From: Acetivibrio alkalicellulosi
GTDB taxonomy: Bacteria; Bacillota; Clostridia; Acetivibrionales; Acetivibrionaceae
Reading direction: 5' to 3'
Length of the DNA stretch: 64,000 nt
Assembly (NCBI GenBank): GCA_008125075.1
Contig: VLTH01000002.1
Span: 2,728,843-2,792,842 of the forward strand
Shown: in pieces, positions 1-64,000 of the stretch
How positions within the stretch are numbered: the stretch's first letter is position 1
Layout of the letters: every line of letters begins with the position of its first letter
Program-made: the position numbers and the translations under genes
The notes under the pieces: generated by a model
What the model saw: the letters and a program-made list of their open reading frames with translations, nothing else
The model's database searches: none
What the model was told of the DNA's origin: nothing

Positions 1-203
1 TGCTGTAAATCTATAAACTCAAAGTCGCTATTCTCTTTTCCTTCTTTTAAAATAGCTTTCTTAGCCCCCATCAATATCTTCTTCCCATCTTCTCTTTTCA
101 TTTTAAAAGGGAAGGGAACATCTTTAAAATTACGTGCAAGACGTATCCTACTGCTAATTACAACATCTGATTCAGGTCCTTTTTCTAGATACCATCCTTT
201 CAT
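1..203 (-). CDS. mcsB: Protein arginine kinase McsB, partial (N-terminus only)
   Basis: This is the first 67 or so residues of a guanido-kinase-family protein; the rest lies beyond the left edge. The segment SDVVISSRIRLARNFKDVPF is the hallmark N-terminal motif of McsB, which phosphorylates arginines and marks proteins for ClpCP degradation. The start ATG at 201-203 follows a GGAGGT ribosome binding site at 212-217. It is the third gene of ctsR-mcsA-mcsB, 41 nt after mcsA, so clpC probably lies just outside the window. Regulation is by CtsR through the operon promoter. Confidence 0.93.
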   Translation of the reverse strand, partial: MKGWYLEKGPESDVVISSRIRLARNFKDVPFPFKMKREDGKKILMGAKKAILKEGKENSDFEFIDLQ

Positions 204-244
204 CTATTATTACCTCCAAACCTAAAGTATTAGTTTCATATCAA

Positions 245-745
245 TTAATCATGTTTTTTTATTTCCATATTCTTAATCTGATCTCTTATGGTAGCAGCTT
301 TTTCATACTGTTCATTTTTTATACAAAGTTCCAGTTGTTCTTTAAGCTTTGATATTTCTCTTGACACTTTTACCTGGCTATAAATTTTTTCAGGTATCTT
401 TCCATTGTATTGAACATTGCCATGAAGTCTTTTTAATAAAGGTAACAACTTTTCTCCATATACTTTGTAGCAATCTGCACACCCTATTTTACCCGTCTTT
501 TTAAATTCTTCATAGCTGGTATTACAAGTGTTACATACAAGATCCGATTGTTGATGAACTGATGCCATATATGGAACACCCATAATTCCTGAGAAAAAAT
601 CATTTATACTAAGAGGAGAGCCAATACTAAACTTTCCTTCATCTTTTGCACACTGGTCACAAAGATAAATAACAATTTTATTATTATTTATCACTTGAGT
701 AAATTGAATATTTGCAACTCTTTTATGACATTTTTGACATAACAT
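245..745 (-). CDS. mcsA: McsA, zinc-binding activator of McsB
   Basis: A 166-residue protein with four CxxC pairs (CQKC near residue 3, CDQC near 29, CNTC near 72, CADC near 89), expected to bind zinc, and a C-terminal UVR motif (about residues 131-162, EQLELCIKNEQYEKAATIRD). In Firmicutes, McsA binds and activates the arginine kinase McsB and modulates CtsR. Position between ctsR and mcsB confirms the call. The ATG is preceded by AAAGGAGAGG. Confidence 0.95.
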   Translation of the reverse strand: MLCQKCHKRVANIQFTQVINNNKIVIYLCDQCAKDEGKFSIGSPLSINDFFSGIMGVPYMASVHQQSDLVCNTCNTSYEEFKKTGKIGCADCYKVYGEKLLPLLKRLHGNVQYNGKIPEKIYSQVKVSREISKLKEQLELCIKNEQYEKAATIRDQIKNMEIKKHD

Positions 746-807
746 AAACCCCTCTCCTTTCTAATTCTTGTTTGACACAGGCAAACTCTATTAATATTCT
801 ATGTTTC

Positions 808-1269
808 TTATATAAGTAAGCATACCATCATATTTTTTAAAATGCTGGCTCTCAAGTATCCCCTTTGATCAACAGGCACAGTTGATAAAATCTTATCACT
901 TGTAGCAGCTTTTAGCATAAGTCCTTCCCTTTCTGAAATAACGTTGTAATCAATAAAATTATTTATAAATACATGAGCTGATTGCTGGGATATATTGTCA
1001 CCCATAGATTGCACAATATGCATAAGATAATTCTTACCCTTGTGCTCTATGCTTACTCTTCTTATTCTTATATGTCCTCCACCGCCTCTGCGACTCTCGA
1101 CATAATATCCTCTATCAGATGTAAACCTTGTATCAATTACATAATTAATTTGTGAAGGCACACAATTAAATTGGTTTGCAAGTTCATTTCTTTGTATTTC
1201 AATAGAGCCATCGGTGTCATTAATCATTTGCTTAATAAAGGTTTCTATAAGATCACTAAGTTTCGCCAT
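808..1269 (-). CDS. ctsR: CtsR, repressor of class III heat-shock genes
   Basis: A 153-residue protein. The N-terminal winged helix (residues 1-70) carries the family motif YYVESRRGGGGHIRI, whose glycine-rich wing binds DNA and senses heat. The C-terminal half is the dimerisation and McsB-recognition domain. A GTG nine bases upstream (1278) is in frame, but the ATG at 1267-1269 sits better behind AGAGGG, so I use it. It heads ctsR-mcsA-mcsB and should repress its own operon through the site at 1293-1310. Confidence 0.95.
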   Translation of the reverse strand: MAKLSDLIETFIKQMINDTDGSIEIQRNELANQFNCVPSQINYVIDTRFTSDRGYYVESRRGGGGHIRIRRVSIEHKGKNYLMHIVQSMGDNISQQSAHVFINNFIDYNVISEREGLMLKAATSDKILSTVPVDQRGYLRASILKNMMVCLLI

Positions 1270-1292
1270 ATCCTCCACCCTCTTTAGCTGAT

Positions 1293-1346
1293 TTTGACTT
1301 TCTTTGACCTTTATTATATTATATTTTATTTTGTCTTTTAATTCAA
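1293..1346 (-). promoter_or_regulatory. ctsR operon promoter with CtsR operator
   Basis: Read on the minus strand: -35 TTGAAT (1341-1346), 17-bp spacer, -10 TATAAT (1318-1323), then AGGTCAAAGAAAGTCAAA (1293-1310). The last matches the CtsR heptamer direct repeat (RGTCAAA NNN RGTCAAA) and covers the expected transcription start, giving autorepression. Confidence 0.9.
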
Positions 1347-1423
1347 GAAGTTGGATACTTAAAAATACTCAAAAAACATGATTATATTTGATTATTATTT
1401 TTTTTTAAGTATTTAATCACGTT
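1331..1423. repeat. Inverted repeat upstream of ctsR
   Basis: ATACTTAAAAA near 1354-1364 is matched by TTTTTAAGTAT near 1399-1409. This could be a transcript end between the 59-residue gene at 1512-1691 and ctsR. It is AT-only and therefore weakly supported. Confidence 0.3.
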
Positions 1424-1467
1424 TTCTCTTGTTTTCAAGCTAAATCATTAGGGTACTTCTAAACTTA

Positions 1468-1495
1468 ACTCCACCTTCTTGATAGAAAGTGGAGT
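1468..1495 (-). terminator. Hairpin after the 59-aa gene (weak terminator)
   Basis: ACTCCAC at 1468 pairs with GTGGAGT ending at 1495. It lies just past the stop of the small minus-strand gene at 1512. No clear T-run follows, so terminator function is uncertain. Confidence 0.4.
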
Positions 1496-1511
1496 CTTAA
1501 AACTAGATAAA

Positions 1512-1691
1512 TCAATTATGCTTATCATTTTTATTGTCGCTATTTTCTGTCAACTTTGCTAAACGACGAGCATTTTTTCTTTGTATGTCAGGAGTCATCC
1601 ATTGATCAAAGGATGAAATAAACTCCCCATACTTAGTTGTGTCTTCTATTCTTTCATCCTTGATATTATTTTTATCGTTTTTATTTGCCAT
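1512..1691 (-). CDS. Small hydrophilic protein, 59 aa, unknown
   Basis: An ATG at 1689-1691 with a good ribosome binding site (AGGAGAG, about 10 nt upstream) opens a 59-residue frame ending in TGA. The protein is highly charged, starts MANKNDKNNIKDERI and has a central segment EFISSFDQWMTPDIQRKNAR, which looks like a short amphipathic helix region. There is no signal peptide or membrane segment. I do not recognise the family. Many small proteins of this size in sporulating Clostridia are spore components, but nothing here proves that. Confidence 0.6.
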   Translation of the reverse strand: MANKNDKNNIKDERIEDTTKYGEFISSFDQWMTPDIQRKNARRLAKLTENSDNKNDKHN

Positions 1692-1867
1692 TTATTTAGA
1701 CTCTCCTTTTTAAATTTTGTTGCCAAGTCATATCTTTATTTTTTTCAAAGTGATTTAATTGTATTCGCATTATAATCATAAATTTTTTAAGTTATTTTTT
1801 ATAGACATCTCTTGCTCACGTACAAAGTTTTATAATTATAATTTGAATGTCAATTGCATTAGCATCA

Positions 1868-1911
1868 CAGGGTGTATTTAATAAATTTGAAGAAAAATAT
1901 GCGCCCTGAAT
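1868..1911 (-). terminator. Hairpin after the 279-aa membrane-anchored protein gene
   Basis: CAGGGCGCATATTT pairs imperfectly with AAATACACCCTG, directly after the stop at 1918. There is no long T-run, so this is a possible terminator or mRNA 3' stabiliser. Confidence 0.4.
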
Positions 1912-1917
1912 CACAAA

Positions 1918-2757
1918 TCAATTATACAACCCTAGTCTATCTTCAACTAGCAATAATTCATCTAGGATTTTTGCTCCTAATATATTAAATAATACATCTG
2001 GATCAGTTTCGCTTAGTTTTTCAACTGAACGCCTATCACTATCTATCAAATTCCTTTGAATTAATTTTTTTTCTGATTCATATAAGTTCATCCAATTTGA
2101 TGGGGATAACTCTAAAGATAAGTCTTCTAATGCTTTATAAGTTTCTTCTTCCAAGCTTTTTATAAAGCTTATCCAGTCTTTATTTTTAATACTGTATCTG
2201 CCATAATAATTATCATAATCATCAAGCGTAGTTAATAATTCACCATCTTCAAAAACAACACCTTTTAAATTATCAATTGAATTAACCCATCCATTGAATA
2301 TACGATTAACAGTTTCAAATTGCTTTCTCAATGGATCATCTAATTGAGTCAAAACTTCTTTGTCTTTTAAGCTCCTGTCTTTATCATATTTAATTGATAA
2401 GTCACCAAAAAAATATCTTATTCTTGTTATACTGTATAATTGTTCTTCAACATCCAAGTCATAACAGTTTATTTTATTTGATGCGTCTCTTATTTTAGGT
2501 ATACTGTCTAAAGGGAAAAGTAAATTGCCATGTAAAGTATACCTCTGATCTATTCTAACTTCACCACTTTCTAATATTTCTTTTACTATTTCATTATTTT
2601 CTATTATTGTATTAGAAACAAGCTTAAATATATCTTGATTTATTCTACCTGAAATATGTGCTTCAAGTAGTTTTCGCTCTCTATATTTAATACCCATTGT
2701 TATTGTCAAAACTATACATATTCCAATAATAAATATTAAATAATATTTTTTAATCAT
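1918..2757 (-). CDS. Membrane-anchored protein, unknown, paralogue of the next gene upstream
   Basis: A 279-residue protein with one N-terminal transmembrane segment (about residues 5-23) and a long, charged, helix-rich extracytoplasmic part. I do not recognise a family. It is clearly related to the neighbouring 226-residue protein at 2804-3484: LDDPLRKQFETVNRIFNGW here aligns with LDNDLRKKIEYLNELNDLW there, and the following WISFIKSLEEETYKAL aligns with YWSDFVIDIEKDTREFL. The start ATG has a GGGAGGA ribosome binding site. It lies 46 nt after its paralogue and is probably co-transcribed with it. No enzyme motif was seen. Confidence 0.75.
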   Translation of the reverse strand: MIKKYYLIFIIGICIVLTITMGIKYRERKLLEAHISGRINQDIFKLVSNTIIENNEIVKEILESGEVRIDQRYTLHGNLLFPLDSIPKIRDASNKINCYDLDVEEQLYSITRIRYFFGDLSIKYDKDRSLKDKEVLTQLDDPLRKQFETVNRIFNGWVNSIDNLKGVVFEDGELLTTLDDYDNYYGRYSIKNKDWISFIKSLEEETYKALEDLSLELSPSNWMNLYESEKKLIQRNLIDSDRRSVEKLSETDPDVLFNILGAKILDELLLVEDRLGLYN

Positions 2758-2803
2758 ATTATTCCTCCCTTACTATCTTGACAAATCATATTAAGTAAAA
2801 GTA

Positions 2804-3484
2804 CTATTGTAATAACTCTTTGATATCATCCACATTATATTTCGATAAAAATTCTCTTGTATCTTTTTCTATGTCTATTACAAAATCACTCCAATAATTT
2901 TGCAATGCTATAGGCTTAAAATTTCTTTCAAAGTATTTGTCGAATTTTTCACGACTAAATTTTCCATCTTCTACCCAGTCAATATTTTTTTCTAAAGAGT
3001 TCATCCATAAATCATTTAACTCATTTAAATACTCTATTTTTTTTCTTAAATCATTATCAAGAACTAATAATATATCATCTCTTTCTTCTTCAGGTATCCT
3101 CCAACGACCATCAAGTACTGAAATGAAAAAATCTTCAATCATAATAATATTGTAATTACTAACTATATCATCTTCTATAATTTCATGTTTTCTTAAAATA
3201 TTAGCATATCTAGTGTACTGTGGCACAAAATTTATATTATTGTTCAAAAACAAAATTAATGTTTCAGCATCACCTTTTTTAATATAACCTTCTTCTAATA
3301 TAGTTCTATATATTTCTTTTTGACTTATAATTAGATTTGCTATTTCTCCTCCACCAAAAAAACTAAAATCATTTTTAGTAAATTCATCATACTTTTTAAC
3401 AGTTTGAAATTTATTATAATTTAGGTATCCAAGAATAAGAATAGTTATTATTAATATTACTTTTATTCTCTTTTTTGTAAACAA
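2804..3484 (-). CDS. Membrane-anchored protein, unknown, tandem paralogue
   Basis: A 226-residue protein with an N-terminal transmembrane segment (about residues 7-23) and an outward-facing, acidic, helical domain. TTG at 3482-3484 is the likely start, five bases after GGGGGTG. It shares the LDxxLRK...LW...SL core with the protein at 1918-2757, so the pair arose by tandem duplication. Both follow the giant secreted VWA/dockerin protein on the same strand, separated from it by a hairpin at 3560-3604. A partner, chaperone or protective role toward that protein is only a guess from position. Confidence 0.7.
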   Translation of the reverse strand: MFTKKRIKVILIITILILGYLNYNKFQTVKKYDEFTKNDFSFFGGGEIANLIISQKEIYRTILEEGYIKKGDAETLILFLNNNINFVPQYTRYANILRKHEIIEDDIVSNYNIIMIEDFFISVLDGRWRIPEEERDDILLVLDNDLRKKIEYLNELNDLWMNSLEKNIDWVEDGKFSREKFDKYFERNFKPIALQNYWSDFVIDIEKDTREFLSKYNVDDIKELLQ

Positions 3485-3559
3485 TCCAGCACCCCCATCA
3501 AATACTATACTATAATTTATTTTTGATACTTTGTAGTTCTTTTATATCAGATATTTTAA

Positions 3560-3604
3560 ATTATAGCATATCAAATATCTAATTAGAACTTGATATGCTA
3601 TAAT
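3560..3604 (-). terminator. Strong hairpin after the giant dockerin/VWA gene
   Basis: A 15-bp perfect stem (ATTATAGCATATCAA with TTGATATGCTATAAT) lies 9 nt past the stop of the 1544-aa gene. It is followed by an AT-rich tract rather than a pure T-run. Partial read-through into the two paralogues is possible. Confidence 0.6.
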
Positions 3605-3613
3605 CTTATTAAG

Positions 3614-6600
3614 TTAGTAGATAATATTAACACTATAGTCTAATATAAAATAAGCTTCATAATCATCTTCTGGACTATCTGCATGTCCTATTCCTCCTTT
3701 TAACTTCATCCTGTCTCCACCATCGCTACCATCACCATGTGAAAGAAATTTTTTAGAATTACCCCAAATAATCTGAACAGGATCCCATCCTCGACTTTCA
3801 TAATCATCTTCTTGCATAAAATAACTCTTTGAACCATAGCTTTGAGATTGTCCTAATTGGTTATCTCTTATAGTTTCACTCATTCTACCACCTTCAGTGT
3901 CGAATAGCTTTATAAATTCCCATACATCAGTTACAATATCTTTAATCATTTCACCAGTTTCAATTACATCTTTTAAATATGGAATTCTTTTTGCTACTGG
4001 TATTAATAACTCATAGTTTTTAGAGTCTTTTTTGTTGCTAAAGACGCCATAAAGATTGCTTTCATAAAATACATTTCTTTTTTCTGTATCCAATTGTATA
4101 GCCATTTTTATGCTTTCAAATCTCAATCCTCTGTTAGCTATTGTTTCTACTGTTCTCAAAGTAGGATCATATATGACCTGATAATTGTTTATAACACTTA
4201 GTTGCATAGATATTTCATCTCTACTTTCAGCATTCATAATATATCTTCCATGAATAATATGAGTAACTGTACGCCCAAAAGCTATTTCTTGTGTAAGTAT
4301 ATGAAAAACATATCCATTATGATATTTTCCATAGTTACTTGTTGGTTCATGATAGAATTTCTTTTCAAGTCCTCCCATAATTTCATCAGAGTTGGGGTGG
4401 TATTTATTTTTATATTCATCTCTCACCAAAAATAACTCCTCAAACATTTCATCTGAAATACCAAGTTCACCTATTGTCAATCTGCGATTTTTTCCTAGTT
4501 TATTAAGCAAATTGTTAAATATTGTAGCTGTGTCTACATTTATTTCTTCTGAAATATAACTATCATATTTCCCTTCTGTTTTAATTATAGGTGATTCAAT
4601 CTTTGGTAGTTCTGTATTAACCCACTGTCTAATTTCAACTTTGGTTTCCCAAAACTCACCATCAATAAGCCTTATATTCCATGGATCAGGAAGAGCAGTA
4701 TCATCATTTACATGAGGAACTCCAGCTGGAGTATTATTCCTACTTGAGGTTCTTCTACTTGAAATAATTGAAAGCATATTTAGTAATCTTAAGTAAACTT
4801 GACTTGTCTGTCGGTCTACATCTTCTTGACTTAATCCTCTTTGATTTTCTATAAAGAAGAAATTCCCATTTGCTTCTTTTGAAATTGCTCTCATTAAATC
4901 TAAATCTACATCTCTTCCTAATGCTATAGTGTTAATTACAATTCCTTGTTTTGCAAGTTCCCTTGCCATATTCATTTCTTGCCCAGCTTCTCGGTTTGAT
5001 TCGCCATCAGTTAGCAAAACTATTACTTTTTGACGATTACTGTTCTCGTCAAATAGTCCTCCAGCTTTTCTAAGTCCGTCAGTAATGTTTGTGTGTCCTC
5101 CTGATATGTACATTTCATTTAGTTTGTTTAATAACGTCTCTTTTTCATTTGTTAGTTCTTTCATCACTTTTCCATTATCCGTAAATTCAACTATCCCTAT
5201 TCTTTGAGCACCAAAAGATCTTTCAACAAACATCTTTGTTGCATTTATTCTTATGTTATTTGGATCATAAGTTCTCATACTTCCAGATTGATCTATTACA
5301 AAGACAATGTCAGATGTCAAATATCTATTCATGCTTATTGGTCCAAGCAAGAAAGGACTAAAGTGTGTTGTTATACCTATTACAACCTGATTAACTTTAT
5401 CTACTCGAACATCATCTATTTCTTCTAATTGCTGAGTTTCAGGATTTGCATAAAATATAGTCAATTCATCCTCAGATATATCTCCTAAGTCTTCTCTGTT
5501 GTATGAGATTCTAATTTCAGCATATTCAATTGGAAATCCTCCATTAGTTATCTCTACAGGTTTTCCTACAATACCCTCTAAATTATTAAGAAGTATATTA
5601 TCAGAGTCCCATACCTGAAGTGGAGACATTATTACATTTCCATTTCCCCATGCAGTTACTTCAACCCTTTCATCTCTTGATAGTGCTGTTTTAAAAGATA
5701 CTACATCTTCATGATAATCCAATGGATTTAAACCAAGCATAACTGCTGCTCCATCATATATTCCGTCACCACTTGTGTCAGGATTTAGTGGATGTGTACC
5801 ATATACATATATTTCATCATAATCAGATATACCATCTTCGTCTGTATCCCATTTAAATGGATTTGTTCCATGCTTTAATTCTTCTCTGTTGGTAAGTCCA
5901 TTACCTGAATAGTCAGCATCTAAATCTATTGATTCTATATCATAAACAATCCCACTGTTTACTTTTACCTGCTGTGAATATGGGCTTGTTCCAAAACGGT
6001 TAACAGCTTCAACAACATAATAGTAGGTATTTCCTTCTTTTACATCAACATCAATAAAATCTTTCCTCAAGCGATTTTCTTCTATTAGATAATACGGTCC
6101 TTTGTCCACACTACTTCTATATACGTTATATCTATCTGCACAATTTGTTTTTGACCAATATAATCTTACAGTATTGTTATGCCAAACTCCTGTCAAATGT
6201 GGAGCTTCTGGTTCTGTTGGTATAACTGGAATATAGTCAAGCATTTGCTTCCAGAATTCTTTATTAGGTGGAATAAAGTTGTAATGATCTTCAGGCTCTA
6301 ATAAAATTAAAGTATTAAACATATGAGGTCTATGACCATTTTCCATATTAATTGTCTGTCCTCTTTCTCCTGCAAGAACTGTTTTATGACTGCCATATGC
6401 CTCAAAAATATTATTATTTGGTGTTCCGTTTACTGTAAAATCACCTCTTAGCTCCAATATACCTGCTGTTAGACAATTATCGTAACTGGTCTGTGTATAT
6501 ACAAATGTGCTACCTTCTATAATTACATGATCATTTATTCTTGTCATTTTTAAAATAGCATTGTTTTTTAATTGATACTCACCTTTTACATGGAGATTTC

Positions 6601-8248
6601 CACCATTTATATTCATTATTCCCCCATCCATTATTACATTTGCCCTAACTTCCATCTTTCCATTTTGCATATCAATTAAAGGTCTTTGTGTGGATAATAC
6701 ATTTTTTCTTTGTTCATATACTCCTCTTAAACTTATTTCTCCACCTCTTAAGTATATATTTCCTGCATTTCTTATATTATTACCAGATAGTATTTTTCTG
6801 TTAAGATCAAACACAGTATTCTTTAAAACTTCTATATCACTGTTAATATTGTCAGTATTAGATGTAAGAGTTTTTTCTAGAAGGTAATCGTCAGGTACTC
6901 TATTAAAATTGTCTAATGCCTTTTGAAGTTTTTCTTCATCTGAATTTTTTATTATCTCCATAATATCTTTCATATCTATAATATAGTCGCCGTTTGTTTC
7001 TCCAATCCACATATTAAGTGGACTATTTTTAGATCCTATTTGAACACCTTTCATTCCTACTGGAATATTTATAAGCCTGCTCAAATACCCTTCCTTGCTT
7101 ATTTTAACAGTAACAACCTCATTTGAATCAGGAGTATATTTAAACTTAAAGTATCCTTCCTCATTTGTACTAACACTTTCAATAACATCTTTTTCATCGT
7201 TGTATACTTCTACATTAAATCCTTGTGGATTAGAAGTTTCAATGTATCCTTCAATAGTATGTTCTTGTATATCTTCAAGCTCTAATGATAGTGCCTGCAA
7301 CTCATCTTTATCAATTGGTGCTAATTCAAAGCTACTTGCTGAAACTGTACTAATACTTGTGCCTACCTTTTTTATTCCTTTTGTATCAATACACTCACCC
7401 TTTGAGTCAAAAAGCTGAACACCTTTTTTCTCAATATATGCATTGGCTCTCCAGTACTTATTGTCTTTATCATTTATAAATTCTATTTTGGTATCTTTAA
7501 GTTTCAAAACTTCAAATGATATTTTTGCAAGTTCTCCTGTTTTAACTATACTTTCATTATTAATGAATTGGTCAATGGATTTGACTACTCTTCCAAAGTT
7601 AATCCTTCCTTCTTCAAGGTCATGATATGCAGCAGATACATATTGGTGATTAGTGTCAGAAAGAACGTTTCCTATACTAGGAATTGTATCCTCTTCATAA
7701 GGATTTTTAGTTATGCAATCTACAGGTTGAAGGACTTTAGGATCGTATTTAATGTTTAACTGGTATCCTGCTAGATTTGATATTTCATTAATGTTTATTG
7801 AAGCAGTAATTATATCCCCCTTTTTTGTGGGATGGTTTTCTAAGGAAATGTTAATTTCTTTAGGACTTTCAACCTTAACTCTTGAGGCAGGAAACTCATC
7901 AATGATGTTAAGGATATACCTTCTCATTAGAATAACATCCGTACTGTTAATATTTCCATCACCATTTAAATCTGCCGCAATATGTCCATGACTCGTGGGA
8001 AATTCTGTTATAATGTTTAATATGTACCTTCTAAGTAGAATATAATCTGTACTATTAATACTACCGTCACCATTTATGTCACCTATAGTAATTTCCTTTT
8101 CCTCTTCAAAAGCATTTACTTGGTAATCATTTAAAATAAGATTTTCCTCTCTCTCAGTTGCACTGTAAATTGTAACGTTAGTTAGTAAAATAGTAAATGT
8201 AATCATGATGCAAATAATAGTACTTACTAGTTTTTTTGTTTTTTTCAT
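3614..8248 (-). CDS. Giant secreted multidomain protein: dockerin, cohesin-like, Fn3, VWA
   Basis: A 1544-residue secreted protein. Visible order: signal peptide (1-31); a type I dockerin pair (53-123; GDINGDGSINSTD and ADLNGDGNINSTD) directly after the signal; a cohesin-like beta domain (about 130-275); a CNA-B or carboxypeptidase-regulatory-like domain (about 328-400); a short acidic element NGDYIIDMKD (about 419-428); a repetitive beta-solenoid-like stretch (about 485-650); Fn3 (683-765); thrombospondin type 3-like calcium repeats (774-845); VWA (978-1160) with an intact MIDAS (DQSGS at 986, T1053, D1081); and about 380 C-terminal residues I cannot assign. It is probably an extracellular adhesion or cellulosome-associated protein. 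An N-terminal dockerin is unusual, since most are C-terminal. The start ATG lies after an AAAAGGGGAG-like site. Confidence 0.9.
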   Translation of the reverse strand: MKKTKKLVSTIICIMITFTILLTNVTIYSATEREENLILNDYQVNAFEEEKEITIGDINGDGSINSTDYILLRRYILNIITEFPTSHGHIAADLNGDGNINSTDVILMRRYILNIIDEFPASRVKVESPKEINISLENHPTKKGDIITASININEISNLAGYQLNIKYDPKVLQPVDCITKNPYEEDTIPSIGNVLSDTNHQYVSAAYHDLEEGRINFGRVVKSIDQFINNESIVKTGELAKISFEVLKLKDTKIEFINDKDNKYWRANAYIEKKGVQLFDSKGECIDTKGIKKVGTSISTVSASSFELAPIDKDELQALSLELEDIQEHTIEGYIETSNPQGFNVEVYNDEKDVIESVSTNEEGYFKFKYTPDSNEVVTVKISKEGYLSRLINIPVGMKGVQIGSKNSPLNMWIGETNGDYIIDMKDIMEIIKNSDEEKLQKALDNFNRVPDDYLLEKTLTSNTDNINSDIEVLKNTVFDLNRKILSGNNIRNAGNIYLRGGEISLRGVYEQRKNVLSTQRPLIDMQNGKMEVRANVIMDGGIMNINGGNLHVKGEYQLKNNAILKMTRINDHVIIEGSTFVYTQTSYDNCLTAGILELRGDFTVNGTPNNNIFEAYGSHKTVLAGERGQTINMENGHRPHMFNTLILLEPEDHYNFIPPNKEFWKQMLDYIPVIPTEPEAPHLTGVWHNNTVRLYWSKTNCADRYNVYRSSVDKGPYYLIEENRLRKDFIDVDVKEGNTYYYVVEAVNRFGTSPYSQQVKVNSGIVYDIESIDLDADYSGNGLTNREELKHGTNPFKWDTDEDGISDYDEIYVYGTHPLNPDTSGDGIYDGAAVMLGLNPLDYHEDVVSFKTALSRDERVEVTAWGNGNVIMSPLQVWDSDNILLNNLEGIVGKPVEITNGGFPIEYAEIRISYNREDLGDISEDELTIFYANPETQQLEEIDDVRVDKVNQVVIGITTHFSPFLLGPISMNRYLTSDIVFVIDQSGSMRTYDPNNIRINATKMFVERSFGAQRIGIVEFTDNGKVMKELTNEKETLLNKLNEMYISGGHTNITDGLRKAGGLFDENSNRQKVIVLLTDGESNREAGQEMNMARELAKQGIVINTIALGRDVDLDLMRAISKEANGNFFFIENQRGLSQEDVDRQTSQVYLRLLNMLSIISSRRTSSRNNTPAGVPHVNDDTALPDPWNIRLIDGEFWETKVEIRQWVNTELPKIESPIIKTEGKYDSYISEEINVDTATIFNNLLNKLGKNRRLTIGELGISDEMFEELFLVRDEYKNKYHPNSDEIMGGLEKKFYHEPTSNYGKYHNGYVFHILTQEIAFGRTVTHIIHGRYIMNAESRDEISMQLSVINNYQVIYDPTLRTVETIANRGLRFESIKMAIQLDTEKRNVFYESNLYGVFSNKKDSKNYELLIPVAKRIPYLKDVIETGEMIKDIVTDVWEFIKLFDTEGGRMSETIRDNQLGQSQSYGSKSYFMQEDDYESRGWDPVQIIWGNSKKFLSHGDGSDGGDRMKLKGGIGHADSPEDDYEAYFILDYSVNIIY

Positions 8249-8290
8249 TGATTTCTCCCCTTTTTTGTTTTTTTAAGGGTGTTAAAAAAA

Positions 8291-8377
8291 TATAACTTTC
8301 CGTTAATTTCACTTCAGACCTTATTTGTTCCAAATAGGCCACGTGAAAAATCTGAAGTAATATTTCATCTATCCCTT
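8291..8377. repeat. F1 palindromic repeat, copy in the leader of the dockerin/VWA gene
   Basis: A degenerate inverted repeat centred on CCTTATTTG TTC CAAATAGG, with outer TTTCAC/GTGAAA arms and a tail AAGTAATATTTCAT. It matches the core of the F1 elements at 49959-50116. It lies in the predicted 5' leader, so it would be transcribed. Confidence 0.65.
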
Positions 8378-8412
8378 ATCCATATTGAATATATGATTTT
8401 AAATTCCTGTTA

Positions 8413-8441
8413 ATTATATACTTTGATATAATTTTACACTA
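8413..8441 (-). promoter_or_regulatory. Promoter of the dockerin/VWA gene (weak -35)
   Basis: Minus strand: -10 TATAAT at 8413-8418, 17-bp spacer, and a poor -35 TAGTGT at 8436-8441. The poor -35 combined with the palindromes just upstream suggests dependence on an activator. The leader would be about 155 nt. Confidence 0.5.
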
Positions 8442-8464
8442 GTGCCATAAGTAACGACTTTTTC

Positions 8465-8508
8465 GTGACTGTAGTCACTTCTTTTATTACTTTCCATGAC
8501 TTTAGTCA
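8465..8508. promoter_or_regulatory. Twin palindromic operator sites
   Basis: GTGACTGTAGTCAC (8465-8478) and TGACTTTAGTCA (8497-8508) are two copies of TGACTNTAGTCA. Their centres are 31 bp apart, three helical turns, so they lie on the same DNA face. They sit 24 and about 56 bp upstream of the -35 of the giant secreted protein gene. The binding regulator is not identifiable from the window. Confidence 0.6.
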
Positions 8509-8569
8509 CTTATTGTTAATAATTTAACAATATTTTGTGTTGTTATTTGCATAAGTCTCTTTCTATTTT

Positions 8570-9268
8570 TTATAATATGAATTTTGAACCTACATACATT
8601 AAAAAAAGGATGACGGGCTGATGAACTAAGTATATAAGGAGAGAATGTCTTCCAAAAAAATTAATGACATTATCTGATAAACGCATTTTAAAAATGCTTA
8701 TTTTTTTTTTATATATAACTTTACTTATCCCAATTCCAAAAACAAATAATCCGGACCAGGGAATCAAAGGATAATAATCTAAAGAAATAAAACTATTAGT
8801 ATATAGTCCAAACATAAAAAAATAATTACTTGTTACCTTTATATAAGGCAAAATAAAAACTGATAGACCCAAGATAATACTTAGTAGAAAAATAGCATGA
8901 GTTTTTAATCTTTTTATTAAATGAGAACTAATCATGCATATACTTAACATGTGCAAAATGCCAAAGGAAATATAACCTGTAGAATTAAATATATATGAAG
9001 CAAAAGTAACCATCAATGCTGCAAAAAGAACTATCATTCCCCTTTTAAAACTGCTTCGGCTAAAAGACGTACTTATTCCCGAAACTAAAATAAAAGAAGA
9101 TGCAACCATTATTCTAATAATATTAACAAAACCTGAGGAATAATTTATTGGAATACTATAAAAGTACTCTAGGTTAAATAGTGTGTGCAAAATAGTCATT
9201 AATATAATTAAAATACCTCTTGCAAAGTCAATTTCCCATACACGTTTAGAAATATCTGTTTTAGTCAT
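8570..9268 (-). CDS. DUF1624/HGSNAT-like multi-pass membrane protein
   Basis: A 232-residue integral membrane protein with about seven hydrophobic segments. The N-terminus RVWEIDFARGILIILMTILH matches the start of heparan-alpha-glucosaminide N-acetyltransferase catalytic-domain proteins (DUF1624, YeiB-like), and the late segment FFGRHSLLIYLVHQPVIL is their typical C-terminal signature. Family members are acyl- or acetyl-transferase-like, and the substrate here is unknown. The start ATG follows GAGGGAGAATTAT. It stands alone between the secreted-protein promoter and the F2 repeats. Confidence 0.8.
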   Translation of the reverse strand: MTKTDISKRVWEIDFARGILIILMTILHTLFNLEYFYSIPINYSSGFVNIIRIMVASSFILVSGISTSFSRSSFKRGMIVLFAALMVTFASYIFNSTGYISFGILHMLSICMISSHLIKRLKTHAIFLLSIILGLSVFILPYIKVTSNYFFMFGLYTNSFISLDYYPLIPWSGLFVFGIGISKVIYKKKISIFKMRLSDNVINFFGRHSLLIYLVHQPVILFLMYVGSKFIL

Positions 9269-9300
9269 ATAATTCTCCCTCTAAGATCATTTCACTTTAT

Positions 9301-9341
9301 ACTATTCTTCTCAAAAAGTTTGTTTTTTTATCAAACTTTTA
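9301..9341. repeat. F2 repeat, partial copy
   Basis: The sequence starting ACTATTCTTCTCAAAAAGTT and its AAAGTTTG/CAAACTTT hairpin equal the first third of the full F2 copy at 9538-9652. The second hairpin is missing. Confidence 0.6.
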
Positions 9342-9410
9342 TACCAAAAGTATTATATCATAAGTCTAGATATCAAAATAATAAAAGCAACCCAATTAAC
9401 TAAGGAGTAT

Positions 9411-9462
9411 CTGAAATATAACTTCCACTTTTCACAGATCCTAATGGAAGTTATATTTTCAG
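9411..9462. repeat. Hairpin related to F1
   Basis: CTGAAATATAACTTCCA pairs with TGGAAGTTATATTTTCAG (one mismatch, short loop). The AATATAACTT(C)CAC arm resembles the outer arms of F1 elements. There is no T-run. Confidence 0.5.
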
Positions 9463-9537
9463 CAATCCTAAATAAACTAGGTCGCTTCATAAATTCTGAT
9501 TACTGAATTTTATTTTTTTACGGCCTTCCCGCGTTAT

Positions 9538-9652
9538 ACTATTCTTCTCAAAAAGTTTGCTTTTTTAGCAAACTTTTTAGAAGATATAGTTCCTCTGTTT
9601 ATCGCAGCGGAATTTAACTACTGTGATTGCAGCTTCCGCTGCGATATGTTCT
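9538..9652. repeat. F2 repeat, full copy downstream of the EF-G-like gene
   Basis: About 115 bp with two hairpins: AAAGTTTGC/GCAAACTTT, and ATCGCAGCGGAA/TTCCGCTGCGAT. It is nearly the same as 11904-12016 and in the same orientation. It lies just past the EF-G-like stop and could also terminate that transcript. Confidence 0.75.
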
Positions 9653-9664
9653 AATCTTGTGTCT

Positions 9665-11749
9665 TTAATCAGCTGAATCACCCATAGCTTGTTTAGCCTC
9701 TTCAATAACTTTTTGACTTACCTGTGCTGGAGCTTCTTCATATCTTTCAAACCAGAGTTTAAATTTACCCCTGCCCTGAGTCATAGATGTAAGGTCTGTG
9801 GCATACTTAAACATTTCTGCCTGAGGTACTTCTGCAACAACTTCTTGCATTCCGTTTTCCTGAGGATTCATCCCTAATATTCTTCCTCTTCGCTTGTTTA
9901 AATCACCAATTATTTCTCCCATATAACTATCAGGAATATCTACTTCAACACGAGCTATTGGCTCTAGCAATACTGGCGATGCCTGTACCAATCCTTTTTT
10001 GTATGCTAAATTAGCTGCTACTTTAAAAGCCATTTCAGAAGAGTCAACTGAGTGGTATGAACCATCAACTAAGGTGGCTTTTAAGTTAACTACAGGATAT
10101 CCCGCTAATACACCCTTCTTTATGCTTTCATGAAGTCCTTTTTCAACAGCCGGAAAATACTGTTTGGGAACAGCCCCACCAAATATTTTTTCTTCAAATG
10201 TCAGTTCTTCAGTTTCACCAGGCTCAAATTCAATCCAAACGTGACCAAATTGTCCATGTCCACCTGACTGTTTTTTATGTTTTCCTTCAACTTTTACTTT
10301 CTTTTTAATGGCTTCCCTATAAGGAACTTTTGGATCTGCTAAATCTACTGATACTCCAAATTTTGATTTTAATTTACTTACAACTACATCCAAATGGACT
10401 TCTCCAATACCTGAAATAAGCATTTGATGAGTTTCAGTATTTATAGACACTTTAAAAGTTGGATCCTCATCTTGAAGTTTGTGAAGTCCACTACCGATTT
10501 TTTCTTCATCTCCCTTAGACTTTGGTTCAACTGCCATAGATATGACAGGTTCTGGGAATGAAATTTTTTCTAATTCTACAGCATTTGACTGTAAGCAAAG
10601 TGTATCGTTAGTATTTACATTCTGAAGTTTAGCAACTGCACCTATATCACCTGCCACAAGTTTGTCAACAGGAATGTTCTTTTTACCTCTCATCATAAAT
10701 AATTGGGATATTTTTTCGTTCTTTTCTGTAGTTGTATTATATACTACTGAATCAGATTTTAATGTTCCTGAATAAACTCTAATCATTGAAATTTTACCCA
10801 CAAATGGGTCTGCAATTGTTTTAAATACTAAAGCCGAAAGAGGGGAATCCTTTGATACTTCCAATTCACATGTTTCATCAGAATCTTTCTTTTTTGATTT
10901 TACAACTTTTACATCAGATGGGCTAGGCATTAAATCTATAATAGAATCCATAAGATTTTTTATTCCTAAATTATTTACTGCAGAACCACAGAATACAGGT
11001 ACCAAAGAACCATTTTTTATTCCTTCACGAAGACCTTTATTAATTTCCTCAGTTGTAAACTCCTGACCATCAAAAAACTTTTCCATTAATTGTTCATTTG
11101 TCTCTGCTACCGCTTCATTTAAAGCATTTCTAGCTTCTTCTATTTTATCATTTAAATTAGATGGAATGTCTACTTCCTCTAATTTTTGCTTGCCAAATAT
11201 CCACGCTTTCATAGTAACAATATTAACATATCCCACAAACTTTTCATTTTCTATTATAGGGATTTCAAATGTAATAACATTTTTACCAAAGGAATTTACC
11301 AGCTGATCAAAAACCCCATAAAAATTAGCATTTTCATCATCCATCTTGTTTATAAAAAACATTTTAGGTATGTTTTTTCCAGTTGCATGATTCCAAGCTT
11401 TTTCTGTACCAACTGCAACACCACTCTTAGCAGATACAAGTATTATAGCACTATCTGCTACCCTGATACCTTGTTTTACTTCGCCTACAAAGTCAAAATA
11501 TCCCGGAACATCAATTATATTGATTTTGTGATCTTTCCACTCACATGGACACATAGAGGTGGATAAAGAATTTTTTCTTTTAATTTCTTCAGGGTCATAA
11601 TCAGAAGTAGTTGTTCCGTCTTCTACCTTTCCAAACCTTTCAAGTACTCCTGTGTTAAAGAGCATTGCTTCAGCAAGAGTAGTTTTACCACCCCCTCCAT
11701 GGGACATAAAACAAACATTTCGAATCCTTTCCGTGGTGTAGTCTTTCAT
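9665..11749 (-). CDS. EF-G-like translational GTPase (FusA2-type paralogue)
   Basis: A 694-residue protein with full EF-G architecture: G domain with P-loop SHGGGGKTTL (residues 16-25), switch-II DVPGYFDF and NKMD; domain II; and domains III-V, including the domain IV segment YREAIKKKVKVEGKHKKQSG. The P-loop has GGGGKT in place of the canonical DHGKT, which marks the EF-G-like branch (FusA2/EF-G type II) rather than the housekeeping EF-G. Its role in translation is less well defined. The ATG follows AAGGGGGA. It is a single-gene unit between two F2 repeats in the same orientation. Confidence 0.9.
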   Translation of the reverse strand: MKDYTTERIRNVCFMSHGGGGKTTLAEAMLFNTGVLERFGKVEDGTTTSDYDPEEIKRKNSLSTSMCPCEWKDHKINIIDVPGYFDFVGEVKQGIRVADSAIILVSAKSGVAVGTEKAWNHATGKNIPKMFFINKMDDENANFYGVFDQLVNSFGKNVITFEIPIIENEKFVGYVNIVTMKAWIFGKQKLEEVDIPSNLNDKIEEARNALNEAVAETNEQLMEKFFDGQEFTTEEINKGLREGIKNGSLVPVFCGSAVNNLGIKNLMDSIIDLMPSPSDVKVVKSKKKDSDETCELEVSKDSPLSALVFKTIADPFVGKISMIRVYSGTLKSDSVVYNTTTEKNEKISQLFMMRGKKNIPVDKLVAGDIGAVAKLQNVNTNDTLCLQSNAVELEKISFPEPVISMAVEPKSKGDEEKIGSGLHKLQDEDPTFKVSINTETHQMLISGIGEVHLDVVVSKLKSKFGVSVDLADPKVPYREAIKKKVKVEGKHKKQSGGHGQFGHVWIEFEPGETEELTFEEKIFGGAVPKQYFPAVEKGLHESIKKGVLAGYPVVNLKATLVDGSYHSVDSSEMAFKVAANLAYKKGLVQASPVLLEPIARVEVDIPDSYMGEIIGDLNKRRGRILGMNPQENGMQEVVAEVPQAEMFKYATDLTSMTQGRGKFKLWFERYEEAPAQVSQKVIEEAKQAMGDSAD

Positions 11750-11903
11750 AATAATTCCCCCTTATATATTTAATTGAACCATTAAAAGTTCTTTTTGCAT
11801 GCTTTGCATTACTAAGGAGTAGTAAATTAAATTATTACATCAGATACTGCATTCTTTACGGAAAAACAAAACTGTTTTTTATAAAACCATTTTATCGCTA
11901 TGT

Positions 11904-12016
11904 ACTATTCTTCATAAATAAGCTTTTTTATCAAACTTTCTTTAAAAGATATAGTTCCTATCTTTATCGCAGCGGAACTTAACTACTATGATTGCAGCTT
12001 CCGCTGGGATATGTTT
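11904..12016. repeat. F2 repeat, copy upstream of the EF-G-like gene
   Basis: It starts ACTATTCTTC and carries ATCGCAGCGGAA/TTCCGCTGGGAT (one mismatch). It aligns along its full length with 9538-9652 and has the same orientation. The remainder of 11750-12550 holds no gene I can support. Confidence 0.75.
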
Positions 12017-12395
12017 ATAAATCGCGTAAAACAGATAGTGGTAAATTTCAACAATAACGCACGATTATCTCTTTGTGAAATTTTATGCTTATACATACCT
12101 AATGGTAAGTATTCTATCAAAAATCAAAATATCCTTTTAAAAAATATTAATATTTTTTCTTGTTTTTAGCATTGTAACATACTTGTTAAAATTCGTAAAT
12201 GGTAAATTATTTCTATATTTACATATGTAATATTTAACATATTCTATACTAAGTTCAATTTTAAGTTACTTCGTAATGTTGAAAAAAAACTTCAACAATT
12301 CTTTAGTAATGGCTAAGAAATAACATCCAATTCTCATCGTCCAAAACCCGTTAAAACATCGGAATTTTGTCCTTGAGAATATGAAGGTATTTCTA

Positions 12396-12475
12396 AGGCA
12401 TTCCTTAACTAAGACCTTGTTAATGTCAAATAGGTCTCGTAAAAAGTGTAAGTAACATTTCAGCCATTCCTTAAC
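12396..12475. repeat. F1 repeat, degenerate copy
   Basis: Contains GGCATTCCTTAACTAAGACC, then TCAAATAGGTCTCG, AAAAGTGTAAGTAACATTTC and CCATTCCTTAAC. These are the F1 right arm with a shortened left arm. It lies upstream of aroF, before its promoter. Confidence 0.6.
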
Positions 12476-12550
12476 TCCTTTTATAAAGATTGTAATTCAA
12501 CTATTTTAATAGAAATTTTTAAATTAAAAATAGTATATTCTTCATATGTG

Positions 12551-12579
12551 TTGACAATTCCATATTCTCATTGTACATT
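12551..12579 (+). promoter_or_regulatory. Promoter of aroF-tyrA-aroA
   Basis: TTGACA (12551-12556), 17-bp spacer, TACATT (12574-12579), giving a leader of about 105 nt. No T-box specifier or GGTGGNACCGCG antiterminator sequence is present, so tRNA-sensing control is not supported. Confidence 0.65.
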
Positions 12580-12690
12580 AAAAATAAGTTTTAGGCTTTG
12601 GAACTATTACTTTTTAAAAAAGTTTAGAATTTGAAATTATATATTTTATCTAAAGTATGGCTCTTATTCATAGAAGGGAAGTGATTATAA

Positions 12691-13716
12691 ATGGTCATTG
12701 TAATGAAAACCGATTCAAAAGAAAGTGATATACAAGAAGTATCAAAAATAATAACATCATTAGGCCTTGGAGTTCACATTTCGAAAGGTAGTGAGAGAAG
12801 TATAATAGGTGTCATAGGAGACAAACGAAAGCTTGGTGACATTCCTCTTGAATTGATGCCAGGAGTTGAAAAACTCGTTCACATTGCTGAATCATATAAG
12901 CTTTCAGGCAAAACATTTAAGCCTGAACCAAGTATAGTTGATGTAAATGGTATTAAAATCGGAGGGAAAGAACTTGTTGTAATGGCAGGTCCGTGTGCCG
13001 TCGAAAGTCAAGAACAGATATTAGAAGCTGCACATGCAGTAAAGAAATCAGGAGCACAATTTTTAAGAGGGGGAGCTTATAAACCCCGAACATCTCCTTA
13101 CGCATTTCAAGGCTTAGAAGAAGAAGGGCTCAAACTTCTTGCTGAGGCCAAAAAAGCTACCGGACTCCAAATAGTATCTGAGGTTACCAGTGAAAAATCA
13201 GTAGAAATAGCAGATAAATACGTAGATATGTTTCAAGTGGGAGCAAGAAATGTACAAAACTTTCAACTTCTAAGGGAAATTGGCCGTTCAAAAAAACCAG
13301 TACTATTTAAAAGAGGTTCTGCAACAACCATAGATGAATGGCTCAATGCTGCAGAGTATATTATGAATGAAGGAAACTATAATGTGGTACTATGTGAAAG
13401 AGGAATTCGAACTTTTGAAACTGCAACTAGAAACACACTTGATATAAGTGCTGTTCCAGTTGTCAAACATTTAAGCCATCTTCCTATAATAGTTGACCCC
13501 AGTCATGCTGCTGGAAAATCCATTTACATAAATTCTCTTTCGAAAGCAGCCATAGCTTCTGGAGCAGATGGTCTAATTGTTGAAGTTCATCCTAATCCTA
13601 AATGTGCCCTTTCTGATGCAGCTCAACAGTTATCTCCAGATGAATTCGGAAGTCTATGCAAGGATTTAAGTGAAATATCTAAAATACTAGGAAGAGAGTT
13701 TAAATATGGAACTTAA
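12691..13716 (+). CDS. aroF: 3-deoxy-7-phosphoheptulonate (DAHP) synthase
   Basis: A 341-residue type I-beta DAHP synthase that condenses phosphoenolpyruvate and erythrose-4-phosphate in the first step of aromatic amino acid synthesis. Residues 1-75 form the ferredoxin-like regulatory domain found in this branch. The catalytic barrel shows MAGPCAVES, RGGAYKPRTSPY, LFKRG and IVDPSHAAGKS. The ATG follows GAAGGGAAGTGAT. Its 3' end overlaps tyrA by 11 nt, indicating translational coupling, and aroA follows. Confidence 0.96.
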   Translation: MVIVMKTDSKESDIQEVSKIITSLGLGVHISKGSERSIIGVIGDKRKLGDIPLELMPGVEKLVHIAESYKLSGKTFKPEPSIVDVNGIKIGGKELVVMAGPCAVESQEQILEAAHAVKKSGAQFLRGGAYKPRTSPYAFQGLEEEGLKLLAEAKKATGLQIVSEVTSEKSVEIADKYVDMFQVGARNVQNFQLLREIGRSKKPVLFKRGSATTIDEWLNAAEYIMNEGNYNVVLCERGIRTFETATRNTLDISAVPVVKHLSHLPIIVDPSHAAGKSIYINSLSKAAIASGADGLIVEVHPNPKCALSDAAQQLSPDEFGSLCKDLSEISKILGREFKYGT

Positions 13717-14803
13717 AAAGATTTCAATTATTGGACTCGGACTAATTGGTGGCTCAATTGCCAAAGCCTTAAAAAACCGATTAAACATCCCCTATATTTG
13801 TGGAATTGACCCCAATGCTGAAAGCTTAAATCAAGCTATCAAAGAAGGGTATTTAACTGAAGGCTTTTTAGAACTAAACAAAACTATTTATGATTCTGAT
13901 ATTATTTTTATATGCACTCCAATAAATATTACTATTGAATATATTAGTAATATTAAAAATAATGTTAAGAGTGAATGCATAATAACCGATACATCAAGTA
14001 CAAAAGGTGAAATAGTAAGTTTTATTAATTCTCTGGATAATCCACCTTGTTTCATTGGAGGTCACCCAATGGCAGGGGCAGAAAAAGATGGTTTTTCATC
14101 TAGTTTTTCGCACCTATTTGAAAACGCTTACTATATCCTTTCACATACAAAAGGTTCCACCGAACATGCTATGGATGTTTTATCTAAAGTCATTGAGGGA
14201 TTAGGTGCAATTCCGTTAAAATTAGACGCTCAAACCCATGACTCAATAACAGCAACAATAAGCCATGTCCCACACGTAATAGCATCAGCACTTGTAAACC
14301 TTGTAAAAAGCGCAGACTCTAAAGATGGTAAAATGCAAATTTTAGCAGCAGGAGGGTTTAAAGATATAACCAGAATAGCATCTTCTAATCCTCAAATGTG
14401 GGAAAATATTGTTTTAAGTAACAAAGATAAAGTACGGGAAATAATTTTAAACTTTATTGAAACACTAAATAGCTTTGTCGAATATATTGATACTAATAAT
14501 TCTAAGAAAATTTACAGTTTTTTTGAATGTGCAAAAATATATAGGGATTCTTTTTCAAATAATCAAAAGGGCTTAATACTACCTTCTAGTGAATTAGTAG
14601 TAGATGTAGTAGACCAACCAGGAATAATTGGAGAAATAGCAACTTTACTGGGTAAAAATGGTGTTAACATAAAAAACATAAATGTATCAAACAGCAGAGA
14701 ATTTGAACAAGGGTGTTTAAGGATTACACTGCCTGATTCTGTGAGCGTGGATAAGGCCTTTGATTTGCTTTCTGACAAAGGATACAAAGTTTTCAGATTT
14801 TGA
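13706..14803 (+). CDS. tyrA: Prephenate dehydrogenase with ACT domain
   Basis: A 365-residue enzyme converting prephenate to 4-hydroxyphenylpyruvate with NAD+, leading to tyrosine. It has an N-terminal Rossmann motif GLGLIGGSIA (residues 10-19), the catalytic-domain signature GGHPMAGAEKDGF and the helix HDSITATISHVPH. A C-terminal ACT domain (about 293-363, LVVDVVDQPGIIGEIATLLG) probably gives tyrosine feedback. It overlaps aroF by 11 nt. Confidence 0.95.
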   Translation: MELKKISIIGLGLIGGSIAKALKNRLNIPYICGIDPNAESLNQAIKEGYLTEGFLELNKTIYDSDIIFICTPINITIEYISNIKNNVKSECIITDTSSTKGEIVSFINSLDNPPCFIGGHPMAGAEKDGFSSSFSHLFENAYYILSHTKGSTEHAMDVLSKVIEGLGAIPLKLDAQTHDSITATISHVPHVIASALVNLVKSADSKDGKMQILAAGGFKDITRIASSNPQMWENIVLSNKDKVREIILNFIETLNSFVEYIDTNNSKKIYSFFECAKIYRDSFSNNQKGLILPSSELVVDVVDQPGIIGEIATLLGKNGVNIKNINVSNSREFEQGCLRITLPDSVSVDKAFDLLSDKGYKVFRF

Positions 14804-14846
14804 ATATGAAAAAAATTCTTATACTAAAAGAATGGGGGAATTTATA

Positions 14847-16121
14847 GTGTTAGTCGAGCAAAGAGATTCATTAAGAGGTGAAATAACGGTACCAGGGGAC
14901 AAATCCATCTCTCACAGGGCTATTCTTTTCGCATCTTTAGCAAAGGGCACAACAGAAATTGATGGTCTTCTAATGAGTGAGGACTGTATTAGCACAATTG
15001 ACTGTTTCAGAAAAATGCAAGTACGCATAGAAATACTTCAAAACAACAAAGTTAAAATTCATGGCAATGGTCTTTATAGCTTAATGCCACCTAATAATGC
15101 TTTAAATGCTGGTAAGTCTGGAACAGCTTTAAGACTTTTACTTGGAGTTTTGTCAGGTCAGCCTTTTAGCTCTGTAGTAACTAGAGATGATTCTGCCTTA
15201 AGAAAACCTGTTGGAAAAGTTGTAAGCTCTTTAAGGCAAATGGGTGCTATCATTGATGGAAGGGATTCGGGGAATCTTTGTCCACTTAAAGTATCCTCTT
15301 CTAAATTAAACGGAATAACATGTAATCTTTCTCTTCTGGACACTTATATAAAGTCTCCACTACTTATTGCAGGCTTACATGCAGAAGGTGAAACCAAAGT
15401 CATTGAAACAGTAAAATCAAGAGACCATTCCGAATTAATGTTAAACCATCTTGGAGCAGATATAAAAATTGATGGTCTAGAAGTAACATCTAAAAGAATA
15501 GAAAACCTTTTTGCCGAAAATATTAAAATTCCTGGAGATATTTCAATCGCATCATATTTTATGACTGCTGCTCTCTTAGTGCCTAATTCTGATATTGTAA
15601 TTAAAAATGTAGGAATTAATCCAACTAGGACAGGAATTATTGATGTCTATAAATCCATGGGTGCAAACATTCAGCTACTTAATGAATGCACAATAAATAA
15701 TGAAAAAGTTGCAGATATAAGAGTTACTTCATCTTCATTAAAAGCAACTGAAATCATGGGTGACATAATACCAAGACTTATTGATGAGATACCAATTATT
15801 GCAGTGGCCGCTACTATGGCTTCTGGAACAACAACATTTAAAAATTTAAATGGATTTAAAATTAAAGAATCCAACAAAATAAAGTGCCTTATAACCGAGC
15901 TATCAAAACTTGGTGCATCAATTCGTGAAACAGACGACGGATTGATAATAGAAGGTGGAAAAGCTTTAAAAGGTACAATAGTAGAGGGTTATAATGACTC
16001 TGCTATTACAATGTCTTTGTGTATTGCTGGTCTTATCGCAGAAGAAGAAACTATGATACGAAAATCACAAGTTTTAGACATAGCGTACCCTGAGTTTATT
16101 CCTGTGTTAAATAAACTATGA
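14847..16121 (+). CDS. aroA: 3-phosphoshikimate 1-carboxyvinyltransferase (EPSP synthase)
   Basis: A 424-residue EPSP synthase with PGDKSISHRAILFASLAKG at its N-terminus, the NAGKSGTALRLL loop, RDHSE, DIIPRLIDEIP and FKIKESNKI. It transfers enolpyruvyl to shikimate-3-phosphate. An ATG at 14832 and a longer in-frame extension exist, but GTG at 14847 lies six bases behind GGGGGAA and gives the usual family length, so I start there. It is the last gene of the operon, 43 nt after tyrA, and is followed by a 61-nt F5 element and a terminator. Confidence 0.95.
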   Translation: MLVEQRDSLRGEITVPGDKSISHRAILFASLAKGTTEIDGLLMSEDCISTIDCFRKMQVRIEILQNNKVKIHGNGLYSLMPPNNALNAGKSGTALRLLLGVLSGQPFSSVVTRDDSALRKPVGKVVSSLRQMGAIIDGRDSGNLCPLKVSSSKLNGITCNLSLLDTYIKSPLLIAGLHAEGETKVIETVKSRDHSELMLNHLGADIKIDGLEVTSKRIENLFAENIKIPGDISIASYFMTAALLVPNSDIVIKNVGINPTRTGIIDVYKSMGANIQLLNECTINNEKVADIRVTSSSLKATEIMGDIIPRLIDEIPIIAVAATMASGTTTFKNLNGFKIKESNKIKCLITELSKLGASIRETDDGLIIEGGKALKGTIVEGYNDSAITMSLCIAGLIAEEETMIRKSQVLDIAYPEFIPVLNKL

Positions 16122-16147
16122 TATACGACAACGTTTCAAGTATTAAG

Positions 16148-16208
16148 AGTGAACTGGTTTAGCTAAAACTAAAATCTTGGCTTAAGGTGGAGAATTAGAA
16201 TAAGATAA
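16148..16208 (+). repeat. F5 element in the 3' UTR of aroA
   Basis: A 61-nt segment beginning AGTGAACTGGTTTAGCTAAA and ending TTAGAATAAGATAA. It aligns without gaps to 28026-28086 after glnA (47 of 61 identical by hand count). In both places an intrinsic terminator follows immediately. Confidence 0.65.
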
Positions 16209-16212
16209 ATTA

Positions 16213-16263
16213 AAAGGGACTGTTGAATAATGGGTAAAAATCCATTACACAACAGCCCTTTTT
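16213..16263. terminator. Bidirectional terminator between aroA and rex
   Basis: AAAGGGACTGTTG and CAACAGCCCTTT form a long stem with an inner TAATGG/CCATTA. The T-tract on the plus side and A-rich tract on the minus side suit both convergent genes. Confidence 0.88.
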
Positions 16264-16321
16264 GTGTATTTATAACTTAATTAAGGCTCGGCTAAAAAAT
16301 TACTTCCTCTTTTTTATATCT

Positions 16322-16963
16322 TTACATTTTTCTCTGCTTTTCTTTTACTCTATAGCCTAAAACCATTAAACTATCACTTAAGTGAACATTTTCTATTATA
16401 ACATCATATGGAATTTCCAAGTCCATAGGTGAAAAGTTCCACAAGCCTTTTACTCCAAGGCTGGCTACTTTATTGGCAACAGAAGGAGTCTTTTCATAAG
16501 GAACACAGAGCATAGCAATGTCAATAGTTTTATCTGATATAAATTTATCAAAAGTGTTAAAATCCATAATTTCTATATCCCGTAGCTTTTTGCCTATTAA
16601 TTCGGGATTTGTGTCAAATATTCCAATAAGTTTAAATCCTCTCTTATCAAAGTTAGTATAATTAGAAAGAGCCTGTCCCATATTACCAGCACCAATTATA
16701 ACTACATTAAACTTATCGTTGACACCTAAAATATTGCCAATTTCATTATACAGAGATTCAACATTATAACCATACCCTTGTTGACCAAATCCTCCAAAAC
16801 AATTTAAATCTTGACGTATTTGAGAAGCAGTTATTCCCATTCTCTGACTTAATTCCTTTGATGATATTCTTGTTATGTCCATTTTTAGAAGATCAGACAG
16901 ATATCTATAGTATCTTGGTAAGCGCTTTATTACAGCTATTGATATTTTTTTATCTGAATTCAT
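16322..16963 (-). CDS. rex: Redox-sensing transcriptional repressor Rex
   Basis: A 213-residue Rex. The N-terminal winged helix (about 1-75) contains RISSKELSQRMGITASQIRQ and the DLNCFGGFGQQGYGY linker typical of Rex. The Rossmann domain has GAGNMGQA (NADH-binding) and GIFDTNPELIGK. Rex senses the NADH/NAD+ ratio and controls fermentation genes. The ATG follows AGAGGTGAAAT. It is divergent from the ABC-F gene. Confidence 0.96.
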   Translation of the reverse strand: MNSDKKISIAVIKRLPRYYRYLSDLLKMDITRISSKELSQRMGITASQIRQDLNCFGGFGQQGYGYNVESLYNEIGNILGVNDKFNVVIIGAGNMGQALSNYTNFDKRGFKLIGIFDTNPELIGKKLRDIEIMDFNTFDKFISDKTIDIAMLCVPYEKTPSVANKVASLGVKGLWNFSPMDLEIPYDVIIENVHLSDSLMVLGYRVKEKQRKM

Positions 16964-17031
16964 ATTTCACCTCTGTTTTATTAATGGCACAATTTCCCCA
17001 TCTTTAAGTCTGTCATTTCTTTAGCTATTGT

Positions 17032-17061
17032 ATTATATCATCTTTGTTATTTTATTGTCAA
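17032..17061 (-). promoter_or_regulatory. rex promoter
   Basis: Minus strand: TTGACA (17056-17061), 18-bp spacer, TATAAT (17032-17037). No clear TTGTTAANNNNTTAACAA Rex box was seen in the intergenic region. Confidence 0.75.
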
Positions 17062-17063
17062 TA

Positions 17064-17092
17064 TTGCTTACACATATGATTTTTGCTACAAT
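17064..17092 (+). promoter_or_regulatory. ABC-F gene promoter
   Basis: TTGCTT (17064-17069), 17-bp spacer, TACAAT (17087-17092). The predicted transcript start near 17099 falls after the in-frame TTG at 17096, favouring the ATG at 17126 as the start. Confidence 0.55.
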
Positions 17093-17125
17093 TGGTTGAG
17101 AAACTATAAGAAAAGATGTGATAAT

Positions 17126-19042
17126 ATGATTATATTAAACTGTAATAATATTAGTTTTTCATTTGGAATAAACAAAATATTGGAGAATGTTTCCTTTAGC
17201 ATAAAAAACACTGACAAAGTAGGAGTTGTAGGAGTTAACGGAGCTGGTAAATCTACCCTTTTTAAAATTATTACTTCGTATTACAAAGTAGATGCTGGAG
17301 ACATATATATCTCTAAAAACTTGAACTTAGGTTATTTAGAACAAAATTTAGGCCTTGATTCAGACAATACCATATTAGAAGAGGTATTGACAGTATATAG
17401 CCATCTCATAAATATGGAAGCACGCATAAAGGAATTAGAAAAGAGTATTAGCCTTGAAAAAAATGAAGATACTTTACACTCATATATGAAAGAGTACTCC
17501 CGTTTATCTGAAGACTACTCAAGACTTGGAGGTTTTGAATATAATAGTCGTGCTAAAGGTGTTTTAAAGGGTTTGGGCTTTGGGGACGATCAATTTGATT
17601 TAATAATCACAAATTTAAGTGGTGGACAAAAGACCAGACTTTCTTTAGCCAAACTACTTTTAAAAGAACCTGACATTCTATTGTTAGATGAGCCTACCAA
17701 CCACTTAGATATTTCTGCAATAGAATGGTTGGAATCATTTCTAAGAGAATATAAAAAATGTGTTATGGTTATTTCACATGATAGATTTTTTCTTGATAAA
17801 GTAACTGACAAAACAATAGAAATTGAAAATTGCGACTTAAAACTCTATACTGGAAACTATTCTTCATATTTGAAGCAAAAGGCCCAAGACAGAGAAATTT
17901 TACAAAAACACTATGAAGTTCAGCAAAAAGAAATTGCAAAAATGGAAGCTTTCATCGAACAGCAAAAAAGATGGAATAGGGAGAAAAATATTATTGCTGC
18001 TGAAAGCAGACAAAAAGCTATAGATAGAATTGAAAAGATAGATAAACCTAAAAATCTTCCTGATAAAATAAAAATAAAATTTAAATCCAGTATATCAACT
18101 GGTAATGATGTTCTTTTTGTTGAAGGTCTTTCTAAAGAGTACCCTGGAAAACCCTTGTTTGATAACCTATCGTTTAATGTTCATAAAAATGAACGAGTAT
18201 TTATATTAGGACCAAACGGCTGTGGTAAAACAACTCTCATTAAAATACTAACTGGAAATCTTAATGAAACTAGGGGAAGTTTTCGATTTGGACATAATGT
18301 TATAATGAATTATTATGATCAGGAGCAAGAGTCTTTGTCACCCGACAATACACTTCTTGACGAAGTATGGAATGCAAATCCTAAGCTATCTGAGACTGAA
18401 GTTAGAAATGCCCTTGCAATGTTTCTTTTCAAAGGCGAAGATGTCTTTAGGCCCATATCCTCGTTAAGCGGAGGTGAAAAAAGCAGGATATCACTAATTA
18501 AAATAATGCTTTCAGGATCAAATCTACTTATTCTAGACGAACCTACAAACCACTTAGATATTAACTCAAGAGAAATACTAGAAGAGTCTCTTAATGATTT
18601 TGAAGGTACTCTCATAGTTGTTTCTCACGATAGGTACTTTATAAACAAACTTGCCTCTAGAATTATTTCCCTCGATAGCAATATTTCACATATGGACTAT
18701 GTGGGAAGCTATGAAGATTTTTTAACTTACAGGCAAAATAACATATCAACTTCAAATGATAAGAATACCAGTGAACTAAAAGCTTCTTCAGCTAAGTTAG
18801 AACACCTTGCTAATAAGGAAGAAAAAGCAAAAAAACGACGTCTTGAAAAAATTCTGGCTCAAACTGAAATTGAAATATCTGAAATAGAAAAGCGACTAGA
18901 TGTTATAGAAAAACAAATGCATTGTGAGGAAATTGTAAGCGATCATGTTAAACTAATCGAATTACAAGAAGAACAAGAAAAACTTAACATAAGATTAGAA
19001 GAGCTTTATGAAATTTGGGAGCAAGCAGAATCAGAATCATAA
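17126..19042 (+). CDS. ABC-F family ATPase (YdiF-like)
   Basis: A 638-residue protein with two ABC domains and no membrane segments. Domain 1 has GVNGAGKST, LSGGQKTRLSLAKLL and LLLDEPTNHLD; domain 2 has GPNGCGKTT, LSGGEKSRISLIKIM and LILDEPTNHLD. Between them lies the charged ABC-F linker (QKEIAKMEAFIEQQKRWNRE), and the C-terminus is a coiled coil (about 560-635). ABC-F proteins act on ribosomes (translation factors or antibiotic resistance). Length and C-terminus best fit the YdiF/Uup-like housekeeping type. A TTG 30 nt upstream is in frame but lies before the likely transcription start. Confidence 0.93.
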   Translation: MIILNCNNISFSFGINKILENVSFSIKNTDKVGVVGVNGAGKSTLFKIITSYYKVDAGDIYISKNLNLGYLEQNLGLDSDNTILEEVLTVYSHLINMEARIKELEKSISLEKNEDTLHSYMKEYSRLSEDYSRLGGFEYNSRAKGVLKGLGFGDDQFDLIITNLSGGQKTRLSLAKLLLKEPDILLLDEPTNHLDISAIEWLESFLREYKKCVMVISHDRFFLDKVTDKTIEIENCDLKLYTGNYSSYLKQKAQDREILQKHYEVQQKEIAKMEAFIEQQKRWNREKNIIAAESRQKAIDRIEKIDKPKNLPDKIKIKFKSSISTGNDVLFVEGLSKEYPGKPLFDNLSFNVHKNERVFILGPNGCGKTTLIKILTGNLNETRGSFRFGHNVIMNYYDQEQESLSPDNTLLDEVWNANPKLSETEVRNALAMFLFKGEDVFRPISSLSGGEKSRISLIKIMLSGSNLLILDEPTNHLDINSREILEESLNDFEGTLIVVSHDRYFINKLASRIISLDSNISHMDYVGSYEDFLTYRQNNISTSNDKNTSELKASSAKLEHLANKEEKAKKRRLEKILAQTEIEISEIEKRLDVIEKQMHCEEIVSDHVKLIELQEEQEKLNIRLEELYEIWEQAESES

Positions 19043-19074
19043 GGAAGCAAGGGGACGGTTCTTTTGCTTCCCTG
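19043..19074 (+). repeat. F4 repeat (GGGACGG palindrome half) after the ABC-F gene
   Basis: GGAAGCAAGGGGACGGTTCT followed by TTTGCTTCCCTGG begins at the base after the ABC-F stop codon. It matches the left half of the full palindrome at 22102-22159. Confidence 0.75.
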
Positions 19075-19253
19075 GTTGTGCATCTGATATGTCATTAGCA
19101 ACTTATTCTCAAGCTCGTGGTGATAGTGGCGGTACCGTTGTATGGTGGTCTTCACCTTACAATTATCTTATAGGATCTCACAGTTGCCAAGTACAGACAA
19201 CGAATGATATTTACTCAGTTTTTTCAAATATAAAAAATATACGCAATGAATAA
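19074..19253 (+). pseudogene. C-terminal remnant of a trypsin-like serine protease
   Basis: An open frame with no proper start encodes about 59 residues ending in TAA. It contains SQARGDSGGTVVW, in which GDSGG is the active-site serine motif of chymotrypsin/S1 proteases, followed by a short C-terminal tail (SSPYNYLIGSHS). The histidine and aspartate parts of the triad are absent, and the sequence begins abruptly at the F4 repeat boundary. It is a truncated gene end, not a working enzyme. Confidence 0.7.
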
Positions 19254-19404
19254 GGTGTAGATATAACACATGAAGATTGATAATAATTCAATTTTATTGC
19301 ACTATTTACTAGATTTTCAAAAATGCTTGATATAATAAAGTTATAATAATTGTTGTTACTTACTGAGCTTGGAAAAAACTTATAGAACTATAAAACAAAC
19401 GATT

Positions 19405-19436
19405 ATCATGGCATAATTACATAATTGTGCCATGAT
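19405..19436. terminator. Hairpin in the 19254-19641 gap
   Basis: ATCATGGCA pairs with TGCCATGAT around an AT-rich loop. There is no T-run. It may be the old transcript end of the protease fragment. I see no other feature in this 390-bp gap apart from an AT-rich stretch before the lipoprotein gene. Confidence 0.4.
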
Positions 19437-19641
19437 ACTTACAACATTACTAATATTTAAATATGATTAATAAGATTTGTGTACGTTCTATTAATTATTA
19501 TCGTTTTGTGATATATTAGTATTGTCAGATTGATTTTGTGGAAATTAATGTTTTTTGACTTTTAACAAATAATAGCATCTCATATTATTGCGTGGACATT
19601 TATTGTTGTATACAGTTTTATTTTACAAGGAGTTAATATAT

Positions 19642-20172
19642 ATGATAAAACCTCTTTTTATTGTACTGATTTTTTTTCTTGTTTTAAATGGATGTACATC
19701 TAATTCAAAAGAAGAAAAAAATATTACCAAAGATGATTTTACAGTTATTTTAAGTTCTGACAAGGACACTTATAAAAGTACTGATGATGTAATAATAACT
19801 GCAAAGTTAAAATATACTGGTGAAAAAGATAAAATAGAAATAATTCATGCTTTTTCACCATTTTCTTTTGGTGTAAAAGAAACAAATACTAACATTTATT
19901 TTCCTCCTGTTGTTTTGAGCGTAAAAAGAGAACGGGTTTTAATACGGGATGAATGGTATGAAGAAACTTATAACAAATTATATGCTGAAATTGGTTTTAT
20001 AGATGATAAAATTGTGGGCTTAGAAGAAATAAACAAAGAATTTACTGAGGAATTTAAAAAAGGAAAAACATTTCCTCCTGGCAACTATCTTATAACATTG
20101 AAAACTGAATTTGAAATAAATGGAATCGAGTATGAGTTTTCTGATTCCATTGAAATTGTAGTTGAAGACTGA
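19642..20172 (+). CDS. Lipoprotein with BsuPI-like (Ig-fold) domain
   Basis: A 176-residue protein with a lipoprotein signal (FIVLIFFLVLNGCTSN, lipid-modified cysteine near residue 18), then one beta-sandwich-like domain. SSDKDTYKSTDDVIITAKL and the late FPPGNYLITLKTEFEI resemble BsuPI-type proteinase-inhibitor and related Ig-like domains. The function is unknown. The ATG at 19642 has CAAGGAG about 10 nt upstream; an in-frame upstream extension lacks a signal. Its last codons recur at 22077-22096, pointing to a past duplication. Confidence 0.75.
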   Translation: MIKPLFIVLIFFLVLNGCTSNSKEEKNITKDDFTVILSSDKDTYKSTDDVIITAKLKYTGEKDKIEIIHAFSPFSFGVKETNTNIYFPPVVLSVKRERVLIRDEWYEETYNKLYAEIGFIDDKIVGLEEINKEFTEEFKKGKTFPPGNYLITLKTEFEINGIEYEFSDSIEIVVED

Positions 20173-20175
20173 ATG

Positions 20176-20192
20176 AACCGTCCCCTTGCTTC
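20176..20192 (-). repeat. F4 repeat, short copy
   Basis: AACCGTCCCCTTGCTTC lies four bases past the lipoprotein stop. It is the reverse orientation of the copy at 19043. Confidence 0.7.
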
Positions 20193-20213
20193 AGTGACTA
20201 CCTATATATATCA

Positions 20214-20432
20214 TCAAGGTCTGAACTCTTCAAGTATTTGTTCAGGAGTTTTATAGGTTGGCATTATATAGAGATTTCCTGTTAATCCTTTATCAATTGT
20301 ACCATACTTAATAAATTGTCCATTTTCTTCAACTAGATACAGCCTCAATTCCCAATAATTATTGTCAACTCTAGTATTTACTGAATAAATTGTTGCTTCT
20401 ATAGTTCCTGATTTGACATAAAAATACTCATT
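20214..20432 (-). pseudogene. 3' fragment of an unidentified gene
   Basis: A 72-codon open frame on the minus strand with no plausible start near its beginning (an in-frame stop sits just upstream). It reads VKSGTIEATIYSVNT and later YKTPEQILEEFRP. Codon use looks genuine. It appears to be the C-terminus of a lost beta-rich protein, abutting the chemoreceptor fragment. Confidence 0.45.
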
Positions 20433-20609
20433 TCAGAGATGAACAAATTGGTTATAACTAGCGAAGAGAACCTTACTGCTACCGAAGAAGTTGCAGCTAC
20501 TTTTCAACAACAATATGCAACAATGGAAACACTTAATAATGCTGCAGGCAATCTTCGTTCGTTAGCAAACAAATTGAATGAATCCTCAAAGAGATTTAAT
20601 TTGGGTTAA
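20430..20609 (+). pseudogene. C-terminal fragment of a methyl-accepting chemotaxis protein
   Basis: Encodes about 59 residues: EMNKLVITSEENLTATEEVA, then TMETLNNAAGNLRSLANKLN and a stop. This is the typical end of an MCP coiled coil. Everything upstream, including the signalling tip, is missing, and the sequence switches abruptly to the fragment on the other strand. The only full MCP in the window (41257-43245) has a different C-terminus. Confidence 0.7.
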
Positions 20610-20632
20610 ACAATAGGTTCTATGTATAATAT

Positions 20633-21283
20633 TCAACCACCAATTATAACTACCATTAAGTTATTAATCGAATGAACCAACATACATGACCATAAAGACT
20701 TACTCTTTTTTAAAAGATATCCTTGTAACATCGAAAAAAGTATTAAATAAATAGAATTCCACAACACTCCCGGCATTGCCAACCTTTGATTCATGTACCA
20801 GCTAGGATAGTGAATCAAAAGGAACAATACCGCCGTAATAAGATTAGAACGCCAAAAACCATTCCATTCCATCAGCTTTTGAAGAATAAAGCCTCGAAAC
20901 ACAACCTCCTCAGTAATACCAATCAAAATAACTGCTCCAATTAAATATTCTAAATTAATATGTAAGTTTAACTTGAATTGTCCCAGTAAGCAACTACGTA
21001 TTAATAAATATGCTGTAATTATTGCTCCTATTAAAAACCCCCACTTAAATCCTTTCTTAAGGTTACTAGTTAATCTCAGGACTATCAGTGGCGCTTCTTT
21101 ATAAACAAATTTTAAAATTATAAATACCGGAACAGTCCAGACTAACACCTTTAATCCCCTATGTAAAATCATTAAGAAGATCGTATCAAACATAGCTAAT
21201 TGAGGTCTAAATAACAACTCATAAACTGTCCAAACTAAAAAAAACAAAAATGTGTAACCAACTAAAAATTTGATTTTTTTCAT
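20633..21283 (-). CDS. CPBP-family intramembrane metalloprotease
   Basis: A 216-residue multi-pass membrane protein with the CPBP/CAAX-protease motifs: EEVVFRGF (about residues 125-132), a later histidine (LIHYPSW) and MLVHSINN near the C-terminus. Family members cleave within membranes; roles include prenyl-protein processing and bacteriocin immunity, and none can be assigned here. The ATG has AAAGGAG about 12 nt upstream. It sits in the rearranged 19-22 kb segment. Confidence 0.85.
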   Translation of the reverse strand: MKKIKFLVGYTFLFFLVWTVYELLFRPQLAMFDTIFLMILHRGLKVLVWTVPVFIILKFVYKEAPLIVLRLTSNLKKGFKWGFLIGAIITAYLLIRSCLLGQFKLNLHINLEYLIGAVILIGITEEVVFRGFILQKLMEWNGFWRSNLITAVLFLLIHYPSWYMNQRLAMPGVLWNSIYLILFSMLQGYLLKKSKSLWSCMLVHSINNLMVVIIGG

Positions 21284-21356
21284 TAGATATTAGAGCTCCT
21301 TTAAAAAATAATCCCTTTCTTTTAACGAAGAAGAGAACACAAAAGTTCCTAAATAA

Positions 21357-21386
21357 AAAGGCGTCATTATTACTGTGACGACCTTT
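21357..21386 (-). terminator. Intrinsic terminator downstream of the 171-aa gene
   Basis: Minus strand: AAAGGTCGTCA pairs with TGACGCCTTT, followed by TTATTT. It lies directly after the out-of-frame extension ending at 21385, not right after the stop at 21471. Confidence 0.75.
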
Positions 21387-21483
21387 AATTTCTTATTGTT
21401 TCAAGTATTTTATCATACATATCTTTGTAATTTTTAATTTCCAAGACTCTATCATCGATATTAACCTCAATTATAAACCCATA
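21385..21483 (-). pseudogene. Possible frameshifted C-terminal extension of the 171-aa protein
   Basis: Immediately after the stop of the frame at 21471-21986, another frame reads GFIIEVNIDDRVLEIKNYKD and MYDKILETIRN before TAA at 21385, right at the terminator. It has no start codon of its own. A single frameshift near 21480 would join it to the upstream protein. It could be a decayed gene end or chance coding. Confidence 0.35.
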
Positions 21484-21986
21484 TCAAGTATCTTTAGGTC
21501 TTTAAACTTAGTTTCAAATATTTTGATATCGTCAATTAAATAAGTTTTTAATAAATCTATCTTCTCTTCTGATAAATTTTCGAAGTCAACATTTAAATAG
21601 CAACTTACTAATCCATTCGTTAATTGGCTTACTTCTTTAATGTTAATAATATATCCCTCTAGAAAAACTAACCTTGTAGTATTTGAACTAAATCTCCTGC
21701 CATTCCATGTACTTAGTTTTAAAAACCAATTATTATGTTCAGCAATTATGCTGTTGTAATGGAGCAACAATCTTTTTCTAACTTGGAACGATTGATGTTC
21801 ATTATAACTTCTATTCATAATATCATTATCCTTAAATAGATAGGTATTTGCTTTTTTTATGATATCATATAAAATCCTGTTTTTCAATCCTGAAATCAAA
21901 AAATTAACTACAACAACATACACATGCTTTATTTTTAAATAAAAGTCCCAAAAGAATATTGTCCTTAAGTATTGAACCTCCTGCAC
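21471..21986 (-). CDS. Hypothetical protein, possibly disrupted
   Basis: A frame of up to 171 residues that I do not recognise. The GTG at 21984-21986 overlaps the AGGAGG that should serve it, so that start is doubtful. ATG at 21818 with AAGGAT upstream would give a 115-residue protein beginning MNRSYNEHQSFQVRKRLLLH. The N-terminal part (YVVVVNFLISG) is hydrophobic. A likely frameshift truncates the C-terminus (see 21385-21483). It is probably a decaying gene in a rearranged region. Confidence 0.5.
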   Translation of the reverse strand: MQEVQYLRTIFFWDFYLKIKHVYVVVVNFLISGLKNRILYDIIKKANTYLFKDNDIMNRSYNEHQSFQVRKRLLLHYNSIIAEHNNWFLKLSTWNGRRFSSNTTRLVFLEGYIINIKEVSQLTNGLVSCYLNVDFENLSEEKIDLLKTYLIDDIKIFETKFKDLKILDMGL

Positions 21987-22076
21987 AAAAGAAAAAATAG
22001 CGCCACAAACTTAAGGTTAAAAAGATTTATTTTTTAAAACCCGTCCTCATATTTTGGCATTTCATCATAAATTACA

Positions 22077-22096
22077 GAAATTGTAGTTGAAGATTA
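22077..22096 (+). other. Orphan duplicate of the lipoprotein 3' end
   Basis: GAAATTGTAGTTGAAGA plus a stop codon repeats the last codons (EIVVED) of the lipoprotein at 20152-20168. As at the first copy, an F4 repeat follows within a few bases. Nothing upstream is homologous. Confidence 0.55.
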
Positions 22097-22101
22097 ACTA
22101 T

Positions 22102-22159
22102 GAAGCAAGGGGACGGTTCTTTTGCTTCCCTGGAAGCAAAAGAACCGTCCCCTTGCTTC
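22102..22159. repeat. F4 repeat, complete 58-bp perfect palindrome
   Basis: GAAGCAAGGGGACGGTTCTT continues to a 2-nt loop, then the exact reverse complement follows: two 28-nt arms. It touches the stop codon of the dockerin beta-helix gene. The stem would be very stable and could end transcription or protect the mRNA. Confidence 0.85.
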
Positions 22160-23829
22160 TATATTCCTAGTACGTGCCTTCTTAATAGTACATAATCAAT
22201 AGAATTTATTTTTCCATCTCTGTTCATATCGGCTGCCATCAACCCATTTTCGCAGGGAAATTCACTTATAATTTCTAAAAGATATCTTCTCAACAAGACG
22301 CAATCAGTAGAATTAACTAGATTATCACCATTTAAATCTCCATATAATATGCCTTTTGATAAATACCTTTCTCTTGCAGAATTTGTTCCATTTAACCTGT
22401 CCGAACCTGTTGAAGGCCAACTTAAGGCTCCATAAAATGAAGGCTTGGTTTTATGGTAATATGAATCAGGTATAGTTTGACTATCAATACTTTCATCCCA
22501 TATAACTGAGCCATTTATGTAATTTCCATGCATTAAAATTGTATCAGGATTTATCATATGAGGATAGCGACTGTCTGTATCCCACAATATATCCGATTTA
22601 ACCAGTTCATTCCCTACGAAGTTTTGATAATTTGATGAATCTTCTATTCTAATTCCTTCAGCTTCTATTCTATTGCGCAAAAAGGTATTACCCCTTCCAG
22701 CAGGTCCCCAATAATCTGCTACAGCTACTTTCTGAACTATATTTCCTTCAAAGAGATTTGCATAAGGATGGTGCCCATGCAATGAAATATCAGCAGGTAT
22801 CCAATTGCCTCCTCCACTTTGGTATGGCTCAATAGAATAATTATATCCAAAAACGTTGCCATTAGAACCAAGTTGAACCATCATGGAATGCCTTAAATGC
22901 TTAAAAATATTATTCTCTACAAGGCAATTTGTAGCATGAAAGCCAAGTTGGACACCATATCCATGTCCTCCGCCACCCCAATTAGTAGCGTCGTCAAAAA
23001 AACTATCCCTTATTTCAATACGGTATCCTGTATTTACATATACATGGCACTTTCTAGCCAACTTGCTATGAACATTTCTTATCCAACAGTTTGCAGCATT
23101 TTTAAAATAAAATATACTTGTATCACTTCTATCAATGCGTTCAACAGAAAAATCTTCAAATCCAACATATTCTGCAAATCCCTGAGTTCTTATTATAGGA
23201 TTTAAAGCTTTATTATAGTGGTGCCGTAAAGGTTCATCTATTTTTATAGTATTGCCCTCAACGGAAACTACTTTGGCAATTTGCCCCACTGCACCACTTG
23301 CCCATCCTACATTCCAAGTTGGCAAAGTATACATAACATCATGGTCATTGTCCTGTTGTATTTCAACATATTGACCGGTCCGAAAAGATGATGCGTCTTC
23401 AACTACAAGCTGTGTCGAACCCTTTGTATATCCATCGGTAAGGTTTGTCCATCTTCCTCTTTTATAGGTAATTATCTCAAAGGCATTTGAATTGTGATCG
23501 ATTAGAAGATGAGTTTTGTCTATGCCCTCACCCTTTAGAACAACAGGTTTATCAAAAGTTAATTTTGATTTAATGAAATATGTTCCTTTAGGAATAAGTA
23601 CTCCCCCATCAGTGGCTGATAAAATAGCAGATTTAAAGGCCTCATAATCATCTGTAATACCATCACCCTTAGCTCCAAAATCCACTACATTTATCCAATT
23701 ACTAACATCAGGTATTCCACCTTCTATTCCTGGATTCCATATGTATTGATCAATTGTACTCATACCGGTAGAAATGCTTCCTCCAATTAGTAAAAAACTA
23801 AGCAATAGAACAAAAAAACATTTTTTCAT
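22159..23829 (-). CDS. Secreted beta-helix polysaccharide lyase-like protein with dockerin
   Basis: A 556-residue secreted protein. It has a signal peptide (about 1-24), a right-handed parallel beta-helix of the pectate-lyase-3/glycosidase superfamily type beginning NVVDFGAKGDGITDDYEAF, and a C-terminal type I dockerin (last 60 residues; GDLNGDNLVNSTD and ADMNRDGKINSID, each followed by LLRR). The dockerin should plug it into a cellulosome scaffoldin. The substrate (pectin-like or other plant polysaccharide) is not determined by sequence. ATG at 23829 follows AAGGAGT with 7-nt spacing; an upstream in-frame start is not supported. An F4 palindrome sits at its stop. Confidence 0.85.
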   Translation of the reverse strand: MKKCFFVLLLSFLLIGGSISTGMSTIDQYIWNPGIEGGIPDVSNWINVVDFGAKGDGITDDYEAFKSAILSATDGGVLIPKGTYFIKSKLTFDKPVVLKGEGIDKTHLLIDHNSNAFEIITYKRGRWTNLTDGYTKGSTQLVVEDASSFRTGQYVEIQQDNDHDVMYTLPTWNVGWASGAVGQIAKVVSVEGNTIKIDEPLRHHYNKALNPIIRTQGFAEYVGFEDFSVERIDRSDTSIFYFKNAANCWIRNVHSKLARKCHVYVNTGYRIEIRDSFFDDATNWGGGGHGYGVQLGFHATNCLVENNIFKHLRHSMMVQLGSNGNVFGYNYSIEPYQSGGGNWIPADISLHGHHPYANLFEGNIVQKVAVADYWGPAGRGNTFLRNRIEAEGIRIEDSSNYQNFVGNELVKSDILWDTDSRYPHMINPDTILMHGNYINGSVIWDESIDSQTIPDSYYHKTKPSFYGALSWPSTGSDRLNGTNSARERYLSKGILYGDLNGDNLVNSTDCVLLRRYLLEIISEFPCENGLMAADMNRDGKINSIDYVLLRRHVLGI

Positions 23830-23895
23830 ATTAAGACTCCTTACGCACAAATCTTAATTATATTATATAACATTCTCTAAAAATCTGCAAAAGAG

Positions 23896-23923
23896 GGAAG
23901 CACGTGGACGGCCCCGTGCTTCC
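23896..23923. repeat. F4-like palindrome after the LysM gene
   Basis: GGAAGCACG pairs with CGTGCTTCC around GGACGGCC. It is a diverged F4 form lying directly after the LysM gene stop codon at 23924. Confidence 0.7.
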
Positions 23924-25441
23924 TTATCTTAGTCCTGCTGCTGACATTACATTTTGTTGATGCTGGGCATCAACTCTGCTATCATTATGCCTTAAGGAGT
24001 TTAGAAAGTATACGCAAAAATGACCATCCATCCCATTGCCTGGTATCCTGTCATAGTTTGGACCATGTCCATAACCACCACTTCTGTTTGCTACATTTCT
24101 CAAATAAGGTACCCCATCTACTCCTGCATGTGGCATACCCATTACAGAAACTGCAAACCTTCTTCCATTAGTCTCTAGTATAAAAGATCTTCTGTTCCAT
24201 GTCCAATTGCCTCCAAAGATTTCTCTCATTATTTGAGTATCCTGTTTTGTTAGTGTTTCACAATCAGCATGAGTTGCTCCCATAGTTCTTTTAATCATGA
24301 AACTTCTTCCTGTCTGAACATCAATAAGTCTACCTGTTGCACCTATAGGAAAAACATAACGACCTTCACTAAACCAGTCTAGCACCTCCCCATAATCTGA
24401 AGAAATAGTATCTTTTTTTGGTATGTGATGAACAGGAATTTTAAGTACTTGACCTACATATATTGTTGAATTTGAAGATAAGTTATTTGCTTTTTCAAGC
24501 TCAGTATTTGGTATTCCCATACTTTCCGAAATGCTCCAAAGATTGTCACCTTGTTTAACTGTATAGTTTGTATACGTAACATAATTCTTAGATGTATCAA
24601 CAGGTATTACCTTATTAAAATACTGACTTGTAGAATTGCCTTGGGATATATCCTGCTTTATCCACATAACACTTTGATGTATATATCCTTCACCTATAGG
24701 AGTTGTGACCTTGTACCAACTTCCGTTTTTCCCTGTTATATTTACTCTTGTCCATGGTCTTAGATAACCTACAGCCTTAACACTTAAGCTAGTACCACTA
24801 CTTAGAGTTGCACTATTTGATGTATATGCTTCATAAGAAATGCTCCTTTTATGAAAATCTCCTATCACTAATTTCTGTCCTGAAAATATTACATCTCCAC
24901 TTAAACCATTGAGATGTTTTATTGACGAAATAGTTGTATCAAACAATCGAGAAATAATCCATAAAGAATCACCTGGCAACACATTATAAATCAATTTGTT
25001 ATGAATTGGTCTGTACACCATAAGCATATTTCTTGAAGAGTTTTCATAGACCTTGTTTCCTAACATTTCGAAAGAAAACTGTGCAGGAACCATATACCTA
25101 AAGTTTACAATTTTCATTGGTGCTAGTAGATTAATTAATTTTCCATTATGTCTTGCAACACTGGAATCTAATGAAAACACAAGCTCATTCTCACGGTAAG
25201 CCAAAGTACCGGTCATTGTGCTTGTGTCATAATTAAAACTTCCTCCTATTGATTTAGCTAACTCTCTTGCAGGTATCATCAAAACTCCATTATGATTACC
25301 AGAAATCAAACTGTCAAATATTATGTTATTATCAACTACAATTACTTTTGAACTTACATTTGCATTGGTTACACCTGGAGTCCATGTAAAAAACAGCAAC
25401 ATCACAACAGCTGTGAGCATAGCTATTTTTCTCTTTATCAT
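23924..25441 (-). CDS. Secreted LysM/SH3 cell-wall protein
   Basis: A 505-residue secreted protein: signal peptide (1-28); copper-amine-oxidase N-terminal-like domain (about 32-145); LysM 1 (about 148-192, NVLPGDSLWIISRLF); bacterial SH3 (about 205-265, GSWYKVTTPIGEGYIH); LysM 2 (about 293-337, TVKQGDNLWSISESMG); and a conserved C-terminal domain (about 350-505) with many H, D and C residues (ATHADCETL, HAGVDG, GMDGHFCVYF). LysM binds peptidoglycan. The C-terminal domain resembles one seen repeatedly beside LysM domains in Clostridia, but I know of no assigned activity. It lies beside cwlD. Confidence 0.85.
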   Translation of the reverse strand: MIKRKIAMLTAVVMLLFFTWTPGVTNANVSSKVIVVDNNIIFDSLISGNHNGVLMIPARELAKSIGGSFNYDTSTMTGTLAYRENELVFSLDSSVARHNGKLINLLAPMKIVNFRYMVPAQFSFEMLGNKVYENSSRNMLMVYRPIHNKLIYNVLPGDSLWIISRLFDTTISSIKHLNGLSGDVIFSGQKLVIGDFHKRSISYEAYTSNSATLSSGTSLSVKAVGYLRPWTRVNITGKNGSWYKVTTPIGEGYIHQSVMWIKQDISQGNSTSQYFNKVIPVDTSKNYVTYTNYTVKQGDNLWSISESMGIPNTELEKANNLSSNSTIYVGQVLKIPVHHIPKKDTISSDYGEVLDWFSEGRYVFPIGATGRLIDVQTGRSFMIKRTMGATHADCETLTKQDTQIMREIFGGNWTWNRRSFILETNGRRFAVSVMGMPHAGVDGVPYLRNVANRSGGYGHGPNYDRIPGNGMDGHFCVYFLNSLRHNDSRVDAQHQQNVMSAAGLR

Positions 25442-25545
25442 TTTTTTAAAACCCCCTCTTTAGTTTACATAATACTATATTATAGAGGGTATCTTAGTAT
25501 AATTCAGTATTTATTTTCTTTCATTTAAATTAAAATTTCGTTTCA

Positions 25546-26274
25546 TTAATGACCTTTTGCTTTATAATAGTTTATAATTCCTTCTTTTATAGCCAGAGCT
25601 AATTTAGTCTGATATTCATCTTGAGAAAGTTTTTGCTCTTCTAGTTGGTTTGATAAAAATCCACATTCAACTATTACAGTTGGCTTTTGAATGTTTTTAA
25701 GAATAAGTATCTGTGTATCTTTGACCAATGCCTCTCTTTTATTTTCAGGTTCAACCCGTTCTTTCAATGCTTTTTGAATAAACTCGGCAAGCTTTTTGCT
25801 TTCTGCACAGTTTTTTGGGAAAAAAGCCTGTGCTCCATGATATTGTGTTTGAGGAAACTTATTTAAGTGAATACTTACAACAACATCAGCCTGTACTTCA
25901 TCCATTATTTTTTTGCGCCTTAATAAGTCCTGTCTTCTTTTATTAGTATAACCTTTAGTACCTTCTTCATATTGAAGTGTATCTTCTTCTCTTGTCAATA
26001 TAACCTTAAAATTCTCTTCTTCAAGCATTTCTTTTACCCTAGTACCTATTATAAGGTTTACATCTTTTTCTTTAATTCCACTGTAATCGCTCACTGCTCC
26101 CGGATCCTCACCTCCATGGCCTGGATCAATTATTACAGTTTTACTTATAACAGGAGTATTTGTTGTTTCTATTGCACTTGAGTTAAAATTGATATTCAGA
26201 CTATAAATAATTATTGAAAGTAAAAAAATTATTGCTACTAATAATATTCTATCTTTTCTTACTACAAAAATCAT
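25546..26274 (-). CDS. cwlD: N-acetylmuramoyl-L-alanine amidase, CwlD-like
   Basis: A 242-residue membrane-anchored amidase_3 with an N-terminal transmembrane segment (about 10-27), IIDPGHGGEDPGA (zinc His), VVSIHLNKF (zinc His) and VECGFLSN (catalytic Glu). CwlD acts with PdaA to make muramic-delta-lactam in the spore cortex. Size and membrane anchor match CwlD, although other amidase_3 proteins remain possible. The ATG has GGAGGTT upstream. Confidence 0.85.
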   Translation of the reverse strand: MIFVVRKDRILLVAIIFLLSIIIYSLNINFNSSAIETTNTPVISKTVIIDPGHGGEDPGAVSDYSGIKEKDVNLIIGTRVKEMLEEENFKVILTREEDTLQYEEGTKGYTNKRRQDLLRRKKIMDEVQADVVVSIHLNKFPQTQYHGAQAFFPKNCAESKKLAEFIQKALKERVEPENKREALVKDTQILILKNIQKPTVIVECGFLSNQLEEQKLSQDEYQTKLALAIKEGIINYYKAKGH

Positions 26275-26335
26275 AATTTTTAGAACCTCCTTTTTACCAA
26301 CCTACAATAAAGATATTCATATACAGGTTGACCAT

Positions 26336-26492
26336 ATTCTATTCTGAAAATAAATTTTCAGAATAGAAGCTTTTGATTTTATGCGCATGCTTTTTGTTTG
26401 CTTTCGCAAACATGCATATGCGCACAGTCATTCATTCGCACTATACTTTTTTTCTATTTTGATCAGCTTTGTGCTCATGAATGTCTATTCTA
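26336..26492. repeat. F3 repeat, copy upstream of glnA
   Basis: About 157 bp with successive hairpins: ATTCTGAAAAT/ATTTTCAGAAT, TGCGCATGC/GCATATGCGCA enclosing GTTTGC/GCAAAC, then a tail ending CATGAATGTCTATT. It aligns along its length with 61558-61716. It lies between the divergent cwlD and glnA genes. Confidence 0.8.
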
Positions 26493-26514
26493 ATAATAAT
26501 TTTTTTTAATTTTG

Positions 26515-26543
26515 TTGACTTCCAGTTAAATGTTCAATAATAT
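26515..26543 (+). promoter_or_regulatory. glnA promoter
   Basis: TTGACT (26515-26520), 17-bp spacer, TAATAT (26538-26543), with the F3 repeat ending just upstream. The leader is about 30 nt. Confidence 0.6.
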
Positions 26544-26579
26544 ATATATATTAATAAATCCCCAAGAAGAGGTGTAACA

Positions 26580-28010
26580 ATGTTTAAAAGTTTAAGTGAT
26601 TTAAAAAATTATTGTAGAGAGCATAACATTAAAATGGTTGATTTTAAAATGATTGATATAGCAGGTCGCTGGCGCCATTTGACAATACCAGTTGAAAAAT
26701 TTACTGAAAAAATACTTGAAAACGGTATTGGATTTGATGGTTCAAACTATGGTTATGCTCCACTTGAAAAAAGCGATATGATATTTATTCCAGATATTAC
26801 AACAGCCAACAAAGAATCCTTTGTGGAAGTACCAACCCTTTCTATGATTGGTGATGTTTTTATAATAGGCACACCCCATAAGCCCTTTGACCAGGATCCT
26901 AGGAATGTGGCAAACAAAGCAGAAGAATATATGCGCAGTACTGGAATAGCAGACGAAATAAGAATAGGTCCTGAATTTGAGTTTTATGTATTTGATCATA
27001 TAAGCTATAATGTTAGCCCAAACAGTACAGGGTTTAAAGTTGATACAAATCAAGCAGCCTGGAACAGTGGTAATACAGATTTCCCAAACCTAGGATATAA
27101 AGTCCCCATTAAAGGTGGGTATCACATGACACCACCTATGGATTTGCTTTATGATTTTCGCAGTAAATTATGTATGGAGCTTGAAGAAAGACAGGTATCG
27201 GTAAAATACCATCACCATGAAGTAGGTGGCCCCGGCCAGCTTGAAGTTGAAGTTGAGTTTGGCGGAATAAGAGAAATGGCTGATAAAACAATGCTAATTA
27301 AGTATATTACTAAAAATGCTGCTTTTAAAGAAGGTAAAACTGCTACATTTATGCCCAAGCCTATATTTGCAGAAGCTGGTAGTGGTATGCATGTTCATAT
27401 GCATATGTTTAAAGAGGGTAATCCTATATTCTATGACGAAAATGGTTATTCAGGGTTAAGTAAAGAAGCACTTTATTTTATTGGCGGCCTTTTAAAACAT
27501 GCTCCTGCATTGTGTGCTCTCACAAATCCAAGTACAAATTCATACAAGCGTTTAGTCCCTGGATATGAAGCTCCTGTAAGCATTTGCTTTGCTACTGCAA
27601 ATAGAAGTGCTGTTATTCGAATTCCTGCTTATGCAAAGTCACCAATGGATAAACGATTTGAAATCAGAAATCCTGACGCTACATGTAATCCTTATTTTGC
27701 ATACGCTGCAATACTAATGGCAGGTTTAGATGGAATCAATCAAAAAATTGATCCATCTGAATGTGGATATGGCCCATATGATATTAATTTATATAATTTG
27801 TCTAAAGAAGAGCAATCTAAAATTAAATTTTTACCAAGATCATTAGATGAGGCTTTAGACGCACTAGAAAAAGATTATGAATTTTTACTTGAAGGAGAAG
27901 TATTCACAAAACGTTTAATAGATATATGGATTGATAGAATCCGTAGTGAGTCTACAAGAATTAATCAAATACCACATCCAGCAGAATTTGAACACTACTA
28001 TGATCTTTAA
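26580..28010 (+). CDS. glnA: Glutamine synthetase (type I)
   Basis: A 476-residue GSI that makes glutamine from glutamate, ammonia and ATP. Motifs: GFDGSNYGY (N-terminal latch/active site), IGPEFEFYVFD (metal ligands), HHEVGGPGQLEVE, GSGMHVHMHMF, NRSAVIRIP (glutamate binding) and RFEIRNPDATCNPYFA. It is slightly longer than the 444-residue Bacillus enzyme. The ATG follows AAGAGGTG. It is a single-gene unit with F5 and a terminator downstream. Confidence 0.96.
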   Translation: MFKSLSDLKNYCREHNIKMVDFKMIDIAGRWRHLTIPVEKFTEKILENGIGFDGSNYGYAPLEKSDMIFIPDITTANKESFVEVPTLSMIGDVFIIGTPHKPFDQDPRNVANKAEEYMRSTGIADEIRIGPEFEFYVFDHISYNVSPNSTGFKVDTNQAAWNSGNTDFPNLGYKVPIKGGYHMTPPMDLLYDFRSKLCMELEERQVSVKYHHHEVGGPGQLEVEVEFGGIREMADKTMLIKYITKNAAFKEGKTATFMPKPIFAEAGSGMHVHMHMFKEGNPIFYDENGYSGLSKEALYFIGGLLKHAPALCALTNPSTNSYKRLVPGYEAPVSICFATANRSAVIRIPAYAKSPMDKRFEIRNPDATCNPYFAYAAILMAGLDGINQKIDPSECGYGPYDINLYNLSKEEQSKIKFLPRSLDEALDALEKDYEFLLEGEVFTKRLIDIWIDRIRSESTRINQIPHPAEFEHYYDL

Positions 28011-28025
28011 TTATATTTTTATAGC

Positions 28026-28086
28026 AGTGAACTAGTTTAGCTAAATGTAAACATCGGGCTTTAAGTAAAGTCTTAGAATAAGATAA
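28026..28086 (+). repeat. F5 element in the 3' UTR of glnA
   Basis: A 61-nt element beginning AGTGAACTAGTTTAGCTAAA and ending TTAGAATAAGATAA. It is the same length and alignable without gaps to 16148-16208 after aroA, and is again followed by a terminator. Confidence 0.65.
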
Positions 28087-28090
28087 GCAG

Positions 28091-28131
28091 AGGCAAATAC
28101 TCAGACTTAATCACTGAATATTTGCCTTTTT
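28091..28131 (+). terminator. glnA terminator
   Basis: AGGCAAATACTCAG pairs with CTGAATATTTGCCT and is followed by TTTTT. Confidence 0.88.
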
Positions 28132-28163
28132 CATTATTCCTGAGGTTTAACCTTAAAATTTAC

Positions 28164-28595
28164 TTATCTGAACCTATACCATGAAAAATGTTTAGCAACA
28201 ACTACCTGTTTTTTTACATTGACAATTACGTTTTCTCCTGCATTTTCATCAAATAAGTATTGATTATACCTGTCAACTTTGATTAGCACAGGTTTTGTAA
28301 ATCTTTCCACACTAGGGCTAATCTCTATTCCTGCTTCTCCATCTTTTGCATAGATTTTAACATCAAATGTTATAGGTAACTCTCCTTCAGGCAGACAGTT
28401 TTTTAGAAATTGAAATGTAACAAAACCAACTTCAAATTTTCCTCCCTCTGAAGTGACAGTTATGCTCTCTTCAAATATCACTGGATATGTAACAACTGTA
28501 GATACATCTACCTGTGGCTGTCCTTTTGCCATAACAGGTACAGCAGTGATTAAAACTGAAATCACTACTAAAACAATACACACTTTTTTAAACAT
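28164..28595 (-). CDS. Small secreted protein with ZU5-like domain
   Basis: A 143-residue protein with a clear signal peptide (MFKKVCIVLVVISVLITAVP, cleavage after VMA near residue 23). The mature part, SEGGKFEVGFVTFQFLKNCL followed later by KHFSWYRF, resembles ZU5-type beta domains found in clostridial surface proteins, where a GG.F..G.VTF pattern and a terminal HFS.Y motif recur. No enzyme residues were seen. The ATG follows AAGGAGG. The role is unknown. Confidence 0.7.
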   Translation of the reverse strand: MFKKVCIVLVVISVLITAVPVMAKGQPQVDVSTVVTYPVIFEESITVTSEGGKFEVGFVTFQFLKNCLPEGELPITFDVKIYAKDGEAGIEISPSVERFTKPVLIKVDRYNQYLFDENAGENVIVNVKKQVVVAKHFSWYRFR

Positions 28596-28881
28596 TAAAT
28601 TTGCCTCCTTAATTTTTTATTGTGTCGTCAATAAATTAAGTTATATTGCTTCAAGCGGCAAGTTGTTTTTTTCTTCACTTATATTTAATGCAATAATCAT
28701 GCCATAACAATAGAATTTATACAATAAAATTTAAAATAGTACTATGTAACTATATATATCATTAATTTTATAGTTCTATAATCCTAGTCAACATAAGACT
28801 TTACTCTGGTAATTTGCATTATTCCCACTTTAATACACCTCCATATAACTAATTAAATTTTAATTACTATAACTTTATTAT

Positions 28882-28914
28882 ATAATTATATAATTTTTAT
28901 ACCGATATATAATA
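28882..28914 (+). promoter_or_regulatory. Possible sigma-D (sigma-28)-like promoter
   Basis: ATAA (28882-28885), 15 nt, ACCGATAT (28901-28908), resembling TAAA-N15-GCCGATAT. It precedes the sigma-54 activator gene by about 45 nt. A 19-nt stretch here (28896-28914) recurs exactly at 61463-61481. The rest of 28596-28953 is AT-rich with no gene I can support. Confidence 0.35.
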
Positions 28915-28953
28915 TAGCTCCAATTTATAAAAACTTCCTAAAGGAGATTGATT

Positions 28954-29925
28954 ATGCCTCAGAACTCATTGTTTGAAAACTTTAATATAATTGGAAATAG
29001 AACATTGGAGTTTATGGAAAGTTTTAAAAATGTCTTAAATACCAATTCTAGTGTGCTTATTACCGGTGAAACAGGTACAGGCAAAGAACTTGCTGCAAAA
29101 TGGCTTCATTTTAGTGATGCTAAAAGAAAAAACAAACCCTTTGTGAAAATAACTATTCCCAACATAAGTGAAAATATTTTTGAAAGCGAGATATTTGGAT
29201 ATGAAAAAGGTGCTTTTACAGGAGCAATAAGCTCTAAAAAAGGTCTTATTGAAGTAGCTAAAGACGGAAGCGTTTTTTTCGATGAAATTGAAAATGCAAG
29301 TCCATCAATTCAAGGAAAACTACTTCAACTATTGGAAGATAGGTTATATCGAAAAATAGGAGATACTATTTATAAAAAAACTGATGCAAGATTTATTATA
29401 GCTACAAATAAAAACCTTTATCAGGAAGTACAAAATAATAACTTTAGGTCAGACCTTTTTTATAGGCTGGCTGTTATAGAATTAAATCTGCCTCCTCTAA
29501 GAGATAGAGAAAGTGATTTACTCGATATTGCAAACTTTTATATAAAACTTTATTCCTCTGAAATGGGAAAAAATATATCCCTACTAACTCTTAAAGATTA
29601 CACTCTTTTATCTTCATATAAATGGCCAGGAAACATTAGAGAACTGAAAAACTTTATTGAAAGAAGTGTAATTTTTTCTAATGATAATCATACAATCGAC
29701 CTATCTGAACTATCACAAAGTAATAAAGTTCTTAATCTTGATGAATTAAACACATATTCTTATAAAGAATATATACAAAAAAAAGAAAAGGAATTTTTAG
29801 AAAAAGCTCTTTTAAAATGTAATGGAAATGTTGAACTTACAGCTAAGTTAATCAATATGTCAGTTCCCTTTGTATACAAGAAGATAAAAGAACTTAATTG
29901 CAGCTTCCCCATCAATATGTTATAA
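28954..29925 (+). CDS. PspF-like sigma-54-dependent transcription activator
   Basis: A 323-residue bacterial enhancer-binding protein: AAA+ domain with Walker A GETGTGKE, the sigma-54-contacting loop GAFTGA, Walker B SVFFDEIE and the arginine-finger segment FRSDLFYRL; then a C-terminal Fis-type helix-turn-helix (NGNVELTAKLINMSVPFVYK). There is no receiver or sensor domain, so control must come from a partner protein or expression, as with PspF. ATG 28954 follows AAGGAG. No -24/-12 promoter was recognised in the window, so targets are unknown. Confidence 0.88.
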   Translation: MPQNSLFENFNIIGNRTLEFMESFKNVLNTNSSVLITGETGTGKELAAKWLHFSDAKRKNKPFVKITIPNISENIFESEIFGYEKGAFTGAISSKKGLIEVAKDGSVFFDEIENASPSIQGKLLQLLEDRLYRKIGDTIYKKTDARFIIATNKNLYQEVQNNNFRSDLFYRLAVIELNLPPLRDRESDLLDIANFYIKLYSSEMGKNISLLTLKDYTLLSSYKWPGNIRELKNFIERSVIFSNDNHTIDLSELSQSNKVLNLDELNTYSYKEYIQKKEKEFLEKALLKCNGNVELTAKLINMSVPFVYKKIKELNCSFPINML

Positions 29926-29951
29926 GTTTGTAAAAAAAACAAACTTTTTTT
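29924..29951 (+). terminator. Terminator of the sigma-54 activator gene
   Basis: AAGTTTGT and ACAAACTT form a stem overlapping the stop codon and are followed by TTTTT. Confidence 0.85.
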
Positions 29952-30015
29952 AGTAATCTTTTAAAAATTAACAATATGAAACAAGAGAACTGGCAGACTG
30001 GCAGACTGTTCCTTA

Positions 30016-30044
30016 TTGCAGACTGTCCATCAATGTGTTATAAT
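30016..30044 (+). promoter_or_regulatory. Promoter of the J-domain-like gene
   Basis: TTGCAG (30016-30021), 17 bp, TATAAT (30039-30044). The motif (T/G)GCAGACTG occurs three times within about 35 bp just upstream and over the -35, a possible direct-repeat regulator site. Confidence 0.6.
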
Positions 30045-30090
30045 ATTCCTATAATATATTATCATTACTAAGCAAGTTAGGGGAAGTAGT

Positions 30091-30351
30091 ATGAGTAATA
30101 AAGATAATTCACTTGATTCTATGATGGGGGAGCTTTTACGCATTAAAAATGAAATTATCAACTTAAGTAAAAAAACAGGCACATTTGAAAGAGTTACTAA
30201 AATTAAAGAAGAAATTCTTGAAAACGGTTGGCAGAATATCTTACAAAAATACCATCCTGACATTAATATTGATGATCCAGCATCAAATGAACTATTCCAG
30301 TTATATAAATATGTATATACAGACATGAAAAAGAAACTTATCCTCAAGTAA
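30091..30351 (+). CDS. Small J-domain-like protein
   Basis: An 86-residue protein. The second half reads ILQKYHPDINIDDPASNELF: an HPD tripeptide between two helices, as in the J-domain helix II-loop-helix III. Helix I is poorly recognisable and there is no zinc finger or G/F region, so it is an orphan J-like protein that could dock on DnaK, or merely share the fold. The ATG follows AGGGGAAG and a good promoter lies upstream. The minus-strand frame over the same region has no ribosome binding site. Confidence 0.7.
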   Translation: MSNKDNSLDSMMGELLRIKNEIINLSKKTGTFERVTKIKEEILENGWQNILQKYHPDINIDDPASNELFQLYKYVYTDMKKKLILK

Positions 30352-30405
30352 TATATAAGTACATTATGAGTGTTTGCTTTTGGCAAGCTTTTTAACTAAG
30401 CATAT

Positions 30406-30981
30406 TTATATTAATTCACAGGAATATAAAAACCTCCAGGGATAGTCCTTTGCCTCACCGGCATAATCAATATTAATTCTTGGTGTAGTTATAATATCTT
30501 CTTTTGGTATATTATCTTTGTATAGTATATAAAGTTTTCCTGCACATAAATCAACTTGATTTATAGATTTATCTATGGCCATAGCCTGGCATAACTTGCC
30601 AGGGCCACTACATAGATTTTTAAGTTTGTCTGTATTTCTTCGTTTCTTCATTAGCTCTATACCATCTATAGGTTCTAATGCTCTAATAAGAACGGCTTCA
30701 GGTTTTTCAACTACATTAGTGACAACATTAAAGCAATAGTACATACCATAGATTAAGTATACATATGCATAGCCTCCGGGTCCAAAAGCAACTTCTGTTC
30801 TATTGGTTCTCTTTCCCTTATAAGTATGAGCAGCCGCATCAAAAGGCCCAATATATGCCTCTACTTCAGTTATTTTACCTATAGTAGTTCCCTCAGATGT
30901 AACATGTACCATATACTTTCCTAGTAATTCTTTAGCTACAATTAAAGTATCTCTTTCATAAAATTCTCTATTTAGTTTTAT
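30406..30981 (-). CDS. DNA-3-methyladenine glycosylase (AAG/MPG family), apparent ATA start
   Basis: Excises alkylated purines in base-excision repair. Motifs: ITEVEAYIGPFDAAAH (catalytic Glu and neighbours), YVYLIYGMYYCFNVV, EAVLIRALEP and GPGKLCQAM. Family members start M.L.REFY.RDTL..AKELLGK, and exactly that sequence (KLNREFYERDTLIVAKELLG) is encoded upstream of the first in-frame ATG (30912). The only possible initiation codon for it is ATA at 30979-30981, right after a TAA and nine bases behind GGAGG. Starting at 30912 would remove the first 23 residues of the fold. An ATA start, a point mutation or a sequence error are the options. Confidence 0.85.
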   Translation of the reverse strand: MKLNREFYERDTLIVAKELLGKYMVHVTSEGTTIGKITEVEAYIGPFDAAAHTYKGKRTNRTEVAFGPGGYAYVYLIYGMYYCFNVVTNVVEKPEAVLIRALEPIDGIELMKKRRNTDKLKNLCSGPGKLCQAMAIDKSINQVDLCAGKLYILYKDNIPKEDIITTPRINIDYAGEAKDYPWRFLYSCELI

Positions 30982-31133
30982 TTAAATACACCTCCATTTC
31001 CTACGTGGGCATTTTAAAATAAATAGCTGGTCAACTATCTCAAGTGAGTGATATGGAATATGCTCTGAGCTGTAATCCCTGTAAAACCCTAAAAATATGT
31101 TTTAATATGGTGTGCCTAAAGGCCTTTTATAAG

Positions 31134-32564
31134 TTACATACAATATTCCTTAAGTAAGCTTTGTTTCATATCCCATAAAGGTTTTGATAAATCAACATAG
31201 TATTTATGTGGGTTTTCAAATCTTAACACTTCATCCCACAAAGTATCGATCTGCTCTTTGCAATAACTCTTTATAGTTTTTAAATCAGGACTTTCATAAA
31301 CACATACTCCTCTGTCAAAAATACGTTCTAAAAGTCTTCTGGCATAAAAATTAGTTACAGTCTTTCTTTTCCATGTATGCTCTGGATCAAATATCTCATA
31401 TGGCTTAGTTTCATCTATAATTTCATCATTATTAGTAAGAACATCAGCTATTGCTTTGCAGCTCTTTCTATCATAAAGTCTCCAAAGCTGCTTAAACCCT
31501 GGATTGGTTATTTTACCAACATTTTCACTTAACTTTATCTTAGGTATTATTTTATCACTTTCTTCAACAGCTGCCAACTTATATACTCCTCCAAAAACAG
31601 GTTCCGACTTTGATGTTATAAGTCGTTCACCAACTCCAAATAAATCTACCTGAGCACCTTGAATCAATATGTCCCTGATAATATACTCATCTAATGAATT
31701 GGATGCAACAATTCTACAGTCAGAAAACCCAGCATCATCAAGCATTTTTCTTGCCTCTTTTGAAAGATAGGTTATATCTCCACTGTCAATTCTTATTCCC
31801 TTTGGTCTATATCCTCTTGATACTAATTCTTCATTAAAAATCTTAATAGCATTTGGAACTCCAGACTTTATTACGTTATAAGTATCTACAAGAAATGTGC
31901 AATTATCCGGATATGTTTTAGCATATGCTCTGAATGCTTCTAATTCATTAGGAAACATCTGAATCCAGCTATGAGCCATTGTACCTATTGTAGGAATGCC
32001 AAACTGTTTTTCTGCAATAGTGCAAGCTGTCCCTACACAACCACCAATATAAGCAGCTCTAGCTCCATAAATTGCACCATCATACCCTTGAGCTCTTCTT
32101 GAGCCAAACTCCATAACATCTCTTCCTTGAGCAGCCCTTACAATACGATTAGCCTTTGTTGCAATAAGGCTCTGATGATTAATTGTCAAAAGAATCATGG
32201 TTTCAACGAACTGAGCTTCTATAACAGGGCCTCTAACAACAACTACAGGTTCGTTAGGAAATATAGGTGTTCCTTCAGGAACAGCCCAAACGTCGCAGCT
32301 AAATTTAAAGTTTCTTAAATATTGTAAAAACTCTTCACTAAACAACTTTTTACTTCTTAAATAATCAATATCCTGATCATGAAATCTAAGATTGTTCAAA
32401 TACTCAATCAGCTGACTTACTCCAGCCATTATTGCAAAGCCTCCATTATCAGGAACCTTTCTGAAAAACATATCAAAATAAGCAATTTTATCTTTTAAAT
32501 TATTCTCAAAATACCCATTTGCCATAGTTATTTCATAAAAATCTGTTAACATTGTAAGATTCAT
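31134..32564 (-). CDS. pncB: Nicotinate phosphoribosyltransferase
   Basis: A 476-residue enzyme making nicotinate mononucleotide from nicotinate and PRPP in NAD salvage. Motifs: LTMLTDFYEITMANGYF at the N-terminus, EFGSRRAQG, GTMAHSWIQMF (phosphorylated His region), VDTYNVIKSGVP and GIRIDSGDI. ATG at 32564 lies behind AAGGAGAGG; a longer in-frame start would overlap the previous gene. It pairs with the amidohydrolase just upstream. The 31000-31133 stretch after it shows only a short AAAGGCCTTT palindrome. Confidence 0.93.
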   Translation of the reverse strand: MNLTMLTDFYEITMANGYFENNLKDKIAYFDMFFRKVPDNGGFAIMAGVSQLIEYLNNLRFHDQDIDYLRSKKLFSEEFLQYLRNFKFSCDVWAVPEGTPIFPNEPVVVVRGPVIEAQFVETMILLTINHQSLIATKANRIVRAAQGRDVMEFGSRRAQGYDGAIYGARAAYIGGCVGTACTIAEKQFGIPTIGTMAHSWIQMFPNELEAFRAYAKTYPDNCTFLVDTYNVIKSGVPNAIKIFNEELVSRGYRPKGIRIDSGDITYLSKEARKMLDDAGFSDCRIVASNSLDEYIIRDILIQGAQVDLFGVGERLITSKSEPVFGGVYKLAAVEESDKIIPKIKLSENVGKITNPGFKQLWRLYDRKSCKAIADVLTNNDEIIDETKPYEIFDPEHTWKRKTVTNFYARRLLERIFDRGVCVYESPDLKTIKSYCKEQIDTLWDEVLRFENPHKYYVDLSKPLWDMKQSLLKEYCM

Positions 32565-32595
32565 TTTAGACCTCTCCTTTATTTCATCTATCCCT

Positions 32596-33267
32596 TTAAT
32601 CAACTGACTTTACAATTTCAACTCCATTGCCCATCATATTATATAATGACATTACATTCATTAAGTCTCCATTGTGAAGTTCTAAGTCATATGTTTCAAC
32701 AGCATTTATAGGAACAATAACTCTTGCTTTCTTGTTTTTCATGTTAAACCAAGTCTTAAGAGTAATAGCAAACTGCTGGATACATATATCTGTGCAATCA
32801 CCTGTGATAATAAAAGTATCTATATTTTTGTTATCCATAAGCCACTTAAAAAAATCTTCTTCTAAAAACCCATTTGTTGAATTCTTAGAAATAAGAGTAT
32901 AACCACCTATCTCTTTTAATTCATCAACAATTTCAACTTCACAGCTTCCCTTAATACAGTGAGGAGGATAGGCATCAAATTCAGGGGAAGCATTTGTATG
33001 ACAATCTGCAAAAGCTAGCTTTATAATACCATTGTCATTACACATTTTAGACAAGTTGGCTATTTGAGGAATTATTTTCTCAATTCTAGGACTCTTTAAT
33101 GCACCTTCTCTTGTAAAACCGTTTATCATATCTACAATAATAAGAGCTGTCTTACTCCCTTGCAATTCTTTAAGACTGATAACAGGTAATTTATCAAACA
33201 TTCCTAGTATTTGTTCTAACGTCTCAACACTTCTATTTAGAAAATCATTTTTATTAATGTTTCTCAT
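32596..33267 (-). CDS. pncA: Nicotinamidase-like cysteine hydrolase (isochorismatase fold)
   Basis: A 223-residue isochorismatase-family hydrolase with a catalytic Asp in LIIVDMINGF, Lys in LISKNSTNGF and Cys in IITGDCTDICIQQF. Being directly upstream of pncB (31 nt) makes nicotinamide-to-nicotinate deamidation the likely reaction. The metal-binding DxHxxxxxxxxxxxPPHC-type segment (DCHTNASPEFDAYPPHCIKG) also fits. The ATG follows AGGAGTG. Confidence 0.88.
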   Translation of the reverse strand: MRNINKNDFLNRSVETLEQILGMFDKLPVISLKELQGSKTALIIVDMINGFTREGALKSPRIEKIIPQIANLSKMCNDNGIIKLAFADCHTNASPEFDAYPPHCIKGSCEVEIVDELKEIGGYTLISKNSTNGFLEEDFFKWLMDNKNIDTFIITGDCTDICIQQFAITLKTWFNMKNKKARVIVPINAVETYDLELHNGDLMNVMSLYNMMGNGVEIVKSVD

Positions 33268-33337
33268 TTTATTTCACTCCTATCATATAATTATCTACAC
33301 CCCAATGATGTATTGTTATTATCTTTTTGTTAGTATC

Positions 33338-33367
33338 ATTATATTACTATTTCTATTGTATTGTCAA
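33338..33367 (-). promoter_or_regulatory. Promoter of the NAD salvage operon
   Basis: Minus strand: TTGACA (33362-33367), 18 bp, TATAAT (33338-33343). The imperfect dyad TAGTA...TACTA spans the -10 and could be an operator. Confidence 0.7.
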
Positions 33368-33389
33368 GTTTTTTATTTTTTTATAATAC

Positions 33390-33432
33390 AAAAGACGAGT
33401 TTAACCTTACTAAAGGCTAAATTCGTCTTTTT
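33390..33432. terminator. Terminator of the coat-protein genes
   Basis: AAAAGACGA.TTTAACCTT pairs with AAGG.TAAA.TCGTCTTTT. A/T tracts on both sides suit either direction. It separates cotF from the NAD salvage promoter. Confidence 0.82.
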
Positions 33433-33473
33433 GTTTTTTTAAAAAATAGTACATTACATTTTATTAATAAATA

Positions 33474-33776
33474 TTATCCTTGAACTTCCAATCCCATAAC
33501 TGTTTCAGAAGCTTTCATGTCAAGTCTAATTTGCTCTTGTGGATTATAAGCGTGATAATAACCTTTATCCATCATGTAGTTAGTTATTCTTTCATGAGTG
33601 CCAATAGCAACATCTAAGTGTCTTCTTAAAACTTCTCTAACTTGTGGAGAAGCTGTTTCAGATAGTGCAAGAGAGTAATTTTTAATAGCCGATTTTGAAG
33701 CAAGTAAAAAGTCAGTTGCTATAACTTGTTCTGTCATATTGCCCATTCCCGCCATATTTTGTAGTATGCTAGCCAT
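33474..33776 (-). CDS. CotF-family spore coat protein
   Basis: A 100-residue helical protein of the CotF family: TEQVIATDFLLASKSAIKNY, SETASPQVREVLRRHLDVAI and YMMDKGYYHAYNPQEQIRLD. It has a ferritin-like four-helix arrangement without obvious metal ligands. It is found in the coat of endospores. The ATG follows GGAGGTG. It is the second of two coat genes following the signalling island on the same strand. Confidence 0.9.
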   Translation of the reverse strand: MASILQNMAGMGNMTEQVIATDFLLASKSAIKNYSLALSETASPQVREVLRRHLDVAIGTHERITNYMMDKGYYHAYNPQEQIRLDMKASETVMGLEVQG

Positions 33777-33811
33777 ATATTCACCTCCGTTTTTTGTGTA
33801 TAAATTCCATA

Positions 33812-34033
33812 CTAGTGACTGGTTGTTGCAAATTCTGACATCTGGATTAATTCCTGCAACTCTTTAATCTGTCCTTGTGCAGTAGTAAAATCTTGTTGCA
33901 TCAAAGACTTTAATTCTTCATCTTTGACAAGACCGGACATAGTAGCTGCCTTTGTAGCACATAAATTTTTAAATGTCATGAGCTCATGGATTTCAAATGC
34001 TTCATGAGGTGCTATTTTTTTTCCTACGCTCAA
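33812..34033 (-). CDS. Small CotF-like coat protein
   Basis: A 73-residue helical protein, PHEAFEIHELMTFKNLCATK followed by DEELKSLMQQDFTTAQGQIK. This is the short CotF-like partner commonly encoded beside a full CotF in Clostridia. TTG start at 34031-34033, eight bases after GGGAGGTG. It lies 35 nt upstream of cotF and 73 nt after the hybrid kinase gene. Confidence 0.82.
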   Translation of the reverse strand: MSVGKKIAPHEAFEIHELMTFKNLCATKAATMSGLVKDEELKSLMQQDFTTAQGQIKELQELIQMSEFATTSH

Positions 34034-34106
34034 ACTCCTTCACCTCCCTTATGACTCCTAAATAATAAACACAAAAGTATTATTTGCAAAAAAAGAAAAA
34101 CAATAC

Positions 34107-36554
34107 CTAGATATGCAATTTATCTACTATACTCTCTAGCTGTCTTAGTAATTTAATGCATAGATTCATATCTTCATTTATTGCAGCTGTTTCAAGGCTT
34201 TTTGCTGTCTCAAAAATCGTGGTAAGATAAAGACTAGATGACACACCTTTTATTTGGTGTGCCATACTTCTTATATTTTCCACATCCCCTGTGATACACA
34301 TTTTATTTAATATTTCAATATTTTTAGGCATCTCATTAATATACTCCTTTATTAATTTCTCAGCTTCATCTTTTTCTAAGCCAGTATTTTCAATAATTTT
34401 TTGAATACTCTCACCTAAGCTACTTAAATATAGGGCTTTTACTTTGTTAATCATTTCATGAAGATTTTTTTTATTTACAGGTTTACTTAAGTATTCATCC
34501 ATACCAGAATTTTTACATTTTTCAATATCTCCATCCATTGCATTTGCAGTCAACGCCACTATAAAAGTGTGTTTTTTATCTCCTTCCATCTCTCTTATTT
34601 TTGCTGTAGCTTCATATCCATCCATAACTGGCATTTGACAATCCATAAAAACAATGTCATAATCTTTGTTTTTTAAAGCTTCAATTGCTTCCTTACCATT
34701 GACAGCTATATCACAGAATATATTTGCTTTATTAAACATTTCAACCAATACCTTTCTATTGGTTTCATTATCTTCAACTATTAGAATATCAAGAATATAT
34801 TTTTCTAAAGTATTTGTTACTTTTTTTGCATCTTGCGTATATAGCTCTATACTTTTTTCATCATATCCTCCTAAAAAAGTATTGTTTTTTTCAGTAGAAT
34901 TTTTAAGAATAGGAAGTAAGACAAAAAATTTAAATGTAGAACCTTTTCCAATTTCACTCTCAACAAAAATATCTCCGTTCATATACTTTACTAATTCTTT
35001 TGATATTGAAAGTCCTAAGCCTGTACCCCCATATTTTCTTGTGGTAGATCCATCTGCCTGAATAAATGGTTTAAACAAATTTGAAATTTCATCCTTATCT
35101 ATACCTATACCTGTATCTTTTACCTCAAAAAAAACCACTGCTTCTTTATCAATTACTTTTTTACTGAAAACTGTAATGCTAACATTTCCTTCTTTAGTAA
35201 ATTTTACAGCATTACTTATAAGATTGTTTAATACTTGCATTAATCTTTTGGAATCTCCAATTAATTCTTCTGGTACATTTGAGTTTATTTTTGTAATTAG
35301 ATCAATTCTTTTTTCTACTACCGTAGGTTTAAATATACTAATTGCATCCTCAATGCATTTTCTTAAATTAAAAACTTCTTTATCTATACTAAGTTTTCCC
35401 GCTTCTATTTTTGAAAAATCAAGAATGTCATTTATTAAGTATAATAGTATTTCTGAAGCTTTCTGAGCCTCATTGATGTAATCTCTTTGTTCAATTGACA
35501 ATGTTGTGTCTTTAAGTAAATCTAAAAATCCTAATACCCCATTCATAGGAGTCCTTATTTCATGAGACATATTGGCTAAAAACTGACTTTTCATAATGTT
35601 TGCTGCTTCTGCTTCTATCTTAGCTCTTTTTAACTCATTCTCCACAATTCTTTGTTCTGTTATGTCTTCTGCTGTACATATGAGAAATTCGGTATTTCCA
35701 TATGAGTCTTTAATATGTTTACTCTTTATAAAAAGAAGTCTTTTTTCACCCTTCCAATTTTCAATTTCCAATTCATTTTCTGTAATTTTTTCTTCATAAA
35801 ACATAGACCAATTATTATTCGTCAATTTATCTGCCGTCTCAGATGGAAATATATCATACAAATCTTTGTACTCCATATCTTTTTTATTCTTATTGAAAAA
35901 ATTGGCATGTGCCTCATTGACAACTGCATATACAGTGACATTTTTCAACGCCCACATTTGTGCTTGTGAATTATCTAAAAGAATAGACTGTTCCATAATA
36001 ACTTTTAAGTACTCATTTTCTTTCTTAATCCTTTTTCTTGTCTTTTCTATGAATTTAGTTAACTCTTTTAATACTTCTATATTTTGGTTTTGCCAAATTG
36101 TTTTATGATTTAACGATTCAAACCCAATAAAGCCAACAGGTATATTTTGATCCTTTAAGAGTATTATAAGGCAAGACTTTATTCCTTCTTTAATAAGAGC
36201 TTTTTTCTCAAGCACCACATCTTCGGGTAATCTATCTACATCATTAATTTCAACATAGCCGTTTTTTTTTATTTGTGTAATTATCCATGGAAAGTCATAC
36301 ACTGATTCTTCTATAGTTTTAACTCTTTTTGGGCTAACGCCATTTTTGTTCCATTGAGTCTCTAATTCCATTATACTAAAGTCTTTAGAAAACCCATATA
36401 TATATATTCTGTCTAAAGAAAGTAATATTCCCGTTTCATTTAATACTTTTTCAAGTACTTGTATGTAATTTTGAGAATCAGCACTAAGGAGTTTATCAAG
36501 TATACTATAGAGCAATCTAACACATTCATCTGGATATGATTTATTTCTGTTCAT
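34107..36554 (-). CDS. Hybrid sensor kinase: GAF-PAS-HisKA-HATPase-REC-HPt
   Basis: An 815-residue cytosolic kinase (no membrane segments). Order: GAF-like (about 15-170), PAS (about 190-300), HisKA with [19 protein letters not shown] (His near 331), HATPase with [11 protein letters not shown] and [18 protein letters not shown] with [10 protein letters not shown], and HPt with [13 protein letters not shown]. All phosphotransfer residues are present, so it can run a complete His-Asp-His relay. ATG 36554 follows TTGGAGGAT. It is 14 nt after the HD-GYP gene and thus co-transcribed. Output could reach Spo0A or another regulator, which the window does not show. Confidence 0.92.
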
Positions 36555-36568
36555 AATATCCTCCAAGC

Positions 36569-37639
36569 CTATATTTGACAGCTCTTTTCAATAAATAGAG
36601 TTAATTGTTTTAGGAGGTCAATCTCATATGGTTTTAAAACCTTTTTACCTTCTCTATCATATATAACTTTAACAATTGGCCTCATTGGCATTCCTTTGTT
36701 TTGCTTTACCACAAGGCATTTTTCATTTGAGTTTAATAAAACACCACTTCCCGTTGGAAAAGCAGCTATGTTCACTGAAAATTTTTTTACCGTTTCTGCA
36801 TCAAAATATATATTACTCATACCAATTAGATATTCAATGGCCTCATAAACAGGCCGTCCTTCATCTTTATCATTACTTGAAATTAAATTGTCAAAAACAT
36901 TGCAAACTGATATAATTTTTGCAATTTCGCTTATTTCTTTCCCCTTAATCCCCAATGGATATCCACTACCATCAACTTTTTCATGATGCATAAGTACTGC
37001 AACTTTTGAATGTACACTACAAATATTCTCCTGGCCTAAAAAATCATATGCTACTCTGGGATGAGTTTCTTTTATGAATTTTTCTAATTCTTGTGAGTTT
37101 TTATATTGGGACAGAGTTTTATTATCATTTTTTATTCTTACTTTCCCAATATCATGAAGAATGGCTGCCATAGCTATGTCTTTAACCCTTAGCATATTAT
37201 AGCCCATATGAATACCTATTATGGTAGACAATACACATACATTGACAGAATGTGAGTAAATATTATTATCCTTTGACCTTATTTCTGATACGTTTACCAT
37301 AACACTTTTATTGGACAAAACATCATCAATAACTGAATTAACAGATTTTAAAACTCCACTGTTATCAGTCTTTCCTTCTCTACAATATTTATCAATCATA
37401 TCTTTTACAGCAATTTTGCTCTTTTGCCTTGTCTTTTCTGATATACTCTCTTCAATAACAACTTCTTTAGAAATTTCATCATCTACATAAATAGAAATAA
37501 CTCCAAGGGATTTTAATCTTTCAATGTAAAAAGGAGTTAGTTTTATACCTTCATTTAACAACACTCTCCCGGTATCGTCAAAAATTTGCTTTCCCAGTAT
37601 TTCATTTCCTTTTAATTTCGAAACGTCTACAATTCTCAT
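36569..37639 (-). CDS. HD-GYP domain protein, probable c-di-GMP phosphodiesterase
   Basis: A 356-residue cytosolic protein. The N-terminal region, about 130 residues, is of the HD-GYP-associated type ([20 protein letters not shown]). The HD-GYP domain has [37 protein letters not shown] and an [11 protein letters not shown] stretch; all metal-binding residues look present. It should hydrolyse cyclic di-GMP. ATG 37639 follows TTGGAGGGG. Upstream is the large cheA, downstream a hybrid kinase. Confidence 0.9.
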
Positions 37640-37767
37640 GGAGCCCCTCCAAAAAACTATCATTTTTAATACCTGGACTATTGGCACAAGAATTCAAAAT
37701 TCAGAATGGAAAGTTTTCAAATATTTCAAATACTGAACTTTGCTTCTATTGCCACTTAGTAATATAT

Positions 37768-40413
37768 TTAAGTTAATTTAAACAGTTCTTCTACATCTAG
37801 TATCAAAGAAACTCTTCCGTCTCCTAAAATACTTGCTCCTGATGCAAATTTAAGATTATTAAATTCCTCATTAAGTGGCTTTGCTACAACTTCTTGCCTT
37901 CCTAATACCTCATCAACAGGAAAAGCCTTAAGATTTTGTTCAACTTCCAAAACCACTACCATATTTCTTTTTACTTCATCATTTTTAGTATCGAATATTT
38001 GATGGGACGGTATTAACCCTATTATTTCATCTCTGATCTTTATAAATTCTCTTTTACCTTTTACACTTATCCATTGGTTTTCCTCTGGCTTTAATAAGTG
38101 CTTAATATAAAGTGTTGGTATAATATATCTTATACCTGCTATATCAACTATTGTTCCATTTATAACAGCAAGATTTATTGGTATTTTAAGGGTAAACTCA
38201 CATCCCTGACCAGGTAAGTTTACTAAATCCACCCTTCCTCCAATTTTAGACATTTCTGTTTCAACTACATTCATTCCAACGCCTCTGCCAGATATATTAT
38301 TTGCCTTTTCCAATGTAGAAAAACCAGGTAAAAATATAAATCTGTTTATTTCTTCAGGAGAGTAGTCCATATCAGAACTTATAAGGTTCTTTTCCTTTGC
38401 TTTTTTATAGATTAAATCTGTATCAAGTCCTCTTCCGTTATCTTTAATTTCAATGTATACGCATCCTCTTTTACTGTATGCATTTATATTAACTCTTCCC
38501 TTTTCCTCCTTACCTTTCATTTTTCTCTCTTGGGCACTTTCCATCCCATGAGAAACTGAGTTTCTTACAATGTGCATTAATGGGTCAAAGAGTTTTTCTA
38601 CAATGCTTCTATCTACCTCTGTATCTTCTCCTGAAATGACTATATCAACTTCTTTTCCAAGCTCAACTGCTGCATCTCTTCCAATTCTAATTAATTTTTG
38701 AAGAGTTGGCCTTAAAGAAACCATTCTAAGTGACATGGATAGCCCTTGTATGTCTTTTATTGTTTTTGCCATGCGAGATAAATTATTCATAAAATTGCTA
38801 TGAAGACCCACTTCCTCTTTAGCATCTCTTTCTAATATGGAATAAAAAACAAGCATCTCGCCTAATAAATCTACAAGATTATCAATTTTTTTGACAGGTA
38901 TTCGCATAAATCCATTGTCAGCAGGTGTTAAACTTCCACTTTTTTTAGATAAAACATCCTGGCTCCTCAATGATTCAATTATATCAGATGGTTGTACTTT
39001 TTTTTCTTTTACTGCAACCTGACCTAATTTTAATCCTTTATAGTTTTCCTTTTGCTTTTTTAACAATTCTTCTAAATCTTCTTCCTTAATTTTGCCCTTT
39101 TCTACAAGAATTTCACCTAGCTTTTTTTCTTCAATTTCACCTTTATATTTCTTTTCATAATATTTTATGTGATTTTTATACTTTTTTATAAATTCATCTT
39201 CATTCACAATCTGTGGATCATTTGATGTTTTAAGTATCATAACCGAAGATTCAAGAATTAAATCTACCAATTCAGAGTCAATTTGCAATTCTTCCTTCAG
39301 ATATTTATCTAAAATATTTTCAGCTTGTAAGGAAATACTCATCATTTCACTATATCCAGCAAAATTAGAAAGTCCTTTAATAGTATGAAAAGCTCTAAAA
39401 AGAATATGCAGTATATCTAAACCTTCTTGTTCAATCAGTACAATATTTATATTTACTTTTTCAATTTGTTCAACTATGCTATCTCTTATGTCTTTATCAA
39501 ATTCTTTTTCAATTTCTATAAAGTTATCCTTACTATCACCTATTATATCATTAACAAGTAAATCTTCACTTGTTTCACATTGGCTTAATGCACATGTTCT
39601 GTCTTTTAAGCTAATAAGCTTAATAGCATTAACTTCTGACGACTGCTCATTTGTTGTATATGTCTCAATGCAAATTTTTTCAACTTCTTGTAGCACATCT
39701 AACTCTTTTAAAATCTCTTCCTTGCTATCCTTAGACACTATAATAGCTTCTATTTTTTGATTATCTAGCGTAAAATCTTCTTTTTTTGCTTCTTCCTCAT
39801 CTGGTCTTTCAGGTATAGAAGAAATAATTATCCCAACATTTTCTATTTCTCTAAAATTAATTAGTACTCTTACAGTTTTAAAGACACAGTCATCACTTAA
39901 ATTAATATCTAATTTATAAGCCTTAAATCCTTTAGAAATATATTCATTTAGACGATTAAATTCTTCATCTGTTATATTTATTTCATCAACCTTTTTATCT
40001 TTGTTAGCCTTTTTACTATTTGACTTTTCATGTCTTTCTTCTACAATTTTATGAAGTTTACCTAAGATACTCTCTGAATTAATTTCTTCTTCAGTACCTG
40101 TACGTACTATAGAATCAAGGCTGTTTTCAATAAAATCATGACAAATAAATAAAAGTTCTATAACCTTTTTATCTGCCTCTATTTTTCTAGCTCTTATGTC
40201 ATGAAGTATATCTTCCATGTCATGAGTTAATTTTTCCATCTTTATAAATCCCATGGCAGAAGATGAACCTTTAATGGTATGTGCAGCACGAAAAACAGCA
40301 TCAATAGAATCATTATGATATGGATTTTTCTCTAATACTAAAAGAGCAGTATCTAGTATTTCAAGGTGTTCTTTTGTCTCCTCTACGTATATCTGCATTA
40401 ATTCTTCATTCAT
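37768..40413 (-). CDS. cheA: CheA-type histidine kinase with two HPt domains
   Basis: An 881-residue CheA, longer than usual (about 650-700). Order: HPt 1 (AAHTIKGSSSAMG, His45); a middle region (about 145-250) that may act like P2; HPt 2 (FHTIKGLSNFAGY, His343); an MshEN/GspE-N-like helical segment (about 430-485, LGEILVEKGKIKEEDLEELL); P3 dimerisation; kinase with N-box DPLMHIVRNSVSHGME, DNGRGLD and SGRGVGMNVV; and C-terminal CheW-like P5. It is catalytically intact. ATG 40413 has GGAAGG upstream. It follows cheR by 21 nt. Confidence 0.93.
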   Translation of the reverse strand: MNEELMQIYVEETKEHLEILDTALLVLEKNPYHNDSIDAVFRAAHTIKGSSSAMGFIKMEKLTHDMEDILHDIRARKIEADKKVIELLFICHDFIENSLDSIVRTGTEEEINSESILGKLHKIVEERHEKSNSKKANKDKKVDEINITDEEFNRLNEYISKGFKAYKLDINLSDDCVFKTVRVLINFREIENVGIIISSIPERPDEEEAKKEDFTLDNQKIEAIIVSKDSKEEILKELDVLQEVEKICIETYTTNEQSSEVNAIKLISLKDRTCALSQCETSEDLLVNDIIGDSKDNFIEIEKEFDKDIRDSIVEQIEKVNINIVLIEQEGLDILHILFRAFHTIKGLSNFAGYSEMMSISLQAENILDKYLKEELQIDSELVDLILESSVMILKTSNDPQIVNEDEFIKKYKNHIKYYEKKYKGEIEEKKLGEILVEKGKIKEEDLEELLKKQKENYKGLKLGQVAVKEKKVQPSDIIESLRSQDVLSKKSGSLTPADNGFMRIPVKKIDNLVDLLGEMLVFYSILERDAKEEVGLHSNFMNNLSRMAKTIKDIQGLSMSLRMVSLRPTLQKLIRIGRDAAVELGKEVDIVISGEDTEVDRSIVEKLFDPLMHIVRNSVSHGMESAQERKMKGKEEKGRVNINAYSKRGCVYIEIKDNGRGLDTDLIYKKAKEKNLISSDMDYSPEEINRFIFLPGFSTLEKANNISGRGVGMNVVETEMSKIGGRVDLVNLPGQGCEFTLKIPINLAVINGTIVDIAGIRYIIPTLYIKHLLKPEENQWISVKGKREFIKIRDEIIGLIPSHQIFDTKNDEVKRNMVVVLEVEQNLKAFPVDEVLGRQEVVAKPLNEEFNNLKFASGASILGDGRVSLILDVEELFKLT

Positions 40414-40434
40414 GTTTTCACTTCCTTCCAAAAC

Positions 40435-41241
40435 CTATTTCATATATATGGTAGGTTTTAAATACTGGAATTTATGTTTTTTCCCTGTAAGGCTCTCGGA
40501 GTGACCTATAAAAAGAAGCCCTCCTGGTACAAGTACATCATAAAATTTATCTATAAGCTTTTGCTGAACTTTTGAATCAAAATATATCATTACATTCCTG
40601 CAAAAAATCATGTCAAAAGATTTTTTGAACGGAAAATCGTCCATTAAATTAAACAACCTAAATGTCACAAGTCTTCTTAAATTTTCATTCACTTTCCATT
40701 CTGATCCCTGTTTTTTAAAATATTTTAACAGGTAATACTTATCTATATTGTTTTTTATTGCAGGTGAATAAACACCAGTTACTGCTTCTTTCAAAACTCT
40801 TGTGCTAAGATCAGTTGCTAGTATTTTAATATAAGTCCCCTGTAAAAAATGCTCTTGTAATATGACACCTAATGTGTAAGGTTCTTCTCCTGTAGAACAC
40901 CCTGCACTCCAAACTCTTATTTCATTGTTTCTTATAATTCTCTTATTATTATCAACAATAAAGTTCACATTGTTTTTTATATATTCAAAATGATTGTTTT
41001 CTCGAAAAAAATCAGTCTTATTAACGGTAATTTCACTAGAAAACTCTAACAACGTCTCTTTGTCTCTAACTTGAGTAAGGAGCCTGAAATACTCCTCATA
41101 AGACTCTATTCTATTTTTTACAATTAGCTTTAGAATCTTTGATTGAAGCATGTCTTTTTTATCCTGACTAATATGTATTCCAAACTTATCATATATAAAG
41201 CTTACGTATTTCAGGAACATCCCGTCACTCAAGTATCTCAT
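40435..41241 (-). CDS. cheR: CheR chemoreceptor methyltransferase
   Basis: A 268-residue SAM-dependent methyltransferase that methylates glutamates of chemoreceptors. It has an N-terminal helical domain, TDFFREN, the SAM motif VWSAGCSTGEEPYTL, and FDMIFCRNVMIYFD. ATG with AAGGAGAG upstream, 15 nt after the MCP gene. With cheB and cheD it forms the adaptation branch of this system. Confidence 0.95.
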   Translation of the reverse strand: MRYLSDGMFLKYVSFIYDKFGIHISQDKKDMLQSKILKLIVKNRIESYEEYFRLLTQVRDKETLLEFSSEITVNKTDFFRENNHFEYIKNNVNFIVDNNKRIIRNNEIRVWSAGCSTGEEPYTLGVILQEHFLQGTYIKILATDLSTRVLKEAVTGVYSPAIKNNIDKYYLLKYFKKQGSEWKVNENLRRLVTFRLFNLMDDFPFKKSFDMIFCRNVMIYFDSKVQQKLIDKFYDVLVPGGLLFIGHSESLTGKKHKFQYLKPTIYMK

Positions 41242-41256
41242 AATGGTAATCTCTCC

Positions 41257-43245
41257 TTAAAAGTCATCTTTGTCTTCATCTAAAGGTATAACATCATTAG
41301 GATTTACGATCTGGGTTTTAGAATTTCCAGTTGACTTATAATTGTGTGCCATAGAAGTTTTTTTTGTGTTTTTTCCCTCAATCATTTTTTTAGGACCAGT
41401 GCTAGCAATTCTTCTAGTTGTATTATTTAACATTGCATTATTTCCTTCAACAAGATGTAGTAACTGGCTTACCATATCTTTAAGATTTTCAGCCTGAGCA
41501 CTTAGCTCTTCTGAAGAAGAAGCACTTTCTTCAGCAGTAGCCGCATTCTCTTGAGTTGCTTTTTCCATTTGGGCTATAGCCTTGTTAATTTGTGCAATAC
41601 CCTGGGATTGTTCTTGACTTGCTGCTGCAATTTCATCCATTAGTTCATTTACCTTTTTGGATTGTAGAGTTATTTCTGACAATGATTCTCCAACTTTTTT
41701 GGCCACTTCAACACCTTTTTGGGACATGCCAATGTTGTTTTCAATTATTGAAGCAGTATCTTTAGCAGCTTGTGCACTTCTTTGAGCTAGATTTCTAACT
41801 TCTTCTGCTACAACTGCAAATCCCATTCCCGCATCACCTGCTCTTGCTGCCTCTACAGCTGCATTTAATGCTAAAATATTTGTCTGAAAAGCAATTTCAT
41901 CAATAACCTTTATTATTTTAGCTATCTGATCACTGGATTTTTTTATCTCATCCATAGAGCTCATCATTTCACTCATTTCTCTATTGCCCTTATCTGAAGC
42001 TTCTTTTGCCTTTTGTGACAACATTGCTGCTTGCTTTGTATTCTCAGTGTTTTGCTGTACCATAGAAGCTGATTGTTCTAAGGTGGAAGATGTCTCCTGA
42101 ATTGAAGATGCCTGCTCCGAATTTGCCTCAGCAAGCTGCTGACTTGAAGTTGAAAGTTGCTCTGACGCTGCTGTCACCTGCTCTGCACCCTGAGATAATC
42201 CATCTACAATGCGGTTTATAGGCTTTGTAATACTGGATATTATAACAAAGCTTAATAAAATACCCGCTATCAAAGCAATAATTAGTCCTACTATTACAAT
42301 AGTTGTCGATGCAGCAAGGTTTGTAGCACTTTCTTGAGACCTATTTTCTACGTGAGCTATTCCTGCGTCCATATTTTGACCTGAAATCCTTACAGCCTCA
42401 AGTCCTGTCTCAGTTCTTGCCCTATTTATTCTGTCCACTTCAGTCCAGTTACTTTGAAGCATTAGCATGCCATTTTTGTATTCATCTACTGCATTTCTTA
42501 TTTCAGTCATTTGCCTTTGGTTTGCAGAATTTCTTATGGTTGGATCTAATTCATTTAATATTGCAGTTATATTATCAAAGTTTCTTAAACCCTCATTAAT
42601 CAATCTTTCATCATGATTTAACTGAAATCTTTCATTTGCAATTCTAATATCATTTCCTATGTCAACTACATCATTCATTCTGTATATTTTCCACACTCTT
42701 TCATTTAGTGCAGCATTACTTGCATCTGATGAAATCTCACTTCTCATTGCCGATTCCATATTGTCTAAAAATTCTGATGTAGTCATAATAAATCTTTGGG
42801 CAGCTTCATCTAAATCCCTTCTTATTACTTCTATTTCATCATTTACCCTTACAGTATCATTCATCAACGATTCATACTGTAATACAGATCTTTCAATTGC
42901 CTGAATATTATCACCAAAAACCACTAAATGCGTTGCAGTTGCTGCTAGTTTTTTTCCCTCTTCAATGTGATTTTTTACACTACTCAAGTGTACTAATGCA
43001 CTATCATAAAAACTTCTTTGTTCTGTAAAAGCATATCCTCTCATTTCATACATAAGCATTAAAATACTTTGTTCTATTTCTGCTGATATTGCTACTTCTG
43101 GAACATATTCTTCAGCTAGTATTGTTGACTGTATTCTTGTATTTGTCATATTAATTGAAGCTATTACTCCAATAACAAGCATAATTACAATAACCAGTCC
43201 AAATCCAGCTGCTATTTTAAAGCTGAGTCGTAAATTTTTAAACAT
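41257..43245 (-). CDS. Methyl-accepting chemotaxis protein
   Basis: A 662-residue receptor: TM1 (about 10-30), a roughly 280-residue extracytoplasmic helical sensor, TM2 (about 313-336), a short HAMP-like linker, then a long coiled coil with the conserved tip [20 protein letters not shown] and [20 protein letters not shown]. The C-terminus ([15 protein letters not shown]) has no CheR-docking pentapeptide. ATG overlaps the cheW end by 8 nt behind GGAGGCG. This is the cluster's only complete receptor. Confidence 0.93.
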
Positions 43246-43726
43246 TTAACATCGCCTCCTGTTTTTCATTTAATACTACAAGGTCTTCACTTCCAAGTAC
43301 TTTTTCAATTTCTAAAAGGAGTACTACTTTGTCCTTTATTTTACCTATTCCAGTAAGAAACCCTTCTTCTACACGTGAATCATACTGGGGTGGTGGTTCA
43401 ATTTCACCCTTTTGAATGTTTACTACCTCTGATACAGTGTCAACTATTATGCCCATTAATCTAGAACTACCAGAAAAATACACTTCAACTACTATAATGC
43501 ATGTCCTCTGGTTGTATTCCATTTCGTTAAGTCCAAATTTAAGCCTTAAATCCAATACAGGTATTATCTTTCCTCTTAAGTTAATTACACCCCTTATAAA
43601 CTCAGGCGTTTTAGGAATGGCTGTTATATCCATTATTCCTATTATTTCCTTAACCTTGTGAATAGATATGCCATATTCCTCGTCTTCTAATAAGAAAGAT
43701 AAAAATTTTCCACCTTCTTGCTCCAT
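43238..43726 (-). CDS. cheW: CheW coupling protein
   Basis: A 162-residue CheW-like adaptor that links receptors to Che[41 protein letters not shown] and [13 protein letters not shown]. Start ATG overlaps the cheA stop (TAATG), indicating translational coupling. Confidence 0.94.
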
Positions 43727-45444
43727 TAAGCTTCACCCTCCATTCTAAATATAGATTCAACATCTACAATAAAAGATACTCTGCCGTCTTCTAAGATTGA
43801 TGCTCCCATAACAAAAGCGGGGTTACAATACACATTATCAAGATTTTTAACTGCAAGCTTTCTTCTCTCATCAACCTTTTCCACCGCAAGTGCCCTTCTT
43901 TCCCTTCTTATTTGCAAAAGCAAAACACATAGATCACCATCCTCATTCTCAGTGTAATTATCTATTCCAAAAATCTTTTTTCGTGGAAGTAATTGCACTA
44001 TTTCATCTTTAACCCTTACCATTTTTTTCTTGCCTCTTTCTTTTATCCAGGAGTACTCGCCTTTTTGTAGTATTTTCTTTAAGTAAGTTGTAGGAATTAT
44101 AAATTTTTCTTTACCAATTTTTACAATAACACCATCTAGTACAGCTAGGTTTAGAGGAGTTTTTATAATAAATGTGCATCCTTTTTTTGGGTAGTTAATG
44201 ACTTCTACTTTTCCACCTATTTTAGCTATTTCAGTTTTTACAACATCAAGCCCTACACCTCTCCCTGAAATGCTGTTTACATTTTCAGAAGTTGAAAAGC
44301 CAGGCATAAATATAAAGTCTAATATTTCTTCTTCACTATAGTGAATATTAGGATTGGCTAGTTTTTTGTCAATTGCTTTTTTAAGTACCCTATCTAAATT
44401 TATACCCCCTCCATCGTCAGATATTTCTAAGTAAACGCTTTCACTTTTAGTGTATGCCTCTATACTTACAACTCCACATTCATCTTTCCCATTTGCTATT
44501 CTCTCTTCTTTTGGCTCGATTCCATGAGATATACAATTTTTCACTATATGCATAAGAGGATCTGTAATTTTTTCAGCAAGATCCCTTTCCATTTCAGTAT
44601 TTTCACCTAAAATCTTTAATTGTACATCCTTACCTAATTCTTTTATGGTTTCATTTACAACTTTTTTTATTTTTTGAAAATTAGACTTTAAAGGTACCAT
44701 TCCAAGTGACATAATAAGGTTTTGAACTTCCATAGTGGCATTTGTCATCTCTACAAATTTCTTTGCAAATAAATCATTTGATTGGACTCTTTCTGTTATT
44801 TCTGCTTCAAGCAAGGATTGGGTAATTATTATTTCACCCATTACTTCAGACAAAAAATCTATATCTTCAGGCATTACCCTGATATATTCAAGTGTTTTTG
44901 AAGTTTCTTTTTTAACTTGGTCTCTATTTTCTTCATTGTTCATGTGAATTTTTCTTATTTGGTTACTGCTAAAATTTAAGTCCTTCTCATTAATTATTTC
45001 AACTTCTGGCTTATTATCTTTATTTTTTTTGCTTTTTTCTATATTATTTACTTTAAAATCTATATCATTAAGAAAAATGTCCAACTTTTTAATGAATATT
45101 TGGTTTTCTTTTATCTCTTTATCATTACATACAGACGTTATACTATCACATGCAGATAAAATCAAGTCTTCATATTCTTTATAAGATAAGACTTCACTAT
45201 ATCTTAAAACCTCAATTAGTGTTTCTACTTTATCAGATATTTTTAATATAAACTTTTCATCTATAAATCCTGCAAGCCCTTTTATGCTGTGAAAGGCTCT
45301 AAATAGACCATCTATTAAATCTTCTTTGTCCTTTTCCTTATCTAAAATAAGACATTTTCCTTCAGCATCTCTAATGTGTTCTAATATTTCAACAATCACT
45401 TCTTCATGTATTCGTTGGAGTTCAGTTTTGTTTTTGCCACTCAT
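43726..45444 (-). CDS. cheA: CheA-type histidine kinase (compact)
   Basis: A 572-residue CheA with HPt (RAFHSIKGLAGF, His52), no obvious P2, P3 dimerisation (PEDIDFLSEVMGEIIITQSL), an intact ATPase (DPLMHIVKNCISHGIE, DDGGGINLDRV, SGRGVGLDVV) and a CheW-like C-terminus. It is shorter than typical CheA because the CheY-binding P2 is missing or reduced. The phosphoryl target is probably CheB and/or the receiver at 47100-47501. Confidence 0.93.
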   Translation of the reverse strand: MSGKNKTELQRIHEEVIVEILEHIRDAEGKCLILDKEKDKEDLIDGLFRAFHSIKGLAGFIDEKFILKISDKVETLIEVLRYSEVLSYKEYEDLILSACDSITSVCNDKEIKENQIFIKKLDIFLNDIDFKVNNIEKSKKNKDNKPEVEIINEKDLNFSSNQIRKIHMNNEENRDQVKKETSKTLEYIRVMPEDIDFLSEVMGEIIITQSLLEAEITERVQSNDLFAKKFVEMTNATMEVQNLIMSLGMVPLKSNFQKIKKVVNETIKELGKDVQLKILGENTEMERDLAEKITDPLMHIVKNCISHGIEPKEERIANGKDECGVVSIEAYTKSESVYLEISDDGGGINLDRVLKKAIDKKLANPNIHYSEEEILDFIFMPGFSTSENVNSISGRGVGLDVVKTEIAKIGGKVEVINYPKKGCTFIIKTPLNLAVLDGVIVKIGKEKFIIPTTYLKKILQKGEYSWIKERGKKKMVRVKDEIVQLLPRKKIFGIDNYTENEDGDLCVLLLQIRRERRALAVEKVDERRKLAVKNLDNVYCNPAFVMGASILEDGRVSFIVDVESIFRMEGEA

Positions 45445-45483
45445 ATAGCCACTTCCTTATAAATAGTTTTTTATTGGGCACTG

Positions 45484-45511
45484 GAATCGGCTTTAAAATT
45501 ACATAAATTTG
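45484..45511 (-). promoter_or_regulatory. Possible sigma-D-like promoter before cheA-cheW-mcp-cheR
   Basis: Minus strand: CAAA (45508-45511), 16 nt, GCCGATTC (45484-45491), close to TAAA-N15-GCCGATAA. It lies about 40 nt before the cheA start. The match is partial. Confidence 0.35.
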
Positions 45512-45517
45512 TTATTC

Positions 45518-47027
<1,510 letters not shown>

Positions 47028-47099
47028 CTGCCATATTGTATTTGGCTTTTTACAATTAAATCAAATGGCCTATAAGAGCAAGAATTATGAGCATATTTC

Positions 47100-47501
47100 T
47101 TAATTGTCTTCTACAAATCCTAAATCTTTCATCATTTCTAATACCCTGGTTCTTTCTATTGGTTTTGGCAAATAGGCTTCGCATTGCTCTAAAAATGCTT
47201 GCTTAATATTGTCTACATCTCTTAATGCAGTAACCATAACAATCTTAACAGTGTCTAATCCTTTTATTCCGGCCTTCTTTTCATATTCCCTTATTTCTTT
47301 TAGTAACTGCTGACCGTCCATTTCAGGCATCATTATATCTACTAAAACCAGATCATAAGGTACGTTTTCTTGAAAAGCTTCTCTGAATTCTTCTAAAGCT
47401 TCAACACCATTTACAGCAGTATGACATCTTCCAAATTGATTCATCATTTTTTTTAGAAGTCTTCTACTTGCATAATCATCTTCAGCTATTAAAATTCTCA
47501 T
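47100..47501 (-). CDS. CheY-like single-domain response regulator
   Basis: A 133-residue receiver only: RILIAEDDYASRRLL (acidic pocket), phosphorylated Asp in DLVLVDIMMPEMDG, Thr in MVTALRD and Lys in YLPKPIERTRV. It has no output domain. ATG 47501 follows GGAGGAG. It lies 14 nt after the degenerate CheA and is the likely CheY of the system, or its phosphate sink. Confidence 0.93.
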   Translation of the reverse strand: MRILIAEDDYASRRLLKKMMNQFGRCHTAVNGVEALEEFREAFQENVPYDLVLVDIMMPEMDGQQLLKEIREYEKKAGIKGLDTVKIVMVTALRDVDNIKQAFLEQCEAYLPKPIERTRVLEMMKDLGFVEDN

Positions 47502-47515
47502 TATTTTCTCCTCCA

Positions 47516-49336
47516 TCACATAATATTACCAATATCTAAAACGGGGGCTATTTTCCCGTTTTCAACAATAGATACTTTTGAAGCAAACTCAAGATTTTCA
47601 AAACCTTCACCAAGGGGCTTTACTGCAAACTCTTTTTTTTCTAAAACATTATCTACCATAAGCGCTCTTTTTTTACCTTCATAATCCAAAATCACAGATA
47701 AGGATACATCTTTTAATAAAATATTTCCAAAAATATTCTCTAATAAAAGTATTTCAATAACCTCATCTTTAATTCTTAAAGCTTTCATTATTCCTCCTGA
47801 TTTAATAATTTGATTCTTATCTATTTTTTGTATTTTACTTATATATCCTGAAGGAATAATAAACTTAGACTTTTCTATTTCTACAATTATACCGTCCACT
47901 ACAAAAGCATCATCAGGAATTCTAATTATCATGCGACTTGTGTTACCATTATTTTGAATGTGCTCAATTTTACCTCCAAAATCGTTTGCATATTGAGATA
48001 AATCTTTTGTTTTTGTTTTAATAGGATCATTCTCAAGATAATCATAATTTAATTCAAGTTGAACAGTTTCATAATTTCTTATTATTTTTATGTCTATGTT
48101 TTTTTTGTCTTTTTTGCTATTTAGACCTAGAACTATATATTCAAGAGTGTTATTTAATACAATCCTTATTTTTTCTATTTTAGATCTGTCAATTAGGGTT
48201 TCTTCGCCTTCAATTGTTATATTAATTTCTTTACCTTCTTTATATGCATTGCTTTTTGTTTTTTTTATAGCTTCTCTTGTTATTTCTTTAAAGGATGTCT
48301 TTTTTAATCTGGTTCCTAGATTTTGCATGTTTCTCACGTGTTTTCCATATTTTAATAGATATGCTTTTATTTTATCACCAGACATAAATCTTTTGTCTGC
48401 CTGTTCAATTAGAGATGACTGCAAAACAAAAACATCACTAAGAGCTGACATTAGTTTTTCAAGTCTTTCAAATGGTATCCTCATAGATTTACCGATATCT
48501 TGATCAATAACTTTATCTTCAACTCTAGTAGTATCTTCTGTTTTAAATGTTTTTACTTTTTCTTCTATCTTGTTGCATTGTTCTATTATTTCTACACAAT
48601 TTTCTTTTTTTCTCTCATCAATAATTTCTCGTGATAATTGACATGAGTAAAGCAATAAATCCATAGTATCTTTTTCAACTAATCCATTTGTCTTGATTAT
48701 TCTGTCAATAAGCTTCTCCGAACTACTTGCAATAGTCTTTATACTTTGATTATTAATAAAACCTGAATAGCTTCTTAATATGTGAAGATCGTTAAATATA
48801 TCTAAAATACACTCGCTACTACCTCTTTGATTTTGAATTGACATAATTTCAGATTCAATTTTCATTATTTGACTTTTTATTTCATTCATAAAATAAAGAT
48901 TCATATCTTGATCAACTGCAAAGGGTTGTATGTCTTTATAGTTATTATGTGTATCTTTTAACACACAGTTTAGCCTTAATATTATTTTATCAAGATTAGA
49001 TGATAAATTAACATCTTCTTTTCCATTATCCCTTATATAGTCAAAAGATTTTTTCAAAAAGTCGCGACATACAAATAACAATTCTGTTATATCTTTGCTT
49101 ATTTTGATTTTATCATCTCTAATCTCCTGAAGTATATTTTCCATATTATGAGTGAGTTCTGCCATTTTTGAATAACCCATTGAAGCTGATGACCCTTTCA
49201 TAGAATGAGCAATCCTGAAAAGACTGTTTATCACGTCTTTATTATCAGAACTATCCTCTATAGTTTCAAGGAATTTCAACATAGATTCCATCTGTTCTTT
49301 TGTCTCTTCAATAAATATAGAAAATAATTGGTCCAT
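47516..49336 (-). CDS. CheA-like protein with degenerate ATPase domain
   Basis: A 606-residue CheA homologue. HPt 1 is intact (RIAHSMKGSSASMG, His44). A second HPt-like bundle keeps a histidine (NDLHILRSYSGF). P3 (RIPFERLEKLMSALSDVFVL) and the CheW-like C-terminus are recognisable. In the kinase domain, however, the N-box is replaced by KIRIVLNNTLEYIVLGL, and both the DxGxG and the SGRGVG boxes are missing. It should not bind or hydrolyse ATP but could still accept phosphate on its HPt from another CheA, acting as a scaffold or phosphorelay. ATG 49336 follows GAGGTG. Confidence 0.85.
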   Translation of the reverse strand: MDQLFSIFIEETKEQMESMLKFLETIEDSSDNKDVINSLFRIAHSMKGSSASMGYSKMAELTHNMENILQEIRDDKIKISKDITELLFVCRDFLKKSFDYIRDNGKEDVNLSSNLDKIILRLNCVLKDTHNNYKDIQPFAVDQDMNLYFMNEIKSQIMKIESEIMSIQNQRGSSECILDIFNDLHILRSYSGFINNQSIKTIASSSEKLIDRIIKTNGLVEKDTMDLLLYSCQLSREIIDERKKENCVEIIEQCNKIEEKVKTFKTEDTTRVEDKVIDQDIGKSMRIPFERLEKLMSALSDVFVLQSSLIEQADKRFMSGDKIKAYLLKYGKHVRNMQNLGTRLKKTSFKEITREAIKKTKSNAYKEGKEINITIEGEETLIDRSKIEKIRIVLNNTLEYIVLGLNSKKDKKNIDIKIIRNYETVQLELNYDYLENDPIKTKTKDLSQYANDFGGKIEHIQNNGNTSRMIIRIPDDAFVVDGIIVEIEKSKFIIPSGYISKIQKIDKNQIIKSGGIMKALRIKDEVIEILLLENIFGNILLKDVSLSVILDYEGKKRALMVDNVLEKKEFAVKPLGEGFENLEFASKVSIVENGKIAPVLDIGNIM

Positions 49337-49393
49337 AGCAGTTCTCACCTCACACTGTAAATATATAATTGCTTAATGACTATGCGCATTATA

Positions 49394-49858
49394 CTATTCT
49401 TCAAATGAGATATTAAGCTCCATTTTTTCTTCTTCATTAAATATAAACGGAATTGTTATAACAGACATTTTATCGAAAGAAATTTCCATTTTTTCTCCTA
49501 ACAGAACAGTTGGAGGACCTATGTCTAAAGTTAAACCATGCTTAGATAAAGAAATTCCGCAATTACCTATAGTCATATTTGCCAATTCAGCAAGAGCACT
49601 CTTTGCCATGTCATCTAAATCGTTAACCTCAAAACCTCCCATCATAGCCGAAACTATTTTGCAGGCAAATTCTTTGCTTAGTGTAAAAACAGCATGACCT
49701 CTTATAGAACCTACAAGAGCAATCATAACAGCAACATTGTCACTATAGTATGGTTTGTCTCTTTTGTAGGATTCTTTAGAAGATACACTAAAATTAGTTA
49801 TTTGACTTAAAAGACTAACACCAACTTCTGCTATCGTTTCAATGTACTCCTTTTTCAT
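49394..49858 (-). CDS. cheX: CheX-type CheY-P phosphatase
   Basis: A 154-residue protein with the CheX/CheC phosphatase signature E..N within SALAELANMTIGN, after VGSIRGHAVFTLSKE. CheX dephosphorylates CheY-like receivers to reset signalling. It has one catalytic motif, as in CheX rather than the doubled CheC. The ATG is at 49858, first in the cheX/CheA-like/cheY run. Confidence 0.88.
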   Translation of the reverse strand: MKKEYIETIAEVGVSLLSQITNFSVSSKESYKRDKPYYSDNVAVMIALVGSIRGHAVFTLSKEFACKIVSAMMGGFEVNDLDDMAKSALAELANMTIGNCGISLSKHGLTLDIGPPTVLLGEKMEISFDKMSVITIPFIFNEEEKMELNISFEE

Positions 49859-49958
49859 ATATGACTCTCCATTCTTTTTAAGTTTACAGCTACCGCTGAT
49901 ATTTTAATATTACATTGATTTAATATATCGTCATTTATAGACAAAATATTTAGTTTGT

Positions 49959-50116
49959 TATTTGATGCCAAATAGGCCTCAGTGAAAAGTGTAAGTAATA
50001 TTTCATGCATTCCTTGGAATGCTGATAATATAACTTACACTATTGTTTCACTTTTTGGCCTTATTTGTTGCCAAATAGGCCTCAGTGAAAAGTGTAAGTA
50101 ATATTTCATGCATTCC
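49959..50116. repeat. F1 palindromic repeat, one and a half units
   Basis: A full unit (50016-50116) folds end to end: GGAATGC/GCATTCC, AACTTACACT/AGTGTAAGT, TTTCACT/AGTGAAA, GGCCTTATTTG/CAAATAGGCC around TTGC. A second right half (49959-50015) is joined at GCATTCCTTGGAATGC. The end of the unit supplies the stop and last codons of the kinase gene at 50106. Confidence 0.85.
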
Positions 50117-51308
50117 TTAACACGGCGGTGAAGAAAAATTTGCTTCCCTGTCCTACTTTACTTTCAACCCACATATCTCCACCCATTTCTTCTATAATGT
50201 GTTTTGATATAAATAATCCAAGACCTATTCCGCTCTGCTTGCGTGTATAAGATCTATCAAGCTGATTAAAACTATTGAACAATTTATCAATATTTTTTTC
50301 CTCTACGCCTATTCCTGTGTCTTCTACTACAAATACTATGTATTCTACATTGTTTTCAATCTTTTTGGTTAATAATATTTTAATACTTCCCTTATTGGTA
50401 TATTTAAAAGCGTTACTTAATAAATAATTTATTACTTGCTTGAGCTTGTCTCTGTCAGAATATACATGTAGGGGCAAATCATCACTTATATAGTACTCAA
50501 ATAGCAATTCTTTTTCTAAAGCTTTTTGCCTGTAAATATCTACAACTTCCTCTATTAATTCTTTTAATTCAAAATTAATACTGATAGATTTTAAACTTCC
50601 AGAATCAATTTTTGAAAAATCTAATAGATCATTTATTATATTTATTAGGGAGTATACGCAATCTTTTGCAATTTCAAGATTGTAACGCTGTTCTCTGTCA
50701 AGATTCCCCATTAGTGTCAACTCCAGCATACCAATGATTCCATTTAGAGGAGTTCTCATTTCGTGACTCATGTTATCAATGAATTGATTCTTGACTTTAT
50801 TTGCTTGCTCTAATTCTTCTTTTACTTTTTTATACTTATTAATTGATTCCATCAACATATTATACATCTGTCTCTGATTTGTAACATCATCAATTACAAG
50901 AAAATAATATTTTTTATTATCCATAAACATTTTTGACATATTTAATTTTAAAAACTTTTTAATTGGTTTGTTTTTTATATTTAATGTATATTCTAATTGT
51001 ATATTTTCGCTTTTATCATCCTTATCTATTTTATTTATGTCTTCTCTTATTATACAATTGCAGCATTCCTCTCCAAATCCACATCCATTACTTAAACTTT
51101 TAATACATCCTATACCTTCACCAAATACTTTGTCTATACTATCACTACGTTTTTTTTCTATTATACAAAGCATAGATTTATTTATATCAACAATTCTGAT
51201 ATCTTCATTGAGAAGAACCATTCCAATTGGAGCTTTTTCAATAACATTTTTAATACTCTTTATCTCAACATTTACTGATTTATTTTTATTACTATATTCT
51301 TTAGCCAC
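50106..51308 (-). CDS. PAS sensor histidine kinase with Cys-rich PAS
   Basis: A 400-residue cytosolic kinase: PAS (about 20-150) containing a cysteine-rich insert ([20 protein letters not shown]), a short coiled coil, HisKA ([18 protein letters not shown]) and HATPase ([24 protein letters not shown]). There is no receiver domain. GTG start with AAAGGAGG 11 nt upstream. The final codons (RNA then TGA) come from the F1 repeat. The cysteine motif recurs in PAS kinases and may bind a metal, but this is unproven. Confidence 0.88.
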
Positions 51309-51655
51309 TATAAATTAAGCCTCCTTTGAAGTTTTTGGCAAAGAAAATCACCAATGAATAAAAATACTAAATTTTGTTACAATATTATATCGTCTAATGT
51401 AATCTAAATCTAAAATTTCAAATTTCCATTTATGGTAAATCAGTTTCATTTTTCTTTTGTATCCTTCTATTTTTTGTGTCTTTATTCCTTTTTTATCATG
51501 TTAATATATTTAAGTATCTTTAAATCCAAGAGTATCTTCTTTCATTGTCTTCAACTCCATATTGTTTGTAAATCAATTAACTTCCCTCTATGTTATATTT
51601 CGTCAAATAAAAAAGATTTATTAACTTATTTCATGCGTATTTTCCAATATATTTC

Positions 51656-51730
51656 TTTCACAGAGGCCTATTTGGCATTAAATAAGGTATGTAGTGGAAT
51701 AGTAGTGGAAGTCATGTTCTCGGCAATCAT
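51656..51730. repeat. F1 repeat, diverged copy
   Basis: CACAGAGGCCTATTTGGCAT followed by TAAATAAGGT is the F1 core in opposite orientation, with outer arms TATGTAGTGGAATAGTAGTGG and no perfect match. It lies between two kinase genes. The remaining bases of 51309-51733 are AT-rich with no gene I support. Confidence 0.6.
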
Positions 51731-51733
51731 AAG

Positions 51734-54700
51734 TTATTTTAAACATTTTCTAATAGCTTCATCTAGTTTATCTTTAGTTATAGGCTTTGGTAAATATTCA
51801 TCCATTCCGGCTTCAATACACTTTTCTCTGTCACCTTCTAAAGCATTTGCTGTCATAGCCATTATAGGTGTTTCTTTGTTTTTTACACTTTTTGTCTTGA
51901 TTAATTTTGAAGCAGTGTATCCATCCATGATAGGCATTTGACAATCCATTATTATCAGATCATACTTTTTAATTTCACATGCTTCTACAGCTTCTTTACC
52001 ATTAACAGCTGTTTCACATTCAAACCCCATTTTTTTAGTCATTATGCTCACAAGTTTCCTGTTTGCATCGGTGTCTTCCACTAGTAAAATACACTTATTT
52101 TGCCTAAAATTATCTTCTCTAATTACATGTCTTGTAATTAGATTTTGTTCATTATTATTACAACCACTTACAGCAGAAATTATGTCTAATAATTCTTTCT
52201 TCCTTGCAGGTTTTGCCAAATATCCTTTAAAGCCATATTCTAAAGCTTTTCTTCCATCTCCTCTTTTTGCCGATGAAGTAAGCATGATTATTTTAGTTTT
52301 TGTTTCATTTTTTATTTTTTTTATCCTATGCTCAAACTCTAAAATATCAACTTTAGAAACTTCAAAGTCAATTAAAGCTACGTCTATTTGTGGCTCAGTT
52401 TTGATTTCAATATACTCTAAAGCTTCATTTACATCTTTTTTTTCTATAACAAAGCCCCCTGCTTCCTCAAGATACTCTTTAAATATTCTTCTATTAGTGG
52501 TATTGTCATCTACTAGTAAAATCTTTAAATTTTTAATTTCATCATACTTTATTTTCTCATTGCTATCTCCTTTTTCTAAGGTTAGCTGAATAATAAATTT
52601 AGTTCCTATATTTTCCTTGCTCTCTACTAGAAGCTCACCGTCCATTAGTTTAATAATTCCTTTTGAAATTGCTAATCCAAGACCTGTTCCTCCATATTTT
52701 CTGGTAGTAGATATATCTCCCTGGGTAAAAGGCTTAAAAAGATTATTTAATATTTCTTTTGGAATACCTATCCCAGTATCTGACACTTCTATTTTTACAC
52801 TTACACAATCTTTAGTTTCATTTGTCTTTTCTATTTCAACGATAATTTCACCCTTTTCAGTGAACTTAACAGCATTTCCAACAATATTATTCATTACCTG
52901 TCTCAATCTTTGTGGGTCACCCTTAACCTCACTAGGTACCCCTCCTCTTATTTCAGAATGTACCTGTATATCTTTTTTTAATGCTTTAGGTGAAATAAGC
53001 AATACAGAATCTTCAATTACACTGTGAATATTAAAATTAATATTTTCAAGATCAAATTTTCCTGCTTCAATCTTTGAAAAATCCAACACATTGTTAATTA
53101 AGTACAAAAGCGAATCTGATGCATTTCTCATTTCATTTAGGTAATTCATTTGTTCTTTATTTAGAGGAGTGTCCATTAAAAGCTCGGCAAAACCAACTAT
53201 ACCATTTAGTGGTGTTCTTATTTCATGAGACATGTTAGCTAAAAAGAATCCTTTTTCTACATTTGCCACTTCCGCCGCAGTCTTTTCTTCTTGAAGTTCT
53301 TTTCCCACTATTCCCCTTTCAATTGATCTAGAAACTGAAGTGATAAAAGATTTAAATACAAGTTTTTCTGCTAACGTCCATAAAATTTCTTTTTCACAGT
53401 TTTCAAATGCCACAAAGCCCCAAAATTCTTCTCTAACAAATAAAGGTACAAAATAAACAGATGCCATCTTGTTACATTTAAATATCTCTTGTATTACTTT
53501 ATTTTCAATGGCATTTACTAATTCAAAATCTTCTCCCTTTTTTAAATAACTAAAAATATCTGGTGCATCTTTAAAATTTATTTTATTATTGATTGTATTT
53601 TCTTTGAAGGATGAATTACTTTTTGAATACCATTCATAAATTCTATGTGCTAAGCTATCTCCTGTTTCTTCATCTTGCTTGTTCTCATAAAGGCATATAA
53701 CATCAACTTTAGCAGCATCGCCAATTACTCCAAGAGCTTTATATATAGAATCTCTATAATCTATTCCATGTAGAAGTACACCTGTTGCCTTTGCTGTAGC
53801 TGAAAGCAACATATACATTTGCTTTAATGCTTCTTCATTTTTCTTTTTATCAGTTATATCAAAAAGTGTAACAAACCATCCTGTTATTATGTTTTCTTTT
53901 TTTACAAAATAAACATGGGTTGCATACCATTTATTTTCAATCTCTATCTCAAAAAATTCATTTGCATTAATCTTAAGATTAGCCTCTAGTTTATCCCAAA
54001 ATATAATAACTTCTTTTGCATCCATTTCTTCCACATACATATTTAGTCCAAGTATTTTTTTGGCTGATGGATTAATACCTGCAATTTTATATTTATCATC
54101 AATTAGAATTACTCCCTCTTCCATTTTTTCATGAATAGTTTCTACTATAGCCATTTTTCTTTCAAAAAAGCCTTTAATTATTGCAAAAGCAAAACAAATA
54201 CAAGTAATAGAAAAAGCTGCAGGAGTATAATCAAAATTCAACATTCTGAGTAAATATAAAAAGTTTATTAGAAATGGTGCAAAAACTCCTAGTATAACTA
54301 TATAAAATTCCCACGGTCTCTTTTTTCTTTTCAGCTCAAAAAATATAATTATACATCCAGCAATTATTAGAGAATATGAGTATATGAGATTAAGATAATA
54401 GCCAAATCCTCGTTCATATTTGTAGATTTCGAATCCTTTTAAATCTTCTAACAGATATACATTTGACCAAAATAACCCATGGAATTCATTTGTAAATACC
54501 AAAACCAAAGATATTATTGGAACAACATATAATAGGTAAATACGCTTTTTGGGGAGTATCTCATGTTTTTTTGAGTATTCTAAGGAAAAAAGAAACCAAA
54601 CCACAGGCACAAAAGAAGTTCCTAAGTATGTTAGCTTTGCAAAAGTGATATTTATTCCTAATGGTTTTAGGGCTTCAAAAATTGAAAAAAATGACCATAT

Positions 54701-54829
54701 AATGATAAATAGCATTAGTTTTACAAAATTGATATAGCGTTTTTTCTTGTCAAATGATTTTCTTATAAACACTATAAGAATTATTGGCATAAATATAGAT
54801 ATGATAGTCAGAACAATATACGTTTCCAA
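51734..54829 (-). CDS. Hybrid sensor kinase: 7TM-PAS-GAF-HisKA-HATPase-REC-REC
   Basis: A 1031-residue membrane kinase. Residues 1-225 are a HisKA_7TM-type sensor (seven helices); PAS (about 228-330); GAF (about 345-500); HisKA with [16 protein letters not shown] (His535); HATPase with DTGIGIPKEI and [17 protein letters not shown] 1 (about 765-885), whose Asp lies in VALIDFEV; and REC 2 (about 905-1030) with MDCQMPIMDG. TTG start after AAGGGGGA. There is no HPt, so the separate HPt at 55469-55822 could complete the relay. Confidence 0.91.
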   Translation of the reverse strand: METYIVLTIISIFMPIILIVFIRKSFDKKKRYINFVKLMLFIIIWSFFSIFEALKPLGINITFAKLTYLGTSFVPVVWFLFSLEYSKKHEILPKKRIYLLYVVPIISLVLVFTNEFHGLFWSNVYLLEDLKGFEIYKYERGFGYYLNLIYSYSLIIAGCIIIFFELKRKKRPWEFYIVILGVFAPFLINFLYLLRMLNFDYTPAAFSITCICFAFAIIKGFFERKMAIVETIHEKMEEGVILIDDKYKIAGINPSAKKILGLNMYVEEMDAKEVIIFWDKLEANLKINANEFFEIEIENKWYATHVYFVKKENIITGWFVTLFDITDKKKNEEALKQMYMLLSATAKATGVLLHGIDYRDSIYKALGVIGDAAKVDVICLYENKQDEETGDSLAHRIYEWYSKSNSSFKENTINNKINFKDAPDIFSYLKKGEDFELVNAIENKVIQEIFKCNKMASVYFVPLFVREEFWGFVAFENCEKEILWTLAEKLVFKSFITSVSRSIERGIVGKELQEEKTAAEVANVEKGFFLANMSHEIRTPLNGIVGFAELLMDTPLNKEQMNYLNEMRNASDSLLYLINNVLDFSKIEAGKFDLENINFNIHSVIEDSVLLISPKALKKDIQVHSEIRGGVPSEVKGDPQRLRQVMNNIVGNAVKFTEKGEIIVEIEKTNETKDCVSVKIEVSDTGIGIPKEILNNLFKPFTQGDISTTRKYGGTGLGLAISKGIIKLMDGELLVESKENIGTKFIIQLTLEKGDSNEKIKYDEIKNLKILLVDDNTTNRRIFKEYLEEAGGFVIEKKDVNEALEYIEIKTEPQIDVALIDFEVSKVDILEFEHRIKKIKNETKTKIIMLTSSAKRGDGRKALEYGFKGYLAKPARKKELLDIISAVSGCNNNEQNLITRHVIREDNFRQNKCILLVEDTDANRKLVSIMTKKMGFECETAVNGKEAVEACEIKKYDLIIMDCQMPIMDGYTASKLIKTKSVKNKETPIMAMTANALEGDREKCIEAGMDEYLPKPITKDKLDEAIRKCLK

Positions 54830-54868
54830 ATATGTTCCCCCTTGAGTTAAATATTTAGGAATTTTGAA

Positions 54869-55008
54869 AATATAACTTTCACATACTATTTGACTACAGG
54901 CCTTATTAGAATAGTTAGAATAAAGTGAAAGACATTAAAAGTCAGGCTCGAAACCCCGAGCTTTTTATTGATGCCAAATAGAACCTATGAAAAGTGGATG
55001 TAATGTTT
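54869..55008. repeat. F1 repeat, interrupted copy
   Basis: The left arm ATAACTTTCACATACTATTT...GGCCTTATT (54869-54905) and the right arm GATGCCAAATAGAACCTATG (from about 54969) are separated by about 60 bp containing a small hairpin (CTCG...CGAG). It lies upstream of the 7TM kinase gene and after the receiver gene. Confidence 0.55.
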
Positions 55009-55018
55009 AAGACGCTAC

Positions 55019-55414
55019 TTAAGTGGACTTAGGGTCTTTTTCAAATATATTTAAAACTTTATTTGATAATTCCTTTGGATCTATAGGTTTTTTTAAATAA
55101 GCATCAACACCTAATCCTATTGCATATTTAACATTCTTTAAATCTGCATATTGGGTTAAAACCAATATAGATATATCATTATATCTACTTGTATTCTTTA
55201 GTTTTGTTATTAAATCAAATCCATTTTCTTTATTGAGGTTAAGGTCCATAATTATTAAGTCTGCCTTTTTACCATACTCTTCTATAGAGTTAAACATCCC
55301 AAATTCGCTTCCTGCTTGTCTTACAGTCATGCCTAACTTCTCGAGTATTACTTTAACCTCTTTTCTTATAGACGGGGAATCATCAACTATTAGTGCAACT
55401 TTTCCATCAATCAT
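55019..55414 (-). CDS. Single-domain response regulator
   Basis: A 131-residue receiver: ALIVDDSPSIRKEVK, Asp in LIIMDLNLNKENG, Thr in ILVLTQYAD and Lys in YLKKPIDPKEL. No output domain. ATG follows GAGGTGAAAAA. It lies between a free HPt protein and the 7TM hybrid kinase, so it is a candidate end point or intermediate of that relay. Confidence 0.9.
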   Translation of the reverse strand: MIDGKVALIVDDSPSIRKEVKVILEKLGMTVRQAGSEFGMFNSIEEYGKKADLIIMDLNLNKENGFDLITKLKNTSRYNDISILVLTQYADLKNVKYAIGLGVDAYLKKPIDPKELSNKVLNIFEKDPKST

Positions 55415-55468
55415 TTTTTCACCTCTAAAATTATCAATTCTAGCATAGGTTATATTTTGGGCATATTC

Positions 55469-55822
55469 CTATATATCTACAAAGTAATCCTTTATTTCTT
55501 TACAAACAACTTGTATACATTCTAGCAGTTCATTGATTTGGATATTTGACCTATCAGTTATTTTATTTTTAAACTTTAGGTCTAAATTTTTCGCAATTTC
55601 ATATAATTCATTTGCTTTATAACTTCCTGATATTCCCTTTATATTATGAATTATCTTACCAGCACAAGTATAGTCATTTTGTAAAAGACAACTTTTGAGA
55701 TTTTCTCTTTCTTGTAAAATTTCTTCTAAAAAAGTTTCATACAAATCTCTCATAGTTTCATTGTCAACATCAACATCTTTTACAAATGAATCAAAATCAA
55801 TTACTTGTTTAGATTGAGACAC
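55469..55822 (-). CDS. Free-standing HPt phosphotransfer protein
   Basis: A 117-residue four-helix HPt with the phosphorylated histidine in IIHNIKGISGSY (about residue 59). GTG start nine bases after AAAGGAG. Together with the receiver (55019) and the 7TM hybrid kinase lacking HPt (51734) it forms a plausible His-Asp-His-Asp relay. Confidence 0.88.
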   Translation of the reverse strand: MSQSKQVIDFDSFVKDVDVDNETMRDLYETFLEEILQERENLKSCLLQNDYTCAGKIIHNIKGISGSYKANELYEIAKNLDLKFKNKITDRSNIQINELLECIQVVCKEIKDYFVDI

Positions 55823-55959
55823 CTTTATTTCTCCTTTACCATATAATTTTATATGTCTAAATGTGCATTGGAATCACATAGAATTTTCAATGGTATTGTT
55901 AAGCTAAGTTCGCTACCTTCGATATTAGATTTCTAAGTAATATATATAAGCCTTTTATC

Positions 55960-56070
55960 TCAAATAATAAAAGGTCTACATTCGTAGTTTATTTTTTCTA
56001 TGGCTATTGAATTAATTTCACTTTTAAGAATGTTAATTTCATTTGATATTGACTCACATTTTATACTCAT
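55960..56070 (-). CDS. Very small ORF, 36 aa, unknown
   Basis: ATG at 56068-56070 with an excellent ribosome binding site (AAAGGAG, 7 nt upstream) opens MSIKCESISNEINILKSEIN and continues 16 residues to TGA. The predicted single helix (EINILKSEINSIAIEK) is vaguely like the first helix of Spo0E-type phosphatases, but the diagnostic second part is absent. A weak CCTTTTAT/ATAAAAGG hairpin overlaps its end. It could be a small peptide or a truncated gene. Confidence 0.4.
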   Translation of the reverse strand: MSIKCESISNEINILKSEINSIAIEKINYECRPFII

Positions 56071-56207
56071 TTTAGACTCCTTTGATAGGTATTAAATCTG
56101 GAAATGACTTAAAGATTACATAAATATTATATATTATTTTTTGTAATTTGTGAAGTACTTAAAATTTTCTTATTTTCCCCACATGGTATCTATTAAGTTT
56201 ACAGTAT

Positions 56208-56317
56208 ACTACTCTTCTGTTTATCACAGCTAAGCTTACTAGATGCATAGTACTTAAGTGAAGAATAACATGGAAAGAAACATTGTGGAGCAGATTGAAG
56301 CTTGTTCTGTGATATGT
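56208..56317. repeat. F2 repeat, diverged copy
   Basis: ACTACTCTTCTGTTTATCAC starts the element and GTTCTGTGATATG ends it. The stem TATCACAG/CTGTGATA, with inner AAGCTT/AAGCTT, replaces the CGCAGCGG/CCGCTGCG stem of the other F2 copies, so structure is kept while sequence changed. It lies upstream of the SDR gene. Confidence 0.55.
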
Positions 56318-56349
56318 TATTATAGAAAAAAAGAAAGGATATTTTAACC

Positions 56350-57036
56350 ATGAAAACTGTAATATTAACTGGATCCTCAAAGGGAATAGGATTAGCTCTG
56401 ACAAGAAGGCTACTTTCAATGGATTATAAAGTTTATGGTATTTCTCGTTCATTTCAAAATCCTGAGAAAAATTTTATTCCCATACAATGTGATATATTAG
56501 ACTCAAAAAAACTTGAAGAAGTAATTGGATATATTTTAAATGAGGAAACTGAAATAAATCTTCTTGTAAATAATGCAGGCATTGGATACTTTGGACCTCA
56601 TGAGCAATTGGGAGTTAGAGATATTCAAACAATGATTCGGACAAATCTAGAGGTACCATTAATTCTTTCAAAGCTGCTTTTGAGAGAACTAAAAAAGAAC
56701 CAGGGAATGATTATGTTTGTTTCTTCAGTAACAGCAAAAAAAATAAGTACTCATGGATGCGCATATTCTGCTTCTAAAGCTGGACTAACTCATTTTTCAA
56801 ATAGTCTTTTTGAAGAAGTAAGAAAGTCAGGTATAAAAGTTACAACCATTCACCCTGACATGACAAAAAGCAATTTTTATGATAACTTAAATTTCACCTA
56901 TGAAGATGAGGAAGATTGTGTTTTATTAGAGGATCAAATTGCTGACGCTGTTGAATATGTACTCAAAAACTCAAATAATATTGTAATAAATGATATTACA
57001 GTTAGGCCTCAAAAAAATAAAATAAAAAGAAAATAA
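56350..57036 (+). CDS. Short-chain dehydrogenase/reductase (SDR)
   Basis: A 228-residue classical SDR: VILTGSSKGIGLALTRRL (NAD(P) binding), LLVNNAGIGYFG, catalytic Ser in VSSVTAKK, and YSASKAGLTHF (Tyr and Lys). The substrate is unknown. ATG follows GAAAGGATATTTT. Single gene with an F2 copy upstream. Confidence 0.9.
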   Translation: MKTVILTGSSKGIGLALTRRLLSMDYKVYGISRSFQNPEKNFIPIQCDILDSKKLEEVIGYILNEETEINLLVNNAGIGYFGPHEQLGVRDIQTMIRTNLEVPLILSKLLLRELKKNQGMIMFVSSVTAKKISTHGCAYSASKAGLTHFSNSLFEEVRKSGIKVTTIHPDMTKSNFYDNLNFTYEDEEDCVLLEDQIADAVEYVLKNSNNIVINDITVRPQKNKIKRK

Positions 57037-57052
57037 GAAGAAAACACCAATA

Positions 57053-57385
57053 TCATCTTATATTCCCTAAAAGTTCCACAACGAGACTAAAAATCATGTA
57101 CATCATAATGAGCGCCGCTATAGCCCCTAAAATAAGTAGAACAACTCCTAGTATAATAAATATAATCCCTAATCGCATTATTATATTTTTTTGATTACTT
57201 TTCTTTACATTGTCATCATTATTAATACTTACATATTCTTCTTCTAAATCTGTATTTTGTTGGTTATGTGATGTATTGAATCTATTACTTTTTTTAGCAT
57301 ACACACACATAGCAATACCTATAGCTATTATAAGTAGCACAGATATAGTATAATTGTTAAAAATAAGTTCCACCGATAGTCTCAC
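57053..57385 (-). CDS. Small two-TM membrane protein, unknown
   Basis: A 110-residue protein with hydrophobic segments at about 13-29 and 71-97, joined by a charged, asparagine-rich loop (SHNQQNTDLEEEYVSINNDD). GTG start overlapping AAGGAG; a second GTG four codons in is an alternative. No family recognised. The 57386-57696 gap holds no gene and only AT-rich DNA. Confidence 0.6.
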   Translation of the reverse strand: MRLSVELIFNNYTISVLLIIAIGIAMCVYAKKSNRFNTSHNQQNTDLEEEYVSINNDDNVKKSNQKNIIMRLGIIFIILGVVLLILGAIAALIMMYMIFSLVVELLGNIR

Positions 57386-57696
57386 TCCTTAACTATAATC
57401 CTTACTTCTCAATCTCATACTCAAAATCTGCTTATAATGGAATTGAAAAACCATTAAACGTGAAAAATAAAACCCTAAGATTCAAATTTGTTTTTATACA
57501 ATATTTCTCACCGTTAAAAATTAACTATTAATTAAATTTTAAGGCTTTTACTAACTAATGTCAATTCAAGTATTGAATTCGGGTATATTTGTTCCTTTTT
57601 TCTCCTGTTTTCCAGAATTCTTGCGCCGATAGGCACAGTATGATATATTATTATTTGATTGAAATTTACTAAGCTAAAAGGTGGCATGTCAGAATT

Positions 57697-60042
57697 ATGA
57701 ATTCAAAAACCAAACGAAAAATTCGAAATCGACGAAATAATGTTAATTCTATCATATTTATAGTCATTCTTCTCGTTGGAGCTATTTATTTTATCAAACA
57801 TCCTATAATACGAATTATTATTGCTCTTATTATTGTTTCTAAAGCTTTAATTTTACTTATTTCTTTCTTAAGTCAAGTTAAGAAACATAAAAGAATCAAT
57901 TCAAAAAATGACAAAAAAATTAAAACTTCAAAAGATTTATATTCACTAAAAGAGCCTTATTATGATGACAACAAAAATACTAGCATTAAAATGCAAAATA
58001 ACAAAAATATTGATTTCATTATAGATAAAGATCAAAACAGTGTTAATAATACTAATGAGATTGGCATTAAGAACAATAGTAGTACTAATGAAGATGACAA
58101 AGAATTAAGAAAAAGAGTGGTTAATTGGACTAACAATGTAAATTATTCCGATTCAGTTTTTAAAAAAATTATTGAAAATAGCAAGAAAAATGAAGCAAAC
58201 AATATTGATGAAAAAAATACAGCAATAGAAAACAATGAAAAAGAACTTATTCTTTCAGATGAAGTTCAGGATGAAAACCAAGTTGAACTTCCGCCTATAG
58301 ATTTTTCACATGAAGTTCAAGATGAAAACCAAGTTGAACTTCCACCTATAGATTTTTCACATGAAGTTCAAGATGAAAACCAAGTTGAACTTCCACCTAT
58401 AGATTTTTCACACGAAGTTCAAGTTGAAAACCAAGTTGAACTTCCACCTATAGATTTTTCACATGAAGTTCAGGATGAAAACCAAGTTGAACTTCCACCT
58501 ATAGATTTTTCACATGAAGTTCAGGATGAAAACCAAGTTGAACTTCCACCTATAGATTTTTCACATGAAGTTCAAGATGAAAGCCAAGTTGAACTACCTG
58601 TAAAATCATTTGATGAGAACAAGTTTGAAGTCCCACCAATAGATTTTTTAGATAAATATCAAAATAACGATATATTGAGTTCTAACTCAGAAAATGGTGC
58701 TAAGAAACTTATAGATACACTAGAGAGTTTTGGAGTAAAAGCTAAAATAATAAATATCAGTGTAGGGCCTTCTGTTACAAGATATGAGGTTCAGCCTGAT
58801 TATGGAGTAAAAGTAAGTAAAATTGTGAGCCTTACAGATGATATTGCATTAAATCTTGCTGCAACAGGTGTTAGAATAGAAGCTCCAATACCTGGAAAAG
58901 CAGCTGTTGGAATTGAAATCCCCAATTCTAAGGTTACACCTGTATTGCTAAGAGAAGTATTAGATAGTAATGAGTTTCAAAAACATCCATCCAAACTTGC
59001 TTTTGCTGTAGGTAAGGACATTACAGGTAATTGTGTTATAGCCGATATTGCTATGATGCCCCATCTCCTAATAGCTGGTGCTACTGGTTCGGGGAAAAGT
59101 GTATGCATAAACACACTAATAACAAGCCTTTTATATAAAGCATCACCTGATGAAGTAAAGCTATTGATGGTTGATCCTAAAGTTGTTGAACTTGGAATAT
59201 ATAATGGTATTCCCCATCTTTTGATTCCAGTAGTTACTGATCCTAAAAAGGCAGCTGGAGCATTAAATTGGGCAGTTCAAGAAATGATAAGTCGATATAA
59301 GCTTTTTGCAGATAATAATGTAAGAGACTTAAAAGGATATAACCGTATAATGGTGAACTCTGGGGAAAATCCTCTTCCTCAAATAGTAATAATTATTGAC
59401 GAGTTGGCTGATCTTATGATGGTAGCCCCTAATGATGTGGAAGACTGCATATGCAGGCTAGCTCAAATGGCAAGAGCTGCTGGAATGCATTTAGTAATAG
59501 CAACTCAGAGGCCTTCTGTAAATGTAATAACAGGTGTAATAAAAGCTAATATTCCTTCAAGAATATCATTTGCCGTTTCATCTCAGGTAGACTCTAGGAC
59601 AATATTAGATATGGGAGGAGCTGAAAAGCTTCTAGGTAAAGGAGATATGCTCTTTAGTCCTCTTGGTAAGCCAAAGCCAATAAGAGTTCAGGGCGCTTTA
59701 ATAACAGATAGCGAGGTAGAGGAAATTGTTTCATTTATTAAGTCAGAAACCCCCATGTACGACGAAAAAATCATTGACAAAATAGATAGTCAATTGGAGT
59801 TATCTAAGTCAAATACAGAGGATCAAGATGAATTATTACCTCAAGTAATTAATATGGTTATTGATTCAGGACAAGCTTCAACCTCATTGATTCAGAGGAA
59901 ATTTAAAATAGGTTATTCAAGAGCGGCAAGAATATTAGATACATTAGAAGCCGAAGGCATTGTGGGTCCTTTTGAAGGAAGCAAACCTAGAAGAGTATTA
60001 ATTACAAGGCAAGATTGTCAGGAATATGATGATAAAATATAA
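57697..60042 (+). CDS. FtsK/SpoIIIE DNA translocase with tandem-repeat linker
   Basis: A 781-residue ATPase that pumps DNA at division or sporulation septa. Two N-terminal TM helices (about 20-65) instead of the usual four; a long low-complexity acidic linker with six full and one partial 17-residue repeats (about 189-301); alpha/beta motor with [16 protein letters not shown] (Walker A), [10 protein letters not shown] (Walker B) and [12 protein letters not shown]; and a C-terminal gamma winged helix ([20 protein letters not shown]) for DNA-sequence recognition. ATG 57697 is 12 nt after AAGGTGG. A four-codon frame (MSEL) overlaps the start. Confidence 0.92.
58261..58599 (+). repeat. 51-bp tandem repeat inside the translocase gene
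   Basis: Six 51-bp units from 58261 to 58566 plus a 33-bp partial unit. Each encodes [17 protein letters not shown], with one D-to-V and one N-to-S change. Near-identity at DNA level suggests recent expansion or homogenisation. Confidence 0.92.
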
Positions 60043-60072
60043 AAAAGGGACAAGATACCTTGTCCCTTTTTT
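60041..60072. terminator. Bidirectional terminator between the translocase and foldase genes
   Basis: AAAAAAGGGACAAG pairs perfectly with CTTGTCCCTTTTTT around ATAC. It serves both convergent genes. Confidence 0.93.
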
Positions 60073-60074
60073 TG

Positions 60075-61214
60075 TTAGATATTTTCTGGAAACCTGTTTA
60101 TTATTGAAGCTGCTTTCCACTCCTCAATTTTTTGTGAATAATATTCTGTTTTCTTTTCATTGTCTAAAATCATTGACAGTTCATCTTTCTTTTCCTCAAA
60201 AGTAAATACTATTTCTTGTGCATAATCATATGCTTTTATTATATGATATCCAAATTGAGTAGGTACAAGATCTGATATTTCTCCTTCTTCTAATGCCAAA
60301 GAAGTACTCTCAAACTCTGGAACAAACTGACCATTTGGTGCAACTATATATCCATCATCATTGCCCATCATGCCAGGATCTTCACCATACTCCTCTATTA
60401 AAGCTTCAAAATCAGAACCATTTCTAGCTTTTTGTAAAACTTCTTCTGCTATTGGTTTAATTTCATCAAGGGTCTTATTCCCATTGTCTAACCCTATTAA
60501 TATGTGTTTAACCCTTCTGCCCTCAGGTTGTTGTATTAATGAAACTTCACCACCCCATGGATCAATCCCGTCTTCTCTTTGCTTTTGTAACTGCTTGTTA
60601 TAATAATCTCTTAACTCATCATCAGAAGACGCAACATCCTTTAATATTTCTTCAAGGAAGTCTTCCATAACTTTGTACTGTGCAGCTTCTTCAATATAAG
60701 AATCCTTAGTTTTCCCATATTCAGCAAGTTCTTCATCAGCTTGTTCTAAAGCCTCTTGCATGTAATCTCTATCACTATCCTCTGACGTGTCTGAATTTTC
60801 AATGTCCGCTGCTATTCTGCCAATTATTTCATTAAATTGCTCTGTAGCTTTTTGTATAGCCTCGTCATTAACAATATAACCTGCTTCTTCTGCTTTCTGT
60901 ATTATAACTTCACGTTCAATAACCTGCTCTAATGCTTGATCTTTTAAGTCTTCTAGCATTTCTAATTGCCATTCTTCTTCAATTTCAGCGCCAACATCAA
61001 TCCCATACCTAGAAGCAAGATAGCTCAATGTTTCGTAAAATTCACTGTACAAAATATCGTTTCCATTTACTTGTGCAACAACATTAAGTGATCTTTCGTC
61101 TTGTGTTTGTTGTTTGTCTTGTGTATTAATCTTTTCAGAGTTACAGCCTCCCAAAAACATAGCAAAAACTAATATCAAACTTACAACAAACAATAATTTT
61201 TTTTTCTTTTTCAT
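60075..61214 (-). CDS. prsA: PrsA-like peptidyl-prolyl isomerase lipoprotein
   Basis: A 379-residue secreted foldase. Lipoprotein signal with LGGC (Cys near 24); SurA-N-like helical part beginning VNGNDILYSEFYETLSYLAS; parvulin (PpiC) domain (about 232-345) with VKHILIGLDNG, SDFEALIEEYGEDPGM and TQFGYHIIKA; and a C-terminal helix. It helps fold exported proteins on the outer membrane-facing side of the cytoplasmic membrane, probably including the abundant secreted hydrolases of such organisms. It is long for PrsA (about 290). Confidence 0.88.
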   Translation of the reverse strand: MKKKKKLLFVVSLILVFAMFLGGCNSEKINTQDKQQTQDERSLNVVAQVNGNDILYSEFYETLSYLASRYGIDVGAEIEEEWQLEMLEDLKDQALEQVIEREVIIQKAEEAGYIVNDEAIQKATEQFNEIIGRIAADIENSDTSEDSDRDYMQEALEQADEELAEYGKTKDSYIEEAAQYKVMEDFLEEILKDVASSDDELRDYYNKQLQKQREDGIDPWGGEVSLIQQPEGRRVKHILIGLDNGNKTLDEIKPIAEEVLQKARNGSDFEALIEEYGEDPGMMGNDDGYIVAPNGQFVPEFESTSLALEEGEISDLVPTQFGYHIIKAYDYAQEIVFTFEEKKDELSMILDNEKKTEYYSQKIEEWKAASIINRFPENI

Positions 61215-61448
61215 CCCAATTCATCCTTTTAAAAAAAATTTTACTCCCAATTTGCTAAGCAACCTTAATTATAACAAAAAGGAATATAATAAATATGTCT
61301 AAATTGTAAACCTTTCAGATAGGTTGTCTTAAGCCTTATAAAATAGTATAACATATTAAACTATCCATTGAAAGAATTTTTCTTGTAAATTAGGTAATAT
61401 AATTAATAGTACAATTTGTCGACATGATACATACCATTCTTTTTTTGT

Positions 61449-61481
61449 ATAATTTATCTAAATTTATACCGATATATAATA
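61449..61481 (+). promoter_or_regulatory. Possible sigma-D-like promoter before the F3 repeat
   Basis: ATAA (61449-61452), 15 nt, ACCGATAT (61468-61475), with the 19-mer shared with 28896-28914. It points into the F3 repeat at 61558, not at a protein gene on this strand. 61215-61560 otherwise holds no gene I can support. Confidence 0.3.
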
Positions 61482-61557
61482 GAGTGAAATGTTTTGTTAG
61501 ATTTTAACTAATTTTTATGCTAATTACTTAGCAGCTTATTTCCTACGACTTTATATT

Positions 61558-61716
61558 CATGAATGTCTATTCTGAAAATACTTTTCAGAATAGAACCTTT
61601 TGATTTAATGCGCGTGCAATTTGTTTGCTTCGCAAACATGCACATGCGCAGCGTCATTCATTCACTTTATACTTTTCATTCTTTGTTGGTGAGCTTTTTG
61701 CTCATGAATGTCTATT
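61558..61716. repeat. F3 repeat, copy after the Rcp1-like gene
   Basis: A 159-bp element bounded by 14-bp direct repeats CATGAATGTCTATT (61558-61571 and 61703-61716). It contains ATTCTGAAAA/TTTTCAGAAT, TGCGCGTGC/GCACATGCGCA enclosing GTTTGC/GCAAAC, and GAGC/GCTC hairpins. Full-length similarity to 26336-26492. It touches the stop codon of the receiver gene at 61716. Confidence 0.82.
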
Positions 61717-62159
61717 TAGACTTTAAGTATTTTAGGAATCTTTACCACAGACAAAAAAAGACCTAGTTGCTTTATTGTTTTAACAAAATCATCATATTCA
61801 ATTGGTTTTGTTATATAATTACTGCATCCTAATTCATGACACTTTTCAATCTCTCTAGGGTCATCGGTAGTAGTAAGCATGGTAACGGGTATTTTTTTTA
61901 ATAATGTATCTTCCTTTATTAGCTTTAAAACTTCAACTCCATTTAATTTAGGCATTCTAATATCTAGAAGTATTATGTAAGCTTTATCATGTTCTATATG
62001 AGGACCTTCACCTTTACAAAACAAAAAATCTACTATTTTCTCACCATCTTTAAAGCGAATTATTTCATTTATAACTCCACAGCGCAAAAGATTTCTTTGT
62101 ATAAGACCCGCATGACCTTCATCATCTTCTGCAATTAGAATAACAACTTCTTTACTCAT
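61716..62159 (-). CDS. Rcp1-like single-domain response regulator
   Basis: A 147-residue receiver of the Rcp1/CheY-like type that usually pairs with PAS-rich or phytochrome kinases: VILIAEDDEGHAGLIQRNLL, an extended loop (FCKGEGPHIEHDKAYI), Asp in ILLDIRMPKLNG, Thr in MLTTTDD and Lys in YITKPIEYDDF. ATG follows GGAGGTGACAGT, 18 nt after the adjacent kinase stop, so the two form a pair. Confidence 0.9.
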   Translation of the reverse strand: MSKEVVILIAEDDEGHAGLIQRNLLRCGVINEIIRFKDGEKIVDFLFCKGEGPHIEHDKAYIILLDIRMPKLNGVEVLKLIKEDTLLKKIPVTMLTTTDDPREIEKCHELGCSNYITKPIEYDDFVKTIKQLGLFLSVVKIPKILKV

Positions 62160-62177
62160 ACTGTCACCTCCATTATA

Positions 62178-64000
62178 CTATGTATTTTTGATATGTGGTA
62201 ATGTTATATAAAACCTGCTTCCTTCACCAACTGTTGATTCAACTCTTATCTCACCACCTATTCTAATAAGTATCTGACGAACAATAGTTAATCCAAGACC
62301 TTCTCCTTCTCTATCTCCTTTATTTAAACGATTAAATATTTCAAAAATACTATCAATATGATTTTCAGCTATACCTACACCGTTGTCTTCGACACAATAA
62401 ACCACCCCATTTAACTGTATTTGTCCTGAAACTTTTACTTCTCCACTTCTATAAGGATCAAGATATTTTAAAGCATTTCCTATTACGTTTGCAAACAACT
62501 GACTAACCTGAATTAAATCTCCTCTACAAGGAGGTAACTCTCCAATTTGAACTTTGACTTTATTTTGCTTAATTACATACTCAAAACTTTCACAAACATC
62601 ATTAATTAAAAGTTTCATATTTAAATTGCAAATATTTAGTGCATCTCTTCCAGCACGTGATAGCTTTAATAATCCTTTAAGAAGTTCATCCATTTGATGG
62701 GTGCTTTTTCTTACATGGTTTAGTGAATCTTCTATGTCACTAAATGCATCATTTAGTTTATCATTATTAAAAGAGTCTATATTAATGATTTCTTTTATGT
62801 CTTTTATTGAGTATTCTAATTCTCTGCTGTAACCATCTATATTGACTAAAGGAGATCTTAAGTCATGAGATGCTACATAGATAATTTGCTCTAATTCCTT
62901 ATTTTTAGCCTCAATTATTTGATGACTTTGCTTTATCTCTGTAATATCTGTTGCAACAGTTGCAAATTTATTATTTCCTAGTGATATAACTGAAATGGAA
63001 AAATATTTTGCCATGTTTGGATAATAGGTGTTAAAATGATGACTTCCTCCCATCAGAGCCGTTTTACTATATTCATTTAAATATGGAGGCTCCGATATTT
63101 TATATACTTCTGTCGCTAACTTACCAACAGCTTCTTTCTTTGTAATTCCTGTTATTTTAGTAAAGGCATAATTTACGTCTATAATACGATAATTTATTGG
63201 CTTTTCTTTTTCGTCTAAAACAAGTTGGTGCATTACAACTATGTCTGTCATTGTCTTAAATAAAGTATTAAATTTTTTATAGCTTTCTAAAAGCATTATT
63301 TCCATTTCTTTTCTCTTTGTTATGTCAACTTTATATTCGGCAACCAGCCATTCTCCATTTGCATCTTGAAATGGAACAGTATGCACTTCTACAAATCGCT
63401 CTTCTCCTTTTGTAATAATCTGTTCAGTCAGAACGGTTTTTTTACTTTCTAATGCCTTTTTAATGCCACAATTTTCACAAGGAACATTTAATCCTTTAAA
63501 ATATTCATAGCACTTCATACCAAATGGATCACCATACTTTTTTTTCCATGATAAATTGACATATTTTAAGTTGTACTCAGAATCAATTATATCTACTCCA
63601 GCTCCTGTAACATCTAATATATAATCTAATTTCTGCTTTTCCTCTTCAAGTTTTTTAGACTTTTCAATTAATGCCTTCTGAGTTATTTTATACTGGGTAA
63701 TATCTCTTGCTGCTGAATAAATTAATTTACCATAAGGTTGAGAACGCCATTCTATATATTTATATAAACCATTTTTGCATCTAAATCTATTTACAAAATT
63801 TAAAACCTGCTTTTGATCTCTTAGTTCTGAAACTGCCTTTATAGATGAATTCAAATCATCTGGATGTATGAATTCAAAAAATTTCTTTTTTGTCAGTTCT
63901 TCTAATGAATATCCTAAGACTGCTTCCCATTCTTTGTTTACTTTTATAAAATTACCTTCAACATCTGCTATGCAAAGCAAGTCTAAGTTAATCTGAAAAA
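62178..64000 (-). CDS. Multi-PAS sensor histidine kinase, partial at the right edge
   Basis: The frame stays open to the window edge, so the N-terminus is outside. Visible: PAS 1 (beginning CIADVEGNFIKVNKEWEAVL), PAS 2 with a CENCGIKKALE cysteine motif, PAS 3, then a HisKA with IIYVASHDLRSPLVNIDGYS and a HATPase with DNGVGIAENHI and EGLGLTIVRQIL. The ASHDLRSPL type of HisKA and the Rcp1-like partner downstream match the phytochrome/Rcp family of kinases, though no bilin-binding domain is seen in this part. Confidence 0.88.
   Translation of the reverse strand, partial: FQINLDLLCIADVEGNFIKVNKEWEAVLGYSLEELTKKKFFEFIHPDDLNSSIKAVSELRDQKQVLNFVNRFRCKNGLYKYIEWRSQPYGKLIYSAARDITQYKITQKALIEKSKKLEEEKQKLDYILDVTGAGVDIIDSEYNLKYVNLSWKKKYGDPFGMKCYEYFKGLNVPCENCGIKKALESKKTVLTEQIITKGEERFVEVHTVPFQDANGEWLVAEYKVDITKRKEMEIMLLESYKKFNTLFKTMTDIVVMHQLVLDEKEKPINYRIIDVNYAFTKITGITKKEAVGKLATEVYKISEPPYLNEYSKTALMGGSHHFNTYYPNMAKYFSISVISLGNNKFATVATDITEIKQSHQIIEAKNKELEQIIYVASHDLRSPLVNIDGYSRELEYSIKDIKEIINIDSFNNDKLNDAFSDIEDSLNHVRKSTHQMDELLKGLLKLSRAGRDALNICNLNMKLLINDVCESFEYVIKQNKVKVQIGELPPCRGDLIQVSQLFANVIGNALKYLDPYRSGEVKVSGQIQLNGVVYCVEDNGVGIAENHIDSIFEIFNRLNKGDREGEGLGLTIVRQILIRIGGEIRVESTVGEGSRFYITLPHIKNT

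Follow-up and report, generated by a model that had tools for sequence, protein, structure and literature searches.

A CheA-family pseudokinase predicted to keep its phospho-acceptor domain in a chemotaxis operon of Acetivibrio alkalicellulosi

The chemotaxis operon of Acetivibrio alkalicellulosi encodes, beside two CheAs with intact ATPase boxes (CheA1 and CheA2), a third CheA-family protein in which the ATP site of P4 is lost and the phospho-acceptor domain P1 is retained. We lean, with some caution, towards the reading that this protein is a conserved CheA-family pseudokinase subunit, whose His44 would be phosphorylated in trans by a co-encoded CheA with output to CheY/CheB. As regards membership of the family, P1/Hpt with its histidine, P3 and P5/CheW were found in both orthologues known to us, and HATPase_c with its N, G1, F and G2 boxes was absent from both.

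The gene, its operon and the lost ATP site

The window, that is the whole stretch of 64,000 nucleotides that was analysed, carries the pseudokinase gene at 47516..49336, on the minus strand like the other che genes of its operon. The open reading frame starts with ATG at 49336, preceded by the ribosome-binding site GAGGTGAG, and stops with TGA at 47518-47516; the limits set by an initial annotation made from the letters of the DNA proved exact, ATG to TGA over 606 codons. Together with Pfam and an orthologue from Herbivorax sp. ANBcel31, this reading frame defines a 606-aa protein with the domain order P1-P1'-P3-degenerate P4-P5. Directly upstream lies a gene for a CheX phosphatase homologue (49394..49858), and the CheY gene (47100..47501), which has a GGAGG of its own, begins 14 nt beyond the stop of the pseudokinase; the placement behind CheX and before CheY is borne out by the Pfam identities of the neighbours. 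The same-strand order continues with CheD (46539..47027), CheB (45518..46561), CheA2 (43726..45444), CheW (43238..43726), an MCP chemoreceptor (41257..43245), CheR (40435..41241) and CheA1 (37768..40413), the identities being confirmed by Pfam. CheA2 (572 aa) has the architecture P1'-P3-P4-P5, with intact ATPase boxes and no canonical P1 or P2; CheA1 (881 aa) is P1-P2-P1'-linker domain-P3-P4-P5, with all boxes intact. In a promoter and terminator scan of the region, signals were no better than in shuffles.

Several other genes of the window were recorded. Upstream of the che genes are a stand-alone Hpt protein (55469-55822) and a single-domain response regulator (55019-55414), both also present in ANBcel31 (L032), and a hybrid kinase and a histidine kinase lie between these two and the che genes. 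An FtsK/SpoIIIE-like DNA translocase (57697-60042) carries an N-terminal run of near-identical 17-residue repeats. A large secreted protein in which one stretch is von Willebrand A-like (3614-8248) and a pectate-lyase-like protein (22159-23850) both contain dockerin-like repeats, which is consistent with a cellulosome producer. The genome measures 5.3 Mb and is congeneric with Herbivorax sp. ANBcel31.

The degenerate P4 (residues 347-476; 47909..48298, minus strand) was delimited by alignment, Pfam, AlphaFold and Foldseek; it has no N, G1, F or G2 box and its ATP lid is deleted. Above the Pfam cut-offs, the pseudokinase matched solely Hpt (residues 3-85, 58 bits) and CheW (residues 482-605, 38 bits), and neither HATPase_c nor H-kinase_dim was found in it by Pfam even at E<1. 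HATPase_c was present in every intact comparison kinase scanned, and the two sister CheAs of the cluster match it at 56 and 52 bits with their boxes intact in the alignment, as the initial annotation had stated of them. When the whole genome was searched in six frames for HATPase_c, no match fell inside the pseudokinase gene; this result and the identical loss in an independent genome exclude a frameshifted ATPase or an assembly error. In a regular-expression scan of 71 CheA ORFs from the comparison loci, only the pseudokinase and its orthologue were without any of the N, G1 and G2 motifs, a few others, some of them fragments at locus ends, missing one or two motifs.

Alignment to the sister CheAs located the changes. 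The P4 start GEETLIDRSKIEK is retained, the N-box region reads TLEYIVLGLN where the sister CheAs have NxxSHGxE, nothing is left of the G1 box DDGxG, and a gap of 42 columns takes out the lid, the F box and GRGVG (G2). The N-box and both glycine boxes had been described at first as replaced by other residues; this holds for the N-box and G1, whereas G2 is deleted, along with the lid and the F box. Counted from the conserved K of beta1, P4 ends after 108 residues, compared with 161 in CheA2, which makes this P4 about 53 residues shorter. When the protein was compared with active CheAs by hhalign, homology extended over P3 and the first P4 strands (residues 285-392, E 3e-11) and ended exactly at the N-box.

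The structure prediction of the kinase domain proposed with the initial annotation returned a truncated CheA-P4 fold. In the AlphaFold model (pLDDT 77), the P4 remnant forms a reduced alpha/beta sandwich; its top Foldseek matches were CheA P4 structures, at a query TM of 0.64-0.70 over alignments that exceeded the model by about 40 columns. A model of the whole protein (pLDDT 73) comprises P1, P1', P3, the P4 remnant and P5, and among PDB entries CheAs match it best. By sequence criteria the pseudokinase is thus predicted not to bind ATP, and the models suggest that the GHKL scaffold of P4 is probably kept.

Retained domains and selection in two species

The other domains of the protein persist. 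P1 (residues 1-128; 48953..49336, minus strand), supported by the Pfam Hpt match and by matches to solved CheA P1 domains, carries the predicted phospho-accepting His44 in the motif FRIAHSMKGSS (codon 49205..49207, minus strand; alignment to CheA P1 domains). H44, K47, H63 and E66, which we take to be the P1 active-site quartet by analogy with the P1 domains of T. maritima and E. coli, are intact in the pseudokinases of both species. A second Hpt, P1' (residues 142-262; 48551..48913, minus strand), was identified by alignment and is helical in the model; it retains a histidine (His185), as had been noticed at the outset, and is otherwise degenerate, with K replaced by R, G by S and the second His lost. 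The P3 dimerisation domain (residues 284-346; 48299..48487, minus strand) was missed by Pfam, and is supported by hhalign to active CheA P3 and by two long helices in the model (289-316 and 322-344). The CheW-like P5 (residues 477-606; 47519..47908, minus strand) rests on the Pfam CheW match and on Foldseek (4jpb, target TM 0.83). The persistence of HPt, P3 and CheW-like domains given in the initial annotation was therefore confirmed by Pfam for the first and last and by hhalign for P3.

Herbivorax sp. ANBcel31, which degrades cellulose and was isolated from Siberian soda lakes (PMC11700989), is the only named record in which an orthologue was found; the protein is 57% identical and the whole cluster is syntenic. 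Clostridium (Herbivorax) alkalicellulosi likewise comes from a soda lake. Conservation of the boxes in orthologues had been named as the test for a recent decay, and in the alignment the ANBcel31 copy lacks every ATPase box, the same ones as the window copy, which indicates that the loss is not a recent event. The dN/dS of the pseudokinase between the two species was about 0.23 (Nei-Gojobori), a rough value since dS, at about 1.3, is near saturation; neighbouring genes gave 0.05-0.20. Recent decay was ruled out by the loss common to the two species, by dN/dS and by the segment-wise conservation described below.

Conservation was compared along the protein from two sequences, the window copy and that of ANBcel31. 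Identity reached 73% in P1 (86% in the His44 helix), 70% in P3, 84% in the P3-P4 hinge, 76% in the GEETLIDRSKIEK region and 77% in the C-half of P5. It fell to 35% in the N-box helix, 39% in beta3-beta4 and 32% in the lid remnant, and was 45% in P1' and 44% in the N-half of P5. The remnants of the ATP site are relaxed, and the acceptor, the dimerisation domain and part of the docking domain are constrained. CheA2 presents the mirror image, with 82% identity between species in P4 and 44% in P1'.

Origin and distribution

In trees built on P3-P5, the two pseudokinases formed one clade (100/100) and grouped with CheA1-type kinases, separated from ordinary CheAs used as outgroup with 100/100 support. 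The stem branch of the pseudokinases is very long, about 5 changes per site, and their place inside the CheA1-type clade could not be pinpointed, the trees settling no sister group. A comparable cluster in another genome of the same order (G047) encodes a single CheA1-type kinase of 903 aa. This kinase and CheA1 of the window resemble the pseudokinase in their homologous P1, P1', P3 and P5, and differ from it in having P2, the linker domain and the ATP site. Most likely, the pseudokinase descends from a kinase of the CheA1 type (P1-P2-P1'-P3-P4-P5) that lost P2 and whose ATP site collapsed.

Orthologues of the pseudokinase were found in 2 genomes when 58 order-level and 391 class-level genomes (overlapping sets) were searched, the class and phylum searches scoring the best three candidates per genome. 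Among the genomes searched, CheA2 orthologues occurred in the same 2. In a sample of the phylum, one genome from another class (G760) showed two kinases built like CheA2 (567 and 600 aa), both with the P1' quartet intact; a pseudokinase was not found there. The two kinases belong to separate che clusters (L084, L085), and in each cluster the short CheA (P1'-P3-P4-P5) is accompanied by a CheX/CheC-like pair and a small response regulator.

The searches also met with other unusual CheA-like loci. A CheA1-type protein of another family in the same order (L096 1249-2835; G040:C1:6313500-6318500) has the architecture P1-P2-P1'-linker-P3 and ends after P3, without P4 or P5. Hpt proteins of about 490 aa near other CheAs were considered as further pseudokinases; the one inspected, in L091, is a different, Hpt-plus-P2-like protein. 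Besides its N-terminal Hpt, this protein (2168-3652 of that locus) has a stretch that resembles P2, and neither a kinase nor a CheW domain is evident in it; similar matches occur in G020, G024, G042 and G040. A few kb away is a CheA of about 750 aa with two Hpts, and the chemosensory cluster also contains PP2C-like, HEAT-repeat-like and response-regulator genes; this is possibly another partitioned system. At G535:C47:29191-31286, a 206-aa frame matching Hpt precedes one of 596 aa that matches P3 and P5, which suggests a bipartite CheA whose Hpt is encoded separately.

Proposed role and comparison with known systems

Intact P1 together with relaxed ATP-site remnants is the pattern predicted for a protein that receives phosphate in trans. 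In the receptor array, the pseudokinase would associate with an active CheA of the same operon, either in a mixed dimer through P3 or as a neighbour through P5; the active CheA would phosphorylate His44 in trans, and P1~P would then hand its phosphoryl group to CheY, whose gene begins 14 nt downstream, and/or to CheB. The weak conservation of the P5 N-half was counted against such a trans-phosphorylated array subunit.

As to the donor, CheA2 is somewhat favoured on its sequence features and CheA1 is possible. CheA2 is preferred because it has no canonical P1 or P2, shows the mirror-image conservation and co-occurs with the pseudokinase. On the other side, the pseudokinase P1 is, orthologue aside, closest to CheA1-type P1 domains (42-48% identity, vs 17-20% to the P1' of CheA2), which would favour CheA1. 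The argument that CheA2 cannot work alone, and that the system must therefore be split, is weakened by G760, whose kinases of the same architecture with intact P1' and no pseudokinase suggest that CheA2 may be self-sufficient. Moreover, CheA1 is a complete kinase in the same operon, so that a split is not needed for function.

Conservation of P3 and of the P5 C-half is also compatible with docking at the array. The pseudokinase could then be a structural or inhibitory subunit that, through P3 and P5, enters mixed dimers or occupies places of CheA in the array and so tunes the gain of CheA1/CheA2, its P1 serving mainly for domain contacts or passive competition. The conserved P3-P4 hinge and a P4 that keeps its predicted fold without ATP residues fit such a subunit, and non-catalytic regulatory pseudokinases are known among histidine kinases, DivL being an example in the available part of one source (PMC4211667). 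We nevertheless consider it unlikely, given that P1 is the best-conserved domain with all four catalytic residues present, residues that a structural subunit would not need, as the degenerate P1' illustrates. The gene order CheX-pseudokinase-CheY would suit a phosphate buffer or sink. P1 would then acquire its phosphate mainly in the reverse direction, from CheY~P or the stand-alone Hpt, and make the CheY-P signal shorter or smoother; for chemotaxis in R. sphaeroides, reverse phosphotransfer has been the subject of modelling, according to the portion of that study available (PMC2924250). This role appears quite improbable, since CheX already serves dephosphorylation in the cluster and the conservation of P3 and of the P3-P4 hinge would be left unexplained. 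That the gene is a functionless CheA duplicate heading for loss is hardly credible: it evolves faster than its sisters (overall two-species identity 57%, vs 72% for CheA1 and 66% for CheA2) and has the long stem of about 5 changes per site, but its frame is intact in two species at this identity with dN/dS about 0.23, relaxation is confined mainly to the ATP site, P1' and linkers, its operon position is kept, and L096, a relative ending after P3, shows another, more drastic outcome.

Returning to phosphorylation of the pseudokinase in trans, a narrower proposal can be made, which we put forward tentatively and with rather more doubt than confidence: the operon may encode a second, independently evolved split or mixed CheA, with the pseudokinase as acceptor and CheA2/CheA1 as ATPase, whose mixed dimers would set the CheY signal. 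If a kinase-dead CheA is truly conserved in Bacillota, the partition of acceptor and kinase between paralogues would have evolved more than once, and its operon, with two intact CheAs, would lend itself to testing whether chemosensory output is tuned by mixed CheA dimers. A survey of 13,673 CheAs (2023) reported HATPase_c in every CheA of its set (PMC10782961); if our reading is true, annotation that requires HATPase_c for CheA overlooks such proteins.

The closest known system is that of R. sphaeroides, beyond which (that is, outside Rhodobacter) our search of the literature on CheA heterodimers and CheA pseudokinases found nothing relevant. In its CheA3, P1 and CheW flank a degenerate middle that includes a HATPase_c without a helix and ATP residues (PMC10782961). 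CheA3 is paired with CheA4 (P3-P4-P5); this was called 'a unique case', and 20 further genomes of Rhodobacteraceae have orthologues (PMC10782961, Berry et al. 2023), and CheA4 phosphorylates P1 of the kinase-dead CheA3 (PMC6829392). By sequence and fold prediction, our protein shares with CheA3 the make-up of a kinase-dead CheA with intact P1 and P5 and a degenerate P4. Like CheA3, it has an intact P1 at the N-terminus, a CheW domain at the C-terminus and a degenerate P3/P4 between them, with P4 helices missing and no full set of ATP residues; it also has an extra degenerate Hpt, and is encoded beside a CheA without canonical P1. By analogy, the operon would function in the manner of the CheA3/CheA4 split kinase.

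The two systems also differ. The long middle region of CheA3 (794 aa), with its CheY-P phosphatase activity, has no counterpart identified in the pseudokinase, whose 606 aa are accounted for as Hpt, Hpt', P3, P4, P5 and short linkers. CheA4 is devoid of P1, whereas CheA2 retains a weak P1'-type Hpt (Pfam 18.6 bits in the window, with Asp in place of the second Hpt His; 31.1 bits and complete in ANBcel31). The third, complete CheA1 in the operon sets it apart from the CheA3/CheA4 split, and the host is of the Bacillota rather than the Rhodobacteraceae. Its origin is probably independent of that of Rhodobacteraceae CheA3, with which it was compared by description, as judged from the phylum and from the grouping with Bacillota CheA1-type kinases.

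Two further comparisons are more distant. To our knowledge, DivL is not a CheA and has no Hpt, no CheW domain and no role in chemotaxis. The likeness lies in a histidine-kinase fold without kinase activity that is kept for signalling, as described for DivL in the available part of its source (PMC4211667). Bipartite CheAs with a separate Hpt gene likewise place phospho-acceptor and kinase on different polypeptides (PMC10782961); unlike them, the acceptor described here still has P3, what remains of P4, and P5, and Hpt domains are retained in the kinases as well.
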